From a virus: DNA of 52,994 nt. Of this stretch, positions 1 to 52,994 are shown piece after piece. Below the pieces are notes generated by a model that saw only the letters and a list, made by a program, of their open reading frames with translations, did not search any database and was not told the DNA's origin. Position 1 is the first letter of the stretch. Each line of letters begins with the position of its first letter. The stretch spans positions 1 through 52,994 of IMG/VR virus record IMGVR_UViG_3300028831_000554; one strand, given 5' to 3'. A program made the position numbers and the translations under genes.

Positions 1-159
1 AACATGTACGCCGAGTACGAGCGCACCACCGGGTTCGAGCGGGCCTTCTGGGCGCAGGTCGAGAAGAAGCTGCGCCGCACCAAGAAGACACTGGAGGAGA
101 GCTTCACCGAAGAACAGATCATGAGCTTCCGCAAGCATGTCCCGCTGCCGACCGACTAA
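1..159 (+). CDS. 3' end of a truncated gene, unknown
   Basis: The first frame is open from the window edge to a TAA at 157-159 and encodes the last 52 residues of a protein whose start lies outside. The visible part is charged and probably helical (VEKKLRRTKKTLEESF), ending in PLPTD. I do not recognise the family. It is read in the same direction as the next gene but separated from it by about 840 non-coding bases, so it is probably the end of another transcription unit. Confidence 0.6.
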   Translation, partial: NMYAEYERTTGFERAFWAQVEKKLRRTKKTLEESFTEEQIMSFRKHVPLPTD

Positions 160-998
160 CCATATCGATCCAAGGCAGTGTCCTTCCCCCATGAACGCCA
201 GGCTGTCCCTGGCTCATGACGCATCAGGTCGGTTCACCTCGCCTCATTCCGAGTCGCTCCGACCTCCCGAGCCTTTCCGACAGCCCGCCCCAGCCCGTCT
301 CCGCGCACTTACCCCGTCGCCTCTCCTCGTCTCTTCGTCCGACTACCCACGCCTCTACAGCTCGTGTCAAGACGTCGCACCACTGCCCCGATCCGACAAG
401 TCGGCCCGCGTCTGATCCTGTACGCCACTTCTCGTTCCCGACTTGCCGTCCCTGCTCAGATCAGCCCCTCGCCGTTTCTCTTCGCCTTCCGACAGCCCTG
501 CCCGCGGCTAAATCAACCCCTCACACTTCAGCCCACATCCGACGCGTCATCCCGTCCCACCTCATCGTCCCGCCCCGTCTCGTCGGTTCGCTCCCGACCA
601 CCCGGCCCATCTCAGTCGCCTGTCGTCCCAGCCCATCTCTGTCCCGACGCCCCTCGCCGCCCCAGCCTCCGCCCTGGTCCGCGCTTGTCTCGTCGCCTCA
701 TCTCTCTCCCGACTCGCCATCTCACCCTCCTGGCCACCTTCACGTCGGCTCAGGCCAATTCCGACTGTCCTTCTCCGCGCCCTTCTCCTCGTTCCCCGAC
801 CGACCACCCGTCTCTCTTCACTACCGGTCTCGTCGCCCCAGTTTCCGACCACCCACTTCTCGACGCCTCGCGCCGCTTCTCCTCTGCTCCTCGCCATCTC
901 CGACTGACCATCTCGTATCCAGCCTGCCCCGGATCCCGCCTGACTCGTCTAATCACTGCTCTACTGCTCAGCCCTTTCCCGACAATCCAAGGAGTCCC
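160..998 (+). other. 840-base pyrimidine-rich stretch with phased (T/C)CCGAC motifs
   Basis: No credible gene is seen here. The plus strand is overwhelmingly C and T and poor in G and A. The motif TCCGAC or CCCGAC recurs about 15 times at roughly 50-bp intervals (near 258, 275, 337, 391, 437, 488, 538, 593, 642, 708, 760, 798, 845, 900 and 977). Several frames stay open only because stop codons need purines; the translations are Ser/Pro/Arg-rich and do not look like protein. The start of the next gene, with its own ribosome-binding site, lies at the right edge. A C-rich, G-poor transcript would fit a Rho-loading region, but a packaging or replication role is equally possible. Confidence 0.6.
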
Positions 999-1751
999 AT
1001 GCCCACGTCCGTTTTCGCCGACCAGTACTTCAACGCCTACGACCACTTCAACGCCGAAGTGCGCTTCATCGACATCGCCGGGGCCACACCCACCGACCAG
1101 CGGGCCATCGAGGGATGGATCCGCAAGAACATGCGGGACGAGAAGGCCGAGGACGAGATCGCCCGCCACATCATGGAAGCCATGGAGGAGCGGGGCGTCA
1201 CCCTCCCCGAGGCCGAGAGCCTCGTTATCGCCCAGTCAAAGCTGATCGGCTTCCGCCGCCACGGCCCCGAGACCTGCCCGCAGTGCAAGCGAGGCATCGA
1301 CTGCGCCGACGCTGGCTGGAAGGGGCTCTTCTTCGAGGGCCGCTGCGTGAAGTCGGCCATCAAGGAGTACGCCAACCACACTTGGCCGAAGCGGACCTGG
1401 GGCCCAACCCGCAAGGGGACGATGTCGTTCTGGGCCGAGCACGTCCACGTCGTCGAGGACCGCCTCCCGTTCCACCGGGAGGAACCCGACGAGGTGGAGC
1501 AGTCCTTCGTCCACGTCTGGCGGGGCCACGGCTTCAAGTACGAGGAGATCCTCTACGACGCCACGCTGGCCTTCACCGTGGCTGTGACCAAGGAGGGGAT
1601 GAACCTCATCTCCGACGAGGACTGGGCCACGCTGTGGACCCGGGGCCAGAAGCTCGGGATGGGGGCCAGCCGCTCGCAGGGCCGCGGTGAGTTCTACGTC
1701 ACCAAATGGGAACGGGCCGACACACCCAAACCCAAGCGCCCGAAGAAGTAG
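999..1751 (+). CDS. Hypothetical protein with a CxxC...C motif, 250 aa
   Basis: I chose the ATG at 999 because AAGGAG lies at 988-993 and because coding character begins there; the open frame extends upstream to 216 only through the pyrimidine-rich stretch. The protein has an N-terminal helical acidic part, a Cys cluster around residues 97-106 (CPQCKRGIDC) and a C-terminal mixed domain rich in Trp and His, ending in a basic Lys/Pro tail. It may bind zinc or nucleic acid, but I do not recognise the family. A hairpin follows directly downstream, suggesting a single-gene unit. Confidence 0.75.
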   Translation: MPTSVFADQYFNAYDHFNAEVRFIDIAGATPTDQRAIEGWIRKNMRDEKAEDEIARHIMEAMEERGVTLPEAESLVIAQSKLIGFRRHGPETCPQCKRGIDCADAGWKGLFFEGRCVKSAIKEYANHTWPKRTWGPTRKGTMSFWAEHVHVVEDRLPFHREEPDEVEQSFVHVWRGHGFKYEEILYDATLAFTVAVTKEGMNLISDEDWATLWTRGQKLGMGASRSQGRGEFYVTKWERADTPKPKRPKK

Positions 1752-1757
1752 CGACAT

Positions 1758-1784
1758 GGGGCGGTTCCTCCCGGGGGCCGCCCC
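1758..1784 (+). terminator. GC-rich hairpin after the 999-1751 gene
   Basis: GGGGCGG at 1758-1764 pairs with CCGCCCC at 1778-1784 around a 13-base loop, seven bases after the stop codon. There is no T-run, so it is either a weak intrinsic terminator or an mRNA 3' end stabiliser. Confidence 0.45.
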
Positions 1785-2159
1785 TCTGACTGGAAGTACG
1801 CTTTCCCCATGGCGCTCACCGAGCCCGCCCGGCTGAGGCGATGCACCGCCTCGCCGTGCCGAACCGGGACAACCCTATCTCGCAGCTTCCAGCGAAAGCA
1901 GTGAATCCTCTTGCCAGAACTTCCTCTATCTGTCACCATGTCTACTCAGTGGCAGGTGATCTGTAGGTTCTCTTCATTTTGGACAATCTCAACAGCGATG
2001 CCACTGATCCGCAGTCGGCCTGACTTGACAGGGCTTGACTCGGCAAGGCATGGCAGGGCAAGGCTTTCGGCCGAACTTGGGCTCGGCTGGACACGGTAGG
2101 TAGGGAAGAGGCGGTCCGACCTAAGCGGGCCGCCTCTTCGCGTGGGCCATACTGGGGAC
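1785..2159. other. Intergenic stretch, no confident gene
   Basis: Two minus-strand frames look partly protein-like (1694-1939 and the end of 1946-2239, with residues ISGIAVEIVQNEENLQITCH), but the second has no usable start close by and both overlap real plus-strand genes. They may be relics of a decayed minus-strand gene. The stretch also has clustered short repeats of TTGAC and GGCAAGG around 2020-2065, and a hairpin at 2105-2139. Confidence 0.4.
2105..2139. terminator. 10-bp perfect hairpin upstream of the 2160 gene
   Basis: GAAGAGGCGG at 2105-2114 and CCGCCTCTTC at 2130-2139 form a perfect 10-bp stem with a 15-base loop. It lies about 20 bases before the next start codon, so it could be a terminator for leftover transcription or a 5' regulatory hairpin. 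Confidence 0.5.
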
Positions 2160-2879
2160 ATGGCGACGGCGGCCGACGACGACCAATCCGACGCGCCCGG
2201 AGCGTCCGGGACCCCGCCGGAATCCACCGAGATCCGCACCGTCCACCGCTTCCTCGACCAGTTCTACGAGGCAGCCCCCCTCGACCACCGGGTCGACGCC
2301 GCCGCCTTCTACCGGGCCCTCTCCGCCTGGGCCGACGAGCGCACCCTCCCCGTCCCGGGCAAGAACACGACCTACGCCGCCGTCCGCAACCGTGGCATCC
2401 CCGTCGAGCGGGGCGCCCAGAACGTGCTGCGGATCCACGGCCTGCGCCCCCGCCCTTTCGCCCAGCACGACCTGGCCCGCCTCGAGGGTCACCACCACCA
2501 CCTCCAACTCACCCGATCCGCCGACCGGGAGCAGAGAACCATGACCCACGACCTGGCCGCCCAAGCTCGCTCCCTGGCCGACGAGGCCCTCGCCCAGCTG
2601 CTCCCGGCCAGCTTCGAGGCCCTACGTGCCGGGCTCATCGACCCCGATGTCAGGGTGCGCCTCCAGGCCAGTGAGGCGGTGCTGTCCCGCTGTGTCCCGA
2701 AGGTCAAGGTCAAAGAGACCGACCCCAACGTGATCGATGTCCCCAAGGCCCAGGCCAGGCCGAGTTTCGCCGAGGTGGAGGCCATCGTGGTGTCGATGCA
2801 GGTCGGCAACCAGGAGCGGCAGAGCGCATTGCGAGAATCAGGAGAGCGCCGCACAGGGGAAGGCGCCGAGCCCGAATAA
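2160..2879 (+). CDS. Putative DNA-binding protein, candidate small terminase subunit
   Basis: This 239-aa protein starts at ATG 2160 with GGGG six bases upstream; an in-frame GTG at 2142 is the alternative. Residues about 25-95 (FLDQFYEAAPLDHRVDAAAF onward) resemble the winged-helix domain that follows phage D5-type primases (FYRAL..WAD pattern). Residues about 125-180 are a helical stretch (LADEALAQLLPASFEALRAG) followed by a charged tail. The HTH-plus-helical design fits a small terminase, and no other candidate is seen in this window, but the large terminase lies 19 kb away. I infer DNA binding; the terminase assignment is a guess. Confidence 0.6.
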   Translation: MATAADDDQSDAPGASGTPPESTEIRTVHRFLDQFYEAAPLDHRVDAAAFYRALSAWADERTLPVPGKNTTYAAVRNRGIPVERGAQNVLRIHGLRPRPFAQHDLARLEGHHHHLQLTRSADREQRTMTHDLAAQARSLADEALAQLLPASFEALRAGLIDPDVRVRLQASEAVLSRCVPKVKVKETDPNVIDVPKAQARPSFAEVEAIVVSMQVGNQERQSALRESGERRTGEGAEPE

Positions 2880-3215
2880 AGCTCATTAAGGGCGATTTTC
2901 GGGTGACTTTTCAGGAACGAAGTTGAACGAATCCCATTTTCCAAAAACGAAATCCAAATTGTCCAATTCGATACTTCGTTTTCAGAATTTACATTGTCAC
3001 AATCCCTACTAAGGAGCCCGCCCGCCCCCCAAAAGCCGCAAAAGCCGCAATCCGGGCAAGCCACCCGAAGTGGACATACCGGCACGTACGGTGTGGGAGA
3101 TGACGACCCGCTCGAGCGGGCCCGAAACGGACACCGGCCCGTCCCCGCCTCCGGCGGATCCGACCGATGAGCTTTGCGGGAGGTGGACGAGCCGTAGCGT
3201 CGAATCTCCGGACCC
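2880..3215. other. AT-rich patch with AACGAA repeats, possible origin or control region
   Basis: No gene is seen. From 2880 to about 3005 the base composition drops sharply to AT-rich. AACGAA occurs three times directly (two copies near 2920-2936, one near 2945) and once inverted as TTCGTT near 2977. From 3030 the sequence returns to high G+C with a direct repeat of AAAAGCCGC. An AT-rich segment beside short iterated sites is the usual picture of a replication origin or a repressor-controlled promoter; nothing here decides between them. Confidence 0.4.
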
Positions 3216-3731
3216 ATGGACGAAGAGGAGTACACGCCATCGGTCTGGTCTCTGCTCATGGCCGCCAGACGGGCCAGAGACGAGGTTTTGGACGCCATCC
3301 GCGATCATCCCGATCTTTGCGTCTACTGCGGGGACTACGCGACGTCGCGGGACCATCTCATTCCCCGCTACAGCTCCGGAGAGATCTGGCGGGGAGTGGT
3401 ACCTGTGGTCCCCTCCTGTGTGGCCTGCAATAGCTCGCTCTGCGACGCGCTGGTCATCCCAGTCCATGAACGGGCGTGGCACGTCGCACGCTCGCTCAGA
3501 GCCCGTCATGGACGGCTCCTGCGGCAACGCCCGTGGACGGACGATGAGCTAGCAGACCTGGGCCGCGGGCTCCGTAACAGTGTGCGAGCCCATGAGGCAC
3601 AGAGACGGCTCCTGATGGCCCGTCTGGCTGTCCTGGAATTGGGTGGGCTCACGTATGCCTCCGGAATGACGGGCGCGGTGGAACGGGCGCAGGGAAGCCT
3701 CTGGGGCCATGCTGAGCGAGTGGACCGATAG
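3216..3731 (+). CDS. HNH endonuclease, 171 aa
   Basis: The HNH nuclease core is visible: a zinc pair C35-x2-C38, the catalytic DH at 46-47 (SRDHLIPRY), and a second zinc pair C68-x2-C71 followed by N72 (CVACNSS). The C-terminal half is helical and Arg-rich, probably DNA-binding. HNH proteins of this kind are free-standing homing nucleases or packaging accessory nucleases; the location alone does not settle which. The gene ends just before a strong terminator. Confidence 0.8.
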   Translation: MDEEEYTPSVWSLLMAARRARDEVLDAIRDHPDLCVYCGDYATSRDHLIPRYSSGEIWRGVVPVVPSCVACNSSLCDALVIPVHERAWHVARSLRARHGRLLRQRPWTDDELADLGRGLRNSVRAHEAQRRLLMARLAVLELGGLTYASGMTGAVERAQGSLWGHAERVDR

Positions 3732-3744
3732 CCCGGGAAAACGG

Positions 3745-3775
3745 AAAGGACCCCGCCGTGTTGGCGGGGTCCTTT
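3745..3775. terminator. Bidirectional intrinsic terminator
   Basis: AAAGGACCCCGCC at 3745-3757 and GGCGGGGTCCTTT at 3763-3775 form a perfect 13-bp stem with a 5-base loop. The A- and T-tracts at the ends serve both directions. It sits between the convergent HNH gene (plus) and the minus operon ending at 3803. Confidence 0.85.
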
Positions 3776-3802
3776 GCGTCTGCCCAAGGGGACGCGGTGG
3801 GG

Positions 3803-4078
3803 TCAGTCGGGGGCTTCGGGCATGATCATGTCCAGATACCGGGCGTGCGCTTCGGCATCGGCCTGCGGCCAACGCGGCGCTTCCTCCGCGGCCAGACGCC
3901 GCGCAATCTCGTTCGTGAGACGGACGCGGGCCAGCGCCCGCAGAGTGTGCGGCCCGTAGCGCCGGTCAAGGGCCGAGAGGTGACGGATCTCGGCCCGTAT
4001 CTCGTCCACCGAGAACAGGTCAGGATCGGTCTGGGGGGTCGGCTCGCCGTGACGGGCGCGCCCGGGAACGTAGGTCAT
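3803..4078 (-). CDS. Hypothetical protein, 91 aa
   Basis: This is the last gene of the five-gene minus operon. Its ATG overlaps the stop of the HNH gene (ATGA at 4075-4078). The protein is Arg/Ala-rich and mostly helical (DEIRAEIRHLSALDRRY), without recognisable motifs. Translational coupling and position before a strong terminator support it as a real gene; its function is unknown. Confidence 0.65.
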   Translation of the reverse strand: MTYVPGRARHGEPTPQTDPDLFSVDEIRAEIRHLSALDRRYGPHTLRALARVRLTNEIARRLAAEEAPRWPQADAEAHARYLDMIMPEAPD

Positions 4079-4536
4079 CGTTGGTCCTTCCAGGTAACGC
4101 CGCGGATGGCGCGTCGGATGTTCGCCTCATGCACGCCGTATCGCTCGGCGAGTTCTCGGGTACCGATTCCCTGCCACCCTTTCGGTGGACGGCCGGTCTT
4201 TCCCCATGTGGGGAGCGACCTGATTTCGGCAACCTGCTCTGCTGTCAGTTTCGCTCTCGGGTTGTGCTCACCCTTGAGCGCTTTCCCTGCGTTGTTCTGT
4301 CGCCCCTTCGCGGCACAGTCCGCGGCGTTGTCCTTTGGTGTGCCGATGAATAGGTGATCGAGACGGTAGCAATCCCGTACGTCACAGGTATGGCAGACTT
4401 CCATACCCGGGGGGACAGCGCCGTTGTAGCGCTCCCAGACGTGAACGTGAACGCCTTTGCGAGCCCCTTCCCACCACGCGTACACGTAGCCCGAGTTATT
4501 GGGCCTGAGCCGAGTCTCGCGCCAGCAGGCACTCAT
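4075..4536 (-). CDS. HNH homing endonuclease with C-terminal HTH, 153 aa
   Basis: The start is the ATG at 4536, overlapping the previous stop (ATGA). The N-terminal half carries the HNH_3-type pattern: VHVHVWERYNGAVPPGMEV then CHTCDVRDCYRLDHLFIGTP and DNAADCAAKGRQ. The C-terminal part (about 100-150) has an HTH-like segment (GTRELAERYGVHEANIRRAI), typical of the DNA-recognition domain of this family. The coupling into an operon suggests an established insertion between two host genes. Base composition is slightly lower in G+C than its neighbours, as expected for a mobile gene. Confidence 0.85.
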   Translation of the reverse strand: MSACWRETRLRPNNSGYVYAWWEGARKGVHVHVWERYNGAVPPGMEVCHTCDVRDCYRLDHLFIGTPKDNAADCAAKGRQNNAGKALKGEHNPRAKLTAEQVAEIRSLPTWGKTGRPPKGWQGIGTRELAERYGVHEANIRRAIRGVTWKDQR

Positions 4537-5405
4537 GGCACGCGCACGAAACCGCTGGCAACAGCATCTGCCAGTTGCACGCTGATCGCCCCTGCGCCTT
4601 TGCGCGTGACGCGCTTGTAAGACAAGCCAACGATAGCGTCTGTCGGCTCTAGGAATCGGCAATCGCTACGGTCCCCATCGACGACCGGCCGACCCATGTA
4701 CGTTTCCGGCAACTGACCAACCCGGCAGGCAAAGACCACCACCGGTCGGCGCATGGTGGCAATGGCCCGATCGGGCGTGCGCTCATCGACCGAGAAGGAG
4801 AGGTCATACCCGAGTGACTCGCACAGGTCCAAGTCCCGATGACCGCGCCCTTTGGTGTAGTCGTAGACCCGTACCCCGCCGTCCGTCGCACGCTTGATGA
4901 GCCACGGCACGATCAACTCCCAACGGATGTCCGAGAACACGTTCAACCTGAGCGCGACGAGCCAGCCCTCAGGCCTCTTCCCGGCCGCCATGCGAACGAG
5001 CGCGTCGACCTCTGCCACCAGCAGACGGAAGAACACCAGCGGCTCTTCGGCCAGCAGCGCCGTTTTCCAACCCCGGGCGCGGTTGGGCATGTCGGAGAGC
5101 CCACCCTGCCCGGCCCCTTCCAGACAGGTCAGCGCACACTTACCCGACCAGCGGCAGGTGTTCCACTGCTCCGACAGGGTGTGGGGGAGGAGGGACAGGC
5201 CAACGGTGTAGACCTTGTCCCCGTTGGACAACTCCAGTTTGTGATTCCCGCCCAGCAGCGGACGCGCCTGCCGCTCGAACCCGTAGCGCACTCGGTAGTC
5301 GAGCCGGACGGTACGGGCGTGCTTGAGAGGGACGGCCATGACTGCTTCTTCGGTGATCCCCGCTCGCTCAAGGAGGCGGGAGAGGTCCTTCGCGGTTGCG
5401 CTCAT
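4533..5405 (-). CDS. Phage gp88-like protein, 290 aa
   Basis: The protein has a cysteine cluster (NTCRWSGKCALTCLEGAG, about residues 82-99) and a downstream LRLNVFSDIRWE segment, both in the order known from the gp88 family of actinobacteriophages, a family of unknown biochemical role. No transmembrane or signal sequence is seen. It is the third gene of the minus operon, overlapping both neighbours by four bases (ATGA). The HNH gene follows immediately, so the operon has probably been invaded there. The family assignment is from motif memory, not a search. Confidence 0.6.
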   Translation of the reverse strand: MSATAKDLSRLLERAGITEEAVMAVPLKHARTVRLDYRVRYGFERQARPLLGGNHKLELSNGDKVYTVGLSLLPHTLSEQWNTCRWSGKCALTCLEGAGQGGLSDMPNRARGWKTALLAEEPLVFFRLLVAEVDALVRMAAGKRPEGWLVALRLNVFSDIRWELIVPWLIKRATDGGVRVYDYTKGRGHRDLDLCESLGYDLSFSVDERTPDRAIATMRRPVVVFACRVGQLPETYMGRPVVDGDRSDCRFLEPTDAIVGLSYKRVTRKGAGAISVQLADAVASGFVRVP

Positions 5406-5617
5406 GACGCCACTTCCTGCACCGTTGCGAAGTACAACCCGGAAGCGAACCGATCAGCTTGGTACTGGGCCCGGTAGCGGTCATCCCCGTAGTCGATAGT
5501 GACGGACAGCCAACGGGAAGGGGCGGTTTCGATTTCGGCGAGGATCGTACCGATGCCGTACCAGTAGGCGTCGAAGGTGCGTCGATCAGGAACGGCGACA
5601 CTCAGTAGGTAGTGCAC
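5402..5617 (-). CDS. Hypothetical protein, 71 aa
   Basis: I chose GTG 5617, two bases after the upstream stop; the longer frame upstream is an Arg-rich shadow of the previous gene. The protein reads as a compact alpha/beta fold (VHYLLSVAVPDRRTFDAYWY...). Its length matches the neighbouring upstream gene (also 71 aa), and both begin with a beta-strand-like stretch, so the two could be distant relatives. Function unknown. Confidence 0.65.
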   Translation of the reverse strand: MHYLLSVAVPDRRTFDAYWYGIGTILAEIETAPSRWLSVTIDYGDDRYRAQYQADRFASGLYFATVQEVAS

Positions 5618-5619
5618 GG

Positions 5620-5835
5620 CTATGCCTCCTCGTCGTCGGAGGCGTCCTCGTCCCAGGAGTCGCGGGCCATTTCGATCTCTGCATCGGCGAACCATTCGGC
5701 CCCGTCCTCGACGCGGGTCACGCGGTACCCGGCAATGGTGGCATTGGCCAGCACCCATCCGACCATCTGGCGAAGAGCGTCGAGGTCGTGCTCAGCCGAG
5801 AAGCGCATAGAGAGGGTCACGTCGTAATCCATCAT
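5620..5835 (-). CDS. Hypothetical acidic protein, 71 aa
   Basis: First gene of the minus operon. ATG 5835 (or 5832) is preceded by AAAGG at a good distance; an ATG at 5868 is possible but lacks a site. The protein has a ferredoxin-like strand-helix-strand look (YDVTLSMRFSAEHDLDALRQ) and a very acidic C-terminus (WDEDASDDEEA). Function unknown. Confidence 0.65.
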   Translation of the reverse strand: MMDYDVTLSMRFSAEHDLDALRQMVGWVLANATIAGYRVTRVEDGAEWFADAEIEMARDSWDEDASDDEEA

Positions 5836-5874
5836 GGTCGGTTGCCTTTCGTGGTCACCAGTTGTCATGGTGCG

Positions 5875-5903
5875 ATCTTCCTCTACACCAACCCCCTTGT
5901 CAA
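5875..5903 (-). promoter_or_regulatory. Promoter of the minus operon 5835-3803
   Basis: On the minus strand TTGACA (5903-5898) is separated by exactly 17 bases from GAAGAT (5880-5875). The -35 box is perfect and the -10 box is weak but acceptable for a high-G+C host. It points at the first gene of the operon. Confidence 0.6.
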
Positions 5904-6135
5904 GCCCCCCATGTAGAAGATAGGCACCCTGTGCCCCGTTCTGTCAGCTGGAATCCCTTCTGTCCGTTTCCTCCGACCGGCGCGCGTGGGTTTCCCGACA
6001 CACGTCGGGGAGAGAGCGGGGCGGGGACGGGCGCAGAGACCCCTCATCCCAGACACCAAAATTCGGACCCTCGAACACACGTTCGAGGGCCCTCATCCCG
6101 GACACAAAAATTCAGACATCCGAACAGACGTTCGC
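5904..6135. promoter_or_regulatory. Intergenic control region with two LexA-like palindromes in a 49-bp direct repeat
   Basis: Two imperfect 49-bp direct repeats start at 6041 and 6090. Each contains CGAAC-N4-GTTCG: TCGAACACACGTTCGA at 6071-6086 (inside a 9-bp palindrome, 6068-6089) and CGAACAGACGTTCG at 6121-6134. The first matches exactly the mycobacterial SOS box TCGAAC-N4-GTTCGA. A third dyad with the same spacer, CCCGAC-ACAC-GTCGGG, lies at 5994-6009. Read from the minus strand the palindromes can also form hairpins followed by short T-runs, so terminators are the alternative. Confidence 0.6.
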
Positions 6136-6297
6136 CTACGTCACATCACCGTCGGAGTGTCGTCGCAGCCAACGCCACAAGCGACGGCTCGGCATGTTGT
6201 CAACGTGGTTCAGGTCAATGATGAGCGCCGGATCTGCGACCAGCGGAACCGGGGGCGGGTCTGCGACTGATTCGGCGGGGCGTACGGGTTCAGCCAC
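6136..6297 (-). CDS. Small hypothetical protein, 53 aa
   Basis: GTG 6297 is preceded by GGAGGG five bases upstream, a strong ribosome-binding site. The product is Pro-rich at the N-terminus (ADPPPVPLVADPALIIDL) and basic with Trp at the C-terminus (LWRWLRRHSDGDVT). It may bind nucleic acid or membranes, but no family is recognised. It ends one base before the second LexA-like palindrome. Confidence 0.55.
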   Translation of the reverse strand: MAEPVRPAESVADPPPVPLVADPALIIDLNHVDNMPSRRLWRWLRRHSDGDVT

Positions 6298-6342
6298 GGT
6301 CGCCCTCCGATATCGCGGCAGGGCCGTCGATTAATAGCGGGG

Positions 6343-6564
6343 TCAACGGTGTTCCACGGCGTTCCACATCAAGAGCCGGTCCTGCATCGGACGGGACAAC
6401 TCCTCCAGTCCAACCTCAACATCGTCAGCGACGTGAGCCATCAACCAGTCACGCACCTGCTCGGCCTTCTCCTTCTGCCGAAAGGGTCCGAAGGCTTCTG
6501 AGGCACCGGTCCCTACTACCATCACGATCCACTTGTAGCGTCCACCCTTGGGTCCGTTATCCAT
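6343..6564 (-). CDS. Small hypothetical protein, 73 aa
   Basis: The product has an N-terminal strand (YKWIVMVVGTGASEAFGPF) and a helix (KEKAEQVRDWLMAHVADDV), a strand-helix arrangement reminiscent of small SPOR-like or DUF folds of phages, but without a diagnostic motif. The ribosome-binding site is weak (GATGAG). It is read in the same direction as the long fibre operon upstream. Confidence 0.6.
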   Translation of the reverse strand: MDNGPKGGRYKWIVMVVGTGASEAFGPFRQKEKAEQVRDWLMAHVADDVEVGLEELSRPMQDRLLMWNAVEHR

Positions 6565-6639
6565 GGTCTGATCGTCTCATCGTCACCAAATTTGCCTGAC
6601 ACATGGACGCAGCAGTATCGGCGGAGTATTCGCTCCTGC

Positions 6640-7131
6640 TCATGGCTGGCAGGGGGTGGAGCGGGGGGCCTGCCAGGTGAAGCCGGTGGAGTCACGGCAG
6701 GTCCGCAGGAAGGAGGCCCGGTGGTCGATGGCCTGGGTGGCGCCGAAGAGCAGGCCGACGAGGATGATCATGCCCAGGGCCCAGGTGGCCAGGGCGACGG
6801 TGATGGCGGCGAGCCAGGAGGGGGTGCCACGGAGGAGGGTGATGAAGGCCTCGGGCTCGCTGAAGTACAGGGTGTTGATCTGGATGTTGTCGGGGGAGAA
6901 CCGCTGGCCGAGGATGCCCGGCTCGCCCCGGGGGCGCCAGCCGAGGTGCTGGTAGGTGAAGCGGTTGCGGTAGGGGGTGGAGGTCCAGGCCACGAGGAGG
7001 GAGTTGGGGGTGCGGCTCCGGTTCCAGGTCCCCATGACCGACCGGGCCAGGCGGTGGGCGCACAAGAGGGTCCAGGCGAGGATGAGGAGGAGGCCGACCA
7101 GGGCCACGGCGAGGTGGGCGGCGGTGCGCAT
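6640..7131 (-). CDS. Membrane protein with two TM segments, 163 aa
   Basis: The N-terminus has a hydrophobic helix (residues 5-25, AVALVGLLLILAWTLLCAHR) and a second one lies near 108-132 (WLAAITVALATWALGMIILV). About 80 residues between them would form one loop. The ATG overlaps the stop of the HTH gene by one base. It is the distal end of the fibre/glycosylation operon; holin, anchor or superinfection roles are possible but unsupported. Confidence 0.7.
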   Translation of the reverse strand: MRTAAHLAVALVGLLLILAWTLLCAHRLARSVMGTWNRSRTPNSLLVAWTSTPYRNRFTYQHLGWRPRGEPGILGQRFSPDNIQINTLYFSEPEAFITLLRGTPSWLAAITVALATWALGMIILVGLLFGATQAIDHRASFLRTCRDSTGFTWQAPRSTPCQP

Positions 7132-7388
7132 CAGTGCTGGCGGAGGATGTTGTTGACCGCCTGGCCGGAGATGCCCAGGAGGCGGCCGACATCGGCCTGG
7201 GACAGACCGGCGTCGAGGGCGACGCGGATGGCGTCGGCCCGCATCTCGGCCAGGTCCGAGAGCCGGTCCCGGGTCACGTCGATCTGCTCGGCCAGCTTCT
7301 TGGCCTGGTTGATGGCGGCCGCTGCCTTGGGGGTGACCGCCACGGTCTTGGCGGCGATGGTCTTGGCGGGGATGGTGATGTTGTCCAT
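7131..7388 (-). CDS. Small HTH DNA-binding protein, 85 aa
   Basis: I start at ATG 7388 (MDNITIPAKT). The long frame upstream is a shadow. Residues about 58-82 form a clear helix-turn-helix (LSQADVGRLLGISGQAVNNI), with a helical region before it. The fold resembles sigma-region-4-like or resolvase-type HTH domains. It lies inside the late minus operon, so it may regulate that operon or its neighbours. Confidence 0.75.
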   Translation of the reverse strand: MDNITIPAKTIAAKTVAVTPKAAAAINQAKKLAEQIDVTRDRLSDLAEMRADAIRVALDAGLSQADVGRLLGISGQAVNNILRQH

Positions 7389-7419
7389 GCCCGCAGGATG
7401 GACTCCCCGGACCGCTTTG

Positions 7420-8073
7420 TCAACCCCTCCCTTGGCGCCGGGTGGCCCGCTGGCGGGAGATCTGCGCCCTTTGCGCCGGGGTGAGCCAGGACCCGGCCCA
7501 CCAGTGCTGGCAGAAGGCCCAGGGCTGGCCCACCGGCCCGCCGTCACGCAGAAGGTGCTTCTCCCGGTAGTGGACGGGGTAGAGCGAGCCCGGCGGGAGG
7601 AGGAGCACGTCATCCCGGCCGGGTAGCACAGCCGTGGTCACCCCGGGCCCGGACTCCCAGGCCCCGCCTCCTCCCGCCACCACCCCCATGGCCCGGGAGA
7701 GGCACGACAGGATGGCCGGATGGCCCGCCTCGGCCCCCAGCACGGCGTCGGGGACCACCTTGGCGTCCTCCCAGGCGGCGAAGCAGCCCACTCCCCGGAG
7801 GGGCTCGAAGGACCGCAGGGGCTCCACGTCGGAGTCCACGTACACCCCGCCCCGCAGCGAGAGGTCCTCGAGGCGGATGAGCCCCGCCCGCTGGGCCCCC
7901 GAGGTGCAGTGGCCCCAGAGCCGGGCGGTGGCCGGGAACCACTCCTCGGGCACGGGGTCGCGCCAGGTGACGAACTCCCAGCCGGGGTGGAGTTCCTGGA
8001 ACCGGAACCAGAACTGCTCGGTCTCGGAGACCACCTCGGCCGGGACCGTCCGCACCAGGCGCCGGGGGATCAT
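7420..8073 (-). CDS. Glycosyltransferase, GT32/DXD type, 217 aa
   Basis: The N-terminus follows the pattern of sugar-binding DXD transferases (IPRRLVRT then PGWEFVTWRD), and GGVYVDSDVEPL around residues 74-85 carries the DXD that binds nucleotide sugar and metal. No signal or TM segment is seen, so it acts in the cytoplasm on a phage or host acceptor. The start overlaps the previous stop (ATGA). It belongs to a cassette with two more transferases and a methyltransferase; the likely targets are virion proteins encoded upstream, but the acceptor is inferred. Confidence 0.8.
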   Translation of the reverse strand: MIPRRLVRTVPAEVVSETEQFWFRFQELHPGWEFVTWRDPVPEEWFPATARLWGHCTSGAQRAGLIRLEDLSLRGGVYVDSDVEPLRSFEPLRGVGCFAAWEDAKVVPDAVLGAEAGHPAILSCLSRAMGVVAGGGGAWESGPGVTTAVLPGRDDVLLLPPGSLYPVHYREKHLLRDGGPVGQPWAFCQHWWAGSWLTPAQRAQISRQRATRRQGRG

Positions 8074-8420
8074 CGGGCGAACCCGTAATTGACGATGAAC
8101 ACCACCAGTGACAGGACGAGGGTGGCGGCGGCGATCATGTAGCCGAACGTGGCGGCGTTGCCCGCCGTCCGCCCGGCCAGCTTGTCCATGTAGGTGGTCA
8201 GGTTGTCGATCTTCTCGGCCACGGTGTCGAAGCGTTTCTCCTGGGCCAGCTCCGCTTTGATGACGGCCTCTTTGGCCGCCGCCATGGCCGCGGCGGTGGC
8301 GTGCTCGATGGCCACGAAGCGCTGCTGGATGGCCTCGAAGCGGTAGTCGGTCTCCCGTCGCAGGTTGTCCAGGCCCATGTCAGCGGCCCGGCGCCGTTCC
8401 CCGTTGTCCTCGGTATTCAT
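8070..8420 (-). CDS. Coiled-coil membrane protein, 116 aa
   Basis: Residues about 10-85 are heptad-like and charged (a coiled coil), and residues about 92-112 are a C-terminal transmembrane helix (FGYMIAAATLVLSLVVFIVN). The topology is that of small tail-anchored phage proteins, which can be holin-associated. Both ends are translationally coupled (ATGA). Confidence 0.7.
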   Translation of the reverse strand: MNTEDNGERRRAADMGLDNLRRETDYRFEAIQQRFVAIEHATAAAMAAAKEAVIKAELAQEKRFDTVAEKIDNLTTYMDKLAGRTAGNAATFGYMIAAATLVLSLVVFIVNYGFAR

Positions 8421-8614
8421 TCATCCGCCTCCTCGGCCCGGGCGGCGTTGTAGGCCGACAGGTGGCCCACGAAGTTGGCGTAGAGCGACATGGCCGCCAC
8501 CCACAGGATGGACTGCTTCCACCACAGCAGGGTGGGGGCCAACAGGGCGGCCCACACCCCGGCCAGGATGAGGTGGATACGGCACATGATCCTGGCCGAC
8601 ACCCGCTGGCTCAC
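8417..8614 (-). CDS. Small membrane protein with two TM helices, 65 aa
   Basis: The start is GTG 8614, overlapping the methyltransferase stop (GTGA); the longer frame on record is a shadow of the methyltransferase. Two hydrophobic segments (IHLILAGVWAALLAPTLLW and SILWVAAMSLYANFVGHLSA) make a hairpin in the membrane. The C-terminus is acidic. A holin-like role is possible; the context is fibre modification, so an anchoring role is equally plausible. Confidence 0.65.
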   Translation of the reverse strand: MSQRVSARIMCRIHLILAGVWAALLAPTLLWWKQSILWVAAMSLYANFVGHLSAYNAARAEEADE

Positions 8615-9201
8615 CGGACGAACTCCCCCACCCAGACCGACTCGGCCCAGATGGACGTGGCGGCGTAGCGGCGGTGCTCCAGCCGCCTCGTTTGGCGCCA
8701 GCCGGAACCGTCGCGCACGAACGTGGCCTGACGGGTCGGGGTGACCGGCAGGCGCCCGTCGAGCACGGCCGAGTCCCAGAACGGGTGCCAGCCCATGGGC
8801 GTGGTCACCAGCATGGCCCCGCCCGGGCGCACCAGTTCCCACAGGTGCCGGAGCGCATTGACGGGCCCGTCGGGATGGCGCCCCTGGTCGGGCTCGTCCC
8901 AGCGGACGTGCTCCAGGGTGGAGATCGACACCACCCAGTCGTGGTCCTGGTGGTAGTCGAAGAGGTCCATGGCCAGGTGCCGTCCCGGCTCGTAGCGGTC
9001 GATCACCGTCCAGGGGGCCCGCATGTAGTGGGAGAGCACGTTGCCGATCTCGAGCCCGCCCCCCGCCGACCCCCGCTGGCCGATGAACCACCGGGCGATG
9101 GGGATCTCCACCGCCCGCTCGTTCTCCCCGGAGTGGTTGTAGGCGTCGCGGCAGTACTCGAGTTCGACATCCCAGTAGTAGAACCGCTCAGGCGGCAACA
9201 T
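8611..9201 (-). CDS. SAM-dependent methyltransferase, class I, 196 aa
   Basis: Motif I is GLEIGNVLSHY (about 49-59), an acidic strand end appears as VIDRYEPG (motif II region), and STLEHVRWDEP plus RPGGAMLVTTP are the usual motif IV and post-motif segments. The fold is that of small-molecule or sugar methyltransferases. Being sandwiched between glycosyltransferases, it probably methylates a sugar that they transfer. It overlaps the upstream gene by 14 bases. Confidence 0.8.
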   Translation of the reverse strand: MLPPERFYYWDVELEYCRDAYNHSGENERAVEIPIARWFIGQRGSAGGGLEIGNVLSHYMRAPWTVIDRYEPGRHLAMDLFDYHQDHDWVVSISTLEHVRWDEPDQGRHPDGPVNALRHLWELVRPGGAMLVTTPMGWHPFWDSAVLDGRLPVTPTRQATFVRDGSGWRQTRRLEHRRYAATSIWAESVWVGEFVR

Positions 9202-9907
9202 CGGCCCGCCCGTCGAGAAGGTTCCTCATGGCCTCGGGGTCCCAGCGCGCCGCCAGGTACCGGTCGCAGCGCTCCTTGTTGGCCAGCATGGTCGGCGAGG
9301 TCGGCTGGTTGCCCGAGGACACGGTGTGCCAGATGTGGAAGAGCACGCCGGGGATCTTGAACATCTCCTCTCCCGACATGGTCTCGCAGGCCACCCGGAA
9401 GGCGATGTCCTCGTAGCCCCAGCCGACGAATCCCTCATCGAAGCCCCCCACCGCCTCCCACAGTTCCCGGGTCACCACGTTGGCCGACGAGCACGCCCCC
9501 CGCAGACGGGCCCGGGTCCAGCGCCGCCAGGTCCGGGGCGCCGCCCGTAGGTCGACCCGGCCCGGGTCGGAGGCCAGGACGTGGGGCGAGCCCTGCTGGG
9601 TCAGCTGGTGGCGTTCGGTGTAGGCCAGCACGGGCCCGCCGGTGCGGACCGCCTTGTCGATCGCCCCGGTCACCATCTTGTGGTACAGCACCACATCGGC
9701 GTCGATGACGACGGCCACGTCCCAGTCCCCGGCCTCGGCACTGGCCCGGTTGATGGCCGCTGAGCGATTGAACGGCCCCTCGTCCTCGTCGTGCCAGCCC
9801 TCGAAGATGGGCAGCCCCACCTGGAGGGCCCAGTAGCGGCGCACCCAGTCCCAGATCAGATCCCGCTCGGGGTCGGCCCGGCGAGGGACCAGCACGACAG
9901 CGTTCAC
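9188..9907 (-). CDS. Glycosyltransferase, GT2/GT7-C type, 239 aa
   Basis: The protein starts with a Rossmann-like strand (NAVVLVPRRADPERD), has DADVVLYHK (DXD, about 69-77), and shows the C-terminal galactosyltransferase signature GGFDEGFVGWGYEDIAFRVA (about 154-173). HIWHTVSSGNQP further down matches the metal-binding His region of that family. It is soluble. The ATG overlaps the upstream stop (ATGA). Confidence 0.85.
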   Translation of the reverse strand: MNAVVLVPRRADPERDLIWDWVRRYWALQVGLPIFEGWHDEDEGPFNRSAAINRASAEAGDWDVAVVIDADVVLYHKMVTGAIDKAVRTGGPVLAYTERHQLTQQGSPHVLASDPGRVDLRAAPRTWRRWTRARLRGACSSANVVTRELWEAVGGFDEGFVGWGYEDIAFRVACETMSGEEMFKIPGVLFHIWHTVSSGNQPTSPTMLANKERCDRYLAARWDPEAMRNLLDGRADVAA

Positions 9908-10350
9908 GTCACCGCTTCGGTGGTGAGGGTGCCGTCATTGGCCACCTTGATCCGATACCGGGTGTTGTTCGGCGCCTTCAGGATCACTCCGTCCTCGGGG
10001 ACATTGAATTCGGCGTCGTGGTTGAACAGGACCGAACCCAGACTCAACTGGTTGTTGATCCAGCCGATGGAGGCGCGACTGTCATAGGGACTCGTGGCGC
10101 CGTTGGAGAGGTAGAGCACCGAGTCGTACGGATCTGACAACAACAGCCAGCGTGGGTACTCGTCCCCTTCGAGCTTGGCGGCCATGACCGGCTGGTCCTC
10201 GGGAAACACGAGGACGGTCATGGTGGCGTCTCCGCCACGGATGGGGTCGGGCATTTCCTCGGTGGTGAACGCAGTGGCTGCCATCGACGCACCGGATTGC
10301 CCTTGCAGATCTTCGATCTCACGTTCCAGGTAGTTCTCGAACTCGGTCAT
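9904..10350 (-). CDS. Virion-like beta protein, 148 aa
   Basis: The start is ATG 10350 (ATGA with the GT4 stop); the longer frame is out of context. The N-terminal 45 residues are polar and helical (FENYLEREIEDLQGQ) and the remainder is beta-rich (MTVLVFPEDQPVMAAKLEG, RYRIKVANDGTLTTEAV). This looks like a fibre- or capsid-associated domain, which fits its position inside the fibre block. Function unknown. Confidence 0.65.
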   Translation of the reverse strand: MTEFENYLEREIEDLQGQSGASMAATAFTTEEMPDPIRGGDATMTVLVFPEDQPVMAAKLEGDEYPRWLLLSDPYDSVLYLSNGATSPYDSRASIGWINNQLSLGSVLFNHDAEFNVPEDGVILKAPNNTRYRIKVANDGTLTTEAVT

Positions 10351-11396
10351 GTGTACCACCCTTCTCCGTAGAGGGTCGCCAGGCGGTCGATCCACCAGTC
10401 GTACTGCGGGGCGCAGGCCTCGAGGGTGAAGCGGCCCATGGCCCACTCCTGAATCGTGGCGGGGTCGAGGCCGTCCACCGCCTCGGCGCCGAGGAGGAAA
10501 TCCGAGAGGGTGTGGCAGAGATAGCCGGAGTGCCCGTGCGCCACCGTCTCGGTGTAGGCCCCGAACGGCGATGCCAGCACCGGCGTGCCGCTCAGCATGG
10601 CTTCGGCCGCCACGCCGCCGAAGGGCTCGATGTACACGCTGGGCGACAACAGCGCCCGGGCCCCGGCCAGGAGGGCGGCCTTCTTCGCTCCCCGTACCAC
10701 CCCGACATGCTCGATGCCCTCGAGTGCCGCCCCCTGCCCGGCGGTGACCACCCGGTGGTGCTCGGCCAGGCGCCGCACCACCTCGAGCCCCTTGCGCTCG
10801 GTCATCCTTCCCATGAACAGGAGGTAGTCGGACTTCTCATCGCTGAAGATGTAGTCGGCGGGGTCGAACGAGTTGGGTATGACCACGTCGAACCAGCGCC
10901 CGTCGGTCACCCCGGTCCGACCCCAGACGTAGTGCAGCCAGGCATAGGACTCGAAGCACTTGTGGGTCTCGTTCAGCACCCCTTCGTAGCCCACCCCGCA
11001 CTCGGCCACCACATGGTGGGGAAAGGCTGCCTGGATGGGCGCCTGGGCCCGCCCCATGGTCAGGAAGATGATGTCCTCGGGCCCGATGCGCTCCCCCATG
11101 GAGGTCACCGTGCGGGCGTTCATGGCCAGCCAGGGCGCCGAGAGGGGATCGAACTGGTCAAAGACCGTGTCCTCCCAGGTCTCGCTCCCAAACCAACTGG
11201 CCCGGTCATCCTGGGTCACCACCGCGACGTGCTCGGTCACCGGGGCGTCACATTCCGGTCCCGAGTAGAGGTACACCTCGCGGCCCAGGTCGGCCAGCAT
11301 CCGGCACAGGCGCAGCGCCTTACCGACATAGGCGTCCGGCTCCCACCGGTTGACGAGGTCGCGATGCGGGGTGGGCGCGGCCAGGTGGATCTTCAC
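10347..11396 (-). CDS. Glycosyltransferase family 4, 349 aa
   Basis: The start is GTG 11396 overlapping a small upstream gene (GTGA); an ATG 18 bases upstream has its AGGAG-like site too close. The C-terminal half has the GT4 hallmarks: YLLFMGRMTERKGLEVV, a binding loop, and the E-x7-E region EPFGGVAAEAMLSGTPVLAS followed by GHSGYLC. These enzymes use NDP-sugars with retention. It probably starts or extends the glycan made by the neighbours. Confidence 0.9.
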   Translation of the reverse strand: MKIHLAAPTPHRDLVNRWEPDAYVGKALRLCRMLADLGREVYLYSGPECDAPVTEHVAVVTQDDRASWFGSETWEDTVFDQFDPLSAPWLAMNARTVTSMGERIGPEDIIFLTMGRAQAPIQAAFPHHVVAECGVGYEGVLNETHKCFESYAWLHYVWGRTGVTDGRWFDVVIPNSFDPADYIFSDEKSDYLLFMGRMTERKGLEVVRRLAEHHRVVTAGQGAALEGIEHVGVVRGAKKAALLAGARALLSPSVYIEPFGGVAAEAMLSGTPVLASPFGAYTETVAHGHSGYLCHTLSDFLLGAEAVDGLDPATIQEWAMGRFTLEACAPQYDWWIDRLATLYGEGWYT

Positions 11397-11521
11397 ACCG
11401 CGGCCGCGCCCCACATCTCCCGGTACGGCTCCGGTGGGTTGGTCGGGACCATCCGCCGCCAGGGCGGCCGCACCGCTCTGGCCACGTACAGGTTGGTGGG
11501 ACGGCGGAAAACCCCGGTCAT
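11393..11521 (-). CDS. Very small basic protein, 42 aa
   Basis: ATG 11521 overlaps the preceding stop (ATGA) and its TGA at 11395-11393 overlaps the GTG of the GT4 gene. This exact coupling on both sides is what supports it. The product is Arg/Pro-rich with an RPTNLYVARAVRPPWRRM core. It may act mainly to carry ribosomes to the GT4 gene. Confidence 0.5.
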   Translation of the reverse strand: MTGVFRRPTNLYVARAVRPPWRRMVPTNPPEPYREMWGAAAV

Positions 11522-12009
11522 GGCACCAGCTCGGCGACGTAGGCGGTGGCTACCCAGGTGATGGAGTCGGCGGGCGCCCCGGTCATGCCGATAGCGAGAG
11601 CCTGGGACACGCTGGTGGAGAAGGCGGTTTCCGGCGTCCAGAGGATCTGGAGCCCCGCCCGGACGTTGAAGGTGTCGTTGTGGAGGGTCACCAGCGTCCC
11701 GGTTCCCACCGCGATCCTGGTCGTGTTGGCGGTCTCGGCCGTGAACGATGCCGCCGCGTCCCCGGCCCGGTTCGGGTTACGGACAACGCCCGTGTTCCCG
11801 CCAGAGCCCGACGTGTACGAGCCACTGGCCCGCTTGATGTACCAGTCAATCTGCTCTTCCTGGGAGTCGCCAAGCTCTGTGGTCTGACCGATGAACAGGC
11901 CGAGCAGCATGATGGCGGCCGAAGATCCGGCGATCAGTTCGAACCAGTCGATGGCCCCAGCCTGGGCTGACGCGGCCAACTGGACGGTGTAGGCGCGGGG
12001 GACGATCAT
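11518..12009 (-). CDS. Putative virion protein, 163 aa
   Basis: After a hydrophobic strand-like N-terminus (residues 10-45, including AAIMLLGLFIGQTTE) the protein is beta-rich with Gly/Ser/Thr (SGSYTSGSGGNTGVV, TRIAVGTGTLVTLHNDTFN), as in phage fibre or decoration proteins. The N-terminal pattern MIVPRAYTVQ resembles small tail-associated proteins from actinophages, but I cannot name the family. Its neighbours are fibre genes on one side and glycosyltransferases on the other. Confidence 0.65.
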   Translation of the reverse strand: MIVPRAYTVQLAASAQAGAIDWFELIAGSSAAIMLLGLFIGQTTELGDSQEEQIDWYIKRASGSYTSGSGGNTGVVRNPNRAGDAAASFTAETANTTRIAVGTGTLVTLHNDTFNVRAGLQILWTPETAFSTSVSQALAIGMTGAPADSITWVATAYVAELVP

Positions 12010-12386
12010 TGAGCGGCCCTCCTGTCACGCCGCCGAAGCCGCTCCAGATGACAGGCTCGGCACTTCCGTCCTTGACGGCCCGAGGAGCTGTAGGTGTTCT
12101 CGGGGGTGTACTCGTGGTTCCGCGGGCAGTGGGTCTTCCGCTGGCTCGCCGACCGGCCTTTCCTGACCATGTCGAGGGTGTTGTCCCGGGGCGTGCCTAA
12201 GAAGTGATGGGCCGGGTTGATGCACCGGGGCGTATTGCAGGTGTGGCAGATGAAATGGCCGGGCGGTATCGGGCCGTGGGTCTGCTCCCAGAGATACCGG
12301 ACCTCCGGCATGGTCCGACCGTTACGTCTGATCTGCGGCTCCCGCTGGCTCGGAGTCCTGGTCGAGAGGATGCACTCGTCAGTCAC
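12006..12386 (-). CDS. HNH homing endonuclease, 126 aa
   Basis: The start is GTG 12386; its reading overlaps the upstream stop by eight bases. The HNH_3 pattern is complete: PQIRRNGRTMPEVRYLWEQ then GHFICHTCNTPRCINPAHHF, LGTPRDNTLDM, and a second zinc site CPRNHEYTPENTY...CRACH. The family makes free-standing homing endonucleases. It interrupts an otherwise fibre-only gene run, which marks an insertion. Confidence 0.9.
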   Translation of the reverse strand: MTDECILSTRTPSQREPQIRRNGRTMPEVRYLWEQTHGPIPPGHFICHTCNTPRCINPAHHFLGTPRDNTLDMVRKGRSASQRKTHCPRNHEYTPENTYSSSGRQGRKCRACHLERLRRRDRRAAQ

Positions 12387-12666
12387 CGGCCACCTCGATC
12401 CAGCCGCCGGGGCCGATCCCGATTTCCAGGTCGGCCGCCACCACGGTCCCCTCCCCGGCAGCGACCCGGCCGTCGTCGTCGTGGTATCCCAGCTGGCCGA
12501 ACAGGATCCGGATGTGGTCGTCCTCCCGGAGGATGGCGCTGATCGGCAGCGGGTCCGGTGTCCGCTCCATCGCGGGGCGCTCCCACCAGTTCTCGCCAGA
12601 GTGGGAAATCTGGACGACGGTCTTGCCGACCAGGCTCTCATCGATCTGATCGTATGGGACGGCCAT
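12379..12666 (-). CDS. Hypothetical acidic protein, 95 aa
   Basis: ATG 12666 follows GGAGG at the best distance. The product reads as a small beta domain (VQISHSGENWWERPAMERTP, HIRILFGQLGYHDDDGRV). No family recognised. It lies between a large virion protein and an HNH insertion and may be a fibre chaperone or decoration protein. Confidence 0.65.
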   Translation of the reverse strand: MAVPYDQIDESLVGKTVVQISHSGENWWERPAMERTPDPLPISAILREDDHIRILFGQLGYHDDDGRVAAGEGTVVAADLEIGIGPGGWIEVAGD

Positions 12667-12673
12667 CGGCCTC

Positions 12674-14404
12674 CTATCTGACAGCGAGGGTGCGGAAGGT
12701 GCGACGGTTGAAGGGCAGAGGCGGCATGGAAGGGGTGGGCGCTGCTGACGGTAGCTCGAAGTTGGCCCACGAAACCTGGGTTCTGATGGTGGCGGGGGCG
12801 GCCGCCAGTTCGAGGATGATTCCGGCCGAGTCCCGGGCGTTGTTGATGGTCGGGTTGTACGTCTGGGCGCCCGCCGCTGTGACCGTCTTGTAGCCGCCAT
12901 AGATCGTCATGTTGAGGTCGGCGGTGGCGATGGACGTGCCGAGCTTGACGGTGTTGAAGCTCGACCAGGACCCGTTGGTGGTGTCGGCGTCCTGGGTGTA
13001 GGTATCGGAGGACGGCCCTTCCACCGCGACCACGCCGTAGGCCACGTTCCCGGCGGCAATCGAGGCATCCGTCACCGAGGCCAGGTTGGTCGAGGCCACG
13101 CCGTTGGCCTTGACCGGCGTCCCGACCACAGGAGTCGTCCCGTCGATTCCCGACCATTCCTCGGCCACGCAGGCCTGGACGACGGAGGCCCCGTAGGTGA
13201 GCCTGATCGTTCCGCTGGTAGCGGCGATCTTGATGACCGAGACGTTGCAGGTCACCCCAGCGCTGGCTACGCCAGGGTCGTTGTTCTGCTGGTACTCGGT
13301 GTGGGTCCCCATCGCCGTGCCAGAGAAGTTGGAAGGGACAAAGGTCACGGCGTTCCCGCCGCTCCCAGCGTTGTCGGCCGCGCTCCGGACGATGAGATAG
13401 TTCCCGACCGTGAGGCCGGTCAGCACGAGGTCGACGGTCGTGGTCGCGGTGTTGGAGTTGGCGCTCGCCCGGTCGGCCACGAACGTCGGCACCTGGTCGT
13501 TGGCGGTGTACGCCGGGGTGAATCTAAGTCTCAGGTCGCTGTAGTCGGTGATGGCATCGGCCTGGGTGGTCGTCAGCGTCTGGTCCTGGGTCGTCCAGGC
13601 ATTCGAGATGCCGGTGTGAGACCAGGACGCCACCGGCCCGTTGACGATGTCGAAGTAGGCGTCAGCGTTACCGCTGGAGGCGTCGGACCAGGTGGTCGCC
13701 ACGCTGTCGTAGACCTGGAGCTTCCCCCCGGCATAGGGGTTCGTGGTATTGCCATGGATGCCGTAGTTGTTGGTGGCGTTGACCGCCGTGGAGCGCCGCA
13801 TGACGAGCCAGTAGGTCCCCGCCGCCAGGAGACCGGAGTTCAGGTTGAACGCCACCAGGGCGCCGACGTTGTTGTCGGTGCTGAGGCCGGACCCTGCCAC
13901 CGAGGCCGTCACGATGTCGGTTCCGCTGGGGCTACCACTGGCATCGGCCTGGAGGGCCAGGATGAAGTTGTCGGTCGGCGACCCCACCTTGTTGAGGTAG
14001 AGGTTCACCGTGTCGACGGATCCACCGCCCGGCCAGGGGAACGACTGGGCGCGCCGTTCCTGACCGGTTGTCGCCCCCATGGCGAACGAGCCGACGGCGG
14101 CGTGGTCGAGGTTCTGGACGACGTTGCCCTGGTAGAGCCCAACGGTCAGGTTGGCCGCCCCACCGGACACGTTCTTCTCATAGCGGTAGTGGACGATATG
14201 CCCTGTCGAGGACAGGGGGTCGGCGATGTCGCTGAGGCTGGCCTCGTAGTACTGGGTCGTCACCGGGGCGGCCGGGGACTGTATGTAGTCGCTGTCGCTG
14301 GCCGCCACTTCGTCAATGGCCGTGTAGAGGTTGGTCGTTCCGCCGCTCTGGTCGGTCCACGAGTTGGTGGCTACGTCACCGTCGGGGTACTCGAAGTCGG
14401 CCAT
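12674..14404 (-). CDS. Large beta-rich virion protein, 576 aa
   Basis: The sequence is Gly/Ala/Ser/Thr/Asn-rich with repeated beta strands and few charges, typical of fibre or tail-tip adhesins. Residues about 105-205 (SFPWPGGGSVDTVNLYLNKV...) resemble surface jelly-roll domains used for sugar binding. Later parts (about 330-520) look like another jelly-roll (VTFVPSNFSGTAMG, DLNMTIYGGYKTV). The ATG at 14404 has GGAC-rich upstream sequence. It probably forms part of the host-receptor apparatus. Confidence 0.75.
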   Translation of the reverse strand: MADFEYPDGDVATNSWTDQSGGTTNLYTAIDEVAASDSDYIQSPAAPVTTQYYEASLSDIADPLSSTGHIVHYRYEKNVSGGAANLTVGLYQGNVVQNLDHAAVGSFAMGATTGQERRAQSFPWPGGGSVDTVNLYLNKVGSPTDNFILALQADASGSPSGTDIVTASVAGSGLSTDNNVGALVAFNLNSGLLAAGTYWLVMRRSTAVNATNNYGIHGNTTNPYAGGKLQVYDSVATTWSDASSGNADAYFDIVNGPVASWSHTGISNAWTTQDQTLTTTQADAITDYSDLRLRFTPAYTANDQVPTFVADRASANSNTATTTVDLVLTGLTVGNYLIVRSAADNAGSGGNAVTFVPSNFSGTAMGTHTEYQQNNDPGVASAGVTCNVSVIKIAATSGTIRLTYGASVVQACVAEEWSGIDGTTPVVGTPVKANGVASTNLASVTDASIAAGNVAYGVVAVEGPSSDTYTQDADTTNGSWSSFNTVKLGTSIATADLNMTIYGGYKTVTAAGAQTYNPTINNARDSAGIILELAAAPATIRTQVSWANFELPSAAPTPSMPPLPFNRRTFRTLAVR

Positions 14405-14406
14405 CG

Positions 14407-14799
14407 TCAGGTCCTTCTGTACCGGACAAACACCGTCAGGTCGGAGCCCGGGGTGCCGCTTCCGATCTGGTCCCGATCCACGGTCAGGTATTCGCCAATC
14501 GCTATGGCGGGGACATCGGGTACGGCCTCCGTCGTCGTGGCGTTCGTCCCGGCGGTGATCGTCGGCCGGTTGGCCTGGGTGGTGAAGATCGTTGTCCCGT
14601 TCTTGTTCACGTCGATAATGATGTCCGCGCCAGCGGGAGCCGTGGCGACGGCGGCCGACACGCCCAGGACCAGGGCGGTGAACGGGAAGCGGTAGCGCGA
14701 CACTCCCGTTCCGGTGGTAAGGACACCGGACCCGGCGAACACCGCCAGCTGCTCGGGGGAGGCGGAGACGGCCTCCGGGTAGGCGTCGATTCGGCCCAT
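14407..14799 (-). CDS. Putative fibre-associated protein, 130 aa
   Basis: The start ATG 14799 shares bases with the previous stop (TGATG). The protein is beta-rich (RYRFPFTALVLGVSAAVAT, DIIIDVNKNGTTIFTT) and resembles small head or tail decoration proteins whose core is one beta sandwich. No catalytic motif. It is coupled to large virion genes on both sides. Confidence 0.65.
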   Translation of the reverse strand: MGRIDAYPEAVSASPEQLAVFAGSGVLTTGTGVSRYRFPFTALVLGVSAAVATAPAGADIIIDVNKNGTTIFTTQANRPTITAGTNATTTEAVPDVPAIAIGEYLTVDRDQIGSGTPGSDLTVFVRYRRT

Positions 14800-15653
14800 C
14801 AGGTGGCCGCCTCGTAGCAGCCCGTCACCATGAGATGGTCGAGGTTCCCCCAAGTGAACGGGGCTGTGGCGGTCGTGCTCGCATAGCTGCCCAGCCCATC
14901 GTCGTGGCGGAGAAGTGCCGTCGTCGTGTTGTTGATCTGACAGCGGGCGTCATAGGCCTTGACTCCGGTGTCGACGTAGGTGGCTGGGCCAATCGGCCAC
15001 TCCTGCACATAATCGGAAGCTGCCGGAATCGGCAACGTGAATGTCGGCGTGGTCCCCACCGCGCTGGTGGTGCCCAACACGAACCGGAGCCTGAAGTTCA
15101 CCTCTCGACCCTGTTTGCTGAAGGTGGCCAGCGTCGTCCCGTTACCCACCGTCAGGTTCGTCCACGTCGGTACCCAGATCGCCCACGCCTCGCTGGCGAT
15201 CATCCCAGCCGTGACCGACTGGCCCTGGGGCCAGACGGTGCCGGTGATGTCCTCGACAAGGATGAACGACGGCCTCGCGCTGCTGGCAATCAGGGACACG
15301 GTGCCGGTGTCGGTGATAGCCGCCAGCTTGTAAGTATGGGTCCCGGCGCTGGGGAGGACAACCGCTTCAACGTGGGCGTTGCTACCGTTGACGGCCGGGT
15401 TGACCCCGCCCTCGTTGAGAGTCGTCGTTCCTTCCTTGGCCCGGACAACCGCCGCCGTGGGGGTCCCCGCCGTGCTGGCGAACAAGGCATGGCCGGTGAT
15501 GAGGAGGCGCCGCCCACCGGGGACGGTAACGGTCACCGAAAGGCTGGTGAGGTCAACCTCGGTCGTGGTGATACCGGTCTGGTTGGCCGCGACTTCCACA
15601 TAGGCCAACGCGCTCGATAGCGCCCCACCCGGCGGGTAGACATCGATGCTCAA
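14799..15653 (-). CDS. Putative tail or fibre protein, 284 aa
   Basis: Two beta-rich halves are visible. The first (about 1-125) alternates strands and Thr (VDLTSLSVTVTVPGGRRLL), the second (about 150-284) resembles the C-terminal domain of phage tail proteins (FRLRFVLGTTSAVGTTPTF, ending in LDHLMVTGCYEAAT). No helix or enzyme motif is seen. Its start overlaps the previous gene (ATGA). Confidence 0.65.
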   Translation of the reverse strand: MSIDVYPPGGALSSALAYVEVAANQTGITTTEVDLTSLSVTVTVPGGRRLLITGHALFASTAGTPTAAVVRAKEGTTTLNEGGVNPAVNGSNAHVEAVVLPSAGTHTYKLAAITDTGTVSLIASSARPSFILVEDITGTVWPQGQSVTAGMIASEAWAIWVPTWTNLTVGNGTTLATFSKQGREVNFRLRFVLGTTSAVGTTPTFTLPIPAASDYVQEWPIGPATYVDTGVKAYDARCQINNTTTALLRHDDGLGSYASTTATAPFTWGNLDHLMVTGCYEAAT

Positions 15654-15982
15654 GCGAACTCCACTCCCGACACCGTGACGGTCAGGGCCGAGGCCGTCGA
15701 TGCCTTCAGGGACACGAACCCGCCCGTCGCCAGGACCTGGGCCAGGGAGTAGATGACGGTGGAGTAGGCGCCGATAGGGGCTGTCGAGACCACGTTATTC
15801 GTCACCCCGGCCGTCCCGCCGGAAGCCACCAGGCTGATGTCGAGGTTGACCGCCGAGGCTGTGGTGTTGCAGACAACGATTTCCTTGATGATGGCGGAGG
15901 TGGCGCCGGGCACCGTGTAGGCGGTCGCATGTGATGTTCCCGGTTGGGTCTGCGCCAGGCGCTTCGGTGTGTATGTGGCCAT
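15650..15982 (-). CDS. Small beta virion protein, 110 aa
   Basis: I take ATG 15982, which shares its A with the TGA of the YadA-like gene (TGATG); an ATG nine bases upstream is also possible. The protein is Thr/Ala/Val-rich (IIKEIVVCNTTASAVNLDIS), the pattern of small tail or head decoration proteins. It is likely a companion of the large fibre encoded just before it. Confidence 0.65.
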   Translation of the reverse strand: MATYTPKRLAQTQPGTSHATAYTVPGATSAIIKEIVVCNTTASAVNLDISLVASGGTAGVTNNVVSTAPIGAYSTVIYSLAQVLATGGFVSLKASTASALTVTVSGVEFA

Positions 15983-18402
15983 CAGCAGCAACCCATCCAG
16001 AACAACCCTTCATCGGTCCCGCCGCCACCGGCAGGCGCCTGCCAGGTACCGACACCGGAGGCGTTGGCGGTGAGGACCCAGCCGGAAGTGGTGGCGGTGC
16101 CCAGCTGGAAACCACCCGGGTGCATCACGGTCTCGGCCGCGGTGCCGAGCATGATCTGGTTGGCGGCGGTGGTAGAGGCGCCTGCCCCGAGCGCGACGGC
16201 GGTGGCGTGGGCGGCGGAGGCCGTGCGGCCGATGGCGATGGCCTGAGCAGCGGTGGCAGAGGCCGCAGCCGCTCCTGAAGTACCGCCACCGATAGCGATG
16301 GATTGGGCACCCGATGCCCTGGCGCCGTTCGTCGCTGCCGTGTCGTTGCAACCCATAGCAATCGCAGCCAAGCCAGTGGCCGAAGCTGCCCTCGTCGCAT
16401 CAGAGCCTCCACCAATAGCAATGGTGTTCGTAGCAGTTCCAGCGTTGGAAAACCGGCCGACAGCAAGAGACTCGGTAGTGGAAGCCGTGCAGCTTGCACC
16501 AATCCCAATCGAACTAGTGCCAGAAGCGGTAGCAACAGTGCCGATGCCTATCGAGTTGGTTGCAGAAGAAGCAGATACGAAGCCGATTGCGATTGCCTGA
16601 GTCCCTGTTGCCGAAGCCCCGGCGAACGACGCATCGCCTGACCCGATAGCCAAGCTGTTGGTCCCCGACGCTCTCGCCCCAGCAACCGCCGTGTTGTCCG
16701 ATGCGCCGATGGCGATGGCCCCCTGGGCGGTGGCGTTGGGGGCGGCGGTGGTGCTGACCCCGGCGCCGATGGCGATGGCTTCCTGACCGGTGATGGCCTG
16801 GGCCCGACGGCCGATGGCCACGGCGTTGGCGACGTTGGCGGCGGCGTTGCGCCCGATGGCGATGGCGTCCGTCGCCGAGGCGTTGCTCTGGACCCCGACG
16901 GCGATGGCGTCGGCAGCGCCCGCCGAGGCGATCCACCCGATGGCGATGGCCTCAGCGGCGGATGCTGACGCTCCAGCGAAGCTGGCATCGCCGGAACCGA
17001 TGGCGATGCTGGTAACTCCCGAGGCCCGCGCCCCGGCAACCGCGGCGCCGTTGCTGCCGCCGATAGCAATAGCGCCCTGGGCGGAAGCGTTTGGAGCACC
17101 AGTCGAGCTAGGCCCACCCCCGATGGCAATGGCGGCGTTGCCGGTGTTTGCACTCGCGCTGTAACCGATACCGATGCAGTAGTTGGAGCTTGCCGTTGAG
17201 GACGTGCCTACGGCGACAGTCCCGGTGGCACCCGAAGTGGACGAGTAGCCGACAGCAACGGGGCCGCCAGAGCCGCCGCCGCCGGAAGCGGAAGCGGTCG
17301 GACCGATGGCCACAGCCCCGTTGGAGGAGGCTGACGCACCCGCCCCGCCCGAGATGGCTCCGCCAATGGCAACCGTGCCGATCGCGCTAGAGACAGCCCC
17401 GACCCCGGTAGCGTCGCCTGAGCCCAGAGCAACCGAGCAGGCACCCGACGCCTTCGCCCCGGCGACACCGGAGCCGTTGCTGGCCCCGATGGCGATGGCG
17501 CCCTGGGCGTTCGCCAGGGGGGCGGCGGTGGCGGAGATGCCACCGCCGATGGCGATGGCTTCGGCGCCGGTGGTTGCTTGGGCGAAGGACCCGAGGGCGA
17601 TGCCCTGGGTGATGGAGGCGACGCTCTTTACACCAACGGCTATCGCAGAGGCCGCGCTTGCTGCCGCTCCTGCGTTTGTACTGTCGTTGGTACCGATGGC
17701 GATGCTGTTGGCTCCCGAGGCTTTGGCTCCCGCGACACCTCCGGAACCTCCACCAATCGCGATGGCGTTGTTGGCGCTGGCCGCCGCGGCCTCGGTAGTC
17801 GAGATGTTGAAAGAACCACCGATGGCAATCGTGCAGCGACCCACCGTCGAACCCGCTGCGTCTCCCAACGCGATGCCAGCTGTTTGGTTGGTATTCGCTG
17901 CGATCCCGATGGCTATGGACTGTGCGGCGGAAGCGGACGCTCCAGCAAAGGACGCGTCCCCTGAACCAATAGCAACTGAACTGGTTCCGGAAGCCCGGGC
18001 CCCGGCTATAGCTGCGCCGTTGGATGCCCCGATGGCGACAGCGCCCTGGCCGGTGGCACTGGGGGCCGACGTGGCGTTGGAGCCGGTCCCGATAGCGATG
18101 GGCTGGGTTCCCGTCCCGGCGTTGGCATAGTCACCGATGGCGATGGATCCGGTAGACGAAGCAACCGGGATCGACCCACCGGCTTCGGCTGTCCCGCCGA
18201 TGATGAGGCTGGTGGCGCCGCCGGTTCCGTCGTGGGTGTGGCTTGCGCCGCCACCGCCGGTAACGACGGTTTCGACTCCCGCGTCGTCCATCGAGTACAG
18301 GAGGCCGTCACTCTTGGCGTAGAGCCGAACCAGGCCGGTCCCAGGGGTACCAGGAGCAGTCTGCTCGACTAGCTCCAGGGCGTCAGAGAACTTCCGCGGC
18401 AT
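15982..18402 (-). CDS. YadA-head-like repeat fibre protein, 806 aa
   Basis: The N-terminal 50 residues (MPRKFSDALELVEQ...) are a phage fibre attachment segment. From about 75 to 745 nearly the whole protein is made of AIAIG or SIAIG strands spaced about 14 residues, with G-A-x-A turns, the sequence signature of the trimeric left-handed beta-roll of YadA heads. The C-terminus (NQIMLGTAAETVMHPGG, then SGWVLTANASGVGTWQAPAG) matches known fibre C-ends. It probably forms a trimeric adhesive fibre. Blocks of the DNA are near-repeats, so expansion or contraction is easy. Confidence 0.85.
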   Translation of the reverse strand: MPRKFSDALELVEQTAPGTPGTGLVRLYAKSDGLLYSMDDAGVETVVTGGGGASHTHDGTGGATSLIIGGTAEAGGSIPVASSTGSIAIGDYANAGTGTQPIAIGTGSNATSAPSATGQGAVAIGASNGAAIAGARASGTSSVAIGSGDASFAGASASAAQSIAIGIAANTNQTAGIALGDAAGSTVGRCTIAIGGSFNISTTEAAAASANNAIAIGGGSGGVAGAKASGANSIAIGTNDSTNAGAAASAASAIAVGVKSVASITQGIALGSFAQATTGAEAIAIGGGISATAAPLANAQGAIAIGASNGSGVAGAKASGACSVALGSGDATGVGAVSSAIGTVAIGGAISGGAGASASSNGAVAIGPTASASGGGGSGGPVAVGYSSTSGATGTVAVGTSSTASSNYCIGIGYSASANTGNAAIAIGGGPSSTGAPNASAQGAIAIGGSNGAAVAGARASGVTSIAIGSGDASFAGASASAAEAIAIGWIASAGAADAIAVGVQSNASATDAIAIGRNAAANVANAVAIGRRAQAITGQEAIAIGAGVSTTAAPNATAQGAIAIGASDNTAVAGARASGTNSLAIGSGDASFAGASATGTQAIAIGFVSASSATNSIGIGTVATASGTSSIGIGASCTASTTESLAVGRFSNAGTATNTIAIGGGSDATRAASATGLAAIAMGCNDTAATNGARASGAQSIAIGGGTSGAAAASATAAQAIAIGRTASAAHATAVALGAGASTTAANQIMLGTAAETVMHPGGFQLGTATTSGWVLTANASGVGTWQAPAGGGGTDEGLFWMGCC

Positions 18403-18523
18403 CCTTCACCTTCGCCGGGTCGCCGCGACCGTTAGCCGGGGCAGGGGGCGCGTCGGGAGCGTTGATGACCCCATAGAGGTCGGCGATCAGCTGGAGAAGT
18501 TGGAGCGCCTGCTTCTTGGTCAT
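18383..18523 (-). CDS. Small protein before the YadA-like fibre gene, 46 aa
   Basis: ATG 18523 has AAAGGG upstream. The product MTKKQALQLLQLIADLYGVI... is a short helix followed by a Pro/Ala-rich, charged tail. It overlaps the first 20 bases of the fibre gene in another frame. The helix plus flexible tail could be an adaptor or simply a coupling ORF. Confidence 0.5.
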   Translation of the reverse strand: MTKKQALQLLQLIADLYGVINAPDAPPAPANGRGDPAKVKDAAEVL

Positions 18524-18536
18524 ACCAGCCCTTTCG

Positions 18537-20228
18537 TCATCCGTGGACGACGACCCGGTACGTCGTGGCGGGGATTGTCGTGGCTGACCGGATCGTGACG
18601 GTGTTGGTCGACGTGTGTTCGACAGAGAATTCCTCCTCAGCGAAGGTCCCGGCCGCGAGGTACACCGTAACCATCACATCACGAGTCCCGAGGTTGTGGG
18701 TGATGACTTCGGATGTGGCCCCGCCAGTGACGTTGGCGGCGTAGAGCATCGGGACGACGGTGTGGTTGACGGCCACGTCGTCGGCGTTGACGGTGATGCC
18801 GGTCCCGGCCCCGACCGCCAGGGCCGTGGTCGGGCCACCGCCGCTCAGGCCCGCGCCCGCCGCGCCGGTCGAGATGTGGACGATGTCCGACGTGATGGCG
18901 AGGTTGGTGGCGTCGACATTGACGGACAGGGCCGTGCCGCCACCACCCGCCAGCCCGTTACCGGCCACCGCCGTGGCGAGCTGGGTGGCGCCGACACCGC
19001 CGTTGGTGATGGAGAACTGGCCCCCAGAAAGCGTCAGGGTCGTGCCGTCGGCCGTGTAGACGTTGTTGTCGCCAGTGACCGTCCAGTTCTGGGCGGCGGC
19101 GGTCAGGTCGGCCAGGGTGTTCTGCTGGGTGTAGATCTTGCCCCGCAGCGACGAGTCGTTGGCCTCGACAAGGACCGTGGCGTTGGACAGCTCCGTGGCG
19201 CTGTTGGCGTCGGCAACGCGGGTCAGGACCCAGGGGGCGGCGCCAGACCCGACGGCGGTGACGGTGTAGATGCCGTTCTGGAAGGTGCTGGCCTGGTCCT
19301 TGACCAGCAGCCGCTCACCGGCCACGAGCGTGTGGCTCGCCTGGGCGGCCAGCGCGGCGTTGGTCGATGAGGTCAGCGTCCCGGCCCCGGCGTTGTACGT
19401 GGGGGTGTTGGGGAGGGCACCGGTCGTGGCCGTCGCCACCGGGTCCTTCCACTGGCGCCCCTCGATGGCGGCGTTCAGCTGGCCGAGGTTGACGGCATCG
19501 GTGGTGAGGGAACCGGCGGCGAGGCCGGTGATCTGCTGGCTGTTGAGGTCCAGCGCCGCCGTCCTCGGCCAGTCGGTCAGGTCGGCGGTGGCGAGCATCT
19601 CCTGGTGGAGCGCCGTCGTGTGGGCGGGCATGGCGTGCTTGTGGTCCCGCCTGGCGGCCACTGTCGCCACGCCGACCACGGCCGAGTCGTTGAAGGCCTG
19701 GGTGCTGGGGGAGGTGGCGTCGAAGGCAAGGATCGTGGCATCGGTACGGATCGCGGTGTTGGCCGAGCCAGCCGCCGCTGCCGTTCCCAGGGTGACGGAC
19801 GGAGCCGCGTACTGGACGGCGAAATTCATGCGGTTGTTGGCGTCGTCATAGGTCGCGGTGATGCCGACGTTGCCGGTGTCGGGCTCAAGGAAGGCCCCCA
19901 CCGCGTCCTGGAAGGTCTCGTCGTTGGTGACGGCGATGGAGAGGCTGTTCGACGCGTCGTTGTAGGTGACAGTGACCCCGGACTGGGTACCGTTGGTGAA
20001 CGCCGTGGCGATGGCGTCCTGGGCGTTCTCGTCCGTGTAGGCGCCAGCCGATGTGGCCAGGCTGACCGTCGCCCCGTTGGCCCGGACGCGAACCGCGTCG
20101 AGGACGGTGTCGTACCAGATCCGGCCGTCGCCGAGCAGGGACCCGGGGTCGGCCGACAGGTTCTCCAGGATCATCTGGATGGCCTGGTTACCGGCCAGGT
20201 CAATGCTGTCGTTGAACTTACGAGCCAC
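18537..20228 (-). CDS. Tail fibre protein, 563 aa
   Basis: It has the usual fibre plan. The N-terminus (MARKFNDSIDLAGNQAIQMI) is like other fibre attachment ends, LDLNSQQITGLAAGS and DAVNLGQLNAAIEGRQWKD (about 225-262) are classic tail-fibre segments, and the C-terminus has ITHNLGTRDVMVTVYLAAGT, a domain shared by many receptor-binding fibres. Coupling places it second to a collagen-like protein. Likely role: host binding. Confidence 0.85.
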   Translation of the reverse strand: MARKFNDSIDLAGNQAIQMILENLSADPGSLLGDGRIWYDTVLDAVRVRANGATVSLATSAGAYTDENAQDAIATAFTNGTQSGVTVTYNDASNSLSIAVTNDETFQDAVGAFLEPDTGNVGITATYDDANNRMNFAVQYAAPSVTLGTAAAAGSANTAIRTDATILAFDATSPSTQAFNDSAVVGVATVAARRDHKHAMPAHTTALHQEMLATADLTDWPRTAALDLNSQQITGLAAGSLTTDAVNLGQLNAAIEGRQWKDPVATATTGALPNTPTYNAGAGTLTSSTNAALAAQASHTLVAGERLLVKDQASTFQNGIYTVTAVGSGAAPWVLTRVADANSATELSNATVLVEANDSSLRGKIYTQQNTLADLTAAAQNWTVTGDNNVYTADGTTLTLSGGQFSITNGGVGATQLATAVAGNGLAGGGGTALSVNVDATNLAITSDIVHISTGAAGAGLSGGGPTTALAVGAGTGITVNADDVAVNHTVVPMLYAANVTGGATSEVITHNLGTRDVMVTVYLAAGTFAEEEFSVEHTSTNTVTIRSATTIPATTYRVVVHG

Positions 20229-20249
20229 GGCTGGTCCTCCTGGGGATGC

Positions 20250-20789
20250 TCAACTGAGGTACGCCTCGCCAGCGAACGAGGCCGGGGATCCGCCGACCAG
20301 GAACGAGATGCGGAGTGTGTTCATGTCGAGGTACTCGATGAAGCCTTCGTGCTGGTCGCCCGAGGTGTCGACCGCCACGACGCCGCCGGGGTTGAACCCG
20401 AGGTTGTGGGTGATCGTCCACACGGCCGAGGGCACCGCCTGGACGTGGCGGTAGTAGCCCCCCGTCCCAGCCGGGCCAGTCGCCCCCGTCGGCCCAGCTG
20501 GTCCGGTGGCTCCGGTGGGTCCTGGCACGGTCGAGGTGGGCCCGGTGGCCCCGGTCGGCCCGGGTGTCCCTGGCGGGCCGGAAGGTCCGGTCGGGCCGGT
20601 GGAGCCCACGCCGGTCGGCCCCGGGGGGCCCGTGGGTCCGGGCGGGCCCGGGGCCCCCACGGGTCCGACGAGGTCGGTGCCGCAGATCTGGACGGGGCAG
20701 GAGGCATCGAGGACGCCGACCTCATCGGTGCCGATCTCGATGTCGACGGTGTTCGTCCCAAGCTCGAGGTCGACCTCGAGGGTTTTCAC
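20250..20789 (-). CDS. Collagen-like fibre protein, 179 aa
   Basis: The start is GTG 20789, overlapping the BppU-like stop (GTGA); the longer frame upstream is a shadow. Residues about 43-112 are GxY collagen repeats ([16 protein letters not shown] and more), expected to form a triple helix. The C-terminal 65 residues carry a compact trimerising head with [18 protein letters not shown], related to the end of the next fibre gene. It is likely a slender trimeric fibre at the tail tip or baseplate. Confidence 0.85.
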
Positions 20790-21124
20790 GGCCTGGTCAC
20801 ATCCGCGGTGACGGTCACGTCCCCGGTCAGGATGGTGTCCTTGCCGGTCGTGGCGTGGGTTCCCTCCAGGTCCCACACCCCGACGGGGTCGAGGTTGTCG
20901 GGGAAGTAGACGACCAGTTCGCCGGTCGCCGCCGCCGTGTCGTCCACGAAGAGGTCGACGGAGTCGGCCGAAGTGCGCTTGCGGCGCCACTGTGCGGCCC
21001 AGGTGCGGTCTGAGAGGTCGAGGGGTTGCTTCGTCGTCTTGCTCCGGGCCCGGACCCGGAGTGCGGTCGGCTCACCGGCATAGAGCTTCAGATCGAGTTT
21101 GGCGGGAGTCAGGTCGACCAGCAT
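20786..21124 (-). CDS. BppU-like baseplate protein, 112 aa
   Basis: The sequence fits the N-terminal beta-sandwich of BppU-type baseplate upper proteins: [53 protein letters not shown]. These anchor fibres to the tail. GGAGG lies six bases before ATG 21124. It is the first gene of the 14-kb minus operon, reading away from the terminase. Confidence 0.75.
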
Positions 21125-21154
21125 CGGAACCTCCGGGCGACCCGAATCATGTCC

Positions 21155-21192
21155 GCACTCTATAGCAGTGCCATAACGTTGCTGTAGAGTGC
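21155..21192. promoter_or_regulatory. Divergent promoter/operator between fibre operon and terminase
   Basis: GCACTCTATAGCA at 21155-21167 and TGCTGTAGAGTGC at 21180-21192 form a near-perfect inverted repeat (12 of 13) around a 12-base spacer. On the minus strand the left arm reads TGC-TATAGA, a perfect extended -10, pointing at 21124. On the plus strand the right arm reads TGC-TGTAGA, pointing at the terminase. No good -35 boxes are seen, as expected for extended -10 promoters or activator-dependent ones. Confidence 0.65.
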
Positions 21193-21248
21193 TTCACAAT
21201 GATCATTCTCGAAAACATACAGTATTTATCGAGAGGCTCATTGAGGCT

Positions 21249-22865
21249 ATGACAGATGATATTTCTCGTATGCTTGCTCAACTTGAAGATTTTGAACTTG
21301 TTATTCTGAAGTGGCATTTACTCCGGCGCAAGGAGCAGATACCGCCGGACCCCCTTCCCTACATATGGATGCTCCTCGGGGGCCGCGGGTCGGGAAAGAC
21401 GGTCACCGCCTCCAACCACATCTTCGAGACGGCGGCCATGCTGCCGTACACCCCGGAGAACCGCACGGTCCGGGTGGCCTTCATCGGGGACACGGCGGGC
21501 GACGTGAAGAAAACCATGATCGAGGGTGAGACCGGCATCCTGGCCGTGCTCCGCAACACCGACCTGGTCACCGCCTGGAACCGCTCCCTCGGCGAGTTGA
21601 CCATCGCCATCCCCGAAAGCGCCGTCTCCCCCTATCGGCGCGAGATCCGCATCACCTCCTACTCCAGCCAGGACCCCGACCAGCTGCGGGGCCCGCAGTT
21701 CCACCTGGCCTGGATTGACGAGATGGCCAAGCTCGATGATGCCGACGAGGACCCTATGAAGGCGGGCACCACCTTCTCCAACCTGACCATGGCCCTGCGT
21801 ATCGGGGGCAGCCCGCACCTGGTGGCCACGGGCACGCCGACCGGGTGCCGCCTGGTTCGCTACCTGCGGGACCACCCCAAGTCGGTCGTCCACCAGATGG
21901 CCTCCTGGGACAACATCTCCAACCTCCCCGAGGACACCGTCGAGGAATACCGCCGGGCCGTGCCCACCTCACGCTTCGCCCGCCAGGAGATCTACGGCGA
22001 GATCCTCGAGGACAACCCCGAGGCCGTGTTCTTCCAGGGCGTCATTGACGAGACCCGGGTCGGGACCACCCGCAACGACGGAACCACCGTCGTGCTGCCC
22101 GACGACGACCCGTGCTTCTCCCGGGTGCTGGGCTGGGACCCCTCCGTCACCTCCGGCGAGGACTCCGACCTGGCGGGCATCGTGCTTACCGGCTGGACGC
22201 CCGAGCGCCGGGAGGCGGGCAAGCAGTCCGGCGCCGCCTTCACGCCCTCCGAGGCCTACCCGCTGGCCGACCTCTCCGGCCGCTATTCCCCCTCCGAGCA
22301 GACCAGCCTGGTGGTCCGCACCGTGCTGGAGCACGAGGTCGATGACCTGGTGTTCGAATCCAACCAGGGAGCCGACTTCATCCTGACCCAGTTAAACACC
22401 GAACTTTCCGTCCAGGTGGCCGAGTACAGCCGCCGGGAGTTGCGCTCCAAGCTCGTCAAGTACGGCTCACTCAAGCGCTGGCGCTACCGGGGGATCCGGG
22501 CCGACGGCGAGCCGTTCACCTTCATCCTCAACATGATCCACGCCCAGAAGGGCAAGCAGCTACGGGCCGAGGTGGCGGCCATGAAGTACGACTCCGGCCA
22601 GGTCCACCATCCCGCCACCGGCCTCGAGGCTCTGGAGCGGGAGATGACTGGCTGGTCGCCGTTGGCCAAGAAGTCCCCCAACCGGGTCGACGCCGTGACC
22701 TACACCCTGCTGCACATCTTCGGGGCCAAGCAGATGATCCGCCACGGGCCCGCCCGCCTCTCGGCCCCGGCCCTGGTCCCCACGCCGCTGACTTCCTCCG
22801 GGGGCCTGCGGGGGACGGCTTCGATCTACTCCATGGACATCATCGAGCGGAGAGTCGCCCAATGA
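21249..22865 (+). CDS. terL: Terminase large subunit, 538 aa
   Basis: DNA-packaging ATPase and nuclease. Walker A is GGRGSGKT at 44-51, Walker B LAWIDE near 153-158, the coupling motif LVATGTPTG follows near 191-199. The nuclease half shows GWDPSV (D297), the acidic pair LVFESNQGADF near 368-377, and NRVDAVTY near the C-terminus. The start is uncertain: an in-frame GTG at 21189 overlaps the promoter dyad, so I prefer ATG 21249. The first 60-70 bases of this coding sequence (to about 21320) are far more AT-rich than the rest. Confidence 0.92.
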   Translation: MTDDISRMLAQLEDFELVILKWHLLRRKEQIPPDPLPYIWMLLGGRGSGKTVTASNHIFETAAMLPYTPENRTVRVAFIGDTAGDVKKTMIEGETGILAVLRNTDLVTAWNRSLGELTIAIPESAVSPYRREIRITSYSSQDPDQLRGPQFHLAWIDEMAKLDDADEDPMKAGTTFSNLTMALRIGGSPHLVATGTPTGCRLVRYLRDHPKSVVHQMASWDNISNLPEDTVEEYRRAVPTSRFARQEIYGEILEDNPEAVFFQGVIDETRVGTTRNDGTTVVLPDDDPCFSRVLGWDPSVTSGEDSDLAGIVLTGWTPERREAGKQSGAAFTPSEAYPLADLSGRYSPSEQTSLVVRTVLEHEVDDLVFESNQGADFILTQLNTELSVQVAEYSRRELRSKLVKYGSLKRWRYRGIRADGEPFTFILNMIHAQKGKQLRAEVAAMKYDSGQVHHPATGLEALEREMTGWSPLAKKSPNRVDAVTYTLLHIFGAKQMIRHGPARLSAPALVPTPLTSSGGLRGTASIYSMDIIERRVAQ

Positions 22866-23185
22866 CGACCGCCCAACTCGCCACCGTCATCATCCTGGGG
22901 TTCTGCTCCTACCGGGTCACAAGGTTTCTTGTCATTGACACGTTATTGGAGCCTGGACGTTCTAAATTGCACTCTAAGCTTGAGCAGAAGGACGGGCTCC
23001 TTTGGGCGAAGATATACGACCTAATTTCATGTACATGGTGTGTAGGTGTTTACGTCTCGGTCGCCATCTACGCCATCTATCTTGGGAGTCTGTTCGTTGA
23101 CTGGACAAGACTGGACTGGCTGAGTGCAATTGCAGTATCTGGTGTGCAGGGAATGCTTCACGCACTGGAGCCAGAGGAAGTATAA
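22862..23185 (+). CDS. DUF1360-like membrane protein, 107 aa
   Basis: It begins with a hydrophobic segment (ATVIILGFCSYRVTRFLVID) and has the DUF1360 hallmark CTWCVGVYVSVAIYAIYLGS near 55-74, a Cys-rich membrane segment. The start overlaps terL (ATGA). The family is common in actinophages between terminase and portal genes. From about 22920 the DNA turns AT-rich, unlike both neighbours. Confidence 0.8.
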   Translation: MTTAQLATVIILGFCSYRVTRFLVIDTLLEPGRSKLHSKLEQKDGLLWAKIYDLISCTWCVGVYVSVAIYAIYLGSLFVDWTRLDWLSAIAVSGVQGMLHALEPEEV

Positions 23186-23194
23186 AGTCCCCCT

Positions 23195-24817
23195 ATGCCG
23201 ACCCGGACGCCGAGACATTCGCTCGTGAATGGTCACGGCACCGTTGTCGACTCTGTCACCCGGGCCCGGACGGCCGCCGCCTACCGGCTCCTGCCCGACG
23301 CCTCCCGCTCCATCGGCGGGGTGGACGCCGACCGGCGCGACATCGACCTCATGCTCCGGGGCGGAACCTCGTCGGACGCCGAACTGGGCTGGTACTACTG
23401 GTCCCGCATCCCCGAGCTTCGTTACGTGGCCCGCTACGTGGCCAACTCGGTCAGCATGGCCCGCCTCTTCGTGGCCAAGGTCACCGACGACCCCTACAAC
23501 CCCGAGCCCGTCGGTCCCCGCCACCCGGCCAACGACCTCCTCGAGTCCTTCGCCGGGGGGCTGGTCGGCCAAACCCAGCTGCTCGACCGGTTGGCCCTGC
23601 ACCTCACCGTGCCGGGCGACAGCATCGTGGCCGGACCGGCCGAGGGGGCCAAGGAGACGCCGAAGTACCCCTTCGACCAGTGGCGGGTGTTCTCCCCGGC
23701 CGAGATCACCTCCCGCAACGGCACGCTCTTCTACAAGACTCCGTCGAACCGCGACGAGCCCCTACCCGGCGGGGTGTGGCCGATCCGGGTCTGGCGCCCC
23801 CACCCCCGCCTGTGGTGGGAGGCCGACTCCCCGACGCGCTCGTGCTACCCGGTGCTACGCGAGATCGACCTGCTCGACCAGCACGTCCACGCCACCGCCA
23901 TCTCCCGCCTGGCCGGGGCCGGGGTGTGGGCCATCCCCGACGAGTTGAACATCCCCGGCGACGAGGTCGAGGCGGCCGGGACCGACGCCGACCCCTTCGT
24001 CAAGATGCTGACCGAGGTCATGAGCCTGGCCATCAAGAACCGGGAGAGCGCGGCGGCCATCGTGCCGATCATCCTCCGGGGCCCGGCCGAGTTCCTCTCC
24101 GCCATCCAGAAGTTCGACTTCTCCACCGCTTTCGATGAGCGGGTGCCCGAGCTTCGCAACGTGGCCCTGCGCCGCCTGGCGCTGGGCATGGACGTGCCGC
24201 CCGAGATCATGCTCGGTACCGGCGAGGCCTCCCACTGGCAGGCCTGGCAGGTCGATGAGTCGACCCTGCGGGTCCACACCGCCCCGCTCCTCCAGTTGAT
24301 CTGCGGCTCGCTCACCGAGGGGTGGCTGCGCCCGGCCCTGCGCCAGGTGCCGCTCTCCGCCGCCCAGCGGGACGAGGTCGACCGGCTGGTCATCTGGCAC
24401 GACATTTCCAACCTGCTGATCCACCCCAACGCCAGCGAGGACTCCGAGGCGCTTTACGACCGCTTCGAGATCAACGCCGATGCCCTGCGGCTGCGCACTG
24501 GCCACAATGCCGGGGACGCCCCGACCAAGGCCCAGCTGGTCGAGCAGGTGCTGCTCAAGGTGGTGCGCGATGTCAACCCCGACATCGTCACCTACGCCAT
24601 CGACGCCCTGCGCGATCTCGGTTACCCGTTCCCCGAGATCGAGAAGGATCCCGTCCCCGTCCAGGTCGTCCAGCCGGAGGGGCGACCGCCGGTACCGGGA
24701 CCGGCGCCGGTGGACGTGCCGCCGACCAAACCGTTGCCGGGCAAGCGTTCCCAGGACAAGCAGACCGAGGTACCGCCCGCCCCGCCGCCGAGCGGAGATG
24801 GGTCGCGTAACTCATGA
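23195..24817 (+). CDS. Portal protein, 540 aa
   Basis: The position directly after the terminase and the mixed alpha/beta portal composition (SVSMARLFVAKVTDD, then an extended wing, FVKMLTEVMSLAIKNRESA, PPEIMLGTGEASHWQAWQ) identify the dodecameric portal ring. The C-terminus is Pro-rich (PVPGPAPVDVPPTKPLPG) and probably disordered. The stop overlaps an 11-codon leader ORF at 24814. Confidence 0.85.
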   Translation: MPTRTPRHSLVNGHGTVVDSVTRARTAAAYRLLPDASRSIGGVDADRRDIDLMLRGGTSSDAELGWYYWSRIPELRYVARYVANSVSMARLFVAKVTDDPYNPEPVGPRHPANDLLESFAGGLVGQTQLLDRLALHLTVPGDSIVAGPAEGAKETPKYPFDQWRVFSPAEITSRNGTLFYKTPSNRDEPLPGGVWPIRVWRPHPRLWWEADSPTRSCYPVLREIDLLDQHVHATAISRLAGAGVWAIPDELNIPGDEVEAAGTDADPFVKMLTEVMSLAIKNRESAAAIVPIILRGPAEFLSAIQKFDFSTAFDERVPELRNVALRRLALGMDVPPEIMLGTGEASHWQAWQVDESTLRVHTAPLLQLICGSLTEGWLRPALRQVPLSAAQRDEVDRLVIWHDISNLLIHPNASEDSEALYDRFEINADALRLRTGHNAGDAPTKAQLVEQVLLKVVRDVNPDIVTYAIDALRDLGYPFPEIEKDPVPVQVVQPEGRPPVPGPAPVDVPPTKPLPGKRSQDKQTEVPPAPPPSGDGSRNS

Positions 24818-24848
24818 CGCCCAGGTCGAAGAAAAAGGCGGTCTCCTA

Positions 24849-26339
24849 GTGCCGTACGAGATCAAGCAACAGGGCGGGCAGTACTGCGTGGTGAAGTCCC
24901 CGGAAGGGACCGCGGTCCCCGGCGGCTGCCACCCGACGAAAGCCGAGGCCGCCAAGCACATGCGTGCGCTCTACGTCAACGTCCCCGACGCCAAGGCCTC
25001 GGTCACCGCGCCGACGCTCTTCGTCGACAACACCGGAGTGTCGGTCACCTGGCACACGACGACGGGGAACACCATCGCCATCGGGCAGGGCTACGCCAGT
25101 TCATCCGGTGGTGCCATCGCCATCGGCGGCAACCCCGTAAGGACCCCCGCCCCGGCCGAACCGCCAGCCGGGGGCGTGCCCTGGTCGGGGCCGGTGGCCT
25201 TCGAGAACCAGCCCACCGGCGACGGGCGCATCTTCGACTCCGGCGCCATCACCTGGGACCCCGGCTCCATGCCCCAGCCGTTCCGTTGGGTGCGAGCCGA
25301 TTCCGGCGGCCACCAGCAGGCCGTTGTCATCGGCCGGGTCGACGCCTACTACCGAGACCCGTCGATCCCCGACACCATCTTCGCCCGCGGCGTCGTGCTT
25401 GACGGGGAGTCCGCGCCCCCCGAGGCGGCCGAGTTTCTGACGCTCGCCGCCAACGGCGCTGCGGGCGGGGTCTCGGTCGACGGCGACGACGCCGAGTTCA
25501 CCATCATCGAGGCGGCCGACGGCGCCCTCCAGCAGCGCTTCTCGCAGATGCGCCTCCGCAGTCTCACCGCGGTGGACATCCCGGCCTTCATCGGTGCTCG
25601 TGTCGCCCTGTCCGATCCCGACGCCGTGGTGGCAGCCTGCGACTGCGAGGCCACCGTCGCGGTGGTGGCCGCCGCCATCCCCTGCGAGCCCCCGGCCGCC
25701 TGGTTCGCGGACCCCGCCCTCGACGGCCCCACCCCCATCACCGTCACGGCCGACGGGCGCGTCTACGGGCACCTGGCCACCTGGGGGACCTGCCATATCG
25801 CCATGCCCCAGGGCTGCGTCACCCCGCCCCGCGGCGCCACCTACGCCTACTTCCACACCGGCGAGGTCCTGACCGCCGCCGGGGAGCCGGTGGCCGTCGG
25901 GCACCTGACCTTTGGCACCGGCCATGCCGACATGGCCGCCTCCGGCGCGGCGGCGGCCGCCCACTATGACAACACCGCCACGGTGGCCGCCGACGTGCGG
26001 GCCGGGGAGGACAAGCACGGCATCTGGGTGGCGGGCGCCCTGCGCCCCGGCCTATCGGCCGAACAGGTCCGCGAGTTCCGGGCTGCACCGCTCTCCGGCG
26101 ACTGGCGCCGTATCGGGGGGCGCCTGGAACTCGTGGCCGCCCTGGCCGTCAACACCCCGGGCTTCCCGGTGCCCCGCACCCGGGCCCGGGTCCTCGTGGC
26201 CTCCGGCCATGAGCAGACCATCGTCGCCGCTCTACCGATCCCCCAGCCGGAGAGCGACGACGAGAGGCTGGCCGTCAAATCTCGCCTGGCGGCCAGCCTC
26301 CGTAAGTCTGATCTCCGTCAACGGGTGGGAGGACGGTGA
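24849..26339 (+). CDS. Capsid maturation protease with N-terminal extension, 496 aa
   Basis: The C-terminal 300 residues match the capsid protease of actinophages: TVTADGRVYGHLATWGTCHI, TYAYFHTGEVLTAAG, HLTFGTGHADMAA, and GIWVAGALRPGLS. It cleaves the capsid scaffold. GTG 24849 shares a base with the stop of the leader ORF (TAGTG); ATG 24798 is a rival. Unusually, residues about 70-96 carry TIAIGQGYASSSGGAIAIGG, a YadA-like repeat, after a small CVV/C-H N-terminal domain common to phage proteins. Confidence 0.85.
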   Translation: MPYEIKQQGGQYCVVKSPEGTAVPGGCHPTKAEAAKHMRALYVNVPDAKASVTAPTLFVDNTGVSVTWHTTTGNTIAIGQGYASSSGGAIAIGGNPVRTPAPAEPPAGGVPWSGPVAFENQPTGDGRIFDSGAITWDPGSMPQPFRWVRADSGGHQQAVVIGRVDAYYRDPSIPDTIFARGVVLDGESAPPEAAEFLTLAANGAAGGVSVDGDDAEFTIIEAADGALQQRFSQMRLRSLTAVDIPAFIGARVALSDPDAVVAACDCEATVAVVAAAIPCEPPAAWFADPALDGPTPITVTADGRVYGHLATWGTCHIAMPQGCVTPPRGATYAYFHTGEVLTAAGEPVAVGHLTFGTGHADMAASGAAAAAHYDNTATVAADVRAGEDKHGIWVAGALRPGLSAEQVREFRAAPLSGDWRRIGGRLELVAALAVNTPGFPVPRTRARVLVASGHEQTIVAALPIPQPESDDERLAVKSRLAASLRKSDLRQRVGGR

Positions 26340-26395
26340 TGGGTTGAGGGGGCAAGAAGAAACGACAGGCGATCACCGCCAGCGGGCAACGGCGG

Positions 26396-26530
26396 GTGGC
26401 CGTCTATCAGGTCGTCCGGTCGGACGGCTCCATGGTCGGCGAGTACGACACGTATCCACAGGCCCGCGTCCAGGCATCACGCATCCCTGGTGCCCGTATC
26501 CGCTCCACCACGAAGTTCGTCCAGTCATGA
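26396..26530 (+). CDS. Small basic protein between protease and capsid genes, 44 aa
   Basis: From GTG 26396 the reading is VAVYQVVRSDGSMVGEYDTY... to TGA 26528. The frame continues upstream as GKKKRQAITASGQRR to an ATG at 26339, but a TGA is codon 3 of that longer frame (ATG GGT TGA). The N-terminal sequence looks like real protein, so either the 44-aa form is the gene or a stop is read through, edited or a recent mutation. No function is known. Confidence 0.4.
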   Translation: MAVYQVVRSDGSMVGEYDTYPQARVQASRIPGARIRSTTKFVQS

Positions 26531-26571
26531 GCAACCCCTCGCGCAGCGAGGTTGGAGGTAATGATGAGTGA
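26527..26571 (+). promoter_or_regulatory. 14-residue leader ORF and hairpin before the major capsid gene
   Basis: A 14-codon ORF (MSNPSRSEVGGNDE) starts inside the stop of the small gene upstream (ATGA) and runs through the GGAGG of the capsid gene to overlap its start. CCTCGC at 26537-26542 pairs with GCGAGG at 26546-26551, just before the ribosome-binding site. This arrangement can couple capsid translation to upstream ribosomes. Confidence 0.45.
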
Positions 26572-28204
26572 ATTCCACCTCCCTGACAGCCTCGAAGGCC
26601 TGACCAGCGAGGAGTTGCAGGGACTCCACGACGCCGCACTCGGCGAGTTCAACACGCTCAACGAGTCGGATGACCTGTCCTCGACCACTCTTGACCGGAT
26701 GGCCGAACTGGCCGACGCCATCGAGGCTCTCCGGGCCCAGCGCCAGCTACTGTCCGACAACGCCGAGCGCCGGGCGGCCATGGCTGGCCGGGTGGCGGCT
26801 TCCACCATGGAGACGCCGCCGACGCCGGATCCCGAGCCGGAACCCGCTCCCGAGCCGCAGCCCGAACCGGCACCGGAGCCCGAGCCCCAGCCGCAGCCCG
26901 AAGCAGTCACCGCCGCGGCCGAGGATGTCCCGACCACCAGTCCCACCTCAAGCGGAGGCACCATCGTCGTGACCACGCCGTCCACGCAGATCCCCGAGTC
27001 GACCCGCCCGGCGCTGGTCATCACGGCGGCGGCCGACATTCCCCAGATCACCTCGGGCTCCAACCTCGACCTCGACCAGTTGGCCATGGCCATGCACCTC
27101 AAGGCCCGGACCCTGGCCGACCACTCGGGCTGGATCCCCATCGCCACCGCCGAGAAGAGCTTCGAACCCGGCTATGACATCTCCGACCTTTCCGGGCTGA
27201 CCCGGACCCAGACCTACGAAGCCATCATGGACGGCTCGAGTCCCAACGTGCTGGTGGCCTCGGGTGGTTGGTGCGCTCCGTCCGAGCCGCTCTACGGCTT
27301 CTTCGACATCGAGTGCGCCCGGGGGTCGGTGCTCAGTCTCCCCACCTTCCGGGCCAACCGGGGTGGCGTGACCTGGCCGATCTCGTCCCCGCTCCCGGCG
27401 GTCAACACCACTGACTGGGTTCACACTGAAGACGACGACATCGCCGGGTACGAGAAGCCCTGCATCACCATCCCCTGCCCCGACTGGGACGAGTGCCGCC
27501 TGGCTGCCCATGGCATCTGTGTCACCGCTGGCAACCTGATGGACCGGGCCTTCCCCGAGAACATCCGCCGGTACCTCAACCAGGTCTTCATCGCCCACGA
27601 GCGCAACGAGAACCTCCGCAAGATCGCCGTCATCACCGGCGGGTCGGACACCGCCACCTTCGATACCTCCTTCGGGGCGGCGTCAAGCCTCATCAACGCC
27701 GTGCTCCTCCAGGCAGCCGTCTACCGTGACCAGTACCGCATGTGTGACGGGGCCATGCTCGAGGCCGTTTTCCCGCTGTGGGCCCGGGATGTCATCCGTT
27801 CCGACATCGCCCGCCAGGAGGGCGCCCTGACCGGCGCCGGAGGCCTGCCGACCAACGCCGAGATCAACAACTGGTTGCGGGACTCGGGCGTCAGTCCCCA
27901 GTTCGTCAACGACTGGCAGTCGCTGGCCCAGGGCACGGCCTCGACCGCCACCACCGACTGGCCCACCACCGTCGACTTCTTGATGTACGCCCCCGGCACC
28001 TGGGTGGAGTTCAACGGCGGGACGCTCGACCTCGGAGTCACCCGGGACTCGGTGCTCAACTCGACCAACGACTTCACCGCTGCGTGGATGGAAGAGTTCT
28101 GGTGCATCGGCATGAAGGGCTACCAGTCCTGGGTCGTCACCGTGCCGGTCTGCCCGAGCGGTGAGGTCGGAGACCGCGCCGCCTACACCTGTGCCGCCAG
28201 CTAA
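26564..28204 (+). CDS. Major capsid protein, HK97-like, with N-terminal scaffold, 546 aa
   Basis: The first about 80 residues are a helical scaffold (delta domain) and residues about 87-115 are a long Pro-Glu linker (PEPEPAPEPQPEPAPEPE), after which the capsid fold begins (IPQITSGSNLDLDQLAMAMH). The capsid core runs through ITIPCPDWDECRLAAHGICV and TFDTSFGAASSLINAVL. GGAGG lies five bases before ATG 26564. The protease encoded just upstream would remove the scaffold. Confidence 0.9.
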   Translation: MSEFHLPDSLEGLTSEELQGLHDAALGEFNTLNESDDLSSTTLDRMAELADAIEALRAQRQLLSDNAERRAAMAGRVAASTMETPPTPDPEPEPAPEPQPEPAPEPEPQPQPEAVTAAAEDVPTTSPTSSGGTIVVTTPSTQIPESTRPALVITAAADIPQITSGSNLDLDQLAMAMHLKARTLADHSGWIPIATAEKSFEPGYDISDLSGLTRTQTYEAIMDGSSPNVLVASGGWCAPSEPLYGFFDIECARGSVLSLPTFRANRGGVTWPISSPLPAVNTTDWVHTEDDDIAGYEKPCITIPCPDWDECRLAAHGICVTAGNLMDRAFPENIRRYLNQVFIAHERNENLRKIAVITGGSDTATFDTSFGAASSLINAVLLQAAVYRDQYRMCDGAMLEAVFPLWARDVIRSDIARQEGALTGAGGLPTNAEINNWLRDSGVSPQFVNDWQSLAQGTASTATTDWPTTVDFLMYAPGTWVEFNGGTLDLGVTRDSVLNSTNDFTAAWMEEFWCIGMKGYQSWVVTVPVCPSGEVGDRAAYTCAAS

Positions 28205-28216
28205 CGACGTGTCGCC

Positions 28217-28243
28217 GGGAGTGGGGCCTCGTGCCCCACTCCC
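28217..28243 (+). terminator. Perfect 11-bp hairpin after the major capsid gene
   Basis: GGGAGTGGGGC at 28217-28227 and GCCCCACTCCC at 28233-28243 form a perfect stem with a 5-base loop, 12 bases after the stop. There is no T-run. It may attenuate transcription or protect the capsid mRNA 3' end, giving more capsid than downstream product. Confidence 0.7.
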
Positions 28244-28262
28244 AGGATGAGAGGAAGGCGAC

Positions 28263-29135
28263 ATGGCGATTACCCCGAGAGGATTACTGGTACCGGGCCC
28301 GCAGGCTCGGCCGTCGCGCTACGGGCTGTTCTCGGTGGCCCAGCAGGGCAACACCAGCGACGGCCACTGGCAGGCGGGATTGGAGTTCGAGGACATCCTC
28401 TGTGGCGATATTGGCAGCACGCTTCCCCACTGTGGGGATCCCTCACCGGACCCCGCGGCCAAGGAAGCCGAGCCCGGCCCCTTGGTCCGTAACGTTGACC
28501 CCTTCACACTGTTTGGTTCTTACACATGCTCGACTGGAGGCCGGCGCGCCCAGGACGCCTTTGACATTGCCCGGGCCCGCCTGGCCGCCCGGGAAGAGCA
28601 GGGTGCCGAACGCGCACTCTGGACCGGGATCACACCCGATGGGCTGCTTTCTTCTAGCCTGGCCTACGGCGACGACGAACTCTCGGTCGACGATCTCACC
28701 GGGGTGGGTGGGGCCTACGATCCCATTACCGCTCTCGATGTGCTCGAAGAGGCCATGGGCACTTGTGTGGCGGGAGCCGGCGTTATTCACGTTCCCTATC
28801 GGGCGGCGTCCACTCTCGCCTCGCAGAACCTTGTCGTCCGGGACGGCGATGGGATGTATACCCACACCGGTCAGTCGGTGGTCTTCGGCGCCGGCTATCC
28901 CGGCACCGGTCCGTCCAACTCACCGGTGTCTGATGGCGAGGCCTGGTTGTTTGGTACCGGTCAGGTGATGCTGTGGCGGGGGGATGCTTTCTTGACCCCG
29001 GCGACCCTGGGTGAGGCCATGGATCGCACCATCAACGACGTGACCGTGTACGCCGAGCGCACCTACGCGGTCGGCTTCTCGTGTTGCCTCTTCGCCGTAA
29101 GGATGTTCCTGTCGTGCTGCACCGGCGGTGGTTAA
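28263..29135 (+). CDS. Capsid-associated virion protein, 290 aa
   Basis: The gene directly follows the capsid protein; the product starts MAITPRGLLVPGPQARPSRY. It has a mixed alpha/beta middle (AQDAFDIARARLAAREEQGA, IHVPYRAASTLASQ) and ends with Cys-rich FSCCLFAVRMFLSCCTGG. The position and composition suggest a head protein (second shell or pentamer-type), but I cannot name a family. GAGAGGAAGG is the ribosome-binding site. Confidence 0.7.
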   Translation: MAITPRGLLVPGPQARPSRYGLFSVAQQGNTSDGHWQAGLEFEDILCGDIGSTLPHCGDPSPDPAAKEAEPGPLVRNVDPFTLFGSYTCSTGGRRAQDAFDIARARLAAREEQGAERALWTGITPDGLLSSSLAYGDDELSVDDLTGVGGAYDPITALDVLEEAMGTCVAGAGVIHVPYRAASTLASQNLVVRDGDGMYTHTGQSVVFGAGYPGTGPSNSPVSDGEAWLFGTGQVMLWRGDAFLTPATLGEAMDRTINDVTVYAERTYAVGFSCCLFAVRMFLSCCTGGG

Positions 29136-29139
29136 CCAG

Positions 29140-29169
29140 ATGACGCTCAGCAGAGCGAGGAGGAAGTAG
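29140..29169 (+). promoter_or_regulatory. 9-residue leader ORF with hairpin before the major tail gene
   Basis: ATG 29140 opens MTLSRARRK and its TAG (29167-29169) touches the next ATG. CGCTC-AGCA-GAGCG (29144-29157) can fold inside it, next to the GAGGAGGA ribosome-binding site. It resembles the capsid leader 2.6 kb upstream. Confidence 0.4.
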
Positions 29170-29862
29170 ATGCCCACGACTTGTTTCCAGAGCCTCCAGG
29201 GGCTCGCTCTGCGGGCCACGTTGCTCGACGCCTGCTGCAACCCCGTGGAGGGTGAATGCTCGACGGTGGTGAGCGAGTCCTACATCTCGCTGGCCCTCAC
29301 CGCCGAGATCGAAGAGGCCGACGAGTTCACCGTCAAACTGGCCAACGGCCAGTTGTGCCTGTCGGAGACCGGCTCGCCCACCCTCAAGCGCTACGGGGTG
29401 GTGGCCACCATCTGCCGGGCCGACCCCGACCTGCTCAACATCTTCGCCGGGCTCAACACCGTGCTCGACTGGGACGGCAACGCCGTGGGCTTCGAGGTTC
29501 CCACCTCGCTGTCGGACGGGTCCAAGTTCGCCCTCGAGATCTGGACCCGGGTGCCGTCGGACGCCTGCGAGCCTGGCGCCTCGGTCCAGTACCTCTACTG
29601 GCTGCTGCCCTGTCTCGAGGATGGCCGCATCGGTGACTTCACCATTGAGAACGGGCCGCTCAACTTCACGCTGTCGGCCAACGCCACCGCCTCGTCCACC
29701 TGGGGCACCGGCCCCTACGACGTGGTGGCCACCGACATCGCCGGGACCGCCGGGCCGCTGCTGGCCCCCATCCCCGACGATGTCCCGCTCCATGTCCAGC
29801 TGACCACGGTGGCCCCGCCGACGGAGCAGTGCGGATGCCAGGCGTTGACCCTGCCGTCCTGA
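29170..29862 (+). CDS. Probable major tail protein, 230 aa
   Basis: The middle part (SESYISLALTAEIEEADEFT, KLANGQLCLSETGSPTLKRY, VVATICRADPDLLNIFAG) matches the tail-tube proteins of actinophages, and the C-terminal half is beta-rich and Thr/Ala-rich. Ten or more cysteines are present, including CCNPVEGEC and CGCQALTLPS at the end. It would polymerise into the non-contractile tail tube. It lies earlier than usual, before the connector genes. Confidence 0.7.
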   Translation: MPTTCFQSLQGLALRATLLDACCNPVEGECSTVVSESYISLALTAEIEEADEFTVKLANGQLCLSETGSPTLKRYGVVATICRADPDLLNIFAGLNTVLDWDGNAVGFEVPTSLSDGSKFALEIWTRVPSDACEPGASVQYLYWLLPCLEDGRIGDFTIENGPLNFTLSANATASSTWGTGPYDVVATDIAGTAGPLLAPIPDDVPLHVQLTTVAPPTEQCGCQALTLPS

Positions 29863-29890
29863 GGTCGCTATCGGGGGGATAGCGCACAGC

Positions 29891-29924
29891 GGGGGTGGGA
29901 CGCAGGGCGGCGCGTCCCACCCCC
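29891..29924 (+). terminator. Perfect 13-bp hairpin before the glycosyltransferase
   Basis: GGGGGTGGGACGC at 29891-29903 and GCGTCCCACCCCC at 29912-29924 form a perfect stem with an 8-base loop between the major tail gene and the next gene. No T-run. It is a good candidate for a partial terminator or mRNA stabiliser. Confidence 0.7.
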
Positions 29925-29948
29925 ACCGAACGAAGGAACGAGGAACGC

Positions 29949-30623
29949 ATGACGGTTTCGGTGATCGTCCCCTTCCACCCCAGCGACGAGTGGCGGGTCC
30001 GGGCCTGGGACTACGTCTCGGCCTGGTGGGGCAAGCACTTCCCCGACTGGGAACTGATCAAGTGCTCGGCCGACCCCTGGACGAAGGGCGGTGCCTTCCA
30101 CAACGGCGTCAAGATCGCCGAGGGCAACACGCTCGTGCTGGCCGACGCCGACTCGTTCATCCTCGACCCCGACGAACTGGCGGAACTGGTGGCCCGGGTC
30201 GACCGGCGGGGCGGGGTGCCCTGGCTCATGCCCCACCGCTACGTCCACCGGGTGTCCAAGGCGGCCACCGAGCGGATCTACGCCGACGGGGTCATCGACA
30301 TCCACGACATCCAGTACCCGATCTACGGTGGCTGCGTGGGTGGTGGCATGACCGTGCTGACCCGGACGGCGTGGAAAACGGTCAAGGGCGTCGACCCCCG
30401 GTTCGTGGGCTGGGGCGGCGAGGACCGGTGCTTCGGCTGGGCCCTGGCCACCCTGCTGCCCAAAGGCCAGCGGGGCAACGCCCGCCTCCTCCACCTCCAC
30501 CACCCAGTCCAGGGGCCTCGCCAGAAGATGAGCGCCGACACCCTCAACCTCATCAACGAGTACCGCCACGCCAAGTCGGCCCCCGCCCGCATGGCGGCCT
30601 ACATCGCGGCGAGGAAGCAGTGA
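29949..30623 (+). CDS. Glycosyltransferase, GT2/GT7-C type, in the structural operon, 224 aa
   Basis: The protein starts TVSVIVPFHPSDEWRVRAWD and has LADADSFIL (DXD), GGCVGGGMTVLTRTAW, and GWGGEDRCFGWALATLLP, the GT7-C GGED signature. It is soluble and uses an activated sugar donor. It is the fourth transferase of the window but lies between the major tail protein and the connector, so its acceptor may be a tail or head protein. The start ATG is preceded by the leader AAGGAACGAGGAACGCA. Confidence 0.85.
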   Translation: MTVSVIVPFHPSDEWRVRAWDYVSAWWGKHFPDWELIKCSADPWTKGGAFHNGVKIAEGNTLVLADADSFILDPDELAELVARVDRRGGVPWLMPHRYVHRVSKAATERIYADGVIDIHDIQYPIYGGCVGGGMTVLTRTAWKTVKGVDPRFVGWGGEDRCFGWALATLLPKGQRGNARLLHLHHPVQGPRQKMSADTLNLINEYRHAKSAPARMAAYIAARKQ

Positions 30624-31474
30624 TGGCCGACTCCACCCCCGCCTTCTGTCCCGGCACCGGCCCGTGCTCCCCGTGGGCCCTGTCGCTGCCCTGCCTCGAT
30701 GACGCCGGGGACCTCACCGGTTCCTGCATCGACGGCACCGAGGTGCCCGATACCGTCCTCGACGCCGCCATCCTGTCGGCTTCCCAGGTCGTCTGGGCCC
30801 TGACCGGGCGGAAGTACGCCACCTGCGACGTAGTCATCCGCCCTTGTCGGCGGTCCTGCATCGACACCTACTACCCGACGCTGCACATCGGCGCCATGTG
30901 GGGCGGGTGGAACGGCCCCTGGCCGGTGCTGGCCGGAGGTTCGTGGTTCAACTTGGCCTGCCAGTGTGGGTCGACCTGTTCCTGCGGGGACCTCTGCGAG
31001 GCCGACCTGCCCTACCCGGTCTGCGAGGTGTCCGAGGTCACCATCGACGGCGAGATGCTCGACCCCACCGCCTACCGGGTCGATGACTTCTGCCGCCTGG
31101 TTCGCCAGGACGGCCTGTGCTGGCCCCGCTGCCAGGACATGGCCGCCCCCGACACCGAACCCGGCACCTGGTCGGTGGCCCTGACCTATGGCAAGGAGCC
31201 GCCCCAGATCGCCCTCGACGCCGCCGCGGAGTTGGCCTGCGAGTTGATCAAGGCCCGCATCGGCCAGGCCTGCCGTCTCCCCCAGCGGATGACCAGCCTC
31301 ACCCGCCAGGGTGTGACCATGAGCTTCATCGACCCCATGTCGTTCTTCAAGGAAGGGCGCACCGGCCTCTACCTGCTCGACCTGGCCATCCGCACGCTCA
31401 ACCCCAACCTGCTGATGCGGCCCCCCGGCGTGTACTCACCTGATGCTCCCGGCTGGCGGGTGCAGACTTCGTGA
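30623..31474 (+). CDS. Head-tail connector (adaptor), Cys-rich, 283 aa
   Basis: The ATG shares its A with the previous stop (TGATG). Fold features of connector adaptors are present: a helical segment DTVLDAAILSASQVVWALTG and later ALDAAAELACELIKARIGQA. It carries nearly twenty cysteines in runs such as CQCGSTCSCGDLCEADLPYP, rare in cytoplasmic proteins and possibly disulfide- or metal-linked in the virion. It would join the portal to the tail. Confidence 0.7.
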   Translation: MADSTPAFCPGTGPCSPWALSLPCLDDAGDLTGSCIDGTEVPDTVLDAAILSASQVVWALTGRKYATCDVVIRPCRRSCIDTYYPTLHIGAMWGGWNGPWPVLAGGSWFNLACQCGSTCSCGDLCEADLPYPVCEVSEVTIDGEMLDPTAYRVDDFCRLVRQDGLCWPRCQDMAAPDTEPGTWSVALTYGKEPPQIALDAAAELACELIKARIGQACRLPQRMTSLTRQGVTMSFIDPMSFFKEGRTGLYLLDLAIRTLNPNLLMRPPGVYSPDAPGWRVQTS

Positions 31475-31980
31475 CTCCCGACCTCATCACCCGCCTGACC
31501 CAGGAACTACTCGACTGCGTGTGCGCCAGCCTGGAGAAAACCTCCTGCGGCTGCCCCTGCCGGGCGTTCGTGTCGGCGGGGGCGGTGGCCTGGGACTCCT
31601 GTTGTGGCGGCGGTCAGCTGTGGGTGGGCGTCGACCGGATCTTTGCCTATGGCAGCTTCCCCGCTCCGGCCGGGATCGTCACCTGCTCACCACCGCTGGC
31701 CGCCGAGATCATCATCGGCATCCTGCGTTGTGCGCCGACGCTCAACGACCAGGGCGAGGCGCCGACCGCTGCCGCGCTCAGTGCCTCGTCGGCCCAGGTC
31801 TACGAGGACGCCTATGCCGTGGCCAACGGCGTGCTGTGCTGCCTCACCCCGACGGCCCGCCAGCGACTGTTCGTGATGGGCAACCAGCGCCCGCTGGGGC
31901 CCGCCGGGGGGTGTGTCGGCAGTGAGCTTCGCCTGACGGTGGCCCTGGTCGATCCGCCTCCGAACTGTGAGGGATGCTGA
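31471..31980 (+). CDS. Putative neck or connector protein, Cys-rich, 169 aa
   Basis: The start is GTG 31471 overlapping the preceding stop (GTGA). The N-terminal half is helical and full of cysteines (CVCASLEKTSCGCPCRAF, DSCCGGGQLW), and AEIIIGILRCAPTLNDQGEA then AQVYEDAYAVANGVLCC are typical of tail-completion or stopper proteins. It follows the connector gene directly. The assignment rests mostly on context. Confidence 0.6.
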   Translation: MTPDLITRLTQELLDCVCASLEKTSCGCPCRAFVSAGAVAWDSCCGGGQLWVGVDRIFAYGSFPAPAGIVTCSPPLAAEIIIGILRCAPTLNDQGEAPTAAALSASSAQVYEDAYAVANGVLCCLTPTARQRLFVMGNQRPLGPAGGCVGSELRLTVALVDPPPNCEGC

Positions 31981-31981
31981 C

Positions 31982-32557
31982 ATGGGTCGCTGCGGTTGCG
32001 ACACTGGTGCCTGCCAGTGCGTGATCAACGCCGGAAGCGGTGTCACCGTCACCGGAACTGGCGCAGCTGACACGCCGTATGTCGTCTCGGCATCCGGTAG
32101 CACGGCATGGATACGTGTTGACGATTCCACTTACCCACAAACCCACAACAGCGGCAGTGGTGGAGTCGCCGTGTTCAACGGGAACTTCGACAATGTTGTC
32201 GCGTCCGGGGGTCAGTCAGGGATATGGGACCTGGACACCACTAACCAGGCTGTCCGGCTCCTCGTCCCCGCCACCCTGGTCTTTGTCACGTTTTTCATCG
32301 TGGTCTCCATGCCCACTCCAGTAGCGGGAAACATATTCGCCGAGACCCTACCCTTCGGTAGTGGGCAGGACATCAGCGCACCGCAACTCAGCATGGCCGA
32401 CAACGGATCGGGCAACTTCTTCTACGTCGGCCAGCTAGCCGTTTACGGACCGGAGATCGCTGATGAGTGGAACGCCCTCCTCGACATGACTGCGCTTCCC
32501 CCGTCGGTTGACGTGACCTGCAGTAGTTTCGGGGTCAAGATGCAGGCACTGATCTGA
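31982..32557 (+). CDS. Virion protein with N-terminal CxC module, 191 aa
   Basis: The start is ATG 31982 after GAGGG. Residues 1-35 (MGRCGCDTGACQCVINAGSG, then TVTGTGAADTPYVVS) form a module seen again in the 42425 gene. The remaining 150 residues are beta-rich and Thr/Ser/Gly-rich, ending PPSVDVTCSSFGVKM. It may be an external head or tail decoration or fibre. The composition is slightly less GC-rich than its neighbours. Confidence 0.65.
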   Translation: MGRCGCDTGACQCVINAGSGVTVTGTGAADTPYVVSASGSTAWIRVDDSTYPQTHNSGSGGVAVFNGNFDNVVASGGQSGIWDLDTTNQAVRLLVPATLVFVTFFIVVSMPTPVAGNIFAETLPFGSGQDISAPQLSMADNGSGNFFYVGQLAVYGPEIADEWNALLDMTALPPSVDVTCSSFGVKMQALI

Positions 32558-33000
32558 TGGCCCGCTTCGTCCCCAACCCCGCCGCAATCACGGCTTTCAT
32601 GACCGATCCCACCAAGCCGGTCATGCGGGCCCTGGCCCGTAAGGGCGACCAGGTGCTCAGTGAAGCCCGCCGGTTCCTGTCCCACTCGGAGTGGACCGGC
32701 GACCTCGACAGCAGTCTCCGGGTAACGGTGGCCCCCGGCCGGGTCGGCATCGGCTCCGATCTCCCCTACGTCGTGTTCCTCCACGAGGGCACCGGCCCGG
32801 CCCACATCACCAGCGACGGCGGATTCGGGGCGAACCCTTCCCCGAATCCCCCGTACTTCCCCTCGTGGAAGAGCGCGAACTTCGCCGTCTGGTCCGACGA
32901 CCACGGCATGAATGCCTACAGGCTGGCCCAGCATGTCTTTCTCCACGGCACCCAGCCGAACCCGTTCTTGCGAGACGCCCTGCGCGCCGCCCGCTTCTGA
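32557..33000 (+). CDS. Probable tail-completion protein, HK97-gp10-like, 147 aa
   Basis: The pattern of an N-terminal helix (TKPVMRALARKGDQVLSEAR), a beta strand part (LDSSLRVTVAPGRVGIGSDL), PYVVFLHEGTGPAHI, and a C-terminal helix (PNPFLRDALRAARF) fits the HK97 gp10 tail-component family. It lies where this gene is expected, before the tail chaperones. Confidence 0.75.
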   Translation: MARFVPNPAAITAFMTDPTKPVMRALARKGDQVLSEARRFLSHSEWTGDLDSSLRVTVAPGRVGIGSDLPYVVFLHEGTGPAHITSDGGFGANPSPNPPYFPSWKSANFAVWSDDHGMNAYRLAQHVFLHGTQPNPFLRDALRAARF

Positions 33001-33022
33001 CCGCTGAACCAGGAAACGAGGA

Positions 33023-33355
33023 ATGATGAAGGAATTTTTGACCAGCGAGTCCGATCAGCCCGTCAAGTTCAAGGTCCACGACGATGTCTACGTGGCGGTC
33101 GCACCCTGTGATCTCCCCGGCAACGTGCTGGTGCGCTACGCCGAGACGGTGGCCATGGGCCGGGTGTACTCCGCCCACCTCATGTTCTTCGAAGCGGCGC
33201 TGGAAGAAGAGTCGTTCGAGACGTTCCAGTCCCGCCTGGACAAGAAGCGCTCGGCGGAGAACCCGGCCAAGCCCATCACGCTCAACACCATGGCCGAGGT
33301 GGCCAACTGGCTCATCGAGGAGATCTACGCGGGAAAAGCCAAGGGGTTGCTCTAG
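33023..33355 (+). CDS. Tail assembly chaperone (gpG-like), 110 aa
   Basis: It starts at ATG 33023 or 33026 after GAGGAATG-rich sequence. The protein has an N-terminal beta part (PVKFKVHDDVYVAVAPCDL) and a helical rest (LEEESFETFQSRLDKKRSA), as in gpG chaperones that hold the tape measure during assembly. At the end, the slippery site GGGAAAA (33331-33337) lets a fraction of ribosomes slip by -1 into the downstream frame (see that feature). Confidence 0.85.
   Translation: MMKEFLTSESDQPVKFKVHDDVYVAVAPCDLPGNVLVRYAETVAMGRVYSAHLMFFEAALEEESFETFQSRLDKKRSAENPAKPITLNTMAEVANWLIEEIYAGKAKGLL
33331..33337 (+). promoter_or_regulatory. -1 programmed frameshift site, G-GGA-AAA
   Basis: The heptamer has the X-XXY-YYZ form in the zero frame of the first chaperone gene. 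Slipping moves the ribosome to the frame of 33361-33684. The fusion would be read from 33023 to 33337, then from 33337 to 33684, about 220 residues. A GCTCTAG and a G-rich stretch follow within 20 bases, and the pair is in the standard gpG/gpGT position. Confidence 0.85.
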
Positions 33356-33360
33356 CACTC

Positions 33361-33684
33361 ATGCTCTACCTCATGCAGGACTGGGACGAGTTCGACACCT
33401 GGTGTCTCTTCCGGGGAGTGGACACCTCAACGCTGTCGTCCCGCCGCCTGGTCAACCTGACCATCGCCCATCTCGCCGAGGGACGGGACCGGGCGGCCCT
33501 GCTGGCCGAACTCGAGCCCATCGGCGACAGCCTCCTGCACCGGACGCCGATTTCGTCACACGGTAAACCCGAGGCACCGCCGCCGGGGTGGAAATCGGAC
33601 GAGGCCAACTGGGCCGGAATCAAGTCCTTCCTCGGGTCGATGGGTGCGGTGAAGGGTGGAATCTCGAAGGGAGTGACGAACTAG
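33361..33684 (+). CDS. Tail assembly chaperone, frameshift extension (gpT part), 107 aa
   Basis: This open frame lies in the -1 frame relative to the upstream chaperone and ends right at the tape measure start. It has no strong ribosome-binding site of its own, so it is probably made mainly as the frameshift fusion. The sequence is helical (SSRRLVNLTIAHLAEGRDRA) with a flexible Pro-rich middle and Gly-rich end. Confidence 0.8.
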   Translation: MLYLMQDWDEFDTWCLFRGVDTSTLSSRRLVNLTIAHLAEGRDRAALLAELEPIGDSLLHRTPISSHGKPEAPPPGWKSDEANWAGIKSFLGSMGAVKGGISKGVTN

Positions 33685-36600
33685 ATGGCCGAAGAGTTCG
33701 GGCAGGGCTTCGTCACCATCCTCCCTGACTTCAGCCAGTTCGACGCCGCCCTCAAGTCCCACGTCACCTCGTCGCTCGACGCCATCCAGAAACAGCTGGC
33801 GACGGCGGGTGCCGGGCTGGGCACCAATGTCGGGGGCGGCGGGGCGGCGGTCAAGAAAGAGGCCGACACCGCCAACGCCGCCCTCAAGACCGTCCAGAAA
33901 ACGGCGGACGATGTAGGGAGAACCCTGACGGACAAGTTCTCCAAGCTGGCGTTCTCCCTCAACCGGCTGGGGTCCACGCTCACCCAGGTCATCACCCGCC
34001 CCCTGGCGGGGATCGCCCGGGATGCCGTCGGTGCTGTCTCGGATCTGGTCGAAGCGGTCCAGGCATCGGAGCCCGCCTTCGGTCGGGCCGGGGAGGGTGT
34101 GCGGGATTGGGCGGCCACCCTCGACAATTCCTTCGGACTCACCCAGAAGGCCGCCCTCGATACCGCCAACACCTTCGGCCTCCTCTTCGGCAACATCGGC
34201 CTGACCGAGTCGGCGGCGGCACGACTGGCCAAGACGCTGACCGAGCGGGCGGCCGATGTCGGATCCTTGTTCAACGTCCAGAGCGCCAAGGTGGCCCAGG
34301 ACTTCACCTCGGCCATCGAGGGCCAGTCCCGTACCGTCCGCAAGTACGGCGTGCTGCTCTCCGAGGCGGCCGTCAACCAGTTCGCCTACAACAAGGGGAT
34401 CGCCGAAGCCGGGACGGAACTGACCCAGCAGCAGAAGATCCTGGCCCGGTCCCAGATCATCCTCGAGCAGACCACCAAGGCCCAGGGGGACGCCGCCCGC
34501 ACGGCCGGAACCTTCGCCGGTCAACTGCGGACCCTCACCCCCCAGATCGATGAGGCCCGCCGGGCCATCGGTGAAGCCCTGCTCCCTGTCGCCACCGTCC
34601 TGGTCAAGACGATCAGGACGGTTGTCGAGGCGTTCGACACGCTGAACAACATCCCCGTCATCGGGAAGCTCGTCACCACGATCGGGGTGTCCTTCGCCGG
34701 GCTCATCGCCATCACCGGTCCCGTGATCTTCATCTTCGCCCGGCTGGTCGACTCGCTGCGCATCCTGCAGGTGGCATTCGGGATGACAGCTAAGAGCGCC
34801 ACAGCCATGGGCGTCGCTGAGGCTGGCGCCATCGGTCCGACCGCCGCTCTGGGCGAGACCGCCGGGGCTGCCGCGGTCGGGGTGGAGGGCCTCACTGCCG
34901 CCCAGGTCAGCTCTTCCCTGGCTGGAGTGAAGTTCTCCAGGATCGCCGCGATCTTGGTAGAGGGGCTCAGCAAGTTGGGGGCGGTTATCTCCCGGTTCGG
35001 CCCCGGTCTTGCCACTCTCGGTGCCTTCCACTTCATCAGTGAACGGTTCGAGAAGGACGCCCCGAAGGTCGACAAGCTCAAGCGCTCCCTGGACGAACTG
35101 GCCGCCACCGGGAACGTTACAAAAGACCTGAAGGATCAACTTACCGACCTCAACACGGCCGTCGGCTACCTCGGCTCCAACGGGGTGCAGACCACCATTG
35201 GCCGGGGGATCGACCGGATCACCCAGCACTTCTCCTTCTTCATCGGTGAAAACAAGCTTCAGATAGCCAGGAAGAACGTCAAGGCCTTCTCCCAGGCGAT
35301 CACCGACCTGGCCAAGGCCGGTGACGTATCCGGGGCGCAGAACCAGCTTGAAGCCCTACGGGAGCAGTACATCGCAGGGGCCACGTCGGTCGAAGAGATG
35401 AACAATCGCACCAAGGAGTTCGACAGGATCTTCAAGGGCGTGTGGGACACGATCTTGAAGTCCCCGCTCCCCGAGCTTCCCGGCCAGATTGACCGGGTGA
35501 CCACCGCCTTCGACAAGAACAAGGACGTGATCAAGGACCTGCTCTCCGCTTCGCGGGAGGAGGCCGACTCCATCACCCAGCGCAACAACGCCCTCGACCG
35601 CCAGCACGAGGCGGAGGCGGAACTGGCCGCCCTCCGTAAGAAGGGCACCGTCGATGCCGAGAAGGTGGCCTCGGCGGAACGGGCGGTGGTGGAGGCCAAG
35701 GAGAAGGTCACCGACGCCAACAACAAGGTCACCGATTCCCTGGTGGCCCAGTCCGAGGCGCAGATCAAGCTCAACGAACTCCTCAAGCCCGCCACCGAGG
35801 ACGAGATCGCCGAAGCCAAGGACAAGGTCCTGTCGGCCCAGTTGGCCCTCAACCGGGCCAACCGTGAAGCCGAGGAGGCCCAGAAGGCGCTCAACCGCCA
35901 GCAGGGCCGCTCCATCGACCTCACCAAGCTCTCACTCGACCAGCTGCGCACCACCCTGGCCAACGCTCGGGCCACGCTGGCCGCCCAGCGGGAGGGCACA
36001 CAGGGCGCCTCCCGGGCCGAACTCGAGGACGCCGCCCTCAGCGCCCAGATCGCCCAGCGGGAAGCGGTCCGCAACCTGGCCGAGGCCCAGAAGGACCTGG
36101 CCGACACCGAGAACAAGGGCAAGGTCGAGACCGAGGAGATCACCAAGGCCCGCAACGACCTCGCCGCCGCCGACCGGGCGGTGACCAAGGCCCGCCGGGA
36201 GGCGGAGGACGCCGTCCGCGATGTCGGTATCGCCGAGGCCAAGCTGCGACAGGAGCGCGCCGGGGACCCGGCCCTCCTCCAGACGATCCACGACAAGGAA
36301 GTGGAGGTGAAGAACGCCAAGAAGGATGTCGCCGCCGCCGAGCGCGACATCGCCCTGGCCGTCATCGAGCGCCAGAAGCAGATCGACATCCTCAACGACA
36401 AGCAGGACGCCGAGGCCGTCGCCCTCCAGAGAACGTTCGATGTCTACAAGAAGTTCGGCCTCGTCGTCCCCGACGTTGAGACCGCCATCAACGCCGTCAT
36501 CGACAAGATCGCCGCCAGCCTCATCATCGGCATCGATGCCAGTGGCCGCCAGATCATCAAGCCGCTCACCGGACCCCGCCTCCGGGGCTTCGAGGAAGGG

Positions 36601-36966
36601 GGCCTGGTGACGAGCCCCACGCTCTCGTGGATCGGTGAGCGGTTCAAGCCGGAGTCGGTCATTCCCTGGTCGAGCCCGAACCGGGTGTGGGAGCAGATGG
36701 CCAAGGCACTCCCCCACATGCCGCCGGTCGTCCGTCAGCGCCTCGAGCCCGTCATCCCCGGCTCCACGGTCTCCAGTCCCACCCACCTCAACCGGCCGGT
36801 GGCGGAGTTCGACTATGACCGCATGGCCAAGGCCATCGCCAAAGCCATACGGGAAGAGGGCCTCGGGGCCGACATCGACATCACCGTCCCGCCCGCCCCC
36901 GGGATGAGCGAGAGCCAGCTGGCCCGCAAGGTGGCCAGGGAGATGGGGCGGTGGATGCGTGGATAG
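33685..36966 (+). CDS. Tape measure protein, 1093 aa
   Basis: The largest gene of the window, starting one base after the chaperone stop. It begins MAEEFGQGFVTILPDFSQFD, has hydrophobic segments near 310-355 (VTTIGVSFAGLIAITGPVIF), and from about 610 to 930 consists of long charged coiled coils full of Ala/Glu/Lys. The C-terminus is basic (REMGRWMRG). By the family rule of about 0.15 nm per residue the tail would be near 160 nm, typical of a long-tailed siphovirus. Confidence 0.95.
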   Translation: MAEEFGQGFVTILPDFSQFDAALKSHVTSSLDAIQKQLATAGAGLGTNVGGGGAAVKKEADTANAALKTVQKTADDVGRTLTDKFSKLAFSLNRLGSTLTQVITRPLAGIARDAVGAVSDLVEAVQASEPAFGRAGEGVRDWAATLDNSFGLTQKAALDTANTFGLLFGNIGLTESAAARLAKTLTERAADVGSLFNVQSAKVAQDFTSAIEGQSRTVRKYGVLLSEAAVNQFAYNKGIAEAGTELTQQQKILARSQIILEQTTKAQGDAARTAGTFAGQLRTLTPQIDEARRAIGEALLPVATVLVKTIRTVVEAFDTLNNIPVIGKLVTTIGVSFAGLIAITGPVIFIFARLVDSLRILQVAFGMTAKSATAMGVAEAGAIGPTAALGETAGAAAVGVEGLTAAQVSSSLAGVKFSRIAAILVEGLSKLGAVISRFGPGLATLGAFHFISERFEKDAPKVDKLKRSLDELAATGNVTKDLKDQLTDLNTAVGYLGSNGVQTTIGRGIDRITQHFSFFIGENKLQIARKNVKAFSQAITDLAKAGDVSGAQNQLEALREQYIAGATSVEEMNNRTKEFDRIFKGVWDTILKSPLPELPGQIDRVTTAFDKNKDVIKDLLSASREEADSITQRNNALDRQHEAEAELAALRKKGTVDAEKVASAERAVVEAKEKVTDANNKVTDSLVAQSEAQIKLNELLKPATEDEIAEAKDKVLSAQLALNRANREAEEAQKALNRQQGRSIDLTKLSLDQLRTTLANARATLAAQREGTQGASRAELEDAALSAQIAQREAVRNLAEAQKDLADTENKGKVETEEITKARNDLAAADRAVTKARREAEDAVRDVGIAEAKLRQERAGDPALLQTIHDKEVEVKNAKKDVAAAERDIALAVIERQKQIDILNDKQDAEAVALQRTFDVYKKFGLVVPDVETAINAVIDKIAASLIIGIDASGRQIIKPLTGPRLRGFEEGGLVTSPTLSWIGERFKPESVIPWSSPNRVWEQMAKALPHMPPVVRQRLEPVIPGSTVSSPTHLNRPVAEFDYDRMAKAIAKAIREEGLGADIDITVPPAPGMSESQLARKVAREMGRWMRG

Positions 36967-38650
36967 TGTCGCCGGAGCTTGGGCCGCCCTTGAAGGGTCG
37001 GAGATTGTCAACGCGGCCCGCTGCCGGGCCTACCTGCTGGCCGGGTACGGCCCGCCCGGGCTCAAGGTGGAGGGTGAGTGCGACTGTCCCGAGGAACAGT
37101 TGCGCGTCCTGGTGGGCTGTGATGACGCTCCCTACAGCACTCCGGCCGACGACCTCGCCCCGTGGTACGACGCCGCCATCCCCGAATCGGCCGACTTCGC
37201 CGGGTTCTTCCCCACCTCCTTCGAAGGTCTGGAGTCGACCTACACCCGGGAGGTGACCGACACCCTCAACGGTGGCCTGCTCGGGCGCCTCCGGGCCGAG
37301 CCCCGGACCCTCGTCTGGCGGGGCCTCCTGTTCGGGCGCACCTGTTGCAGCGTGGCCTACGGCCTGCGCTGGCTGACTTCGGTGCTCCGCCAGGCCCGCT
37401 GCGGGGCGGAGTGCGGCGGCGAGAAGCTCGACATCCTGGTGTGTTGCCCGCCGCCGACCGAGGAGGTCGGCGGAGTCAACGCCAGATTCCACATCGCTCC
37501 CTCGGTGCCGAATGTCGGGGGTGGGACCTGGACGTTGAGCTACGGCGGGGATACCTCGGACCCAATTCCCTGGAACGCCGACGGCCCGGCGGTCTACGCC
37601 ATCATCTCGACGCTCCCGTCCTTCGGGGGACCAGGAAACATCGCGCTGGCCGGGATGGGCGCCCCGGGTTGGTACAACTTCGATCTCATCTTCGTGAACG
37701 AATTGGGATCCCAGCCGATCACCGGGGTCACCGCAGACGGAAGCAACCTCACCGGCGCTAGCGCTCCGTACACCATGGACGTGACGATCCAAGTTCCGGG
37801 GGAGCACGGTACACCGGAGGTCGTCTGCGAAGACTGTCGCACGCTACCGACTCCCGGGCTTCCGGCCGCCGACGACGCCTTCCGCACCCTTTACAACGTG
37901 GGCCTGACCGAAGGTCCGCTGGTCCGCTCCCAGCGGGCCTCGTCGGGCCGGTGCGGGTGCTCGACCATCATGGAGGTCGAGTTCACCCTGGTGGCCGGCA
38001 ACCCCCACTTCTACCGGGCCCCGGTGCTGCTGGCCGATGCGCTCTCCTTCGAGGTCGGGCTCTGCCCGGAGTGGCAGGTGGTCACCAGCCCGTCGGAGTG
38101 CGTCGTCTCCCCCGGTGTCCCCACCGACTGTTCCGAACCGACCTCCACCATCATCACCGACCCCCATTGCGCGGTGGCCACCTTGCCGCCGGTGTTCACG
38201 GTCGATGAGTCCTGCTTCTGCGATCCGCTCGCCCCGACCAGCGTCTGTGTCGACGTGCCTGCCTCGACCTTCGGCTTCGACTTCCAGGGGGCGCCGGTCT
38301 TTTCCATCTACTCCGGTAGTGACGCCCTGCGGGCCACCACTATCCGCCTCATCGAGAACCCGCTCGGTTCCGATTGCGATGAAGTCGGCTCCGATCCCTG
38401 CAACTTCTGCGAGTTCATCACCATCCGGTACTTCCCCGCCTTCTCCACGTTGACCATCGACGGGGTCAACCGGCGGGTGACCATCGAACTTCCGGGTGGA
38501 GACATCCAGTCGGGCGAGCAGTTCATGGTCGGCAACTACACCTGGCCATTGCTGGAGTGTGTCGATTACTGCGTTTGCGCCACGGTCGACGGGGCCACCG
38601 CCGCCGCCGATGCCACCTTCTCCCTCAGTGTGTACCCGCTGGAGATGTAG
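36959..38650 (+). CDS. Distal tail protein with an inserted Ig-like domain, 563 aa
   Basis: The start is GTG 36959, overlapping the tape measure stop. The N-terminal 165 residues and the C-terminal half have the beta structure and positions of a distal tail (Dit-like) protein. Between about 176 and 282 sits a domain (GGGTWTLSYGGDTSDPIPWN... FVNELGSQPITGV) that recurs twice in the next gene. Many cysteines occur (RTCCSVAYG, CGAECGGEK, VCCPPP), and C-terminal residues are beta-rich. Confidence 0.7.
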   Translation: MDSVAGAWAALEGSEIVNAARCRAYLLAGYGPPGLKVEGECDCPEEQLRVLVGCDDAPYSTPADDLAPWYDAAIPESADFAGFFPTSFEGLESTYTREVTDTLNGGLLGRLRAEPRTLVWRGLLFGRTCCSVAYGLRWLTSVLRQARCGAECGGEKLDILVCCPPPTEEVGGVNARFHIAPSVPNVGGGTWTLSYGGDTSDPIPWNADGPAVYAIISTLPSFGGPGNIALAGMGAPGWYNFDLIFVNELGSQPITGVTADGSNLTGASAPYTMDVTIQVPGEHGTPEVVCEDCRTLPTPGLPAADDAFRTLYNVGLTEGPLVRSQRASSGRCGCSTIMEVEFTLVAGNPHFYRAPVLLADALSFEVGLCPEWQVVTSPSECVVSPGVPTDCSEPTSTIITDPHCAVATLPPVFTVDESCFCDPLAPTSVCVDVPASTFGFDFQGAPVFSIYSGSDALRATTIRLIENPLGSDCDEVGSDPCNFCEFITIRYFPAFSTLTIDGVNRRVTIELPGGDIQSGEQFMVGNYTWPLLECVDYCVCATVDGATAAADATFSLSVYPLEM

Positions 38651-40587
38651 TGCCTCCGGGTCAGAACGCCAAGTTCTACGCCGCTCTCACCGCCTGGTAC
38701 CCGGCCGGGTATCACATGTATGTCTCCCCGACCCCGTCCGGTGGCACCTTCACAATTACTTGGGAAGGCCAGACGACGGCCCCGATCAGCTGGACCCCTG
38801 GAATGAACAGTTCGATCATCCAGGCGGCGCTGGAGGCTCTGCCCAACATCGGCGCGGGCAACGTCCTTTTTTCGGTTATCACGAGCCCCGATCCCGGTGC
38901 CCCGGTGTGGAGCTTCGATTTCTACATCTTCTTCGTCAACGACCTGGGCGGGGACCAGCCTGCCCCGACGGCGGATGTGACCGGACTGACCGGCCCAGAC
39001 GCGCCCTACGGCGTCACGGTGACGAACCGCTGGGGAACGTACCCCGGCCGGTGGGGGCCCGTCTATCCCAGTGGCGACCCCAGCCTGGCCGGGACGTTCA
39101 CGTTCTCCTATGGCGGCTACACCACTGCGCCCATCGACCTTCTGGCCACCCCGGAGGAGGTGACCACGGCACTGGAGGCGCTGCCATCCACCGGGTCGGG
39201 CAATGTCGTGGTGACCGACTATTACAGTGACCTGGATGGCTGGCCCTGGGGCGGGCCGACTGATGATCCTTGGTACGACGGCCTCAAGATCGAATTCGTC
39301 GGCGACCTCGGTGAGCGTCCCATCACCGGCCTGGCGGCCGGTACCGACATCACCGGCGAACCCAATGGCCAGTACACCGGCCCGTACACGATCCTCATCA
39401 ACACCCCCATCCCCGGGGTCATGGGCATCCCCGACGACATCTCCGGCGGGGCGTGGCCGACTCCTGATCGCAACCTCATGCCCCGCAAGGCCGGGCGGGG
39501 ACGGTTGGGTTGCGGCATCAACGAGGCGTACATCACCTGGAAGTGCGGCACGCCCCGCTTCTGCCCCGTGCTCGAGGGGGCCGAGATCACCTGGGGTCGG
39601 ACCCTCAACGACATCTCCGAAGCCGAGGTGGTCGTCCCCCTCTCCGGCACGGCCGACTCGACCTGCTGCGACTGCCTCGGTGATGTCGAGCCCTGGTGCC
39701 ACGAACTGCACGTCGCCCGGGACGGCCAGGACGTATGGCTCGGACCCATCACCGAGATCGTCTACGAGTTCGACAAGGTCACCATCCGGGCCATCGACCT
39801 GCTGGGCTGGTCGACGGTGCGGGTTCCCGAGGTGCCCATCGACTACACCGTCACCACCGGCGCCGGGGCGGCCGACTGGACGACCATCGCCCAGGCGGTG
39901 CTCGACGTGGCCTTCGCCGAGGACGACCCCTGCCTGCTGCCCTACGTGTCGGCCAGCCTCACCGGCTACGTCGGCGAGCAGAAGTTCGCCCCCTACCAGG
40001 ACACCGCCTTCGACCAGATCGACGCCCTGGCCGCGACCGGGCTCGAGTACACCGTGGTCGGCCGCACCGTCATCCTGACCTCGCCCAACGTGCCCAATGC
40101 CGCCATCGCCACCCTGCTCGATGAGCACATCGTCGGCGACGTGCAGTTGACCAAGACCGGGCTCCTCCAGGCCGACCGCTGGTTCGTCCACTACGAGAAC
40201 GACGACACCGACACCCCGCCCGGGCCGGGATATCGGGAGGCGGCTAACCAGTACTGCTACGGGCTCATCGAGCGGATCCGTTCCACCGACACCGCCCTGG
40301 CCAACAAGGAAAGCGCCGAGGTGGTGGCCCAGGTCTACGTCGATGCCACCGCCATCGCCCCCCGGCTGCTGGAGATCCCTGACGGTTCCCAGCTGTCGCC
40401 CGAGACACCCTGGACGATCGACGCCATGATCCCCGGGGTGCGGGTCGATGTCGGGGTGACCCGGCTCTGCGTCAATGCCACCCAGAGCTTCCGCCTGACC
40501 GGGGTCCAGGTCCGTCAGACAGCCGCCGGAGCCGAAGAGGTCTCCGTCTCCCTCGGCCCGCTCAACGTCTTGTCGGAAGGCCTGTGA
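38650..40587 (+). CDS. Minor tail protein (tail-tip), 645 aa
   Basis: The start is GTG 38650 (TAGTG with the previous stop); earlier frame extension is a shadow. Two copies of the repeated domain, about residues 15-115 and 135-250 ([20 protein letters not shown] and [20 protein letters not shown]), precede a tail-tip body ([20 protein letters not shown] and later). It would sit below the distal tail protein as the fibre platform. Confidence 0.75.
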
Positions 40588-41099
40588 TGCCGACCCCGAG
40601 CCTGCCCACCGGGGCGCAACCGGCCATCAAGGAGATCAGGGACCGGCTCCGGCGCATCGAGGCCCGGCTGCTCAACCTCGGGACCACCGGGGGAACGGGC
40701 CCCGCCGGTCCTACCGGCCCGACAGGGCTGACAGGTCCTACCGGCCCCGCAGGATCTACCGGCCCGGCGGGGGCGACCGGGCCAGCGGGCGCCGACGGGA
40801 CGAAGGCCATTCCGCCCTTCTCCATGTCGGCATTGATCCTGGCGACTTCCGGCCGGTGGTATACCAGCGAGGACGTGCCGGTCACGACCGTCCGGGCTTC
40901 GCTGCGCCTGGCCGGGACAACGACGACAACGGCGGTGGTGATGGTGGACGGATCAGATGTGGCAACGGTCAGCCTCGGAAGCGGTGTGCAGACCACGACG
41001 ACGGCTCTGGCGACCACGATCTTGACCGGGAGCTATGTCCAGGTCAGGACTACGGCTGTCGGCTCTGGAGCCTCCGACCTGACGGTCCAGGTGTACTAG
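40587..41099 (+). CDS. Collagen-like fibre protein, 170 aa
   Basis: The N-terminus is a helix ([19 protein letters not shown]), residues about 36-72 are GxY collagen repeats ([19 protein letters not shown]), and the C-terminal 95 residues are a beta domain rich in Thr ([20 protein letters not shown]). The coiled helix, collagen stem and globular end describe a trimeric short fibre. The start shares a base with the previous stop (TGATG). Confidence 0.8.
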
Positions 41100-41101
41100 C
41101 C

Positions 41102-42163
41102 ATGAGTCTCCTGATCTTTGAAGGGTTCTCGGCTGGGGCCAACAGTTCCTCCGGGGCCGACGTTGGCTCCTTCTTCACCCCCAAGTGGAGTAGCGCCTCG
41201 CTGGAAGTCAATACGGGTCACGGTCGCCACGGAGTCGGCGGCGGTCCCAAGTTCACGACCATGCTCTCCAAGGTGTTCCCGGCGTCCCAGAAGGACACCA
41301 AGTTCATCGTCGGGTGCGCCCTGATGAACCCAACCGCGGGCGGCGCCGCTGGGCTCATCACCCTCGGTGGAGACGCTGGCGCGACCAGCCATTTGATGTT
41401 CGGCGCCACCGGCTCCGGTTCCATCGAGATGGCGGTGTATCGCGGCGGCTCGACTTCGGGAACCCTGCTCGGGACAACCAGCGGCGCCGGGATGAGCGCT
41501 AGCGGGTGGCGTTACATCGAGATTGAAGCCGTCCTCAGCGACTCCGTTGGCTCGGTCAAGATCTGGAGCGACGGCGTTCAGGTCCTGAACCTGACCGGGA
41601 TCGACACCAGGAACGGTGGGACCGACGCCAATTTCGACTGGGTCAGCTTCAACCAGTGGATCAACAACATCGATGACCTCTACGTCCTGAACGGAGCTGG
41701 TGCTTCCAACAATTCTCGGCTGGGCGACGTACGCATCGTGGACGTGCTGGTCGACGGCAATGGGGCCTCCAGCCAGTGGACGGGCTCTGACGGCAACAGC
41801 ACCGACAACTACCTCCTGGTGGACGACAAACCGGCTGTCGGCGCCAGCGATTACGTGGAAGCCGGAACCAGCGATCTGGTGGACACGTACACCTTCGGCA
41901 ACGTGACGCTGACGACCGATGACCGGATCATCGCCGTGGGAGTCCACGCCCACGCTTACAAAGGCGACACCGGCTCGCGGTCGATTGCCCTACTGGCTTC
42001 CAGTGGCGGGTCCACGAGCACTGGTTCGGACCAGCAGCTGAATACGACGGCCTCCCTGGCGAGGACCTTCTACCAGCACTTCGAGACCGACCCGAACACC
42101 GCGGCGGCGTGGACCGAGGCGGGCCATAACGCCGCCGAGGTCGGGATCAAGTCGCGGCCGTGA
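41102..42163 (+). CDS. Minor tail/fibre protein, LamG-like fold, 353 aa
   Basis: The sequence (LLIFEGFSAGANSSSGADVG, WRYIEIEAVLSDSVGSVKIW, NFDWVSFNQWINNIDDLYVL) has the strand pattern of concanavalin A/LamG-type lectin domains used to bind sugars, and the C-terminal quarter resembles phage tail adhesin ends. It belongs to the fibre group after the tail-tip gene and may contact host glycans. Confidence 0.75.
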   Translation: MSLLIFEGFSAGANSSSGADVGSFFTPKWSSASLEVNTGHGRHGVGGGPKFTTMLSKVFPASQKDTKFIVGCALMNPTAGGAAGLITLGGDAGATSHLMFGATGSGSIEMAVYRGGSTSGTLLGTTSGAGMSASGWRYIEIEAVLSDSVGSVKIWSDGVQVLNLTGIDTRNGGTDANFDWVSFNQWINNIDDLYVLNGAGASNNSRLGDVRIVDVLVDGNGASSQWTGSDGNSTDNYLLVDDKPAVGASDYVEAGTSDLVDTYTFGNVTLTTDDRIIAVGVHAHAYKGDTGSRSIALLASSGGSTSTGSDQQLNTTASLARTFYQHFETDPNTAAAWTEAGHNAAEVGIKSRP

Positions 42164-42408
42164 CCGTCGCTCAAGTTGGTTCGGTCTGGGCTGAAACCCT
42201 CATCCAGTCGGAGCCCAAGGCGCTCGTCCACGGAGTCTGGGTCGAAACACTCATCCAGTCCCGCCCGAAAGCGCTCACCCATAGCGTCTGGGTGGAGACC
42301 CTGGTCCAGTCCCGGCCCAAGGCTTTCGTCCATAGCGTCTGGGCCGAGACCCTGATCGGGCCAAGAAGCTCGGGCGGTTGGTCCGTCGGCGTCATACGGA
42401 TGGGATAG
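42160..42408 (+). CDS. Short protein of 17-residue tandem repeats, 82 aa
   Basis: The start is GTG 42160, overlapping the previous stop (GTGA). Residues 9-68 repeat VWVETLIQSRPKALVHS three full times and once partially, with small changes. No known domain matches. It lies among fibre genes and could be a stalk, an adaptor or an evolving repeat protein. Confidence 0.6.
   Translation: MTVAQVGSVWAETLIQSEPKALVHGVWVETLIQSRPKALTHSVWVETLVQSRPKAFVHSVWAETLIGPRSSGGWSVGVIRMG
42184..42363 (+). repeat. 51-bp tandem repeat array inside the small protein gene
   Basis: Three full 51-bp units and one partial unit, each coding for VW-ETL-QS-PKA--H, follow one another with mostly third-base differences. The copies differ enough to be old, but the translation is conserved, suggesting selection for the peptide. 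Confidence 0.7.
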
Positions 42409-42424
42409 GAGATGGGAGCAGACA

Positions 42425-42769
42425 ATGGCGAGGTGTAACTGCACAGCCCGGTGCTCCTGCGTGTTGGAGGAGGGCGACAATGTCGACATCACCGGAGCGG
42501 GCACGACGGCGCAGCCCTACATCATCTCGGTCCCCGGCGGCGGGGCAGCCGGGGCCACCGGCCCCTCGGGACCAGCTGGCCCGACCGGGGCTACCGGACC
42601 GGCGGGAGCCACAGGACCGGCGGGTATCGTCGGCGACGCTATCCCGGTCTACGTCTGGGACGGCGTCACCGATTACGCCCTGAGCACCGGCCGCATCTTC
42701 GTCGGTCCCAACGACCCGGCCGGTGAAGGCTTCACCCTGGCCGACGGCGACATCTGGGAAGCGACGTAA
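42425..42769 (+). CDS. CxC-module collagen-like protein, 114 aa
   Basis: Residues 1-30 (MARCNCTARCSCVLEEGDNV) repeat the module of the 31982 gene and are followed by DITGAGTTAQPYIIS. Residues about 37-70 are GxY collagen repeats ([19 protein letters not shown]), and the rest is a small beta end (YVWDGVTDYALSTGRIFVG). It is probably a trimeric fibre anchored by the CxC module. Confidence 0.75.
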   Translation: MARCNCTARCSCVLEEGDNVDITGAGTTAQPYIISVPGGGAAGATGPSGPAGPTGATGPAGATGPAGIVGDAIPVYVWDGVTDYALSTGRIFVGPNDPAGEGFTLADGDIWEAT

Positions 42770-43443
42770 TGACGCGCTACGCCAGGTACGGCGGCTCCTG
42801 GGTCGACCTCTGCCCCGCATCGACGTTCCGCCTTCCGCCGGACGACCCGACGCTCCACCCCATCAACGCCACCTACGGCGACGAGATGGACTCGGTGCCG
42901 CTCGATGCCGCCTGGACGAAGCGCAACATCGGTACCTCCGAAGTGCTCGTCCCGGCCAGCACGTACTTCAGTGCCGGGACCACGGTGCTCTTCGACGCCC
43001 AGGGTGACGCCATCCTCCGCGCCGCCCCGTCCGGTGACTTCGAGATCGTGGCCGGGTTCAAGGGCGACGAGTTCGGCGGGATGACCGGCCTATGCATCCT
43101 CGACTCGATCGGGACCGGCGCGGCCTACAGCCCCTACAACGACGGCAACACGTACATGTGGGCCATCACCACCTACAACTACGCCGCCAGCGGGCCGAAC
43201 AACGGGGCCCGCCCGGCGGCCAACATGGTCTACTGGCTCTCGCTCAAGAAGGTCGGCACCAACTACACCGGCCGGTTCTCCGCCGACGGCATCAACTGGA
43301 CCGGGTTCACGTCCAACCTGTCGTCGGGGATCACCCCGGCCAAGATCGGCGTGCTGCGGGCGTTCACCTCCGGCGGCACCAGCGGAACGTTCACGATTTA
43401 TCGCTTCAACGTCTATCCCAGCCCGACGTTCTACGTACCATGA
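42769..43443 (+). CDS. Putative lectin-like tail protein, 224 aa
   Basis: The start overlaps the previous stop (TAATG). Residues about 45-215 have the features of glycoside-binding jelly-roll domains (SAGTTVLFDAQGDAILRAAP, DFEIVAGFKGDEFGGMTGLC, KVGTNYTGRFSADGINW). It resembles family DUF1349-like or GH-associated lectin modules, but no catalytic residue is assured. Likely part of the host-recognition fibre. Confidence 0.65.
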   Translation: MTRYARYGGSWVDLCPASTFRLPPDDPTLHPINATYGDEMDSVPLDAAWTKRNIGTSEVLVPASTYFSAGTTVLFDAQGDAILRAAPSGDFEIVAGFKGDEFGGMTGLCILDSIGTGAAYSPYNDGNTYMWAITTYNYAASGPNNGARPAANMVYWLSLKKVGTNYTGRFSADGINWTGFTSNLSSGITPAKIGVLRAFTSGGTSGTFTIYRFNVYPSPTFYVP

Positions 43444-43471
43444 GGGTAGGAACGCGGAATGGCCCGAAAGG

Positions 43472-43924
43472 ATGTGGCCCAAGTTGAGTGCGTGCGTAGG
43501 TAGTTGCTTCGAGGTTGTCGACGGCGTCCTCCAGCTGCAGATCGACCCGGCCGGGGGGATCGCCTGCGGACCCAGTGGCCTGACCGCCTCGGCGGTGTCG
43601 GGGGACGCGGCGGCAGCCCAGGCGGCGGCTGACGCCGCCCAGGCCAGCGCCAACACGGCGCTTGACCGTGTCCCGAACAAGATCCGCTGGGGCTTTGTCA
43701 GCGGCACCCCCAACGCTTTCGGGACCTTCACGTTCGCCCACGGCCTCGGCGGGACGCCCGCCTCGGTGGTCCTCACCCCGTTCAACTCGGGAGCCGACAT
43801 GCTCTGGCACCTGGCCGTCGAGAACTTCGACAGCGTCAACGTCAACGTCAAGGTCTACAAGACCGATACCAGTGGGTTCTTCACCACATCGAGTTTCGGC
43901 TGCTACTGGTTCGCCGCGCTGTGA
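43472..43924 (+). CDS. Fibre-tip protein, 150 aa
   Basis: ATG 43472 follows AAAGG. The N-terminal 35 residues (SCFEVVDGVLQLQIDPAGGI) are a short attachment domain, residues about 40-60 an Ala-rich helix (AAAAQAAADAAQASANTAL), and the C-terminus (FTFAHGLGGTPASVVLTPFN) matches the HNLG-type end domain of other fibre proteins in this window. It overlaps the endolysin start by four bases. Confidence 0.65.
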   Translation: MWPKLSACVGSCFEVVDGVLQLQIDPAGGIACGPSGLTASAVSGDAAAAQAAADAAQASANTALDRVPNKIRWGFVSGTPNAFGTFTFAHGLGGTPASVVLTPFNSGADMLWHLAVENFDSVNVNVKVYKTDTSGFFTTSSFGCYWFAAL

Positions 43925-44703
43925 GCGCCTACCCGTTCGTCCAGGCCCGCAACTATCGCAAGGGCGGCAACCTGCCGGTCAACCGGCTCGTCCTCCACTC
44001 GATGGAGGCACCGGAGAAGGGCGACACCGCCGAGGCGGTGGCCCGCTACTTCGCCAGCGGAGCCGTGGTGGCCAGCTGCCATTACATGTGCGACAACGAC
44101 AGCATCGTGGCCGGTGTCCACGAGGAGGACACCGCCTACCACGCTCCGCCCAATGCCCACTCCATCGGCATCGAGCACGCCGGGTACGCCCGCCAGAGCG
44201 CGGCGGAGTGGGCGGATCCCTACAGCGAGGCCATGTTGCGGCGCTCGGCCACGCTGGCGGCCGACATCTGCCGCCGCCATGACCTACCCGTCACCTTCGT
44301 GACGGCGGCCGACCTGCTGGCCGGAAAGCGTGGCATCACCACCCACGTCGAGGTGTCGCGGGCATGGCGTCAATCCGACCACACCGACCCCGGGCCGAAT
44401 TTCCCGATGGCCCACTACCTCGATCTCGTCCACGGAGCATCCGGCCCGACAGGGGTGAAGCCCATGTACAGTCCCGCCCTCGCCCTCGAGCCCATCGTGG
44501 CCGACCTGGCCTGCCCCACCGGCGGGGCCTGGCTGCTGGCGGCCAGCGGTGCCGTCTACGCCTTTGGTGGTGCGCCCTACCGGGGCTCACCGGCCGGGAA
44601 GGACTACTTCGCCGGGCGCAAGGCTGCCAGACTGAACCTGGTCGATGGTAGCTACCAGGTAGTGGCCGAGAGCGGCGAGTTGTACGGGCCGGTATTCCCG
44701 TAA
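43921..44703 (+). CDS. Endolysin, N-acetylmuramoyl-L-alanine amidase, 260 aa
   Basis: The start is GTG 43921 (GTGA). The amidase_2/PGRP fold is clear: LVLHSME (zinc H26), SCHYMC (H54), SIGIEHAGYA, and SDHTDPGPNF (H154, D156). It cuts the bond between muramic acid and the stem peptide. Residues about 175-260 (LACPTGGAWLLAASGAVYAF) form a second domain with short repeated strands, probably wall binding. No signal peptide is seen, so a holin or other export is needed. Confidence 0.9.
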   Translation: MSAYPFVQARNYRKGGNLPVNRLVLHSMEAPEKGDTAEAVARYFASGAVVASCHYMCDNDSIVAGVHEEDTAYHAPPNAHSIGIEHAGYARQSAAEWADPYSEAMLRRSATLAADICRRHDLPVTFVTAADLLAGKRGITTHVEVSRAWRQSDHTDPGPNFPMAHYLDLVHGASGPTGVKPMYSPALALEPIVADLACPTGGAWLLAASGAVYAFGGAPYRGSPAGKDYFAGRKAARLNLVDGSYQVVAESGELYGPVFP

Positions 44704-44719
44704 GGAACGAGGAACGCAG

Positions 44720-45034
44720 ATGTTCGAGGTCCGCAACGGCGCCAGCGCCATCACCTTCGAGGGGATGAAGGTGGCCCACGTCTCGGCCGAGCTTCCCTCC
44801 AAGCCACGCTGGACGGAGTTCGACCTCTACCTGACGACCTTCGGCGAGTTCGTGCTCCAGGGCGTGGGCCGCAGCCGGGTGCCGGGTGAGACCGACCGCC
44901 ACTGGGCGGTAATCTCCGAGGACCCCATCGACGTGCTCGACTCCATTGTTGACAACAAGGCCTCCCGCCTGGCCAAGCGCCTGCTGGCCGACTCGTTGCT
45001 GGCCCTGCGTGACACCATGGTGAGCGCGCCATGA
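44720..45034 (+). CDS. Hypothetical protein, 104 aa
   Basis: It follows the endolysin with the leader AAGGAACGAGGAACGCAG. The N-terminal half is beta-rich (NGASAITFEGMKVAHVSAEL) and the C-terminal half a helical stretch (NKASRLAKRLLADSLLALRD). No family recognised. It is the last gene of the plus virion operon. Confidence 0.6.
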   Translation: MFEVRNGASAITFEGMKVAHVSAELPSKPRWTEFDLYLTTFGEFVLQGVGRSRVPGETDRHWAVISEDPIDVLDSIVDNKASRLAKRLLADSLLALRDTMVSAP

Positions 45035-45054
45035 GCGAGCGACTAAGCGCCGAA

Positions 45055-45393
45055 TCAGTCGCAGCCGCTCCAGAAGCGGAGAGCCTCGGGCGGCGCCCCT
45101 TTGGGCCAGCACTTCCCGCAGTCGTAGTGGTAGGCGGGCTCGGCGTGGGAGCCGTGCGGGCTGCTCGGCCAGCGGGCGTCGATGCAGCAGGTCTGTCCCT
45201 TGCGGCACTTCGGACAGTCGCACTTGTGGCGGTCGGCGCAGGCGGCATTGGCAGAACAGATCGGGCAGCATTCCAGGTGGGCCATGTCGGCGGGAACGTC
45301 GCCGCCGTGTTCGCAGATCGAGTCCCGCATGTGATCGATCTCCTTGCCGCAGAAGGCGCAGAGGTCGGTGCGGGCGTACTCGCCGAGGTACAT
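45055..45393 (-). CDS. Zinc-ribbon-like Cys-rich protein, 112 aa
   Basis: Several CxxC pairs are present: LCAFCGKEIDH, CCPICSANAAC, KCDCPKCRKGQTCC and YDCGKCW. These would hold two or three zinc ions, as in small nucleic-acid-binding proteins. The gene lies directly after the RHH regulator, in the same direction, likely one operon. The opposite-strand frame of this stretch is a shadow. Confidence 0.75.
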   Translation of the reverse strand: MYLGEYARTDLCAFCGKEIDHMRDSICEHGGDVPADMAHLECCPICSANAACADRHKCDCPKCRKGQTCCIDARWPSSPHGSHAEPAYHYDCGKCWPKGAPPEALRFWSGCD

Positions 45394-45396
45394 GGG

Positions 45397-45594
45397 TCAG
45401 CTCTTCTTCCTGGGTTGGAAGCGGTCGGCCTTGAGGTGCAGGGCGCCGTCTCCGATGGCGTTGATGTCGAGGTAGGAGGCGAACGCTTCACGGATCGCCT
45501 CGCTGATCGGAACCCTTGTGCGCCAGGCGAGTTCCCGAATCTGGTCGAGGACTTCCTGGTCGATGTCGGTGGTTGCGGTGATCCTGAATGCCAT
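45397..45594 (-). CDS. Ribbon-helix-helix regulator, 65 aa
   Basis: The RHH pattern is a strand (AFRITATTDIDQEVLDQI) followed by two helices (RTRVPISEAIREAFASYLDI). The tail is basic (FQPRKKS). Such proteins bind DNA as dimers of dimers at palindromes; the upstream palindromes with GTCAAGTG at their centre fit self-regulation. Confidence 0.85.
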   Translation of the reverse strand: MAFRITATTDIDQEVLDQIRELAWRTRVPISEAIREAFASYLDINAIGDGALHLKADRFQPRKKS

Positions 45595-45626
45595 GTGTCA
45601 AGTGTAACACATGAGTCAAGTGACTC
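45593..45626 (-). promoter_or_regulatory. Palindromic operator and leaderless start of the RHH gene
   Basis: ATGTGT-N8-ACACAT (45593-45612) and GAGTCAAGTGACTC (45613-45626) are adjacent palindromes with shared GTCAAGTG cores. The first contains the start codon of the RHH gene. On the minus strand TACACT ends seven bases before the ATG, which suggests leaderless transcription blocked by the bound regulator. Confidence 0.65.
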
Positions 45627-45656
45627 ACCCGTACTGATCGACGGTGAGATCGCGCC

Positions 45657-45827
45657 ATGAGCGAGGGCGATTGGCTCCGCCAGCTGAGTGACGCCGAACT
45701 GACCGCCGTCGTCCACGAACTGGAGGAGCGGGCCGAGCAGTTCTCCATGACCACCCGCCAGGTCGTCAACGACGAGTTACACCGACGCAAGCTCCCCTTG
45801 CTGGGAGTGGGGAAGTCGAGGCACTGA
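45657..45827 (+). CDS. Small hypothetical protein, 56 aa
   Basis: An uncatalogued short frame from ATG 45657: MSEGDWLRQLSDAELTAVVH. It is acidic and helical with a basic end (LHRRKLPLLGVGKSRH). It is coupled to the next gene by TGATG. Function unknown. Confidence 0.55.
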   Translation: MSEGDWLRQLSDAELTAVVHELEERAEQFSMTTRQVVNDELHRRKLPLLGVGKSRH

Positions 45828-45991
45828 TGACCTCCGGCGAGCGGATCTTCGTGGCGGGCTGCGCCCTGGTGACCTTCGCCGTGGTCGGCGTGGTCAACCT
45901 GGTGGCCGGGGCCATCATGGCCGCCTTCGTCGCCCTGCTCATGTGGTCGATGCTGTTGGCCCTGCCCGACGAGGGGCGAGATAACCGGTGA
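45827..45991 (+). CDS. Small membrane protein, 54 aa
   Basis: Two hydrophobic segments, RIFVAGCALVTFAVVGVVNL and AGAIMAAFVALLMWSMLLAL, separated by a short turn. The gene shares bases with both neighbours (TGATG at the start, GTGA at the end), supporting a real operon. Possible holin, but unproven. Confidence 0.55.
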   Translation: MTSGERIFVAGCALVTFAVVGVVNLVAGAIMAAFVALLMWSMLLALPDEGRDNR

Positions 45992-46149
45992 CCCGTCCGG
46001 CCGACCTCGATGAGAGGGTGCGGCTGGCCCTGGAGGAAGAGAACAGCGGCAACCCTCATCAACGCCGCCATGCCATCGCCGACCGCGCCCTGGAGGCCCT
46101 GATGCGGCCGTTCCTGGGCGAAGGGGACGAAGCGGGGCAACTGAGTTAA
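45988..46149 (+). CDS. Small acidic-basic protein, 53 aa
   Basis: GTG 45988 overlaps the upstream stop. The protein is helical: ADLDERVRLALEEENSGNPH then QRRHAIADRALEALMRPFLG. No family recognised. Confidence 0.5.
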   Translation: MTRPADLDERVRLALEEENSGNPHQRRHAIADRALEALMRPFLGEGDEAGQLS

Positions 46150-46157
46150 GGGAGGGG

Positions 46158-46185
46158 TTGATCTCCCGCTCCAGTCCTGTATAGT
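46158..46185 (+). promoter_or_regulatory. Promoter TTGATC-N16-TATAGT
   Basis: TTGATC at 46158-46163 and TATAGT at 46180-46185 are spaced by 16 bases; transcription would begin about 46192, at ATG 46193, so the first mRNA would be leaderless. A GGGAG...CTCCC inverted repeat (46150-46167) overlaps the -35 box and could be an operator. Confidence 0.65.
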
Positions 46186-46192
46186 CATGGAC

Positions 46193-46357
46193 ATGACAAG
46201 CATGGAGCTTCAAGAAGCGGCCAGGGCCTATGCCCGAGAGGTCGAAGCCCGGACGGACATCACCCTCAGCACGAAGAACACCTACCTGGTCCACGTCAAT
46301 CGCTTTGTCGAGTGGTACCGGGTCAAGAGTTGGAACGACGAGAAGGTCCCTCGGTGA
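46193..46357 (+). CDS. Orphan SAM-like (integrase N-terminal type) domain, 54 aa
   Basis: The pattern AARAYAREVEARTDITLSTK, then NTYLVHVNRFVEWYRVKSW, is that of the core-binding domain of tyrosine recombinases: helix with aromatic pair FVEWY. No catalytic domain follows; the gene ends with a GTGA overlap into an HNH gene. It could be a remnant or a regulator that competes for att-like sites. Confidence 0.55.
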   Translation: MTSMELQEAARAYAREVEARTDITLSTKNTYLVHVNRFVEWYRVKSWNDEKVPR

Positions 46358-46794
46358 TTTGGAAGGCCGAGCGCGGTGTGCGGCCTGTCTACGGTAAGTG
46401 TTGGCTACATACTGGTTATTGCGAAAACGGATACGGTCGAGTGGGCTTGGGGAGAATTCACCGTGTTGTGTTCATTGAATTTGGTGGAGAGATTCCCGAA
46501 GGCTTCACGCTCGATCATCTTTGCCGAATAAAGAACTGCTACCGGCCTAACCACCTGGAACCAGTTCCCCTTGCTGAAAATATCCGGCGGGGACTTACGA
46601 GGACGCACTGCCGTCGTGGGCATCTTCTCGCTGGTGACAACTTGATTCACCTCAAGAATGGTAAACGTCGCTGTCGTGCATGCATGCTCGAATATGGATT
46701 AGTCAGCCGCCGTCGAAAAGGCGCTGGAACAAAATCGGAAGCAGCCCACAAGCGGACCCGCGAACAGGGCCGATTCACAAAGGAAAACTCATGA
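46354..46794 (+). CDS. HNH endonuclease, 146 aa, lower G+C
   Basis: GTG 46354 overlaps the previous stop (GTGA). The nuclease core reads IHRVVFIEFGGEIPEGFTLD then HLCRIKNCYRPNHLEPVPL and NIRRGLTRTHCRRGHLL, with a second zinc pair (RRCRACMLEYG). Its base composition is clearly more AT-rich than every neighbour, a sign of recent arrival. It ends ATGA-coupled to the zinc protein. Confidence 0.88.
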   Translation: MIWKAERGVRPVYGKCWLHTGYCENGYGRVGLGRIHRVVFIEFGGEIPEGFTLDHLCRIKNCYRPNHLEPVPLAENIRRGLTRTHCRRGHLLAGDNLIHLKNGKRRCRACMLEYGLVSRRRKGAGTKSEAAHKRTREQGRFTKENS

Positions 46795-46970
46795 AACTAG
46801 TGCCTTTACGTTGCTCGTTCTGCGGCGAGACCTGGGTGGGCGCCACCACCATGATCGGCAAGTACTGCGACCAGAACACCGGCCGCCTCGCCGGTGCCCC
46901 CGGCGACGTTCACCAGTGCGACCCCGAGGAACTGGAGCGGGACATCGACTGGGACGTGGAGGTTTTCTGA
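46791..46970 (+). CDS. Small zinc-binding protein, 59 aa
   Basis: LRCSFCGETWVGATTMIGKY then C-x20-C pairs: the pattern C-x2-C ... C ... C (CDQNTGRLAGAPGDVHQC) is a zinc ribbon. The ATG is overlapped by the upstream stop. Role unknown; small zinc ribbons in phages often bind nucleic acid or host polymerase. Confidence 0.65.
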   Translation: MKLVPLRCSFCGETWVGATTMIGKYCDQNTGRLAGAPGDVHQCDPEELERDIDWDVEVF

Positions 46971-47203
46971 TGACTACCGAGTACGCCGAAACTAGTGCGG
47001 TCCTCCTCGTTCGCGACCGAGGTCGTTGGCGGGTCACCGTCGGCCAGGAGGAACGTGACCCGGTTGGCGGATTGACGCACCAGGAAGCCAAGACGGAGGT
47101 CGAGAAGCGCCTCGGACGCCACTTCGATTGGAAGCGCGTCCAGGGCATCGGCCCCGAGAGTTGGTCGGGTACCCCGCCCCAGTTCGACGGGACGACGGCG
47201 TGA
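46970..47203 (+). CDS. Hypothetical protein, 77 aa
   Basis: The start ATG 46970 shares a base with the stop. The protein has a beta part (AVLLVRDRGRWRVTVGQEER) and a helix (LTHQEAKTEVEKRLGRHF), reminiscent of small DUFs that interact with host proteins. No family recognised. Confidence 0.55.
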   Translation: MTTEYAETSAVLLVRDRGRWRVTVGQEERDPVGGLTHQEAKTEVEKRLGRHFDWKRVQGIGPESWSGTPPQFDGTTA

Positions 47204-47466
47204 TGTACGGCGACGTGCTTCCCGCCACCACCTGCCCGTCCTGCTGGCAGCGCAAGGACGACCTGACCAAGTACTACTGCACCCCCTGCCAGACCGAGTT
47301 CAACCGGGACTACATCGAGCCCCACGGCCCCCACTGCTGCGAGGACCTGACCTGCCGCCTGTGCTTTGCCCAGACGGGCGACGACGACCACCCCGACTTC
47401 GACACCGACGACGACTACGACGAGCCCTACGGGGACGACGACTTCCGGAAGGACGTAGGGCTGTGA
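47203..47466 (+). CDS. Zinc-binding protein with acidic tail, 87 aa
   Basis: It has paired cysteines (TTCPSCWQRKDDLTKYYCTP and CTPCQTEF, CCEDLTCRLCFAQ), then a very acidic tail (DFDTDDDYDEPYGDDDF). The tail could mimic DNA, a common anti-host device, but I have no evidence for that. Confidence 0.6.
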   Translation: MYGDVLPATTCPSCWQRKDDLTKYYCTPCQTEFNRDYIEPHGPHCCEDLTCRLCFAQTGDDDHPDFDTDDDYDEPYGDDDFRKDVGL

Positions 47467-47684
47467 GCGAGAACATTGCCCCCGGCGACATCGACGTGAC
47501 ATGGAACACGTTCGGCGATGGCGACCACATCAACATCTACCAGGGCGTGAAGCGCGGCATCATGCCCGTCATCGTGCTGACACCCGACCAGGCCCGCCGG
47601 GTGATCTCCCGCCTCACCGCCCTGCTGGCGGCCGGGCCGCCCCCCGTCGAGATGGAAGACGAAACCCTGGAGGAAGCGAAGTGA
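47463..47684 (+). CDS. Hypothetical protein, 73 aa
   Basis: GTG 47463 overlaps the stop (GTGA). The protein shows a beta-helix mix (DIDVTWNTFGDGDHINIYQG, PDQARRVISRLTALLAAG) and an acidic end. No family. Confidence 0.55.
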   Translation: MSENIAPGDIDVTWNTFGDGDHINIYQGVKRGIMPVIVLTPDQARRVISRLTALLAAGPPPVEMEDETLEEAK

Positions 47685-48085
47685 CCACCCGCCCCGTTCC
47701 CAACGCCCCCGAGCGCAACAAGGCCGCCCTGGCCCGCGCCAAGGCCGACACCTACGAACTGGTGGTCTCCGACCACGGCATGGCCGAGGCCAGGGCCGTG
47801 CGCCCCGACGGCTCCTGGTACCAGATGTGGGCCTCCGCCGGGGGCTACATCGACGGCTCCCGGGAGTACCCGCTGGTGGCCTTCACCTGCCAGTGCAAGG
47901 GCGGGGCCAGCGCCGTCTACGGCATCACCCCCTGCAAGCACACCGCCCTGCTGGCCGAGGCGCTCTACGAGCGGGGCGCCATCACCATCGACACCGACGG
48001 CGCCTACGTCATCACCGAGGTCGGCCTGGGCGCCACCTCCACCTACACCCTGGCCGAGCTTCTCCTGCCCTACGCCACGGCATAA
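47681..48085 (+). CDS. SWIM-type zinc-finger protein, 134 aa
   Basis: The SWIM pattern C-x-C-xn-C-x-H is visible as FTCQCKGGASAVYGITPCKH at about residues 68-87, preceded by strands (DGSWYQMWASAGGYIDGS). SWIM domains bind DNA or proteins. GTG 47681 overlaps the stop upstream (GTGA). Confidence 0.7.
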   Translation: MTTRPVPNAPERNKAALARAKADTYELVVSDHGMAEARAVRPDGSWYQMWASAGGYIDGSREYPLVAFTCQCKGGASAVYGITPCKHTALLAEALYERGAITIDTDGAYVITEVGLGATSTYTLAELLLPYATA

Positions 48086-48088
48086 GAC

Positions 48089-48280
48089 ATGACAGATAAC
48101 GCCGAATACGTCCTGCCTGACGAGGACGACCTGACCCACTACATGCGGGCCGTGACTCGCCTGAGTGCCGAGAACAAAAGGCTTCGGCGGGAACTGGATG
48201 ACCTGAAGAACGGGACGCACCCGACCCACCGATTGGTACGTATCGACGGCTCGGGTGCTGGTGGGAGCATGGGCGAATGA
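48089..48280 (+). CDS. Small coiled-coil protein, 63 aa
   Basis: Residues 18-41 (MRAVTRLSAENKRLRRELDD) are a heptad coiled coil. ATG 48089 follows closely after the SWIM stop. Its stop is overlapped by the next ATG (ATGA). Confidence 0.55.
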   Translation: MTDNAEYVLPDEDDLTHYMRAVTRLSAENKRLRRELDDLKNGTHPTHRLVRIDGSGAGGSMGE

Positions 48281-48432
48281 TCGACCACGTCGCTGCCGTC
48301 GCTTACCTCGAAGCCCTCGCCGTCGAATTCGAGGAGAGTGTTCTGGGTGGCGCCCACCCGGAGAAGATCGCTGCCCGCCTCCGAGAGATAGCCGAACTGA
48401 TCGACGGATTACCAATCGCTCCTACAGACTGA
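48277..48432 (+). CDS. Small helical protein, 51 aa
   Basis: ATG 48277 overlaps the previous stop. The product (MIDHVAAVAYLEALAVEFEE..., PEKIAARLREIAELIDGL) is an acidic helix-loop-helix. It ends converging with WhiB with an 11-base overlap. Confidence 0.55.
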   Translation: MIDHVAAVAYLEALAVEFEESVLGGAHPEKIAARLREIAELIDGLPIAPTD

Positions 48433-48883
48433 TCGCCGCCCGCTGGCGCGACCACCACTCCGCCTCCGCCTCGAGCACCTCGAGCGGGGGCGGTGTCGCG
48501 TTCCGCCGGGCCCGGTCGCGCTCGCGCTTGGCGGCCAGGTGGGTCGAGCGCAGGGCGTCACAGGCCCCGCAGCCCGTCGGGCGCCAGTTGCCCACCCGGC
48601 CCCACAGCTGGGCCGGGTCCTCGTTGCGGCGACAGCCCACGCACACCCCCCGGCGCAGCGACGAGCGCTGGCCGTCGGTCAGCCCAGCGTAGATGCCGTG
48701 GGGGACGCGGTCGGTGCCGTCGGTCCTCACCCCGTAGTCGAGGCACTCCCGGCGCACGGGGCAGGTGATGCAGATATCCCGCACCCGGCCCATCTCGAAT
48801 GGGTCGGGGTCGCGGTCCTCGGGGAACCACCAGTCAGCCGGATAATCGGCGCACGCCGCTCGGACCACCCAGGGTTCGCTCAC
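48422..48883 (-). CDS. WhiB-family regulator with extra CxxC pair, 153 aa
   Basis: The four iron-sulfur cysteines are C11, C38, C41 and C47 (CADYPADWWF, CITCPVRREC), and the turn HGIYAGLTDGQRSSLRR replaces the usual G(I/V)WGG. WhiB proteins of phages and actinobacteria bind sigma factors. A second set C81-x2-C84 and C105-x2-C108 (CVGCRRNEDP, CGACDALR) is a zinc-ribbon-like addition. The start is GTG 48883. Confidence 0.9.
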   Translation of the reverse strand: MSEPWVVRAACADYPADWWFPEDRDPDPFEMGRVRDICITCPVRRECLDYGVRTDGTDRVPHGIYAGLTDGQRSSLRRGVCVGCRRNEDPAQLWGRVGNWRPTGCGACDALRSTHLAAKRERDRARRNATPPPLEVLEAEAEWWSRQRAAISL

Positions 48884-48885
48884 CG

Positions 48886-48923
48886 GGAGACCACCGTACC
48901 GCCCGGTACCGTACCCTGGTCAA
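48886..48923 (-). promoter_or_regulatory. Promoter with GGTACGGT repeats upstream of WhiB
   Basis: On the minus strand TTGACC (48923-48918) lies upstream of TACGGT at 48898-48893, with a 19-base spacer. GGTACGGT occurs twice (48893-48900 and 48908-48915), 15 bases apart, a likely operator. Transcription would begin very near the GTG 48883. Confidence 0.45.
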
Positions 48924-48928
48924 GGGGT

Positions 48929-49024
48929 TCAGAGCCTCTTGACGAGATAGATGGCCAACAGGATCAGCACGACGACGATCAGGATGGTGATGATGTCGCT
49001 GCCGATGACGATCTCGGCGGTCAT
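48929..49024 (-). CDS. Tiny transmembrane peptide, 31 aa
   Basis: MTAEIVIGSD followed by IITILIVVVLILLAIYLVKR forms one TM helix with a positive end. Its ATG overlaps the next upstream stop by a few bases. Small single-pass peptides are common in phage lysis and membrane modules. Confidence 0.5.
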   Translation of the reverse strand: MTAEIVIGSDIITILIVVVLILLAIYLVKRL

Positions 49025-49164
49025 CGGGGAGCCGATGTCAGGTCGGCCCGCAGGCCTTTGATCTCGGCGATGACCTCATCGAGCTTGGAGATCAGGCGGT
49101 CGAAGTCCTCATCGAAGATCTTCTCCACCTCGGCGATGTCGGGGATCTTCGGCAGGAAGCCCAC
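49021..49164 (-). CDS. Small helical protein, 47 aa
   Basis: GTG 49164: VGFLPKIPDIAEVEKIFDED then FDRLISKLDEVIAEIKGLRA. It is amphipathic and highly charged, with heptad features. It overlaps the tiny TM peptide start. Confidence 0.5.
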   Translation of the reverse strand: MGFLPKIPDIAEVEKIFDEDFDRLISKLDEVIAEIKGLRADLTSAPR

Positions 49165-49167
49165 GGC

Positions 49168-49359
49168 CTAGCCCTTTGACTCCTTGATGCCCCGGACCTT
49201 GTCGGCCAGTTCCTCGGTCAGCCGACCCAGTTCGGTCAAGTTGTCCCCGGCCCACTCCTCGCCGGTGCCGACGGCGTCGATGATCATGCCCAGCATCTGG
49301 AGGACGATCTCCGGGCCCATGGTGCCCATGCTGGCCAGCCTGCTGAGGATGTCGCTCAT
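49168..49359 (-). CDS. Small helical protein, 63 aa
   Basis: ATG 49359 overlaps the secreted-protein stop (ATGA). The sequence is helical: MSDILSRLASMGTMGPEIVL, QMLGMIIDAV, LGRLTEELADKVRGIKESKG. No motif. Confidence 0.55.
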   Translation of the reverse strand: MSDILSRLASMGTMGPEIVLQMLGMIIDAVGTGEEWAGDNLTELGRLTEELADKVRGIKESKG

Positions 49360-49673
49360 TCCGGTTGCTCCTCTTTCTTCTTGCGGTCCTCGAAGCTGCA
49401 CGTGGCCCCTGGCATGCAGATCTGGGGGTCGAAGTTGAAGGCGTCGTGGACCGGGCTCTTGTCAAAAGACGGGCAGATGTACTTACAACCGGCGCCCTCG
49501 TAGTCCTCCCGGCGGCGGTTGTGGTTGCCCTGGCCGCCGTAGTCGGAACAGTCGGCCGACCCGTTGCCGTCGTCGTAGCCGCCGCAGCGGGAGCGCTCGT
49601 GGTAGGCGTGGGCCGGGGAGGCGGTCAGCAGGCTGGCGGCCAGTGCCGCCCCGATCAGGATCCGTCGCTTCAT
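49356..49673 (-). CDS. Secreted Cys-containing protein, 105 aa
   Basis: A clear signal peptide at 1-23 (KRRILIGAALAASLLTASP, AHA cleavage). The mature part has about six cysteines and many Gly/Asp/Arg (SRCGGYDDGNGSADCSDYGG, GCKYICPSF, MPGATCSFEDR). It would be exported across the host membrane and stabilised by disulfides. Superinfection exclusion or lysis helper are possible roles. Confidence 0.75.
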   Translation of the reverse strand: MKRRILIGAALAASLLTASPAHAYHERSRCGGYDDGNGSADCSDYGGQGNHNRRREDYEGAGCKYICPSFDKSPVHDAFNFDPQICMPGATCSFEDRKKKEEQPE

Positions 49674-49680
49674 GTCGTCC

Positions 49681-49830
49681 TCATTTCCGAAGGAAGTGCA
49701 GGACCGCCCAGACTATGAGGACCAGGATCACGAAGCCTGAGAGACCGGTGAAAATCGTGTCGTTGTTGTCCCCGCAGGCGGCGAGGAGCGCCAGGGGAAG
49801 GGCCGGGGTGACCAAGCGTGCGTTGTGCAT
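49681..49830 (-). CDS. Lipobox-carrying small protein, 49 aa
   Basis: MHNARLVTPALPLALLAACG has a lipobox-like LAAC, so Cys19 could be lipidated, followed by DNNDTIFTGLSGFVILVLIV, a TM segment. A protein with a lipid anchor and TM tail is unusual; membrane-bound phage spanins have that look but are for Gram-negative hosts. Confidence 0.45.
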   Translation of the reverse strand: MHNARLVTPALPLALLAACGDNNDTIFTGLSGFVILVLIVWAVLHFLRK

Positions 49831-50213
49831 CAGGCACCTCCTGCGCCCAAGTCTCCCACAGGACCGGCCACCGCCCCGACGACGCGGCCGGTGGTCGACA
49901 GCACGTCACCCACCACCTGGTTCCCGGCCTGGACGACGGTGTCGGTGGTCCCCACCACCTTGGTGACGACGCCTCCGGCCGTGGTGGTCACCAGGCCGGG
50001 GGTGGGGAGGAAGGCGGGGATGGTCCCGTTCGTCTCGAGGTAGTTGTGTAGGAACGAGACGACCGTCCCCCAGACGACCATGACCGCCGCCGCCGCTTCG
50101 GGGCTGAGCCCGTGGGCGGCCAGATCGACCAGGGCGGTGAGCCCCCCGGCGGCCACCAGCCGGACGAGCGTACGGCCCGCCTTACGCAGGCCCCGGGACA
50201 TGGCTGGCTTCAT
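49830..50213 (-). CDS. Hydrophobic protein, possible holin, 127 aa
   Basis: Two or three hydrophobic segments (LVRLVAAGGLTALVDLAAHG, AAAAVMVVWGTVVSFLHNYL, VVTKVVGTTDTVVQAGNQVV), a basic N-terminus (SRGLRKAGRTL). The first two resemble holins. GGGGGGAG is the ribosome-binding site of ATG 50213. Confidence 0.55.
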   Translation of the reverse strand: MKPAMSRGLRKAGRTLVRLVAAGGLTALVDLAAHGLSPEAAAAVMVVWGTVVSFLHNYLETNGTIPAFLPTPGLVTTTAGGVVTKVVGTTDTVVQAGNQVVGDVLSTTGRVVGAVAGPVGDLGAGGA

Positions 50214-50223
50214 GACTCCCCCC

Positions 50224-50547
50224 TCACTTGATCCGGCGTCGCTCGAATGTCAGGACCAGGCGCAGGCCGTGGAGCCCGAGCAGGCCAGCGGCCAACTCGG
50301 CCAGCGCCCCGGCGTTGAGGGCGTCACCGAAGTGGGCGACGGCATAGCCCGACCCCGCCCCGCCGTAGAGCAGGTAGCTGAGGGCGATGACCCAGACGTG
50401 GTGGGGCAGCAGCCCGTCCCCATCGGCCGCCCGGCGATGGGCGTCCCGGTAGGACAGAACGATCCACACCGCCATGGTCATGACCCCGGCGTAGGCCATC
50501 ACGGCCGCGATGCGGACGATGTCGGCCACCCATTCGACCTCAGCCAC
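50224..50547 (-). CDS. Membrane protein with three TM segments, 107 aa
   Basis: Hydrophobic segments at about 8-32 (DIVRIAAVMAYAGVMTMAVW), 49-70 and 78-100. The C-terminus is basic (LTFERRRIK). The gene precedes the possible holin gene and reads in the same direction; it may form part of the same membrane module. Confidence 0.6.
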   Translation of the reverse strand: MAEVEWVADIVRIAAVMAYAGVMTMAVWIVLSYRDAHRRAADGDGLLPHHVWVIALSYLLYGGAGSGYAVAHFGDALNAGALAELAAGLLGLHGLRLVLTFERRRIK

Positions 50548-50618
50548 CGGGATCGTCCCTGCTCACGATGTGACTTTCGGCCCTGTGCCCAGCCGGGCCG
50601 GTAGCCGATGGTTGGCGC

Positions 50619-50696
50619 ATGAACTTCCTCCTGTGCGCCATGCTCCTCATCACCTCGATCGGCTCCGGCATGTTTTCCTGGTCACAGCTGCGGTGA
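50619..50696 (+). CDS. Micropeptide 1 with terminal WSQ, 25 aa
   Basis: ATG 50619: MNFLLCAMLLITSIGSGMFS then WSQLR. One hydrophobic segment. It is the only plus-strand reading in a minus region and is overlapped by the next (TGATG). Weak evidence. Confidence 0.3.
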   Translation: MNFLLCAMLLITSIGSGMFSWSQLR

Positions 50697-50764
50697 TGTT
50701 CGTCGCCCTGTTCGTCGTCTGCCTCGCGGTCACGGTCTGGCTGTTCACCTGGTCCCAGCAGTGA
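50696..50764 (+). CDS. Micropeptide 2 with terminal WSQ, 22 aa
   Basis: ATG 50696: MFVALFVVCLAVTVWLFTWS then QQ. Like its neighbour it is a single TM segment ending in WSQ, suggesting a tandem duplication. It overlaps the end of the minus gene at 50745. Confidence 0.3.
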   Translation: MFVALFVVCLAVTVWLFTWSQQ

Positions 50765-51248
50765 AAGCCCGGGTGGCACAGGCGTTGAGGTTCTCCTCGC
50801 TGCGATCGGCCGGTGCGATCAGCAGCGAGCAGTTGATGGCCCCGAGTAGGCCCTTGATGATGGTCATGCCGGTGTCGGGGCCGCACTGGACCGGGTCCCG
50901 TTGGGCCACCGGGGCCTGGATGCAGCCCCGGACGTAGTCTCCTACCACCTTGGCGTCCTGGGAGGCCTGCTGGATCTGGGCGCCCTGGCGGTGATTGGCG
51001 CTGGACTGGGCCAGGGTGGCGAGCGCCACGGCCAGAACGATCATCAGCGGGCTGATGACGGCCACGATGAGCCTGACCCTCCCCCGCCGTTCTTCGGCGA
51101 TGGCGGCGGCCACCAGTTCCTGCATGCGCTGCTCGGGGAGGGACTCCCCCATCTGCTCGGCCAGCACGCCGACCGCCTCGTGGAGGGCGCGCAACTCAGC
51201 GGCCAGGTCGGGGGGCATCGTCCTCCTGTCCGGTCCCTGATAGGTCAT
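50745..51248 (-). CDS. Membrane-anchored coiled-coil protein, 167 aa
   Basis: ATG 51248 follows GGGGGAGG. Residues about 20-70 are charged helix (RALHEAVGVLAEQMGESLPE), about 68-88 a TM helix (RLIVAVISPLMIVLAVALAT), and the rest faces the other side with several Cys (GCIQAPVAQRDPVQCGPD, INCSLLIAP, NACATR). Confidence 0.65.
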   Translation of the reverse strand: MTYQGPDRRTMPPDLAAELRALHEAVGVLAEQMGESLPEQRMQELVAAAIAEERRGRVRLIVAVISPLMIVLAVALATLAQSSANHRQGAQIQQASQDAKVVGDYVRGCIQAPVAQRDPVQCGPDTGMTIIKGLLGAINCSLLIAPADRSEENLNACATRAFTAGTR

Positions 51249-51411
51249 CGGGTACCTCCCCCGGCAGTTCATCCACGGCGGCCTCCAGTTCGGTTAGGGC
51301 GACCTGGATGCGGTGGATCAGGGCGCGGGCATTGGCCTTGACTGCCGCCACCTCAACGACCGCCTTGGTGAGGTCGGCGGGGTCGGGGTCCGGGCGCTTA
51401 CGAAACACCAC
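51196..51411 (-). CDS. Small helical protein, 71 aa
   Basis: GTG 51411 or 51408. The protein (FRKRPDPDPADLTKAVVEVA, ALIHRIQVALTELEAAVDEL) is a basic-to-acidic helix. It overlaps the next gene by 53 bases and the previous one by 14, unusual but each frame reads well. Confidence 0.5.
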   Translation of the reverse strand: MVFRKRPDPDPADLTKAVVEVAAVKANARALIHRIQVALTELEAAVDELPGEVPDDLSGTGQEDDAPRPGR

Positions 51412-51778
51412 GGCTGCCTTCGTTCTCCCGGCGGATCCGCTGGAGTTCGGCCCACTGGCGCTCCTTGACGACCTGCTCCTGCTGGTCGAGGAGGACCTGG
51501 ATCCGCTTGAGCACGTCGCTCACGTCCTCGAGCAGTGGCACGAGGCGCTTGTCGATCTCCGCCAGGGTCGGCAGCACCTCTTTGTGGTAGACGGCCAGCA
51601 TGGTGTCGATGAGCGCCTGCTGCTGCTTGTCGCGGTCGTCGGCCCGCTGGAACTCCCGCTGGACCGACGGCTTGGCCCACAGCACCCCGAAGATCAACAG
51701 GACGACCACGGCCCCGGCCACTCCGGCCTGGGTGAGGATCAGCTGGATGGGATCGAGGGTGGTCTCGGTGCCGAGCAC
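51398..51778 (-). CDS. Membrane coiled-coil protein, 126 aa
   Basis: GTG 51778 is the only usable start; earlier frame is a shadow. It has a TM segment at about 15-35 (AGVAGAVVVLLIFGVLWAKP), then a long charged helix (RADDRDKQQQALIDTMLAVY, LEDVSDVLKRIQVLLDQQEQ). This is the plan of several phage tail-anchored helpers. Confidence 0.65.
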   Translation of the reverse strand: MLGTETTLDPIQLILTQAGVAGAVVVLLIFGVLWAKPSVQREFQRADDRDKQQQALIDTMLAVYHKEVLPTLAEIDKRLVPLLEDVSDVLKRIQVLLDQQEQVVKERQWAELQRIRRENEGSRGVS

Positions 51779-51806
51779 GCCACCATCATCCCCTGAAACG
51801 CCCCTG

Positions 51807-52007
51807 TCAGGTGCTGAGGACCCTCCGGCAGCGCCCGCAGTCACCGTCGCGCCCGAAGCCGCCCCGGACCTCCATGGCGACGGAGGCGGTCCGGAGGCGG
51901 GTACCGCACACCGCCCGCTGGGCCAACGTGCCGTTCCCGTCGGTGCGCGCTGCGTGGAGCTTGCCCGCCTCTCTGGCCTGAACGCGATACAAGCGGTTCG
52001 TCCTCAT
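51807..52007 (-). CDS. Small zinc-finger-like protein, 66 aa
   Basis: MRTNRLYRVQAREAGKLHAA then CGTRLRTASVAMEVRGGFG and DCGRCRRVLST: the C-x30-C-x2-C set could bind zinc with His18 or another ligand. ATG 52007 follows AAAGAAGA. First gene of the membrane-protein operon. Confidence 0.55.
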   Translation of the reverse strand: MRTNRLYRVQAREAGKLHAARTDGNGTLAQRAVCGTRLRTASVAMEVRGGFGRDGDCGRCRRVLST

Positions 52008-52033
52008 GTTCTTCTTTCTCTATGACGGAGGAA

Positions 52034-52095
52034 AGTTTTCACTATATACGGTTCCCGAGATACACCGATATATTGGCGGTAGTGAGTTCGAACCG
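52034..52095 (-). promoter_or_regulatory. AT-rich promoter region of the minus operon
   Basis: TATAGT (52046-52041) is a good -10 box directed at 52007, about 27 bases downstream of the predicted start of transcription. No convincing -35 is seen. The whole stretch 52005-52090 is AT-rich and gene-free. GTTCGAACC at 52087-52095 resembles a tRNA T-loop, but no arm pairs. Confidence 0.45.
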
Positions 52096-52096
52096 A

Positions 52097-52130
52097 GAAC
52101 GGCCGCCGGAGGCGATCCCGGCGGCCGTTC
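52097..52130. terminator. Perfect 13-bp hairpin
   Basis: GAACGGCCGCCGG at 52097-52109 pairs with CCGGCGGCCGTTC at 52118-52130, with an 8-base loop. It ends the transcript of the regulator operon coming from 52994 just before the AT-rich promoter. No T-run, but the stem is very stable. Confidence 0.75.
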
Positions 52131-52131
52131 C

Positions 52132-52278
52132 TCATGGATCGGGCCAGAGCCGGAGCACGTGCTCGCAGGGGTCCCCTCCCCCTTCCCAGGCGGCCTCTTC
52201 CTCTTCGTTGCGGGGAATCCCGTCATGGGTGGCGCAGGTCGGCAGGGAGCACCAGCTCTGCACCACGCCGTACTCCAC
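52132..52278 (-). CDS. Small acidic protein, 48 aa
   Basis: GTG 52278: VEYGVVQSWCSLPTCATHDG, then EEEEAAWEGGGDPCEHVLRL and WPDP. The EYGV start and mixture of Trp, Cys and acids resemble small actinophage proteins of unknown role. GGAG lies before the start; the upstream gene is the HTH regulator. Confidence 0.5.
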   Translation of the reverse strand: MEYGVVQSWCSLPTCATHDGIPRNEEEEAAWEGGGDPCEHVLRLWPDP

Positions 52279-52292
52279 TCACTCCTCGAAGG

Positions 52293-52994
52293 TCACCCGA
52301 AGGTGCGCTGGACCGGCATGACCCGCTCGGCCAGGGCCGACTTCATCGATGCGGCATCCTCGGGGGGCGGGTCCTCGGCCCGCTCGGGCAGGACGTAGAC
52401 CCCCCGCTGGACCTTGTGCAGCGCCCCCCGCTTGGCCAGCTCGGCGGCCACCCTCGACACCACAGCGTTGTTCATGCCTAGCGTCCAGGCCATCCCGCCC
52501 ACCGAGTGGGCGCCGGGGTTGGCCCGCACGTAGTTCATGATCCGCTGGGAGTAGGCCGAGTCCGACCCCTTGAAGCGGGACTCGAACACCCGGGCGGCCT
52601 CCGGCGGCGGTAGGGCCGTGAGCGCTACCAGGCGCACCCGGTCGGCCGGGAAGGTGTGGAAGCGCTCCTCGTTGCGCCGACCGCCGAACACGGTGATGCC
52701 GTCCTCCACGGCGGCCTGGAACTGGAAGGAGCCTTTCTCGTGATGGACGACCACCGGGGCGCCCCGCTCGACCTTGTCCCAGTCAACGATCCCCTCGGGG
52801 TCGGAGATGCCGTACACGTATTCGATCCAGCCCACCGCCCCCGACGACAGGCCCCGGCCGAGGGCGGCGGGGCCGCGGCGTTCGAGGCGCTCGACCGACG
52901 ACGGGCTGATCTTGTAGCCCGCCCGCTTGGCCATGGCCGACACGTCGGCACGACTCAGTCCCAGATCGAGGCGGGTCTTGAGGTAGGTCTCTCC
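52293..52994 (-). CDS. HTH regulator, 5' end cut by the window, 233+ aa
   Basis: The frame is open to the window edge, so the N-terminus is missing. The first visible part (LKTRLDLGLSRADVSAMAKR, ISPSSVERLERRG) is an XRE/Cro-like HTH. The C-terminal part (IMNYVRANPGAHSVGGMAWT, NNAVVSRVAAELAKRGALHK) is a winged HTH. Two DNA-binding domains with a middle part (FQFQAAVEDGITVFGGRRNE) suggest a phage repressor or a similar switch. Confidence 0.75.
   Translation of the reverse strand, partial: GETYLKTRLDLGLSRADVSAMAKRAGYKISPSSVERLERRGPAALGRGLSSGAVGWIEYVYGISDPEGIVDWDKVERGAPVVVHHEKGSFQFQAAVEDGITVFGGRRNEERFHTFPADRVRLVALTALPPPEAARVFESRFKGSDSAYSQRIMNYVRANPGAHSVGGMAWTLGMNNAVVSRVAAELAKRGALHKVQRGVYVLPERAEDPPPEDAASMKSALAERVMPVQRTFG

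Follow-up and report, generated by a model that had tools for sequence, protein, structure and literature searches.

Glycosyltransferase genes in a fibre-gene run of an environmental phage: a candidate virion-glycosylation system

On what do glycosyltransferases act when their genes share a run with the fibre genes of a phage? Transferases of this kind, encoded in tail or capsid regions, have hitherto been read as modifiers of the host envelope or of DNA (PMC7029224, PMC10202952). Virion glycosylation has so far been demonstrated for a few mycobacteriophages. Here, the question is raised by the 52,994-nucleotide virus record IMGVR_UViG_3300028831_000554, analysed over its whole length (the window) and probably derived from an uncultured actinobacterial phage. 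Judging from the genes and their relatives, we give roughly one chance in two that the run encodes a virion-glycosylation system in which two modules, a GT4 glycosyltransferase (module 1) and a GT7-methyltransferase-GT32 cassette (module 2), have been brought together behind fibre genes.

The run is a single 13.7-kb stretch of the minus strand (21124-7420), in which the fibre genes come first and those for GT4, a GT7-like enzyme, a methyltransferase and a GT32-like enzyme come next. A megablast of the run against phages gave no match, and promoter and terminator counts across the region were at chance level. The features of the run and the related features elsewhere in the window are as follows:

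20786-21124, minus: small Ig-like beta-sandwich protein, first gene of the run (phrog_1084; PHROG match and predicted fold), probably a fibre adaptor
20250-20789, minus: collagen-like fibre (PF01391, E 3e-7), starting inside the preceding gene (overlap 4)
18537-20228, minus: long fibre with YadA_stalk (E 1.5e-7) and a C-terminal domain like phrog_2647 (head decoration)
15982-18402, minus: YadA-head-repeat fibre (PF05658, YadA_head, E 1.9e-6; 28 AIAIG-like motifs)
15650-15991, minus: small structural-type protein (phrog_1276), with homologues in nine GT4 loci
14799-15653, minus: Ser/Thr-rich protein, no family match, probably structural
14407-14799, minus: structural-type protein (phrog_27064)
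12674-14404, minus: large Ser/Thr-rich protein, no family match, probably a fibre or adhesin
12006-~12380, minus: HNH endonuclease (HNH_3; PF13392, E 1e-7; phrog_826, E 3e-33), probably a homing-type intruder
11518-12009, minus: structural-type protein, no family match; a homologue adjoins the GT7/GT32 cluster in L114
10347-11396, minus: GT4 glycosyltransferase (PF00534, E 8e-14; phrog_3408, E 1e-53; EX7E motif intact, EPFGGVAAE)
9904-10350, minus: protein coupled to GT4 and GT7a, 4-base overlap on each side, no family match
9188-9907, minus: GT7a, GT7-like (PF02709, E 6e-6; phrog_1721, E 2e-27; DAD and GWGYED motifs intact)
8611-9201, minus: probable class I SAM methyltransferase (Methyltransf_23, E 0.007, sub-threshold)
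8417-8614, minus: small membrane protein (phrog_24082)
8070-8420, minus: probably a coiled-coil protein, membrane segment at its C-terminus
7420-8073, minus: GT32-like transferase (PF04488, E 9e-6; DSD motif; 52% identity to Phrappuccino gp142)
6065-6092, minus: intrinsic-terminator-like hairpin past the end of the run (stem of 12 bp, by consensus match alone), one of 6 such sites where 5.8 are expected by chance
26552-28204, plus: major capsid protein (phrog_777), possible acceptor
29170-29862, plus: major tail protein (phrog_792), possible acceptor
29961-30623, plus: GT7b, second GT7-like gene, flanked by the genes for the major tail protein and the head-tail adaptor

The tightly packed run of fibre and transferase genes described in the initial annotation is real, as its gene calls are backed by codon-position GC and most neighbouring genes overlap by 1-14 bases. 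Its proposed limits, 6343-21124, hold from 21124 to 7420, the confident left end, whereas the open reading frame at 6343-6564 has weak coding support. Domain matches back the collagen-like (PF01391), YadA-like (YadA_head and YadA_stalk), GT4, GT7-like and GT32-like names. The methyltransferase is a mixed case: its homologues adjoin GT7-GT32 genes in two other phages (L098 and L101), but its Pfam match is sub-threshold, its model is poor (pLDDT 52) and its sole PDB profile match is a weak one, to a tRNA methyltransferase (E 0.007). Two labels lack support. The first gene had been called BppU-like, but no Pfam or NCBIfam match to a BppU domain was found, and the best phage matches of its predicted beta-sandwich model (pLDDT 88.5) are neck/connector chains (9mt4, E 4e-4, TM 0.6); "lectin-like" finds no family match in the products of 14799-15653, 12674-14404 or 11518-12009. 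The HNH gene within the run and the second GT7-like gene, GT7b, had been overlooked.

The GT4 family is frequent in environmental phages, with relatives of the window's GT4 in at least 570 viral contigs. A collagen tract lies nearby in 27 of 31 GT4 clusters (9/10 when clustered at 60% identity), and the fraction of Thr at the Y position of these tracts is 0.43-0.85, with essentially no Lys at Y (median 0). In contrast, in 73 control contigs chosen by collagen pattern, with Thr at Y computed by one run-length rule in both sets, the median was 0.11, and a clear GT4 was found in only 3. The collagen tract is found in 17 of the 31 complete 3-kb bins upstream of GT4, compared to 4/31 downstream. 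In L016, a 40% identical counterpart of the first gene of our run directly precedes a collagen-YadA fibre, and the GT4 (66% identity) lies directly behind that fibre; GT4 genes near fibre genes also occur in cyanophages and in L002. In the window, the tract is rich in Gly-X-Thr (20 strict Gly-X-Y triplets, Thr at Y in 11) and belongs to the same run as the GT4, ~9 kb upstream of it, a distance that counts against the link in this genome.

Most examined GT4 relatives thus go with Thr-rich collagen-like fibres, which therefore offer a concrete, testable acceptor. Hydroxyproline stabilises animal collagen. Tentatively, we propose that a widespread phage GT4 family may O-glycosylate Thr of Gly-X-Thr in collagen-like fibres as a counterpart of SgtA-BclA3, with the sugar possibly replacing the stabilising role of hydroxyproline, and that this phage has gained a GT7-methyltransferase-GT32 cassette of the capsid type, which would extend and methylate that sugar.

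GT7, GT32 and the methyltransferase are a cassette separate from GT4. Viral scans with GT7a and the methyltransferase as single-protein queries found no relatives, which were recovered with alignment queries; a genome scan with GT32 as query gave remote bacterial matches only. GT7 and GT32 are fused in ~17 contigs and encoded by adjacent genes in 3 more. The methyltransferase is present in 16 of 23 records and a PF05065 capsid gene in 15/23, in 11 of these 15 within 2 kb upstream. In most relatives, the cassette either adjoins the major capsid gene or separates the major tail protein gene from that of the head-tail adaptor (in L098, major tail protein, methyltransferase, GT7-GT32, adaptor). 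The window has the same components in overlapping order (GT7a, methyltransferase, two membrane proteins, GT32), but the trio lies behind fibre genes, and only GT7b occupies the tail-gene site, where it groups with the GT7 at the equivalent site of L134 (support 99/95). Gene neighbourhood is no proof of what the acceptor is, and this record is possibly incomplete.

Because module 2 lies beside capsid or tail genes in most relatives, the fibres are no likelier a target than the capsid or tail tube. The capsid and tail tube alone might even be glycosylated, as in Che8, with the fibre genes mere neighbours and GT4 serving the same glycan. Besides the capsid linkage of module 2, the position of GT7b behind the major tail protein fits this explanation, as does the fact that in actinophages glycosylation is proven for the capsid and tail tube (PMC12619734). 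However, it leaves the association of GT4 with collagen unexplained, the gp110-type enzyme of Che8 is missing from the window, and we consider it unlikely.

Alternatively, the enzymes could modify a host wall polymer or a lipid-linked sugar, blocking superinfection or altering adsorption, with their place behind the fibre genes reflecting late expression only. This is a known action of phage transferases, and tail-region transferases of pelagimyophages have been read so (PMC7029224). Two small membrane proteins lie within the cassette, and the cassettes of relatives sometimes hold teichoic-type, pyruvyl- or epimerase-type genes; the matches of five neighbours in relatives to a teichoic-acid-type glycerophosphotransferase domain speak against a virion target. 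So do the best solved relatives of the GT4, among which are tetrahydrobiopterin glucosyltransferases, enzymes with a small-molecule acceptor. Nevertheless, the transferases of the run are soluble, with neither membrane segment nor anchor, no flippase-like partner gene was seen in the window, the run lies among structural genes, and in many phages GT7 and GT32 lie beside capsid genes. A host-envelope target also gives no obvious reason for the link between GT4 and Gly-X-Thr collagen, and we regard it as improbable. Modification of phage DNA bases is most improbable: DNA hypermodification by virus-encoded transferases has a precedent (Pyle 2024, as cited in PMC12619734), but no thymidylate-synthase-type base-modification gene was found and capsid genes accompany the GT7 and GT32 cassette (a Tet/JBP search was uninformative, as its controls failed likewise).

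Virion glycosylation is the best reading because the enzymes are soluble, flippase-like and base-modification genes were not found, and relatives of every transferase adjoin structural genes. The overlapping gene order and the intact motifs of the transferases speak for it too. The system would then most likely work as follows: (i) GT4 would place the first sugar onto Thr of Gly-X-Thr in the collagen-like fibre stalk; (ii) GT7a, the methyltransferase and GT32 would build and O-methylate a short glycan, which may extend the fibre sugar, coat the capsid and tail tube with GT7b as a partner, or do both. The acceptors, sugars and methyl site are proposals. The initial annotation had suggested a fibre-dedicated system with a methylated, multi-step glycan, larger than single-transferase examples. 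As far as the sequence goes, such a glycan on the virion is still the best reading, but "dedicated to fibres" would suit GT4 only, since module 2 is capsid- or tail-linked in most relatives. Size is no new feature, as Che8 (three adjacent transferase genes), Phrappuccino (three and a methyltransferase) and prophiGD91-2 (four and two methyltransferases) are already multi-transferase. The GT7-GT32 fusions and their capsid linkage hint at capsids being glycosylated with methylated glycans outside the mycobacteriophages as well. If true, this reading and that of GT4 as a fibre enzyme would both change the annotation of tail- and capsid-region transferases in environmental phages.

Among known systems, virion glycosylation is described for Che8, Corndog and Myrna (PMC12363180 and PMC12619734, both citing Freeman 2023); Che8 gp110, with Corndog gp38 as its counterpart, is named as the transferase essential for capsid glycosylation. 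A system of the Che8 type would be expected to carry its glycan on the C-termini of capsid and tail-tube proteins; comparison by eye found no C-terminal motif shared by the window's capsid and tail proteins. Like Che8 (gp108-gp110), the window has several transferases in one cassette; its GT7a is homologous to Phrappuccino gp144 and to Che8 gp109 (~30% identical), and Che8 gp108 appears, from its sequence, to end in a methyltransferase-like domain. Unlike Che8, the window has GT4 and GT32, and collagen- and YadA-like fibre genes adjoin its cassette. A tblastn search with Che8 gp110, Phrappuccino gp154 and prophiGD91-2 gp80 found no gp110 relative in this possibly incomplete record; this absence, like that of a shared C-terminal motif, weighs against the main reading.

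Phrappuccino (gp142-145) and prophiGD91-2 (gp73-80) also have GT32-like, GT7-like and methyltransferase genes together, and the window's GT32 is 52% and 46% identical to theirs, respectively. However, BLAST found no match between their methyltransferases and that of the window, no GT4 was found among their cassette genes, no fibre genes lie alongside, and they additionally carry gp110-type genes, unlike the window.

For module 1, the comparison is with collagen-modifying enzymes. Clostridioides difficile SgtA puts GlcNAc on threonines of the BclA3 collagen region (PMC7157674): its gene lies beside that of the collagen-like surface protein, and Thr of GPT repeats is the acceptor, as would be the case here. 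SgtA is a cellular enzyme with activity proven in vitro, whereas the window's acceptor is putative and the likeness to GT4 is one of arrangement. Mimivirus L230 is a collagen glucosyltransferase acting on a viral collagen-like protein (PMC9614988), thus likewise a viral enzyme with a viral collagen-like acceptor, but its target residue is hydroxylysine and it forms one protein with a lysyl hydroxylase, whereas GT4-linked tracts are nearly devoid of Lys at Y. The system of this phage is, therefore, most likely one of virion glycosylation, new in its composition and of a kind already known.

The 52,994-base virus record lacks terminal repeats. From 21189 on, genes for terminase, portal, protease, capsid, tail and lysis functions occupy its plus strand, while a minus-strand run (21124-7420) of fibre and sugar-transfer genes diverges from the terminase gene; the main features are:

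20786-21124, minus strand: probable adaptor at the head of the run
20250-20789, minus strand: collagen-like fibre
10347-11396, minus strand: GT4 transferase
9188-9907, minus strand: GT7-like transferase (GT7a)
8611-9201, minus strand: probable methyltransferase
7420-8073, minus strand: GT32-like transferase
29961-30623, plus strand: second GT7-like transferase (GT7b)
48422-48784: WhiB-like gene

Most junctions of the run are overlaps of 1-14 bases, which connect GT4, the 9904 gene, GT7a, the methyltransferase, two membrane proteins and GT32 without a break. A single transcript is plausible at most, since larger gaps interrupt the run, namely ~290 bases around the HNH gene and, upstream of 18402 and of GT4, 134 and 121 bases respectively. 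Curated models back the collagen, YadA_head, YadA_stalk, GT4, GT7-like, GT32-like and HNH names, and the initial annotation described the run well and mostly accurately. Its "BppU-like" adaptor, however, is predicted to adopt an Ig-like beta-sandwich fold, most similar among phage proteins to neck/connector chains, and the proteins it named lectin-like had no match. The HNH gene (12006-12380, minus strand) sits among the fibre genes, has a 95-aa ORF upstream of it (12379-12666) and looks like a homing-type intruder. An actinobacterial host is indicated by the WhiB-like gene, a GP88 gene and capsid, terminase and tape-measure relatives found mostly in actinophages; none of the relatives is close, all falling below 60% identity. 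Replication genes could not be recognised in the 52,994-base record; therefore, it may be a fragment, and absences from it are weak evidence.

Searching with an alignment of five GT4s, we found GT4 relatives in at least 570 viral contigs. The closest among the matches listed (66% identity) is in L016 (L-numbers denote viral contigs used as comparison loci), where GT4 overlaps the end of the gene for a 901-aa collagen-YadA fibre, itself preceded by a 40% identical adaptor; three parts of the run are thus reproduced in another phage. In L016 this unit follows terminase-, portal-, capsid- and head-tail-adaptor-like genes (identified by inspection), and 18537-20228 has a C-terminal match to phrog_2647, annotated as head decoration; the fibres of the run may therefore belong to the head or neck instead of the tail. 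Two YadA-head-like IAIG motifs (TGNTIAIGQGYASSSGGAIAIGG), a scrap of fibre-type repeat, occur near the N-terminus of the head protease/portal-region protein (24849-26339, plus strand). Cyanophage GT4 relatives also lie near collagen or tail-fibre genes; in L009:7441-9666 and L010:8070-10550, a 2OG-Fe(II) oxygenase gene (PiuC) lies near GT4, between such genes, making hydroxylation of fibre residues possible there.

When collagen tracts were scored in 3-kb bins around GT4 in 38 representatives, a tract lay upstream in 17/31 complete bins, downstream in 4/31, and 3-6 kb downstream in 0/20. Among 73 control contigs gathered by Gly-X-Y pattern alone and having a usable tract, three carried a clear GT4 when the whole record was considered. 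The threonine share in Y had a median of 0.11 in controls versus ~0.62 at GT4 loci (Mann-Whitney p ~1e-8, which ignores shared ancestry and habitat, a problem that clustering the GT4s lessens but does not remove). Under the same tract rule for both sets, 27/31, 19/20 and 9/10 GT4 clusters (85%, 70% and 60% identity) had a collagen tract, with threonine in Y at 0.43-0.85. Thr-rich tracts also occurred in 18/73 controls (about a quarter), nearly all without this GT4; therefore, Thr-rich collagen is not exclusive to GT4. The tail region on the plus strand encodes a second collagen-like protein, a short one (42425-42769) with 11 strict triplets, four of which have threonine in Y.

For the second module, GT7-METHYLTRANSFERASE-GT32, a two-sequence GT7 query recovered 63 viral loci. 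GT7 and GT32 share one open frame in ~17 contigs and are neighbours in three more, strong evidence for a common pathway. Among the 23 representative records, 16 carry a methyltransferase and 15 a PF05065 capsid gene, which scores above cut-off in 14 and lies no more than 2 kb upstream of GT7 in 11; additionally, L098 and L134 have a window-type capsid gene ~2.8 kb upstream of GT7. Two methyltransferase families without detectable mutual similarity fill the same slot, one common to the window, L098 and L101, the other to L015 and most GT7-GT32 fusions, which suggests that methylation itself is what the cassette keeps. The capsid-side GT7 locus looks like a site where sugar decoration varies. 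GT7 neighbours in L096-L134 include sulfotransferase-, pyruvyltransferase-, epimerase- and glycerophosphotransferase-type genes, and in L114:4863-9406 a capsid gene precedes, in this order, GT7, a methyltransferase 49% identical to the L002 one, a GT7-GT32 fusion, another GT7 and a homologue of window 11518-12009. The initially proposed fibre-modification system is thus partly supported: GT4 is tied to Gly-X-Thr collagen, but the GT7/GT32/methyltransferase cassette lies mostly near a capsid gene in relatives.

L098 has structural genes similar to the window's, and its cassette sits between the major tail protein and adaptor, the site that GT7b occupies in the window; GT7b clusters with the GT7 that holds this position in L134 (support 99/95). 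The cassette therefore appears to have moved behind the fibre genes, leaving a second GT7 at the tail-gene site, although we infer the direction of the move.

Most likely, GT4 would place the first sugar on fibre threonines, and the GT7a/methyltransferase/GT32 trio would build and methylate a short glycan on the fibre, capsid or tail tube. The main rival is that these enzymes modify the host envelope. A relative of gp110, the transferase named as essential for capsid glycosylation in mycobacteriophage Che8, is missing from the window (possibly a fragment), so the Che8 route is not simply transferable; chain start would then fall to GT4 or GT7b, or else the capsid would be unmodified.

For GT4 beside Gly-X-Thr collagen, in the window and its relatives, a precedent is SgtA, encoded by the gene adjoining bclA3, which puts GlcNAc on threonines in the collagen region (PMC7157674); PMC6222408 describes a 2-O-methyl sugar in the related BclA glycan of Bacillus. 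The suggestion that the system is larger than known examples does not hold, as sequenced phages already have multi-transferase cassettes with a methyltransferase. Che8 gp109 is related to GT7a; in Phrappuccino, two GT7-like genes and then a methyltransferase gene come after gp142 (52% identical to the window GT32); and prophiGD91-2 has a set similar to the second module directly ahead of terminase. The new elements are that the system splits into two modules and that GT4 is linked to Gly-X-Thr collagen.
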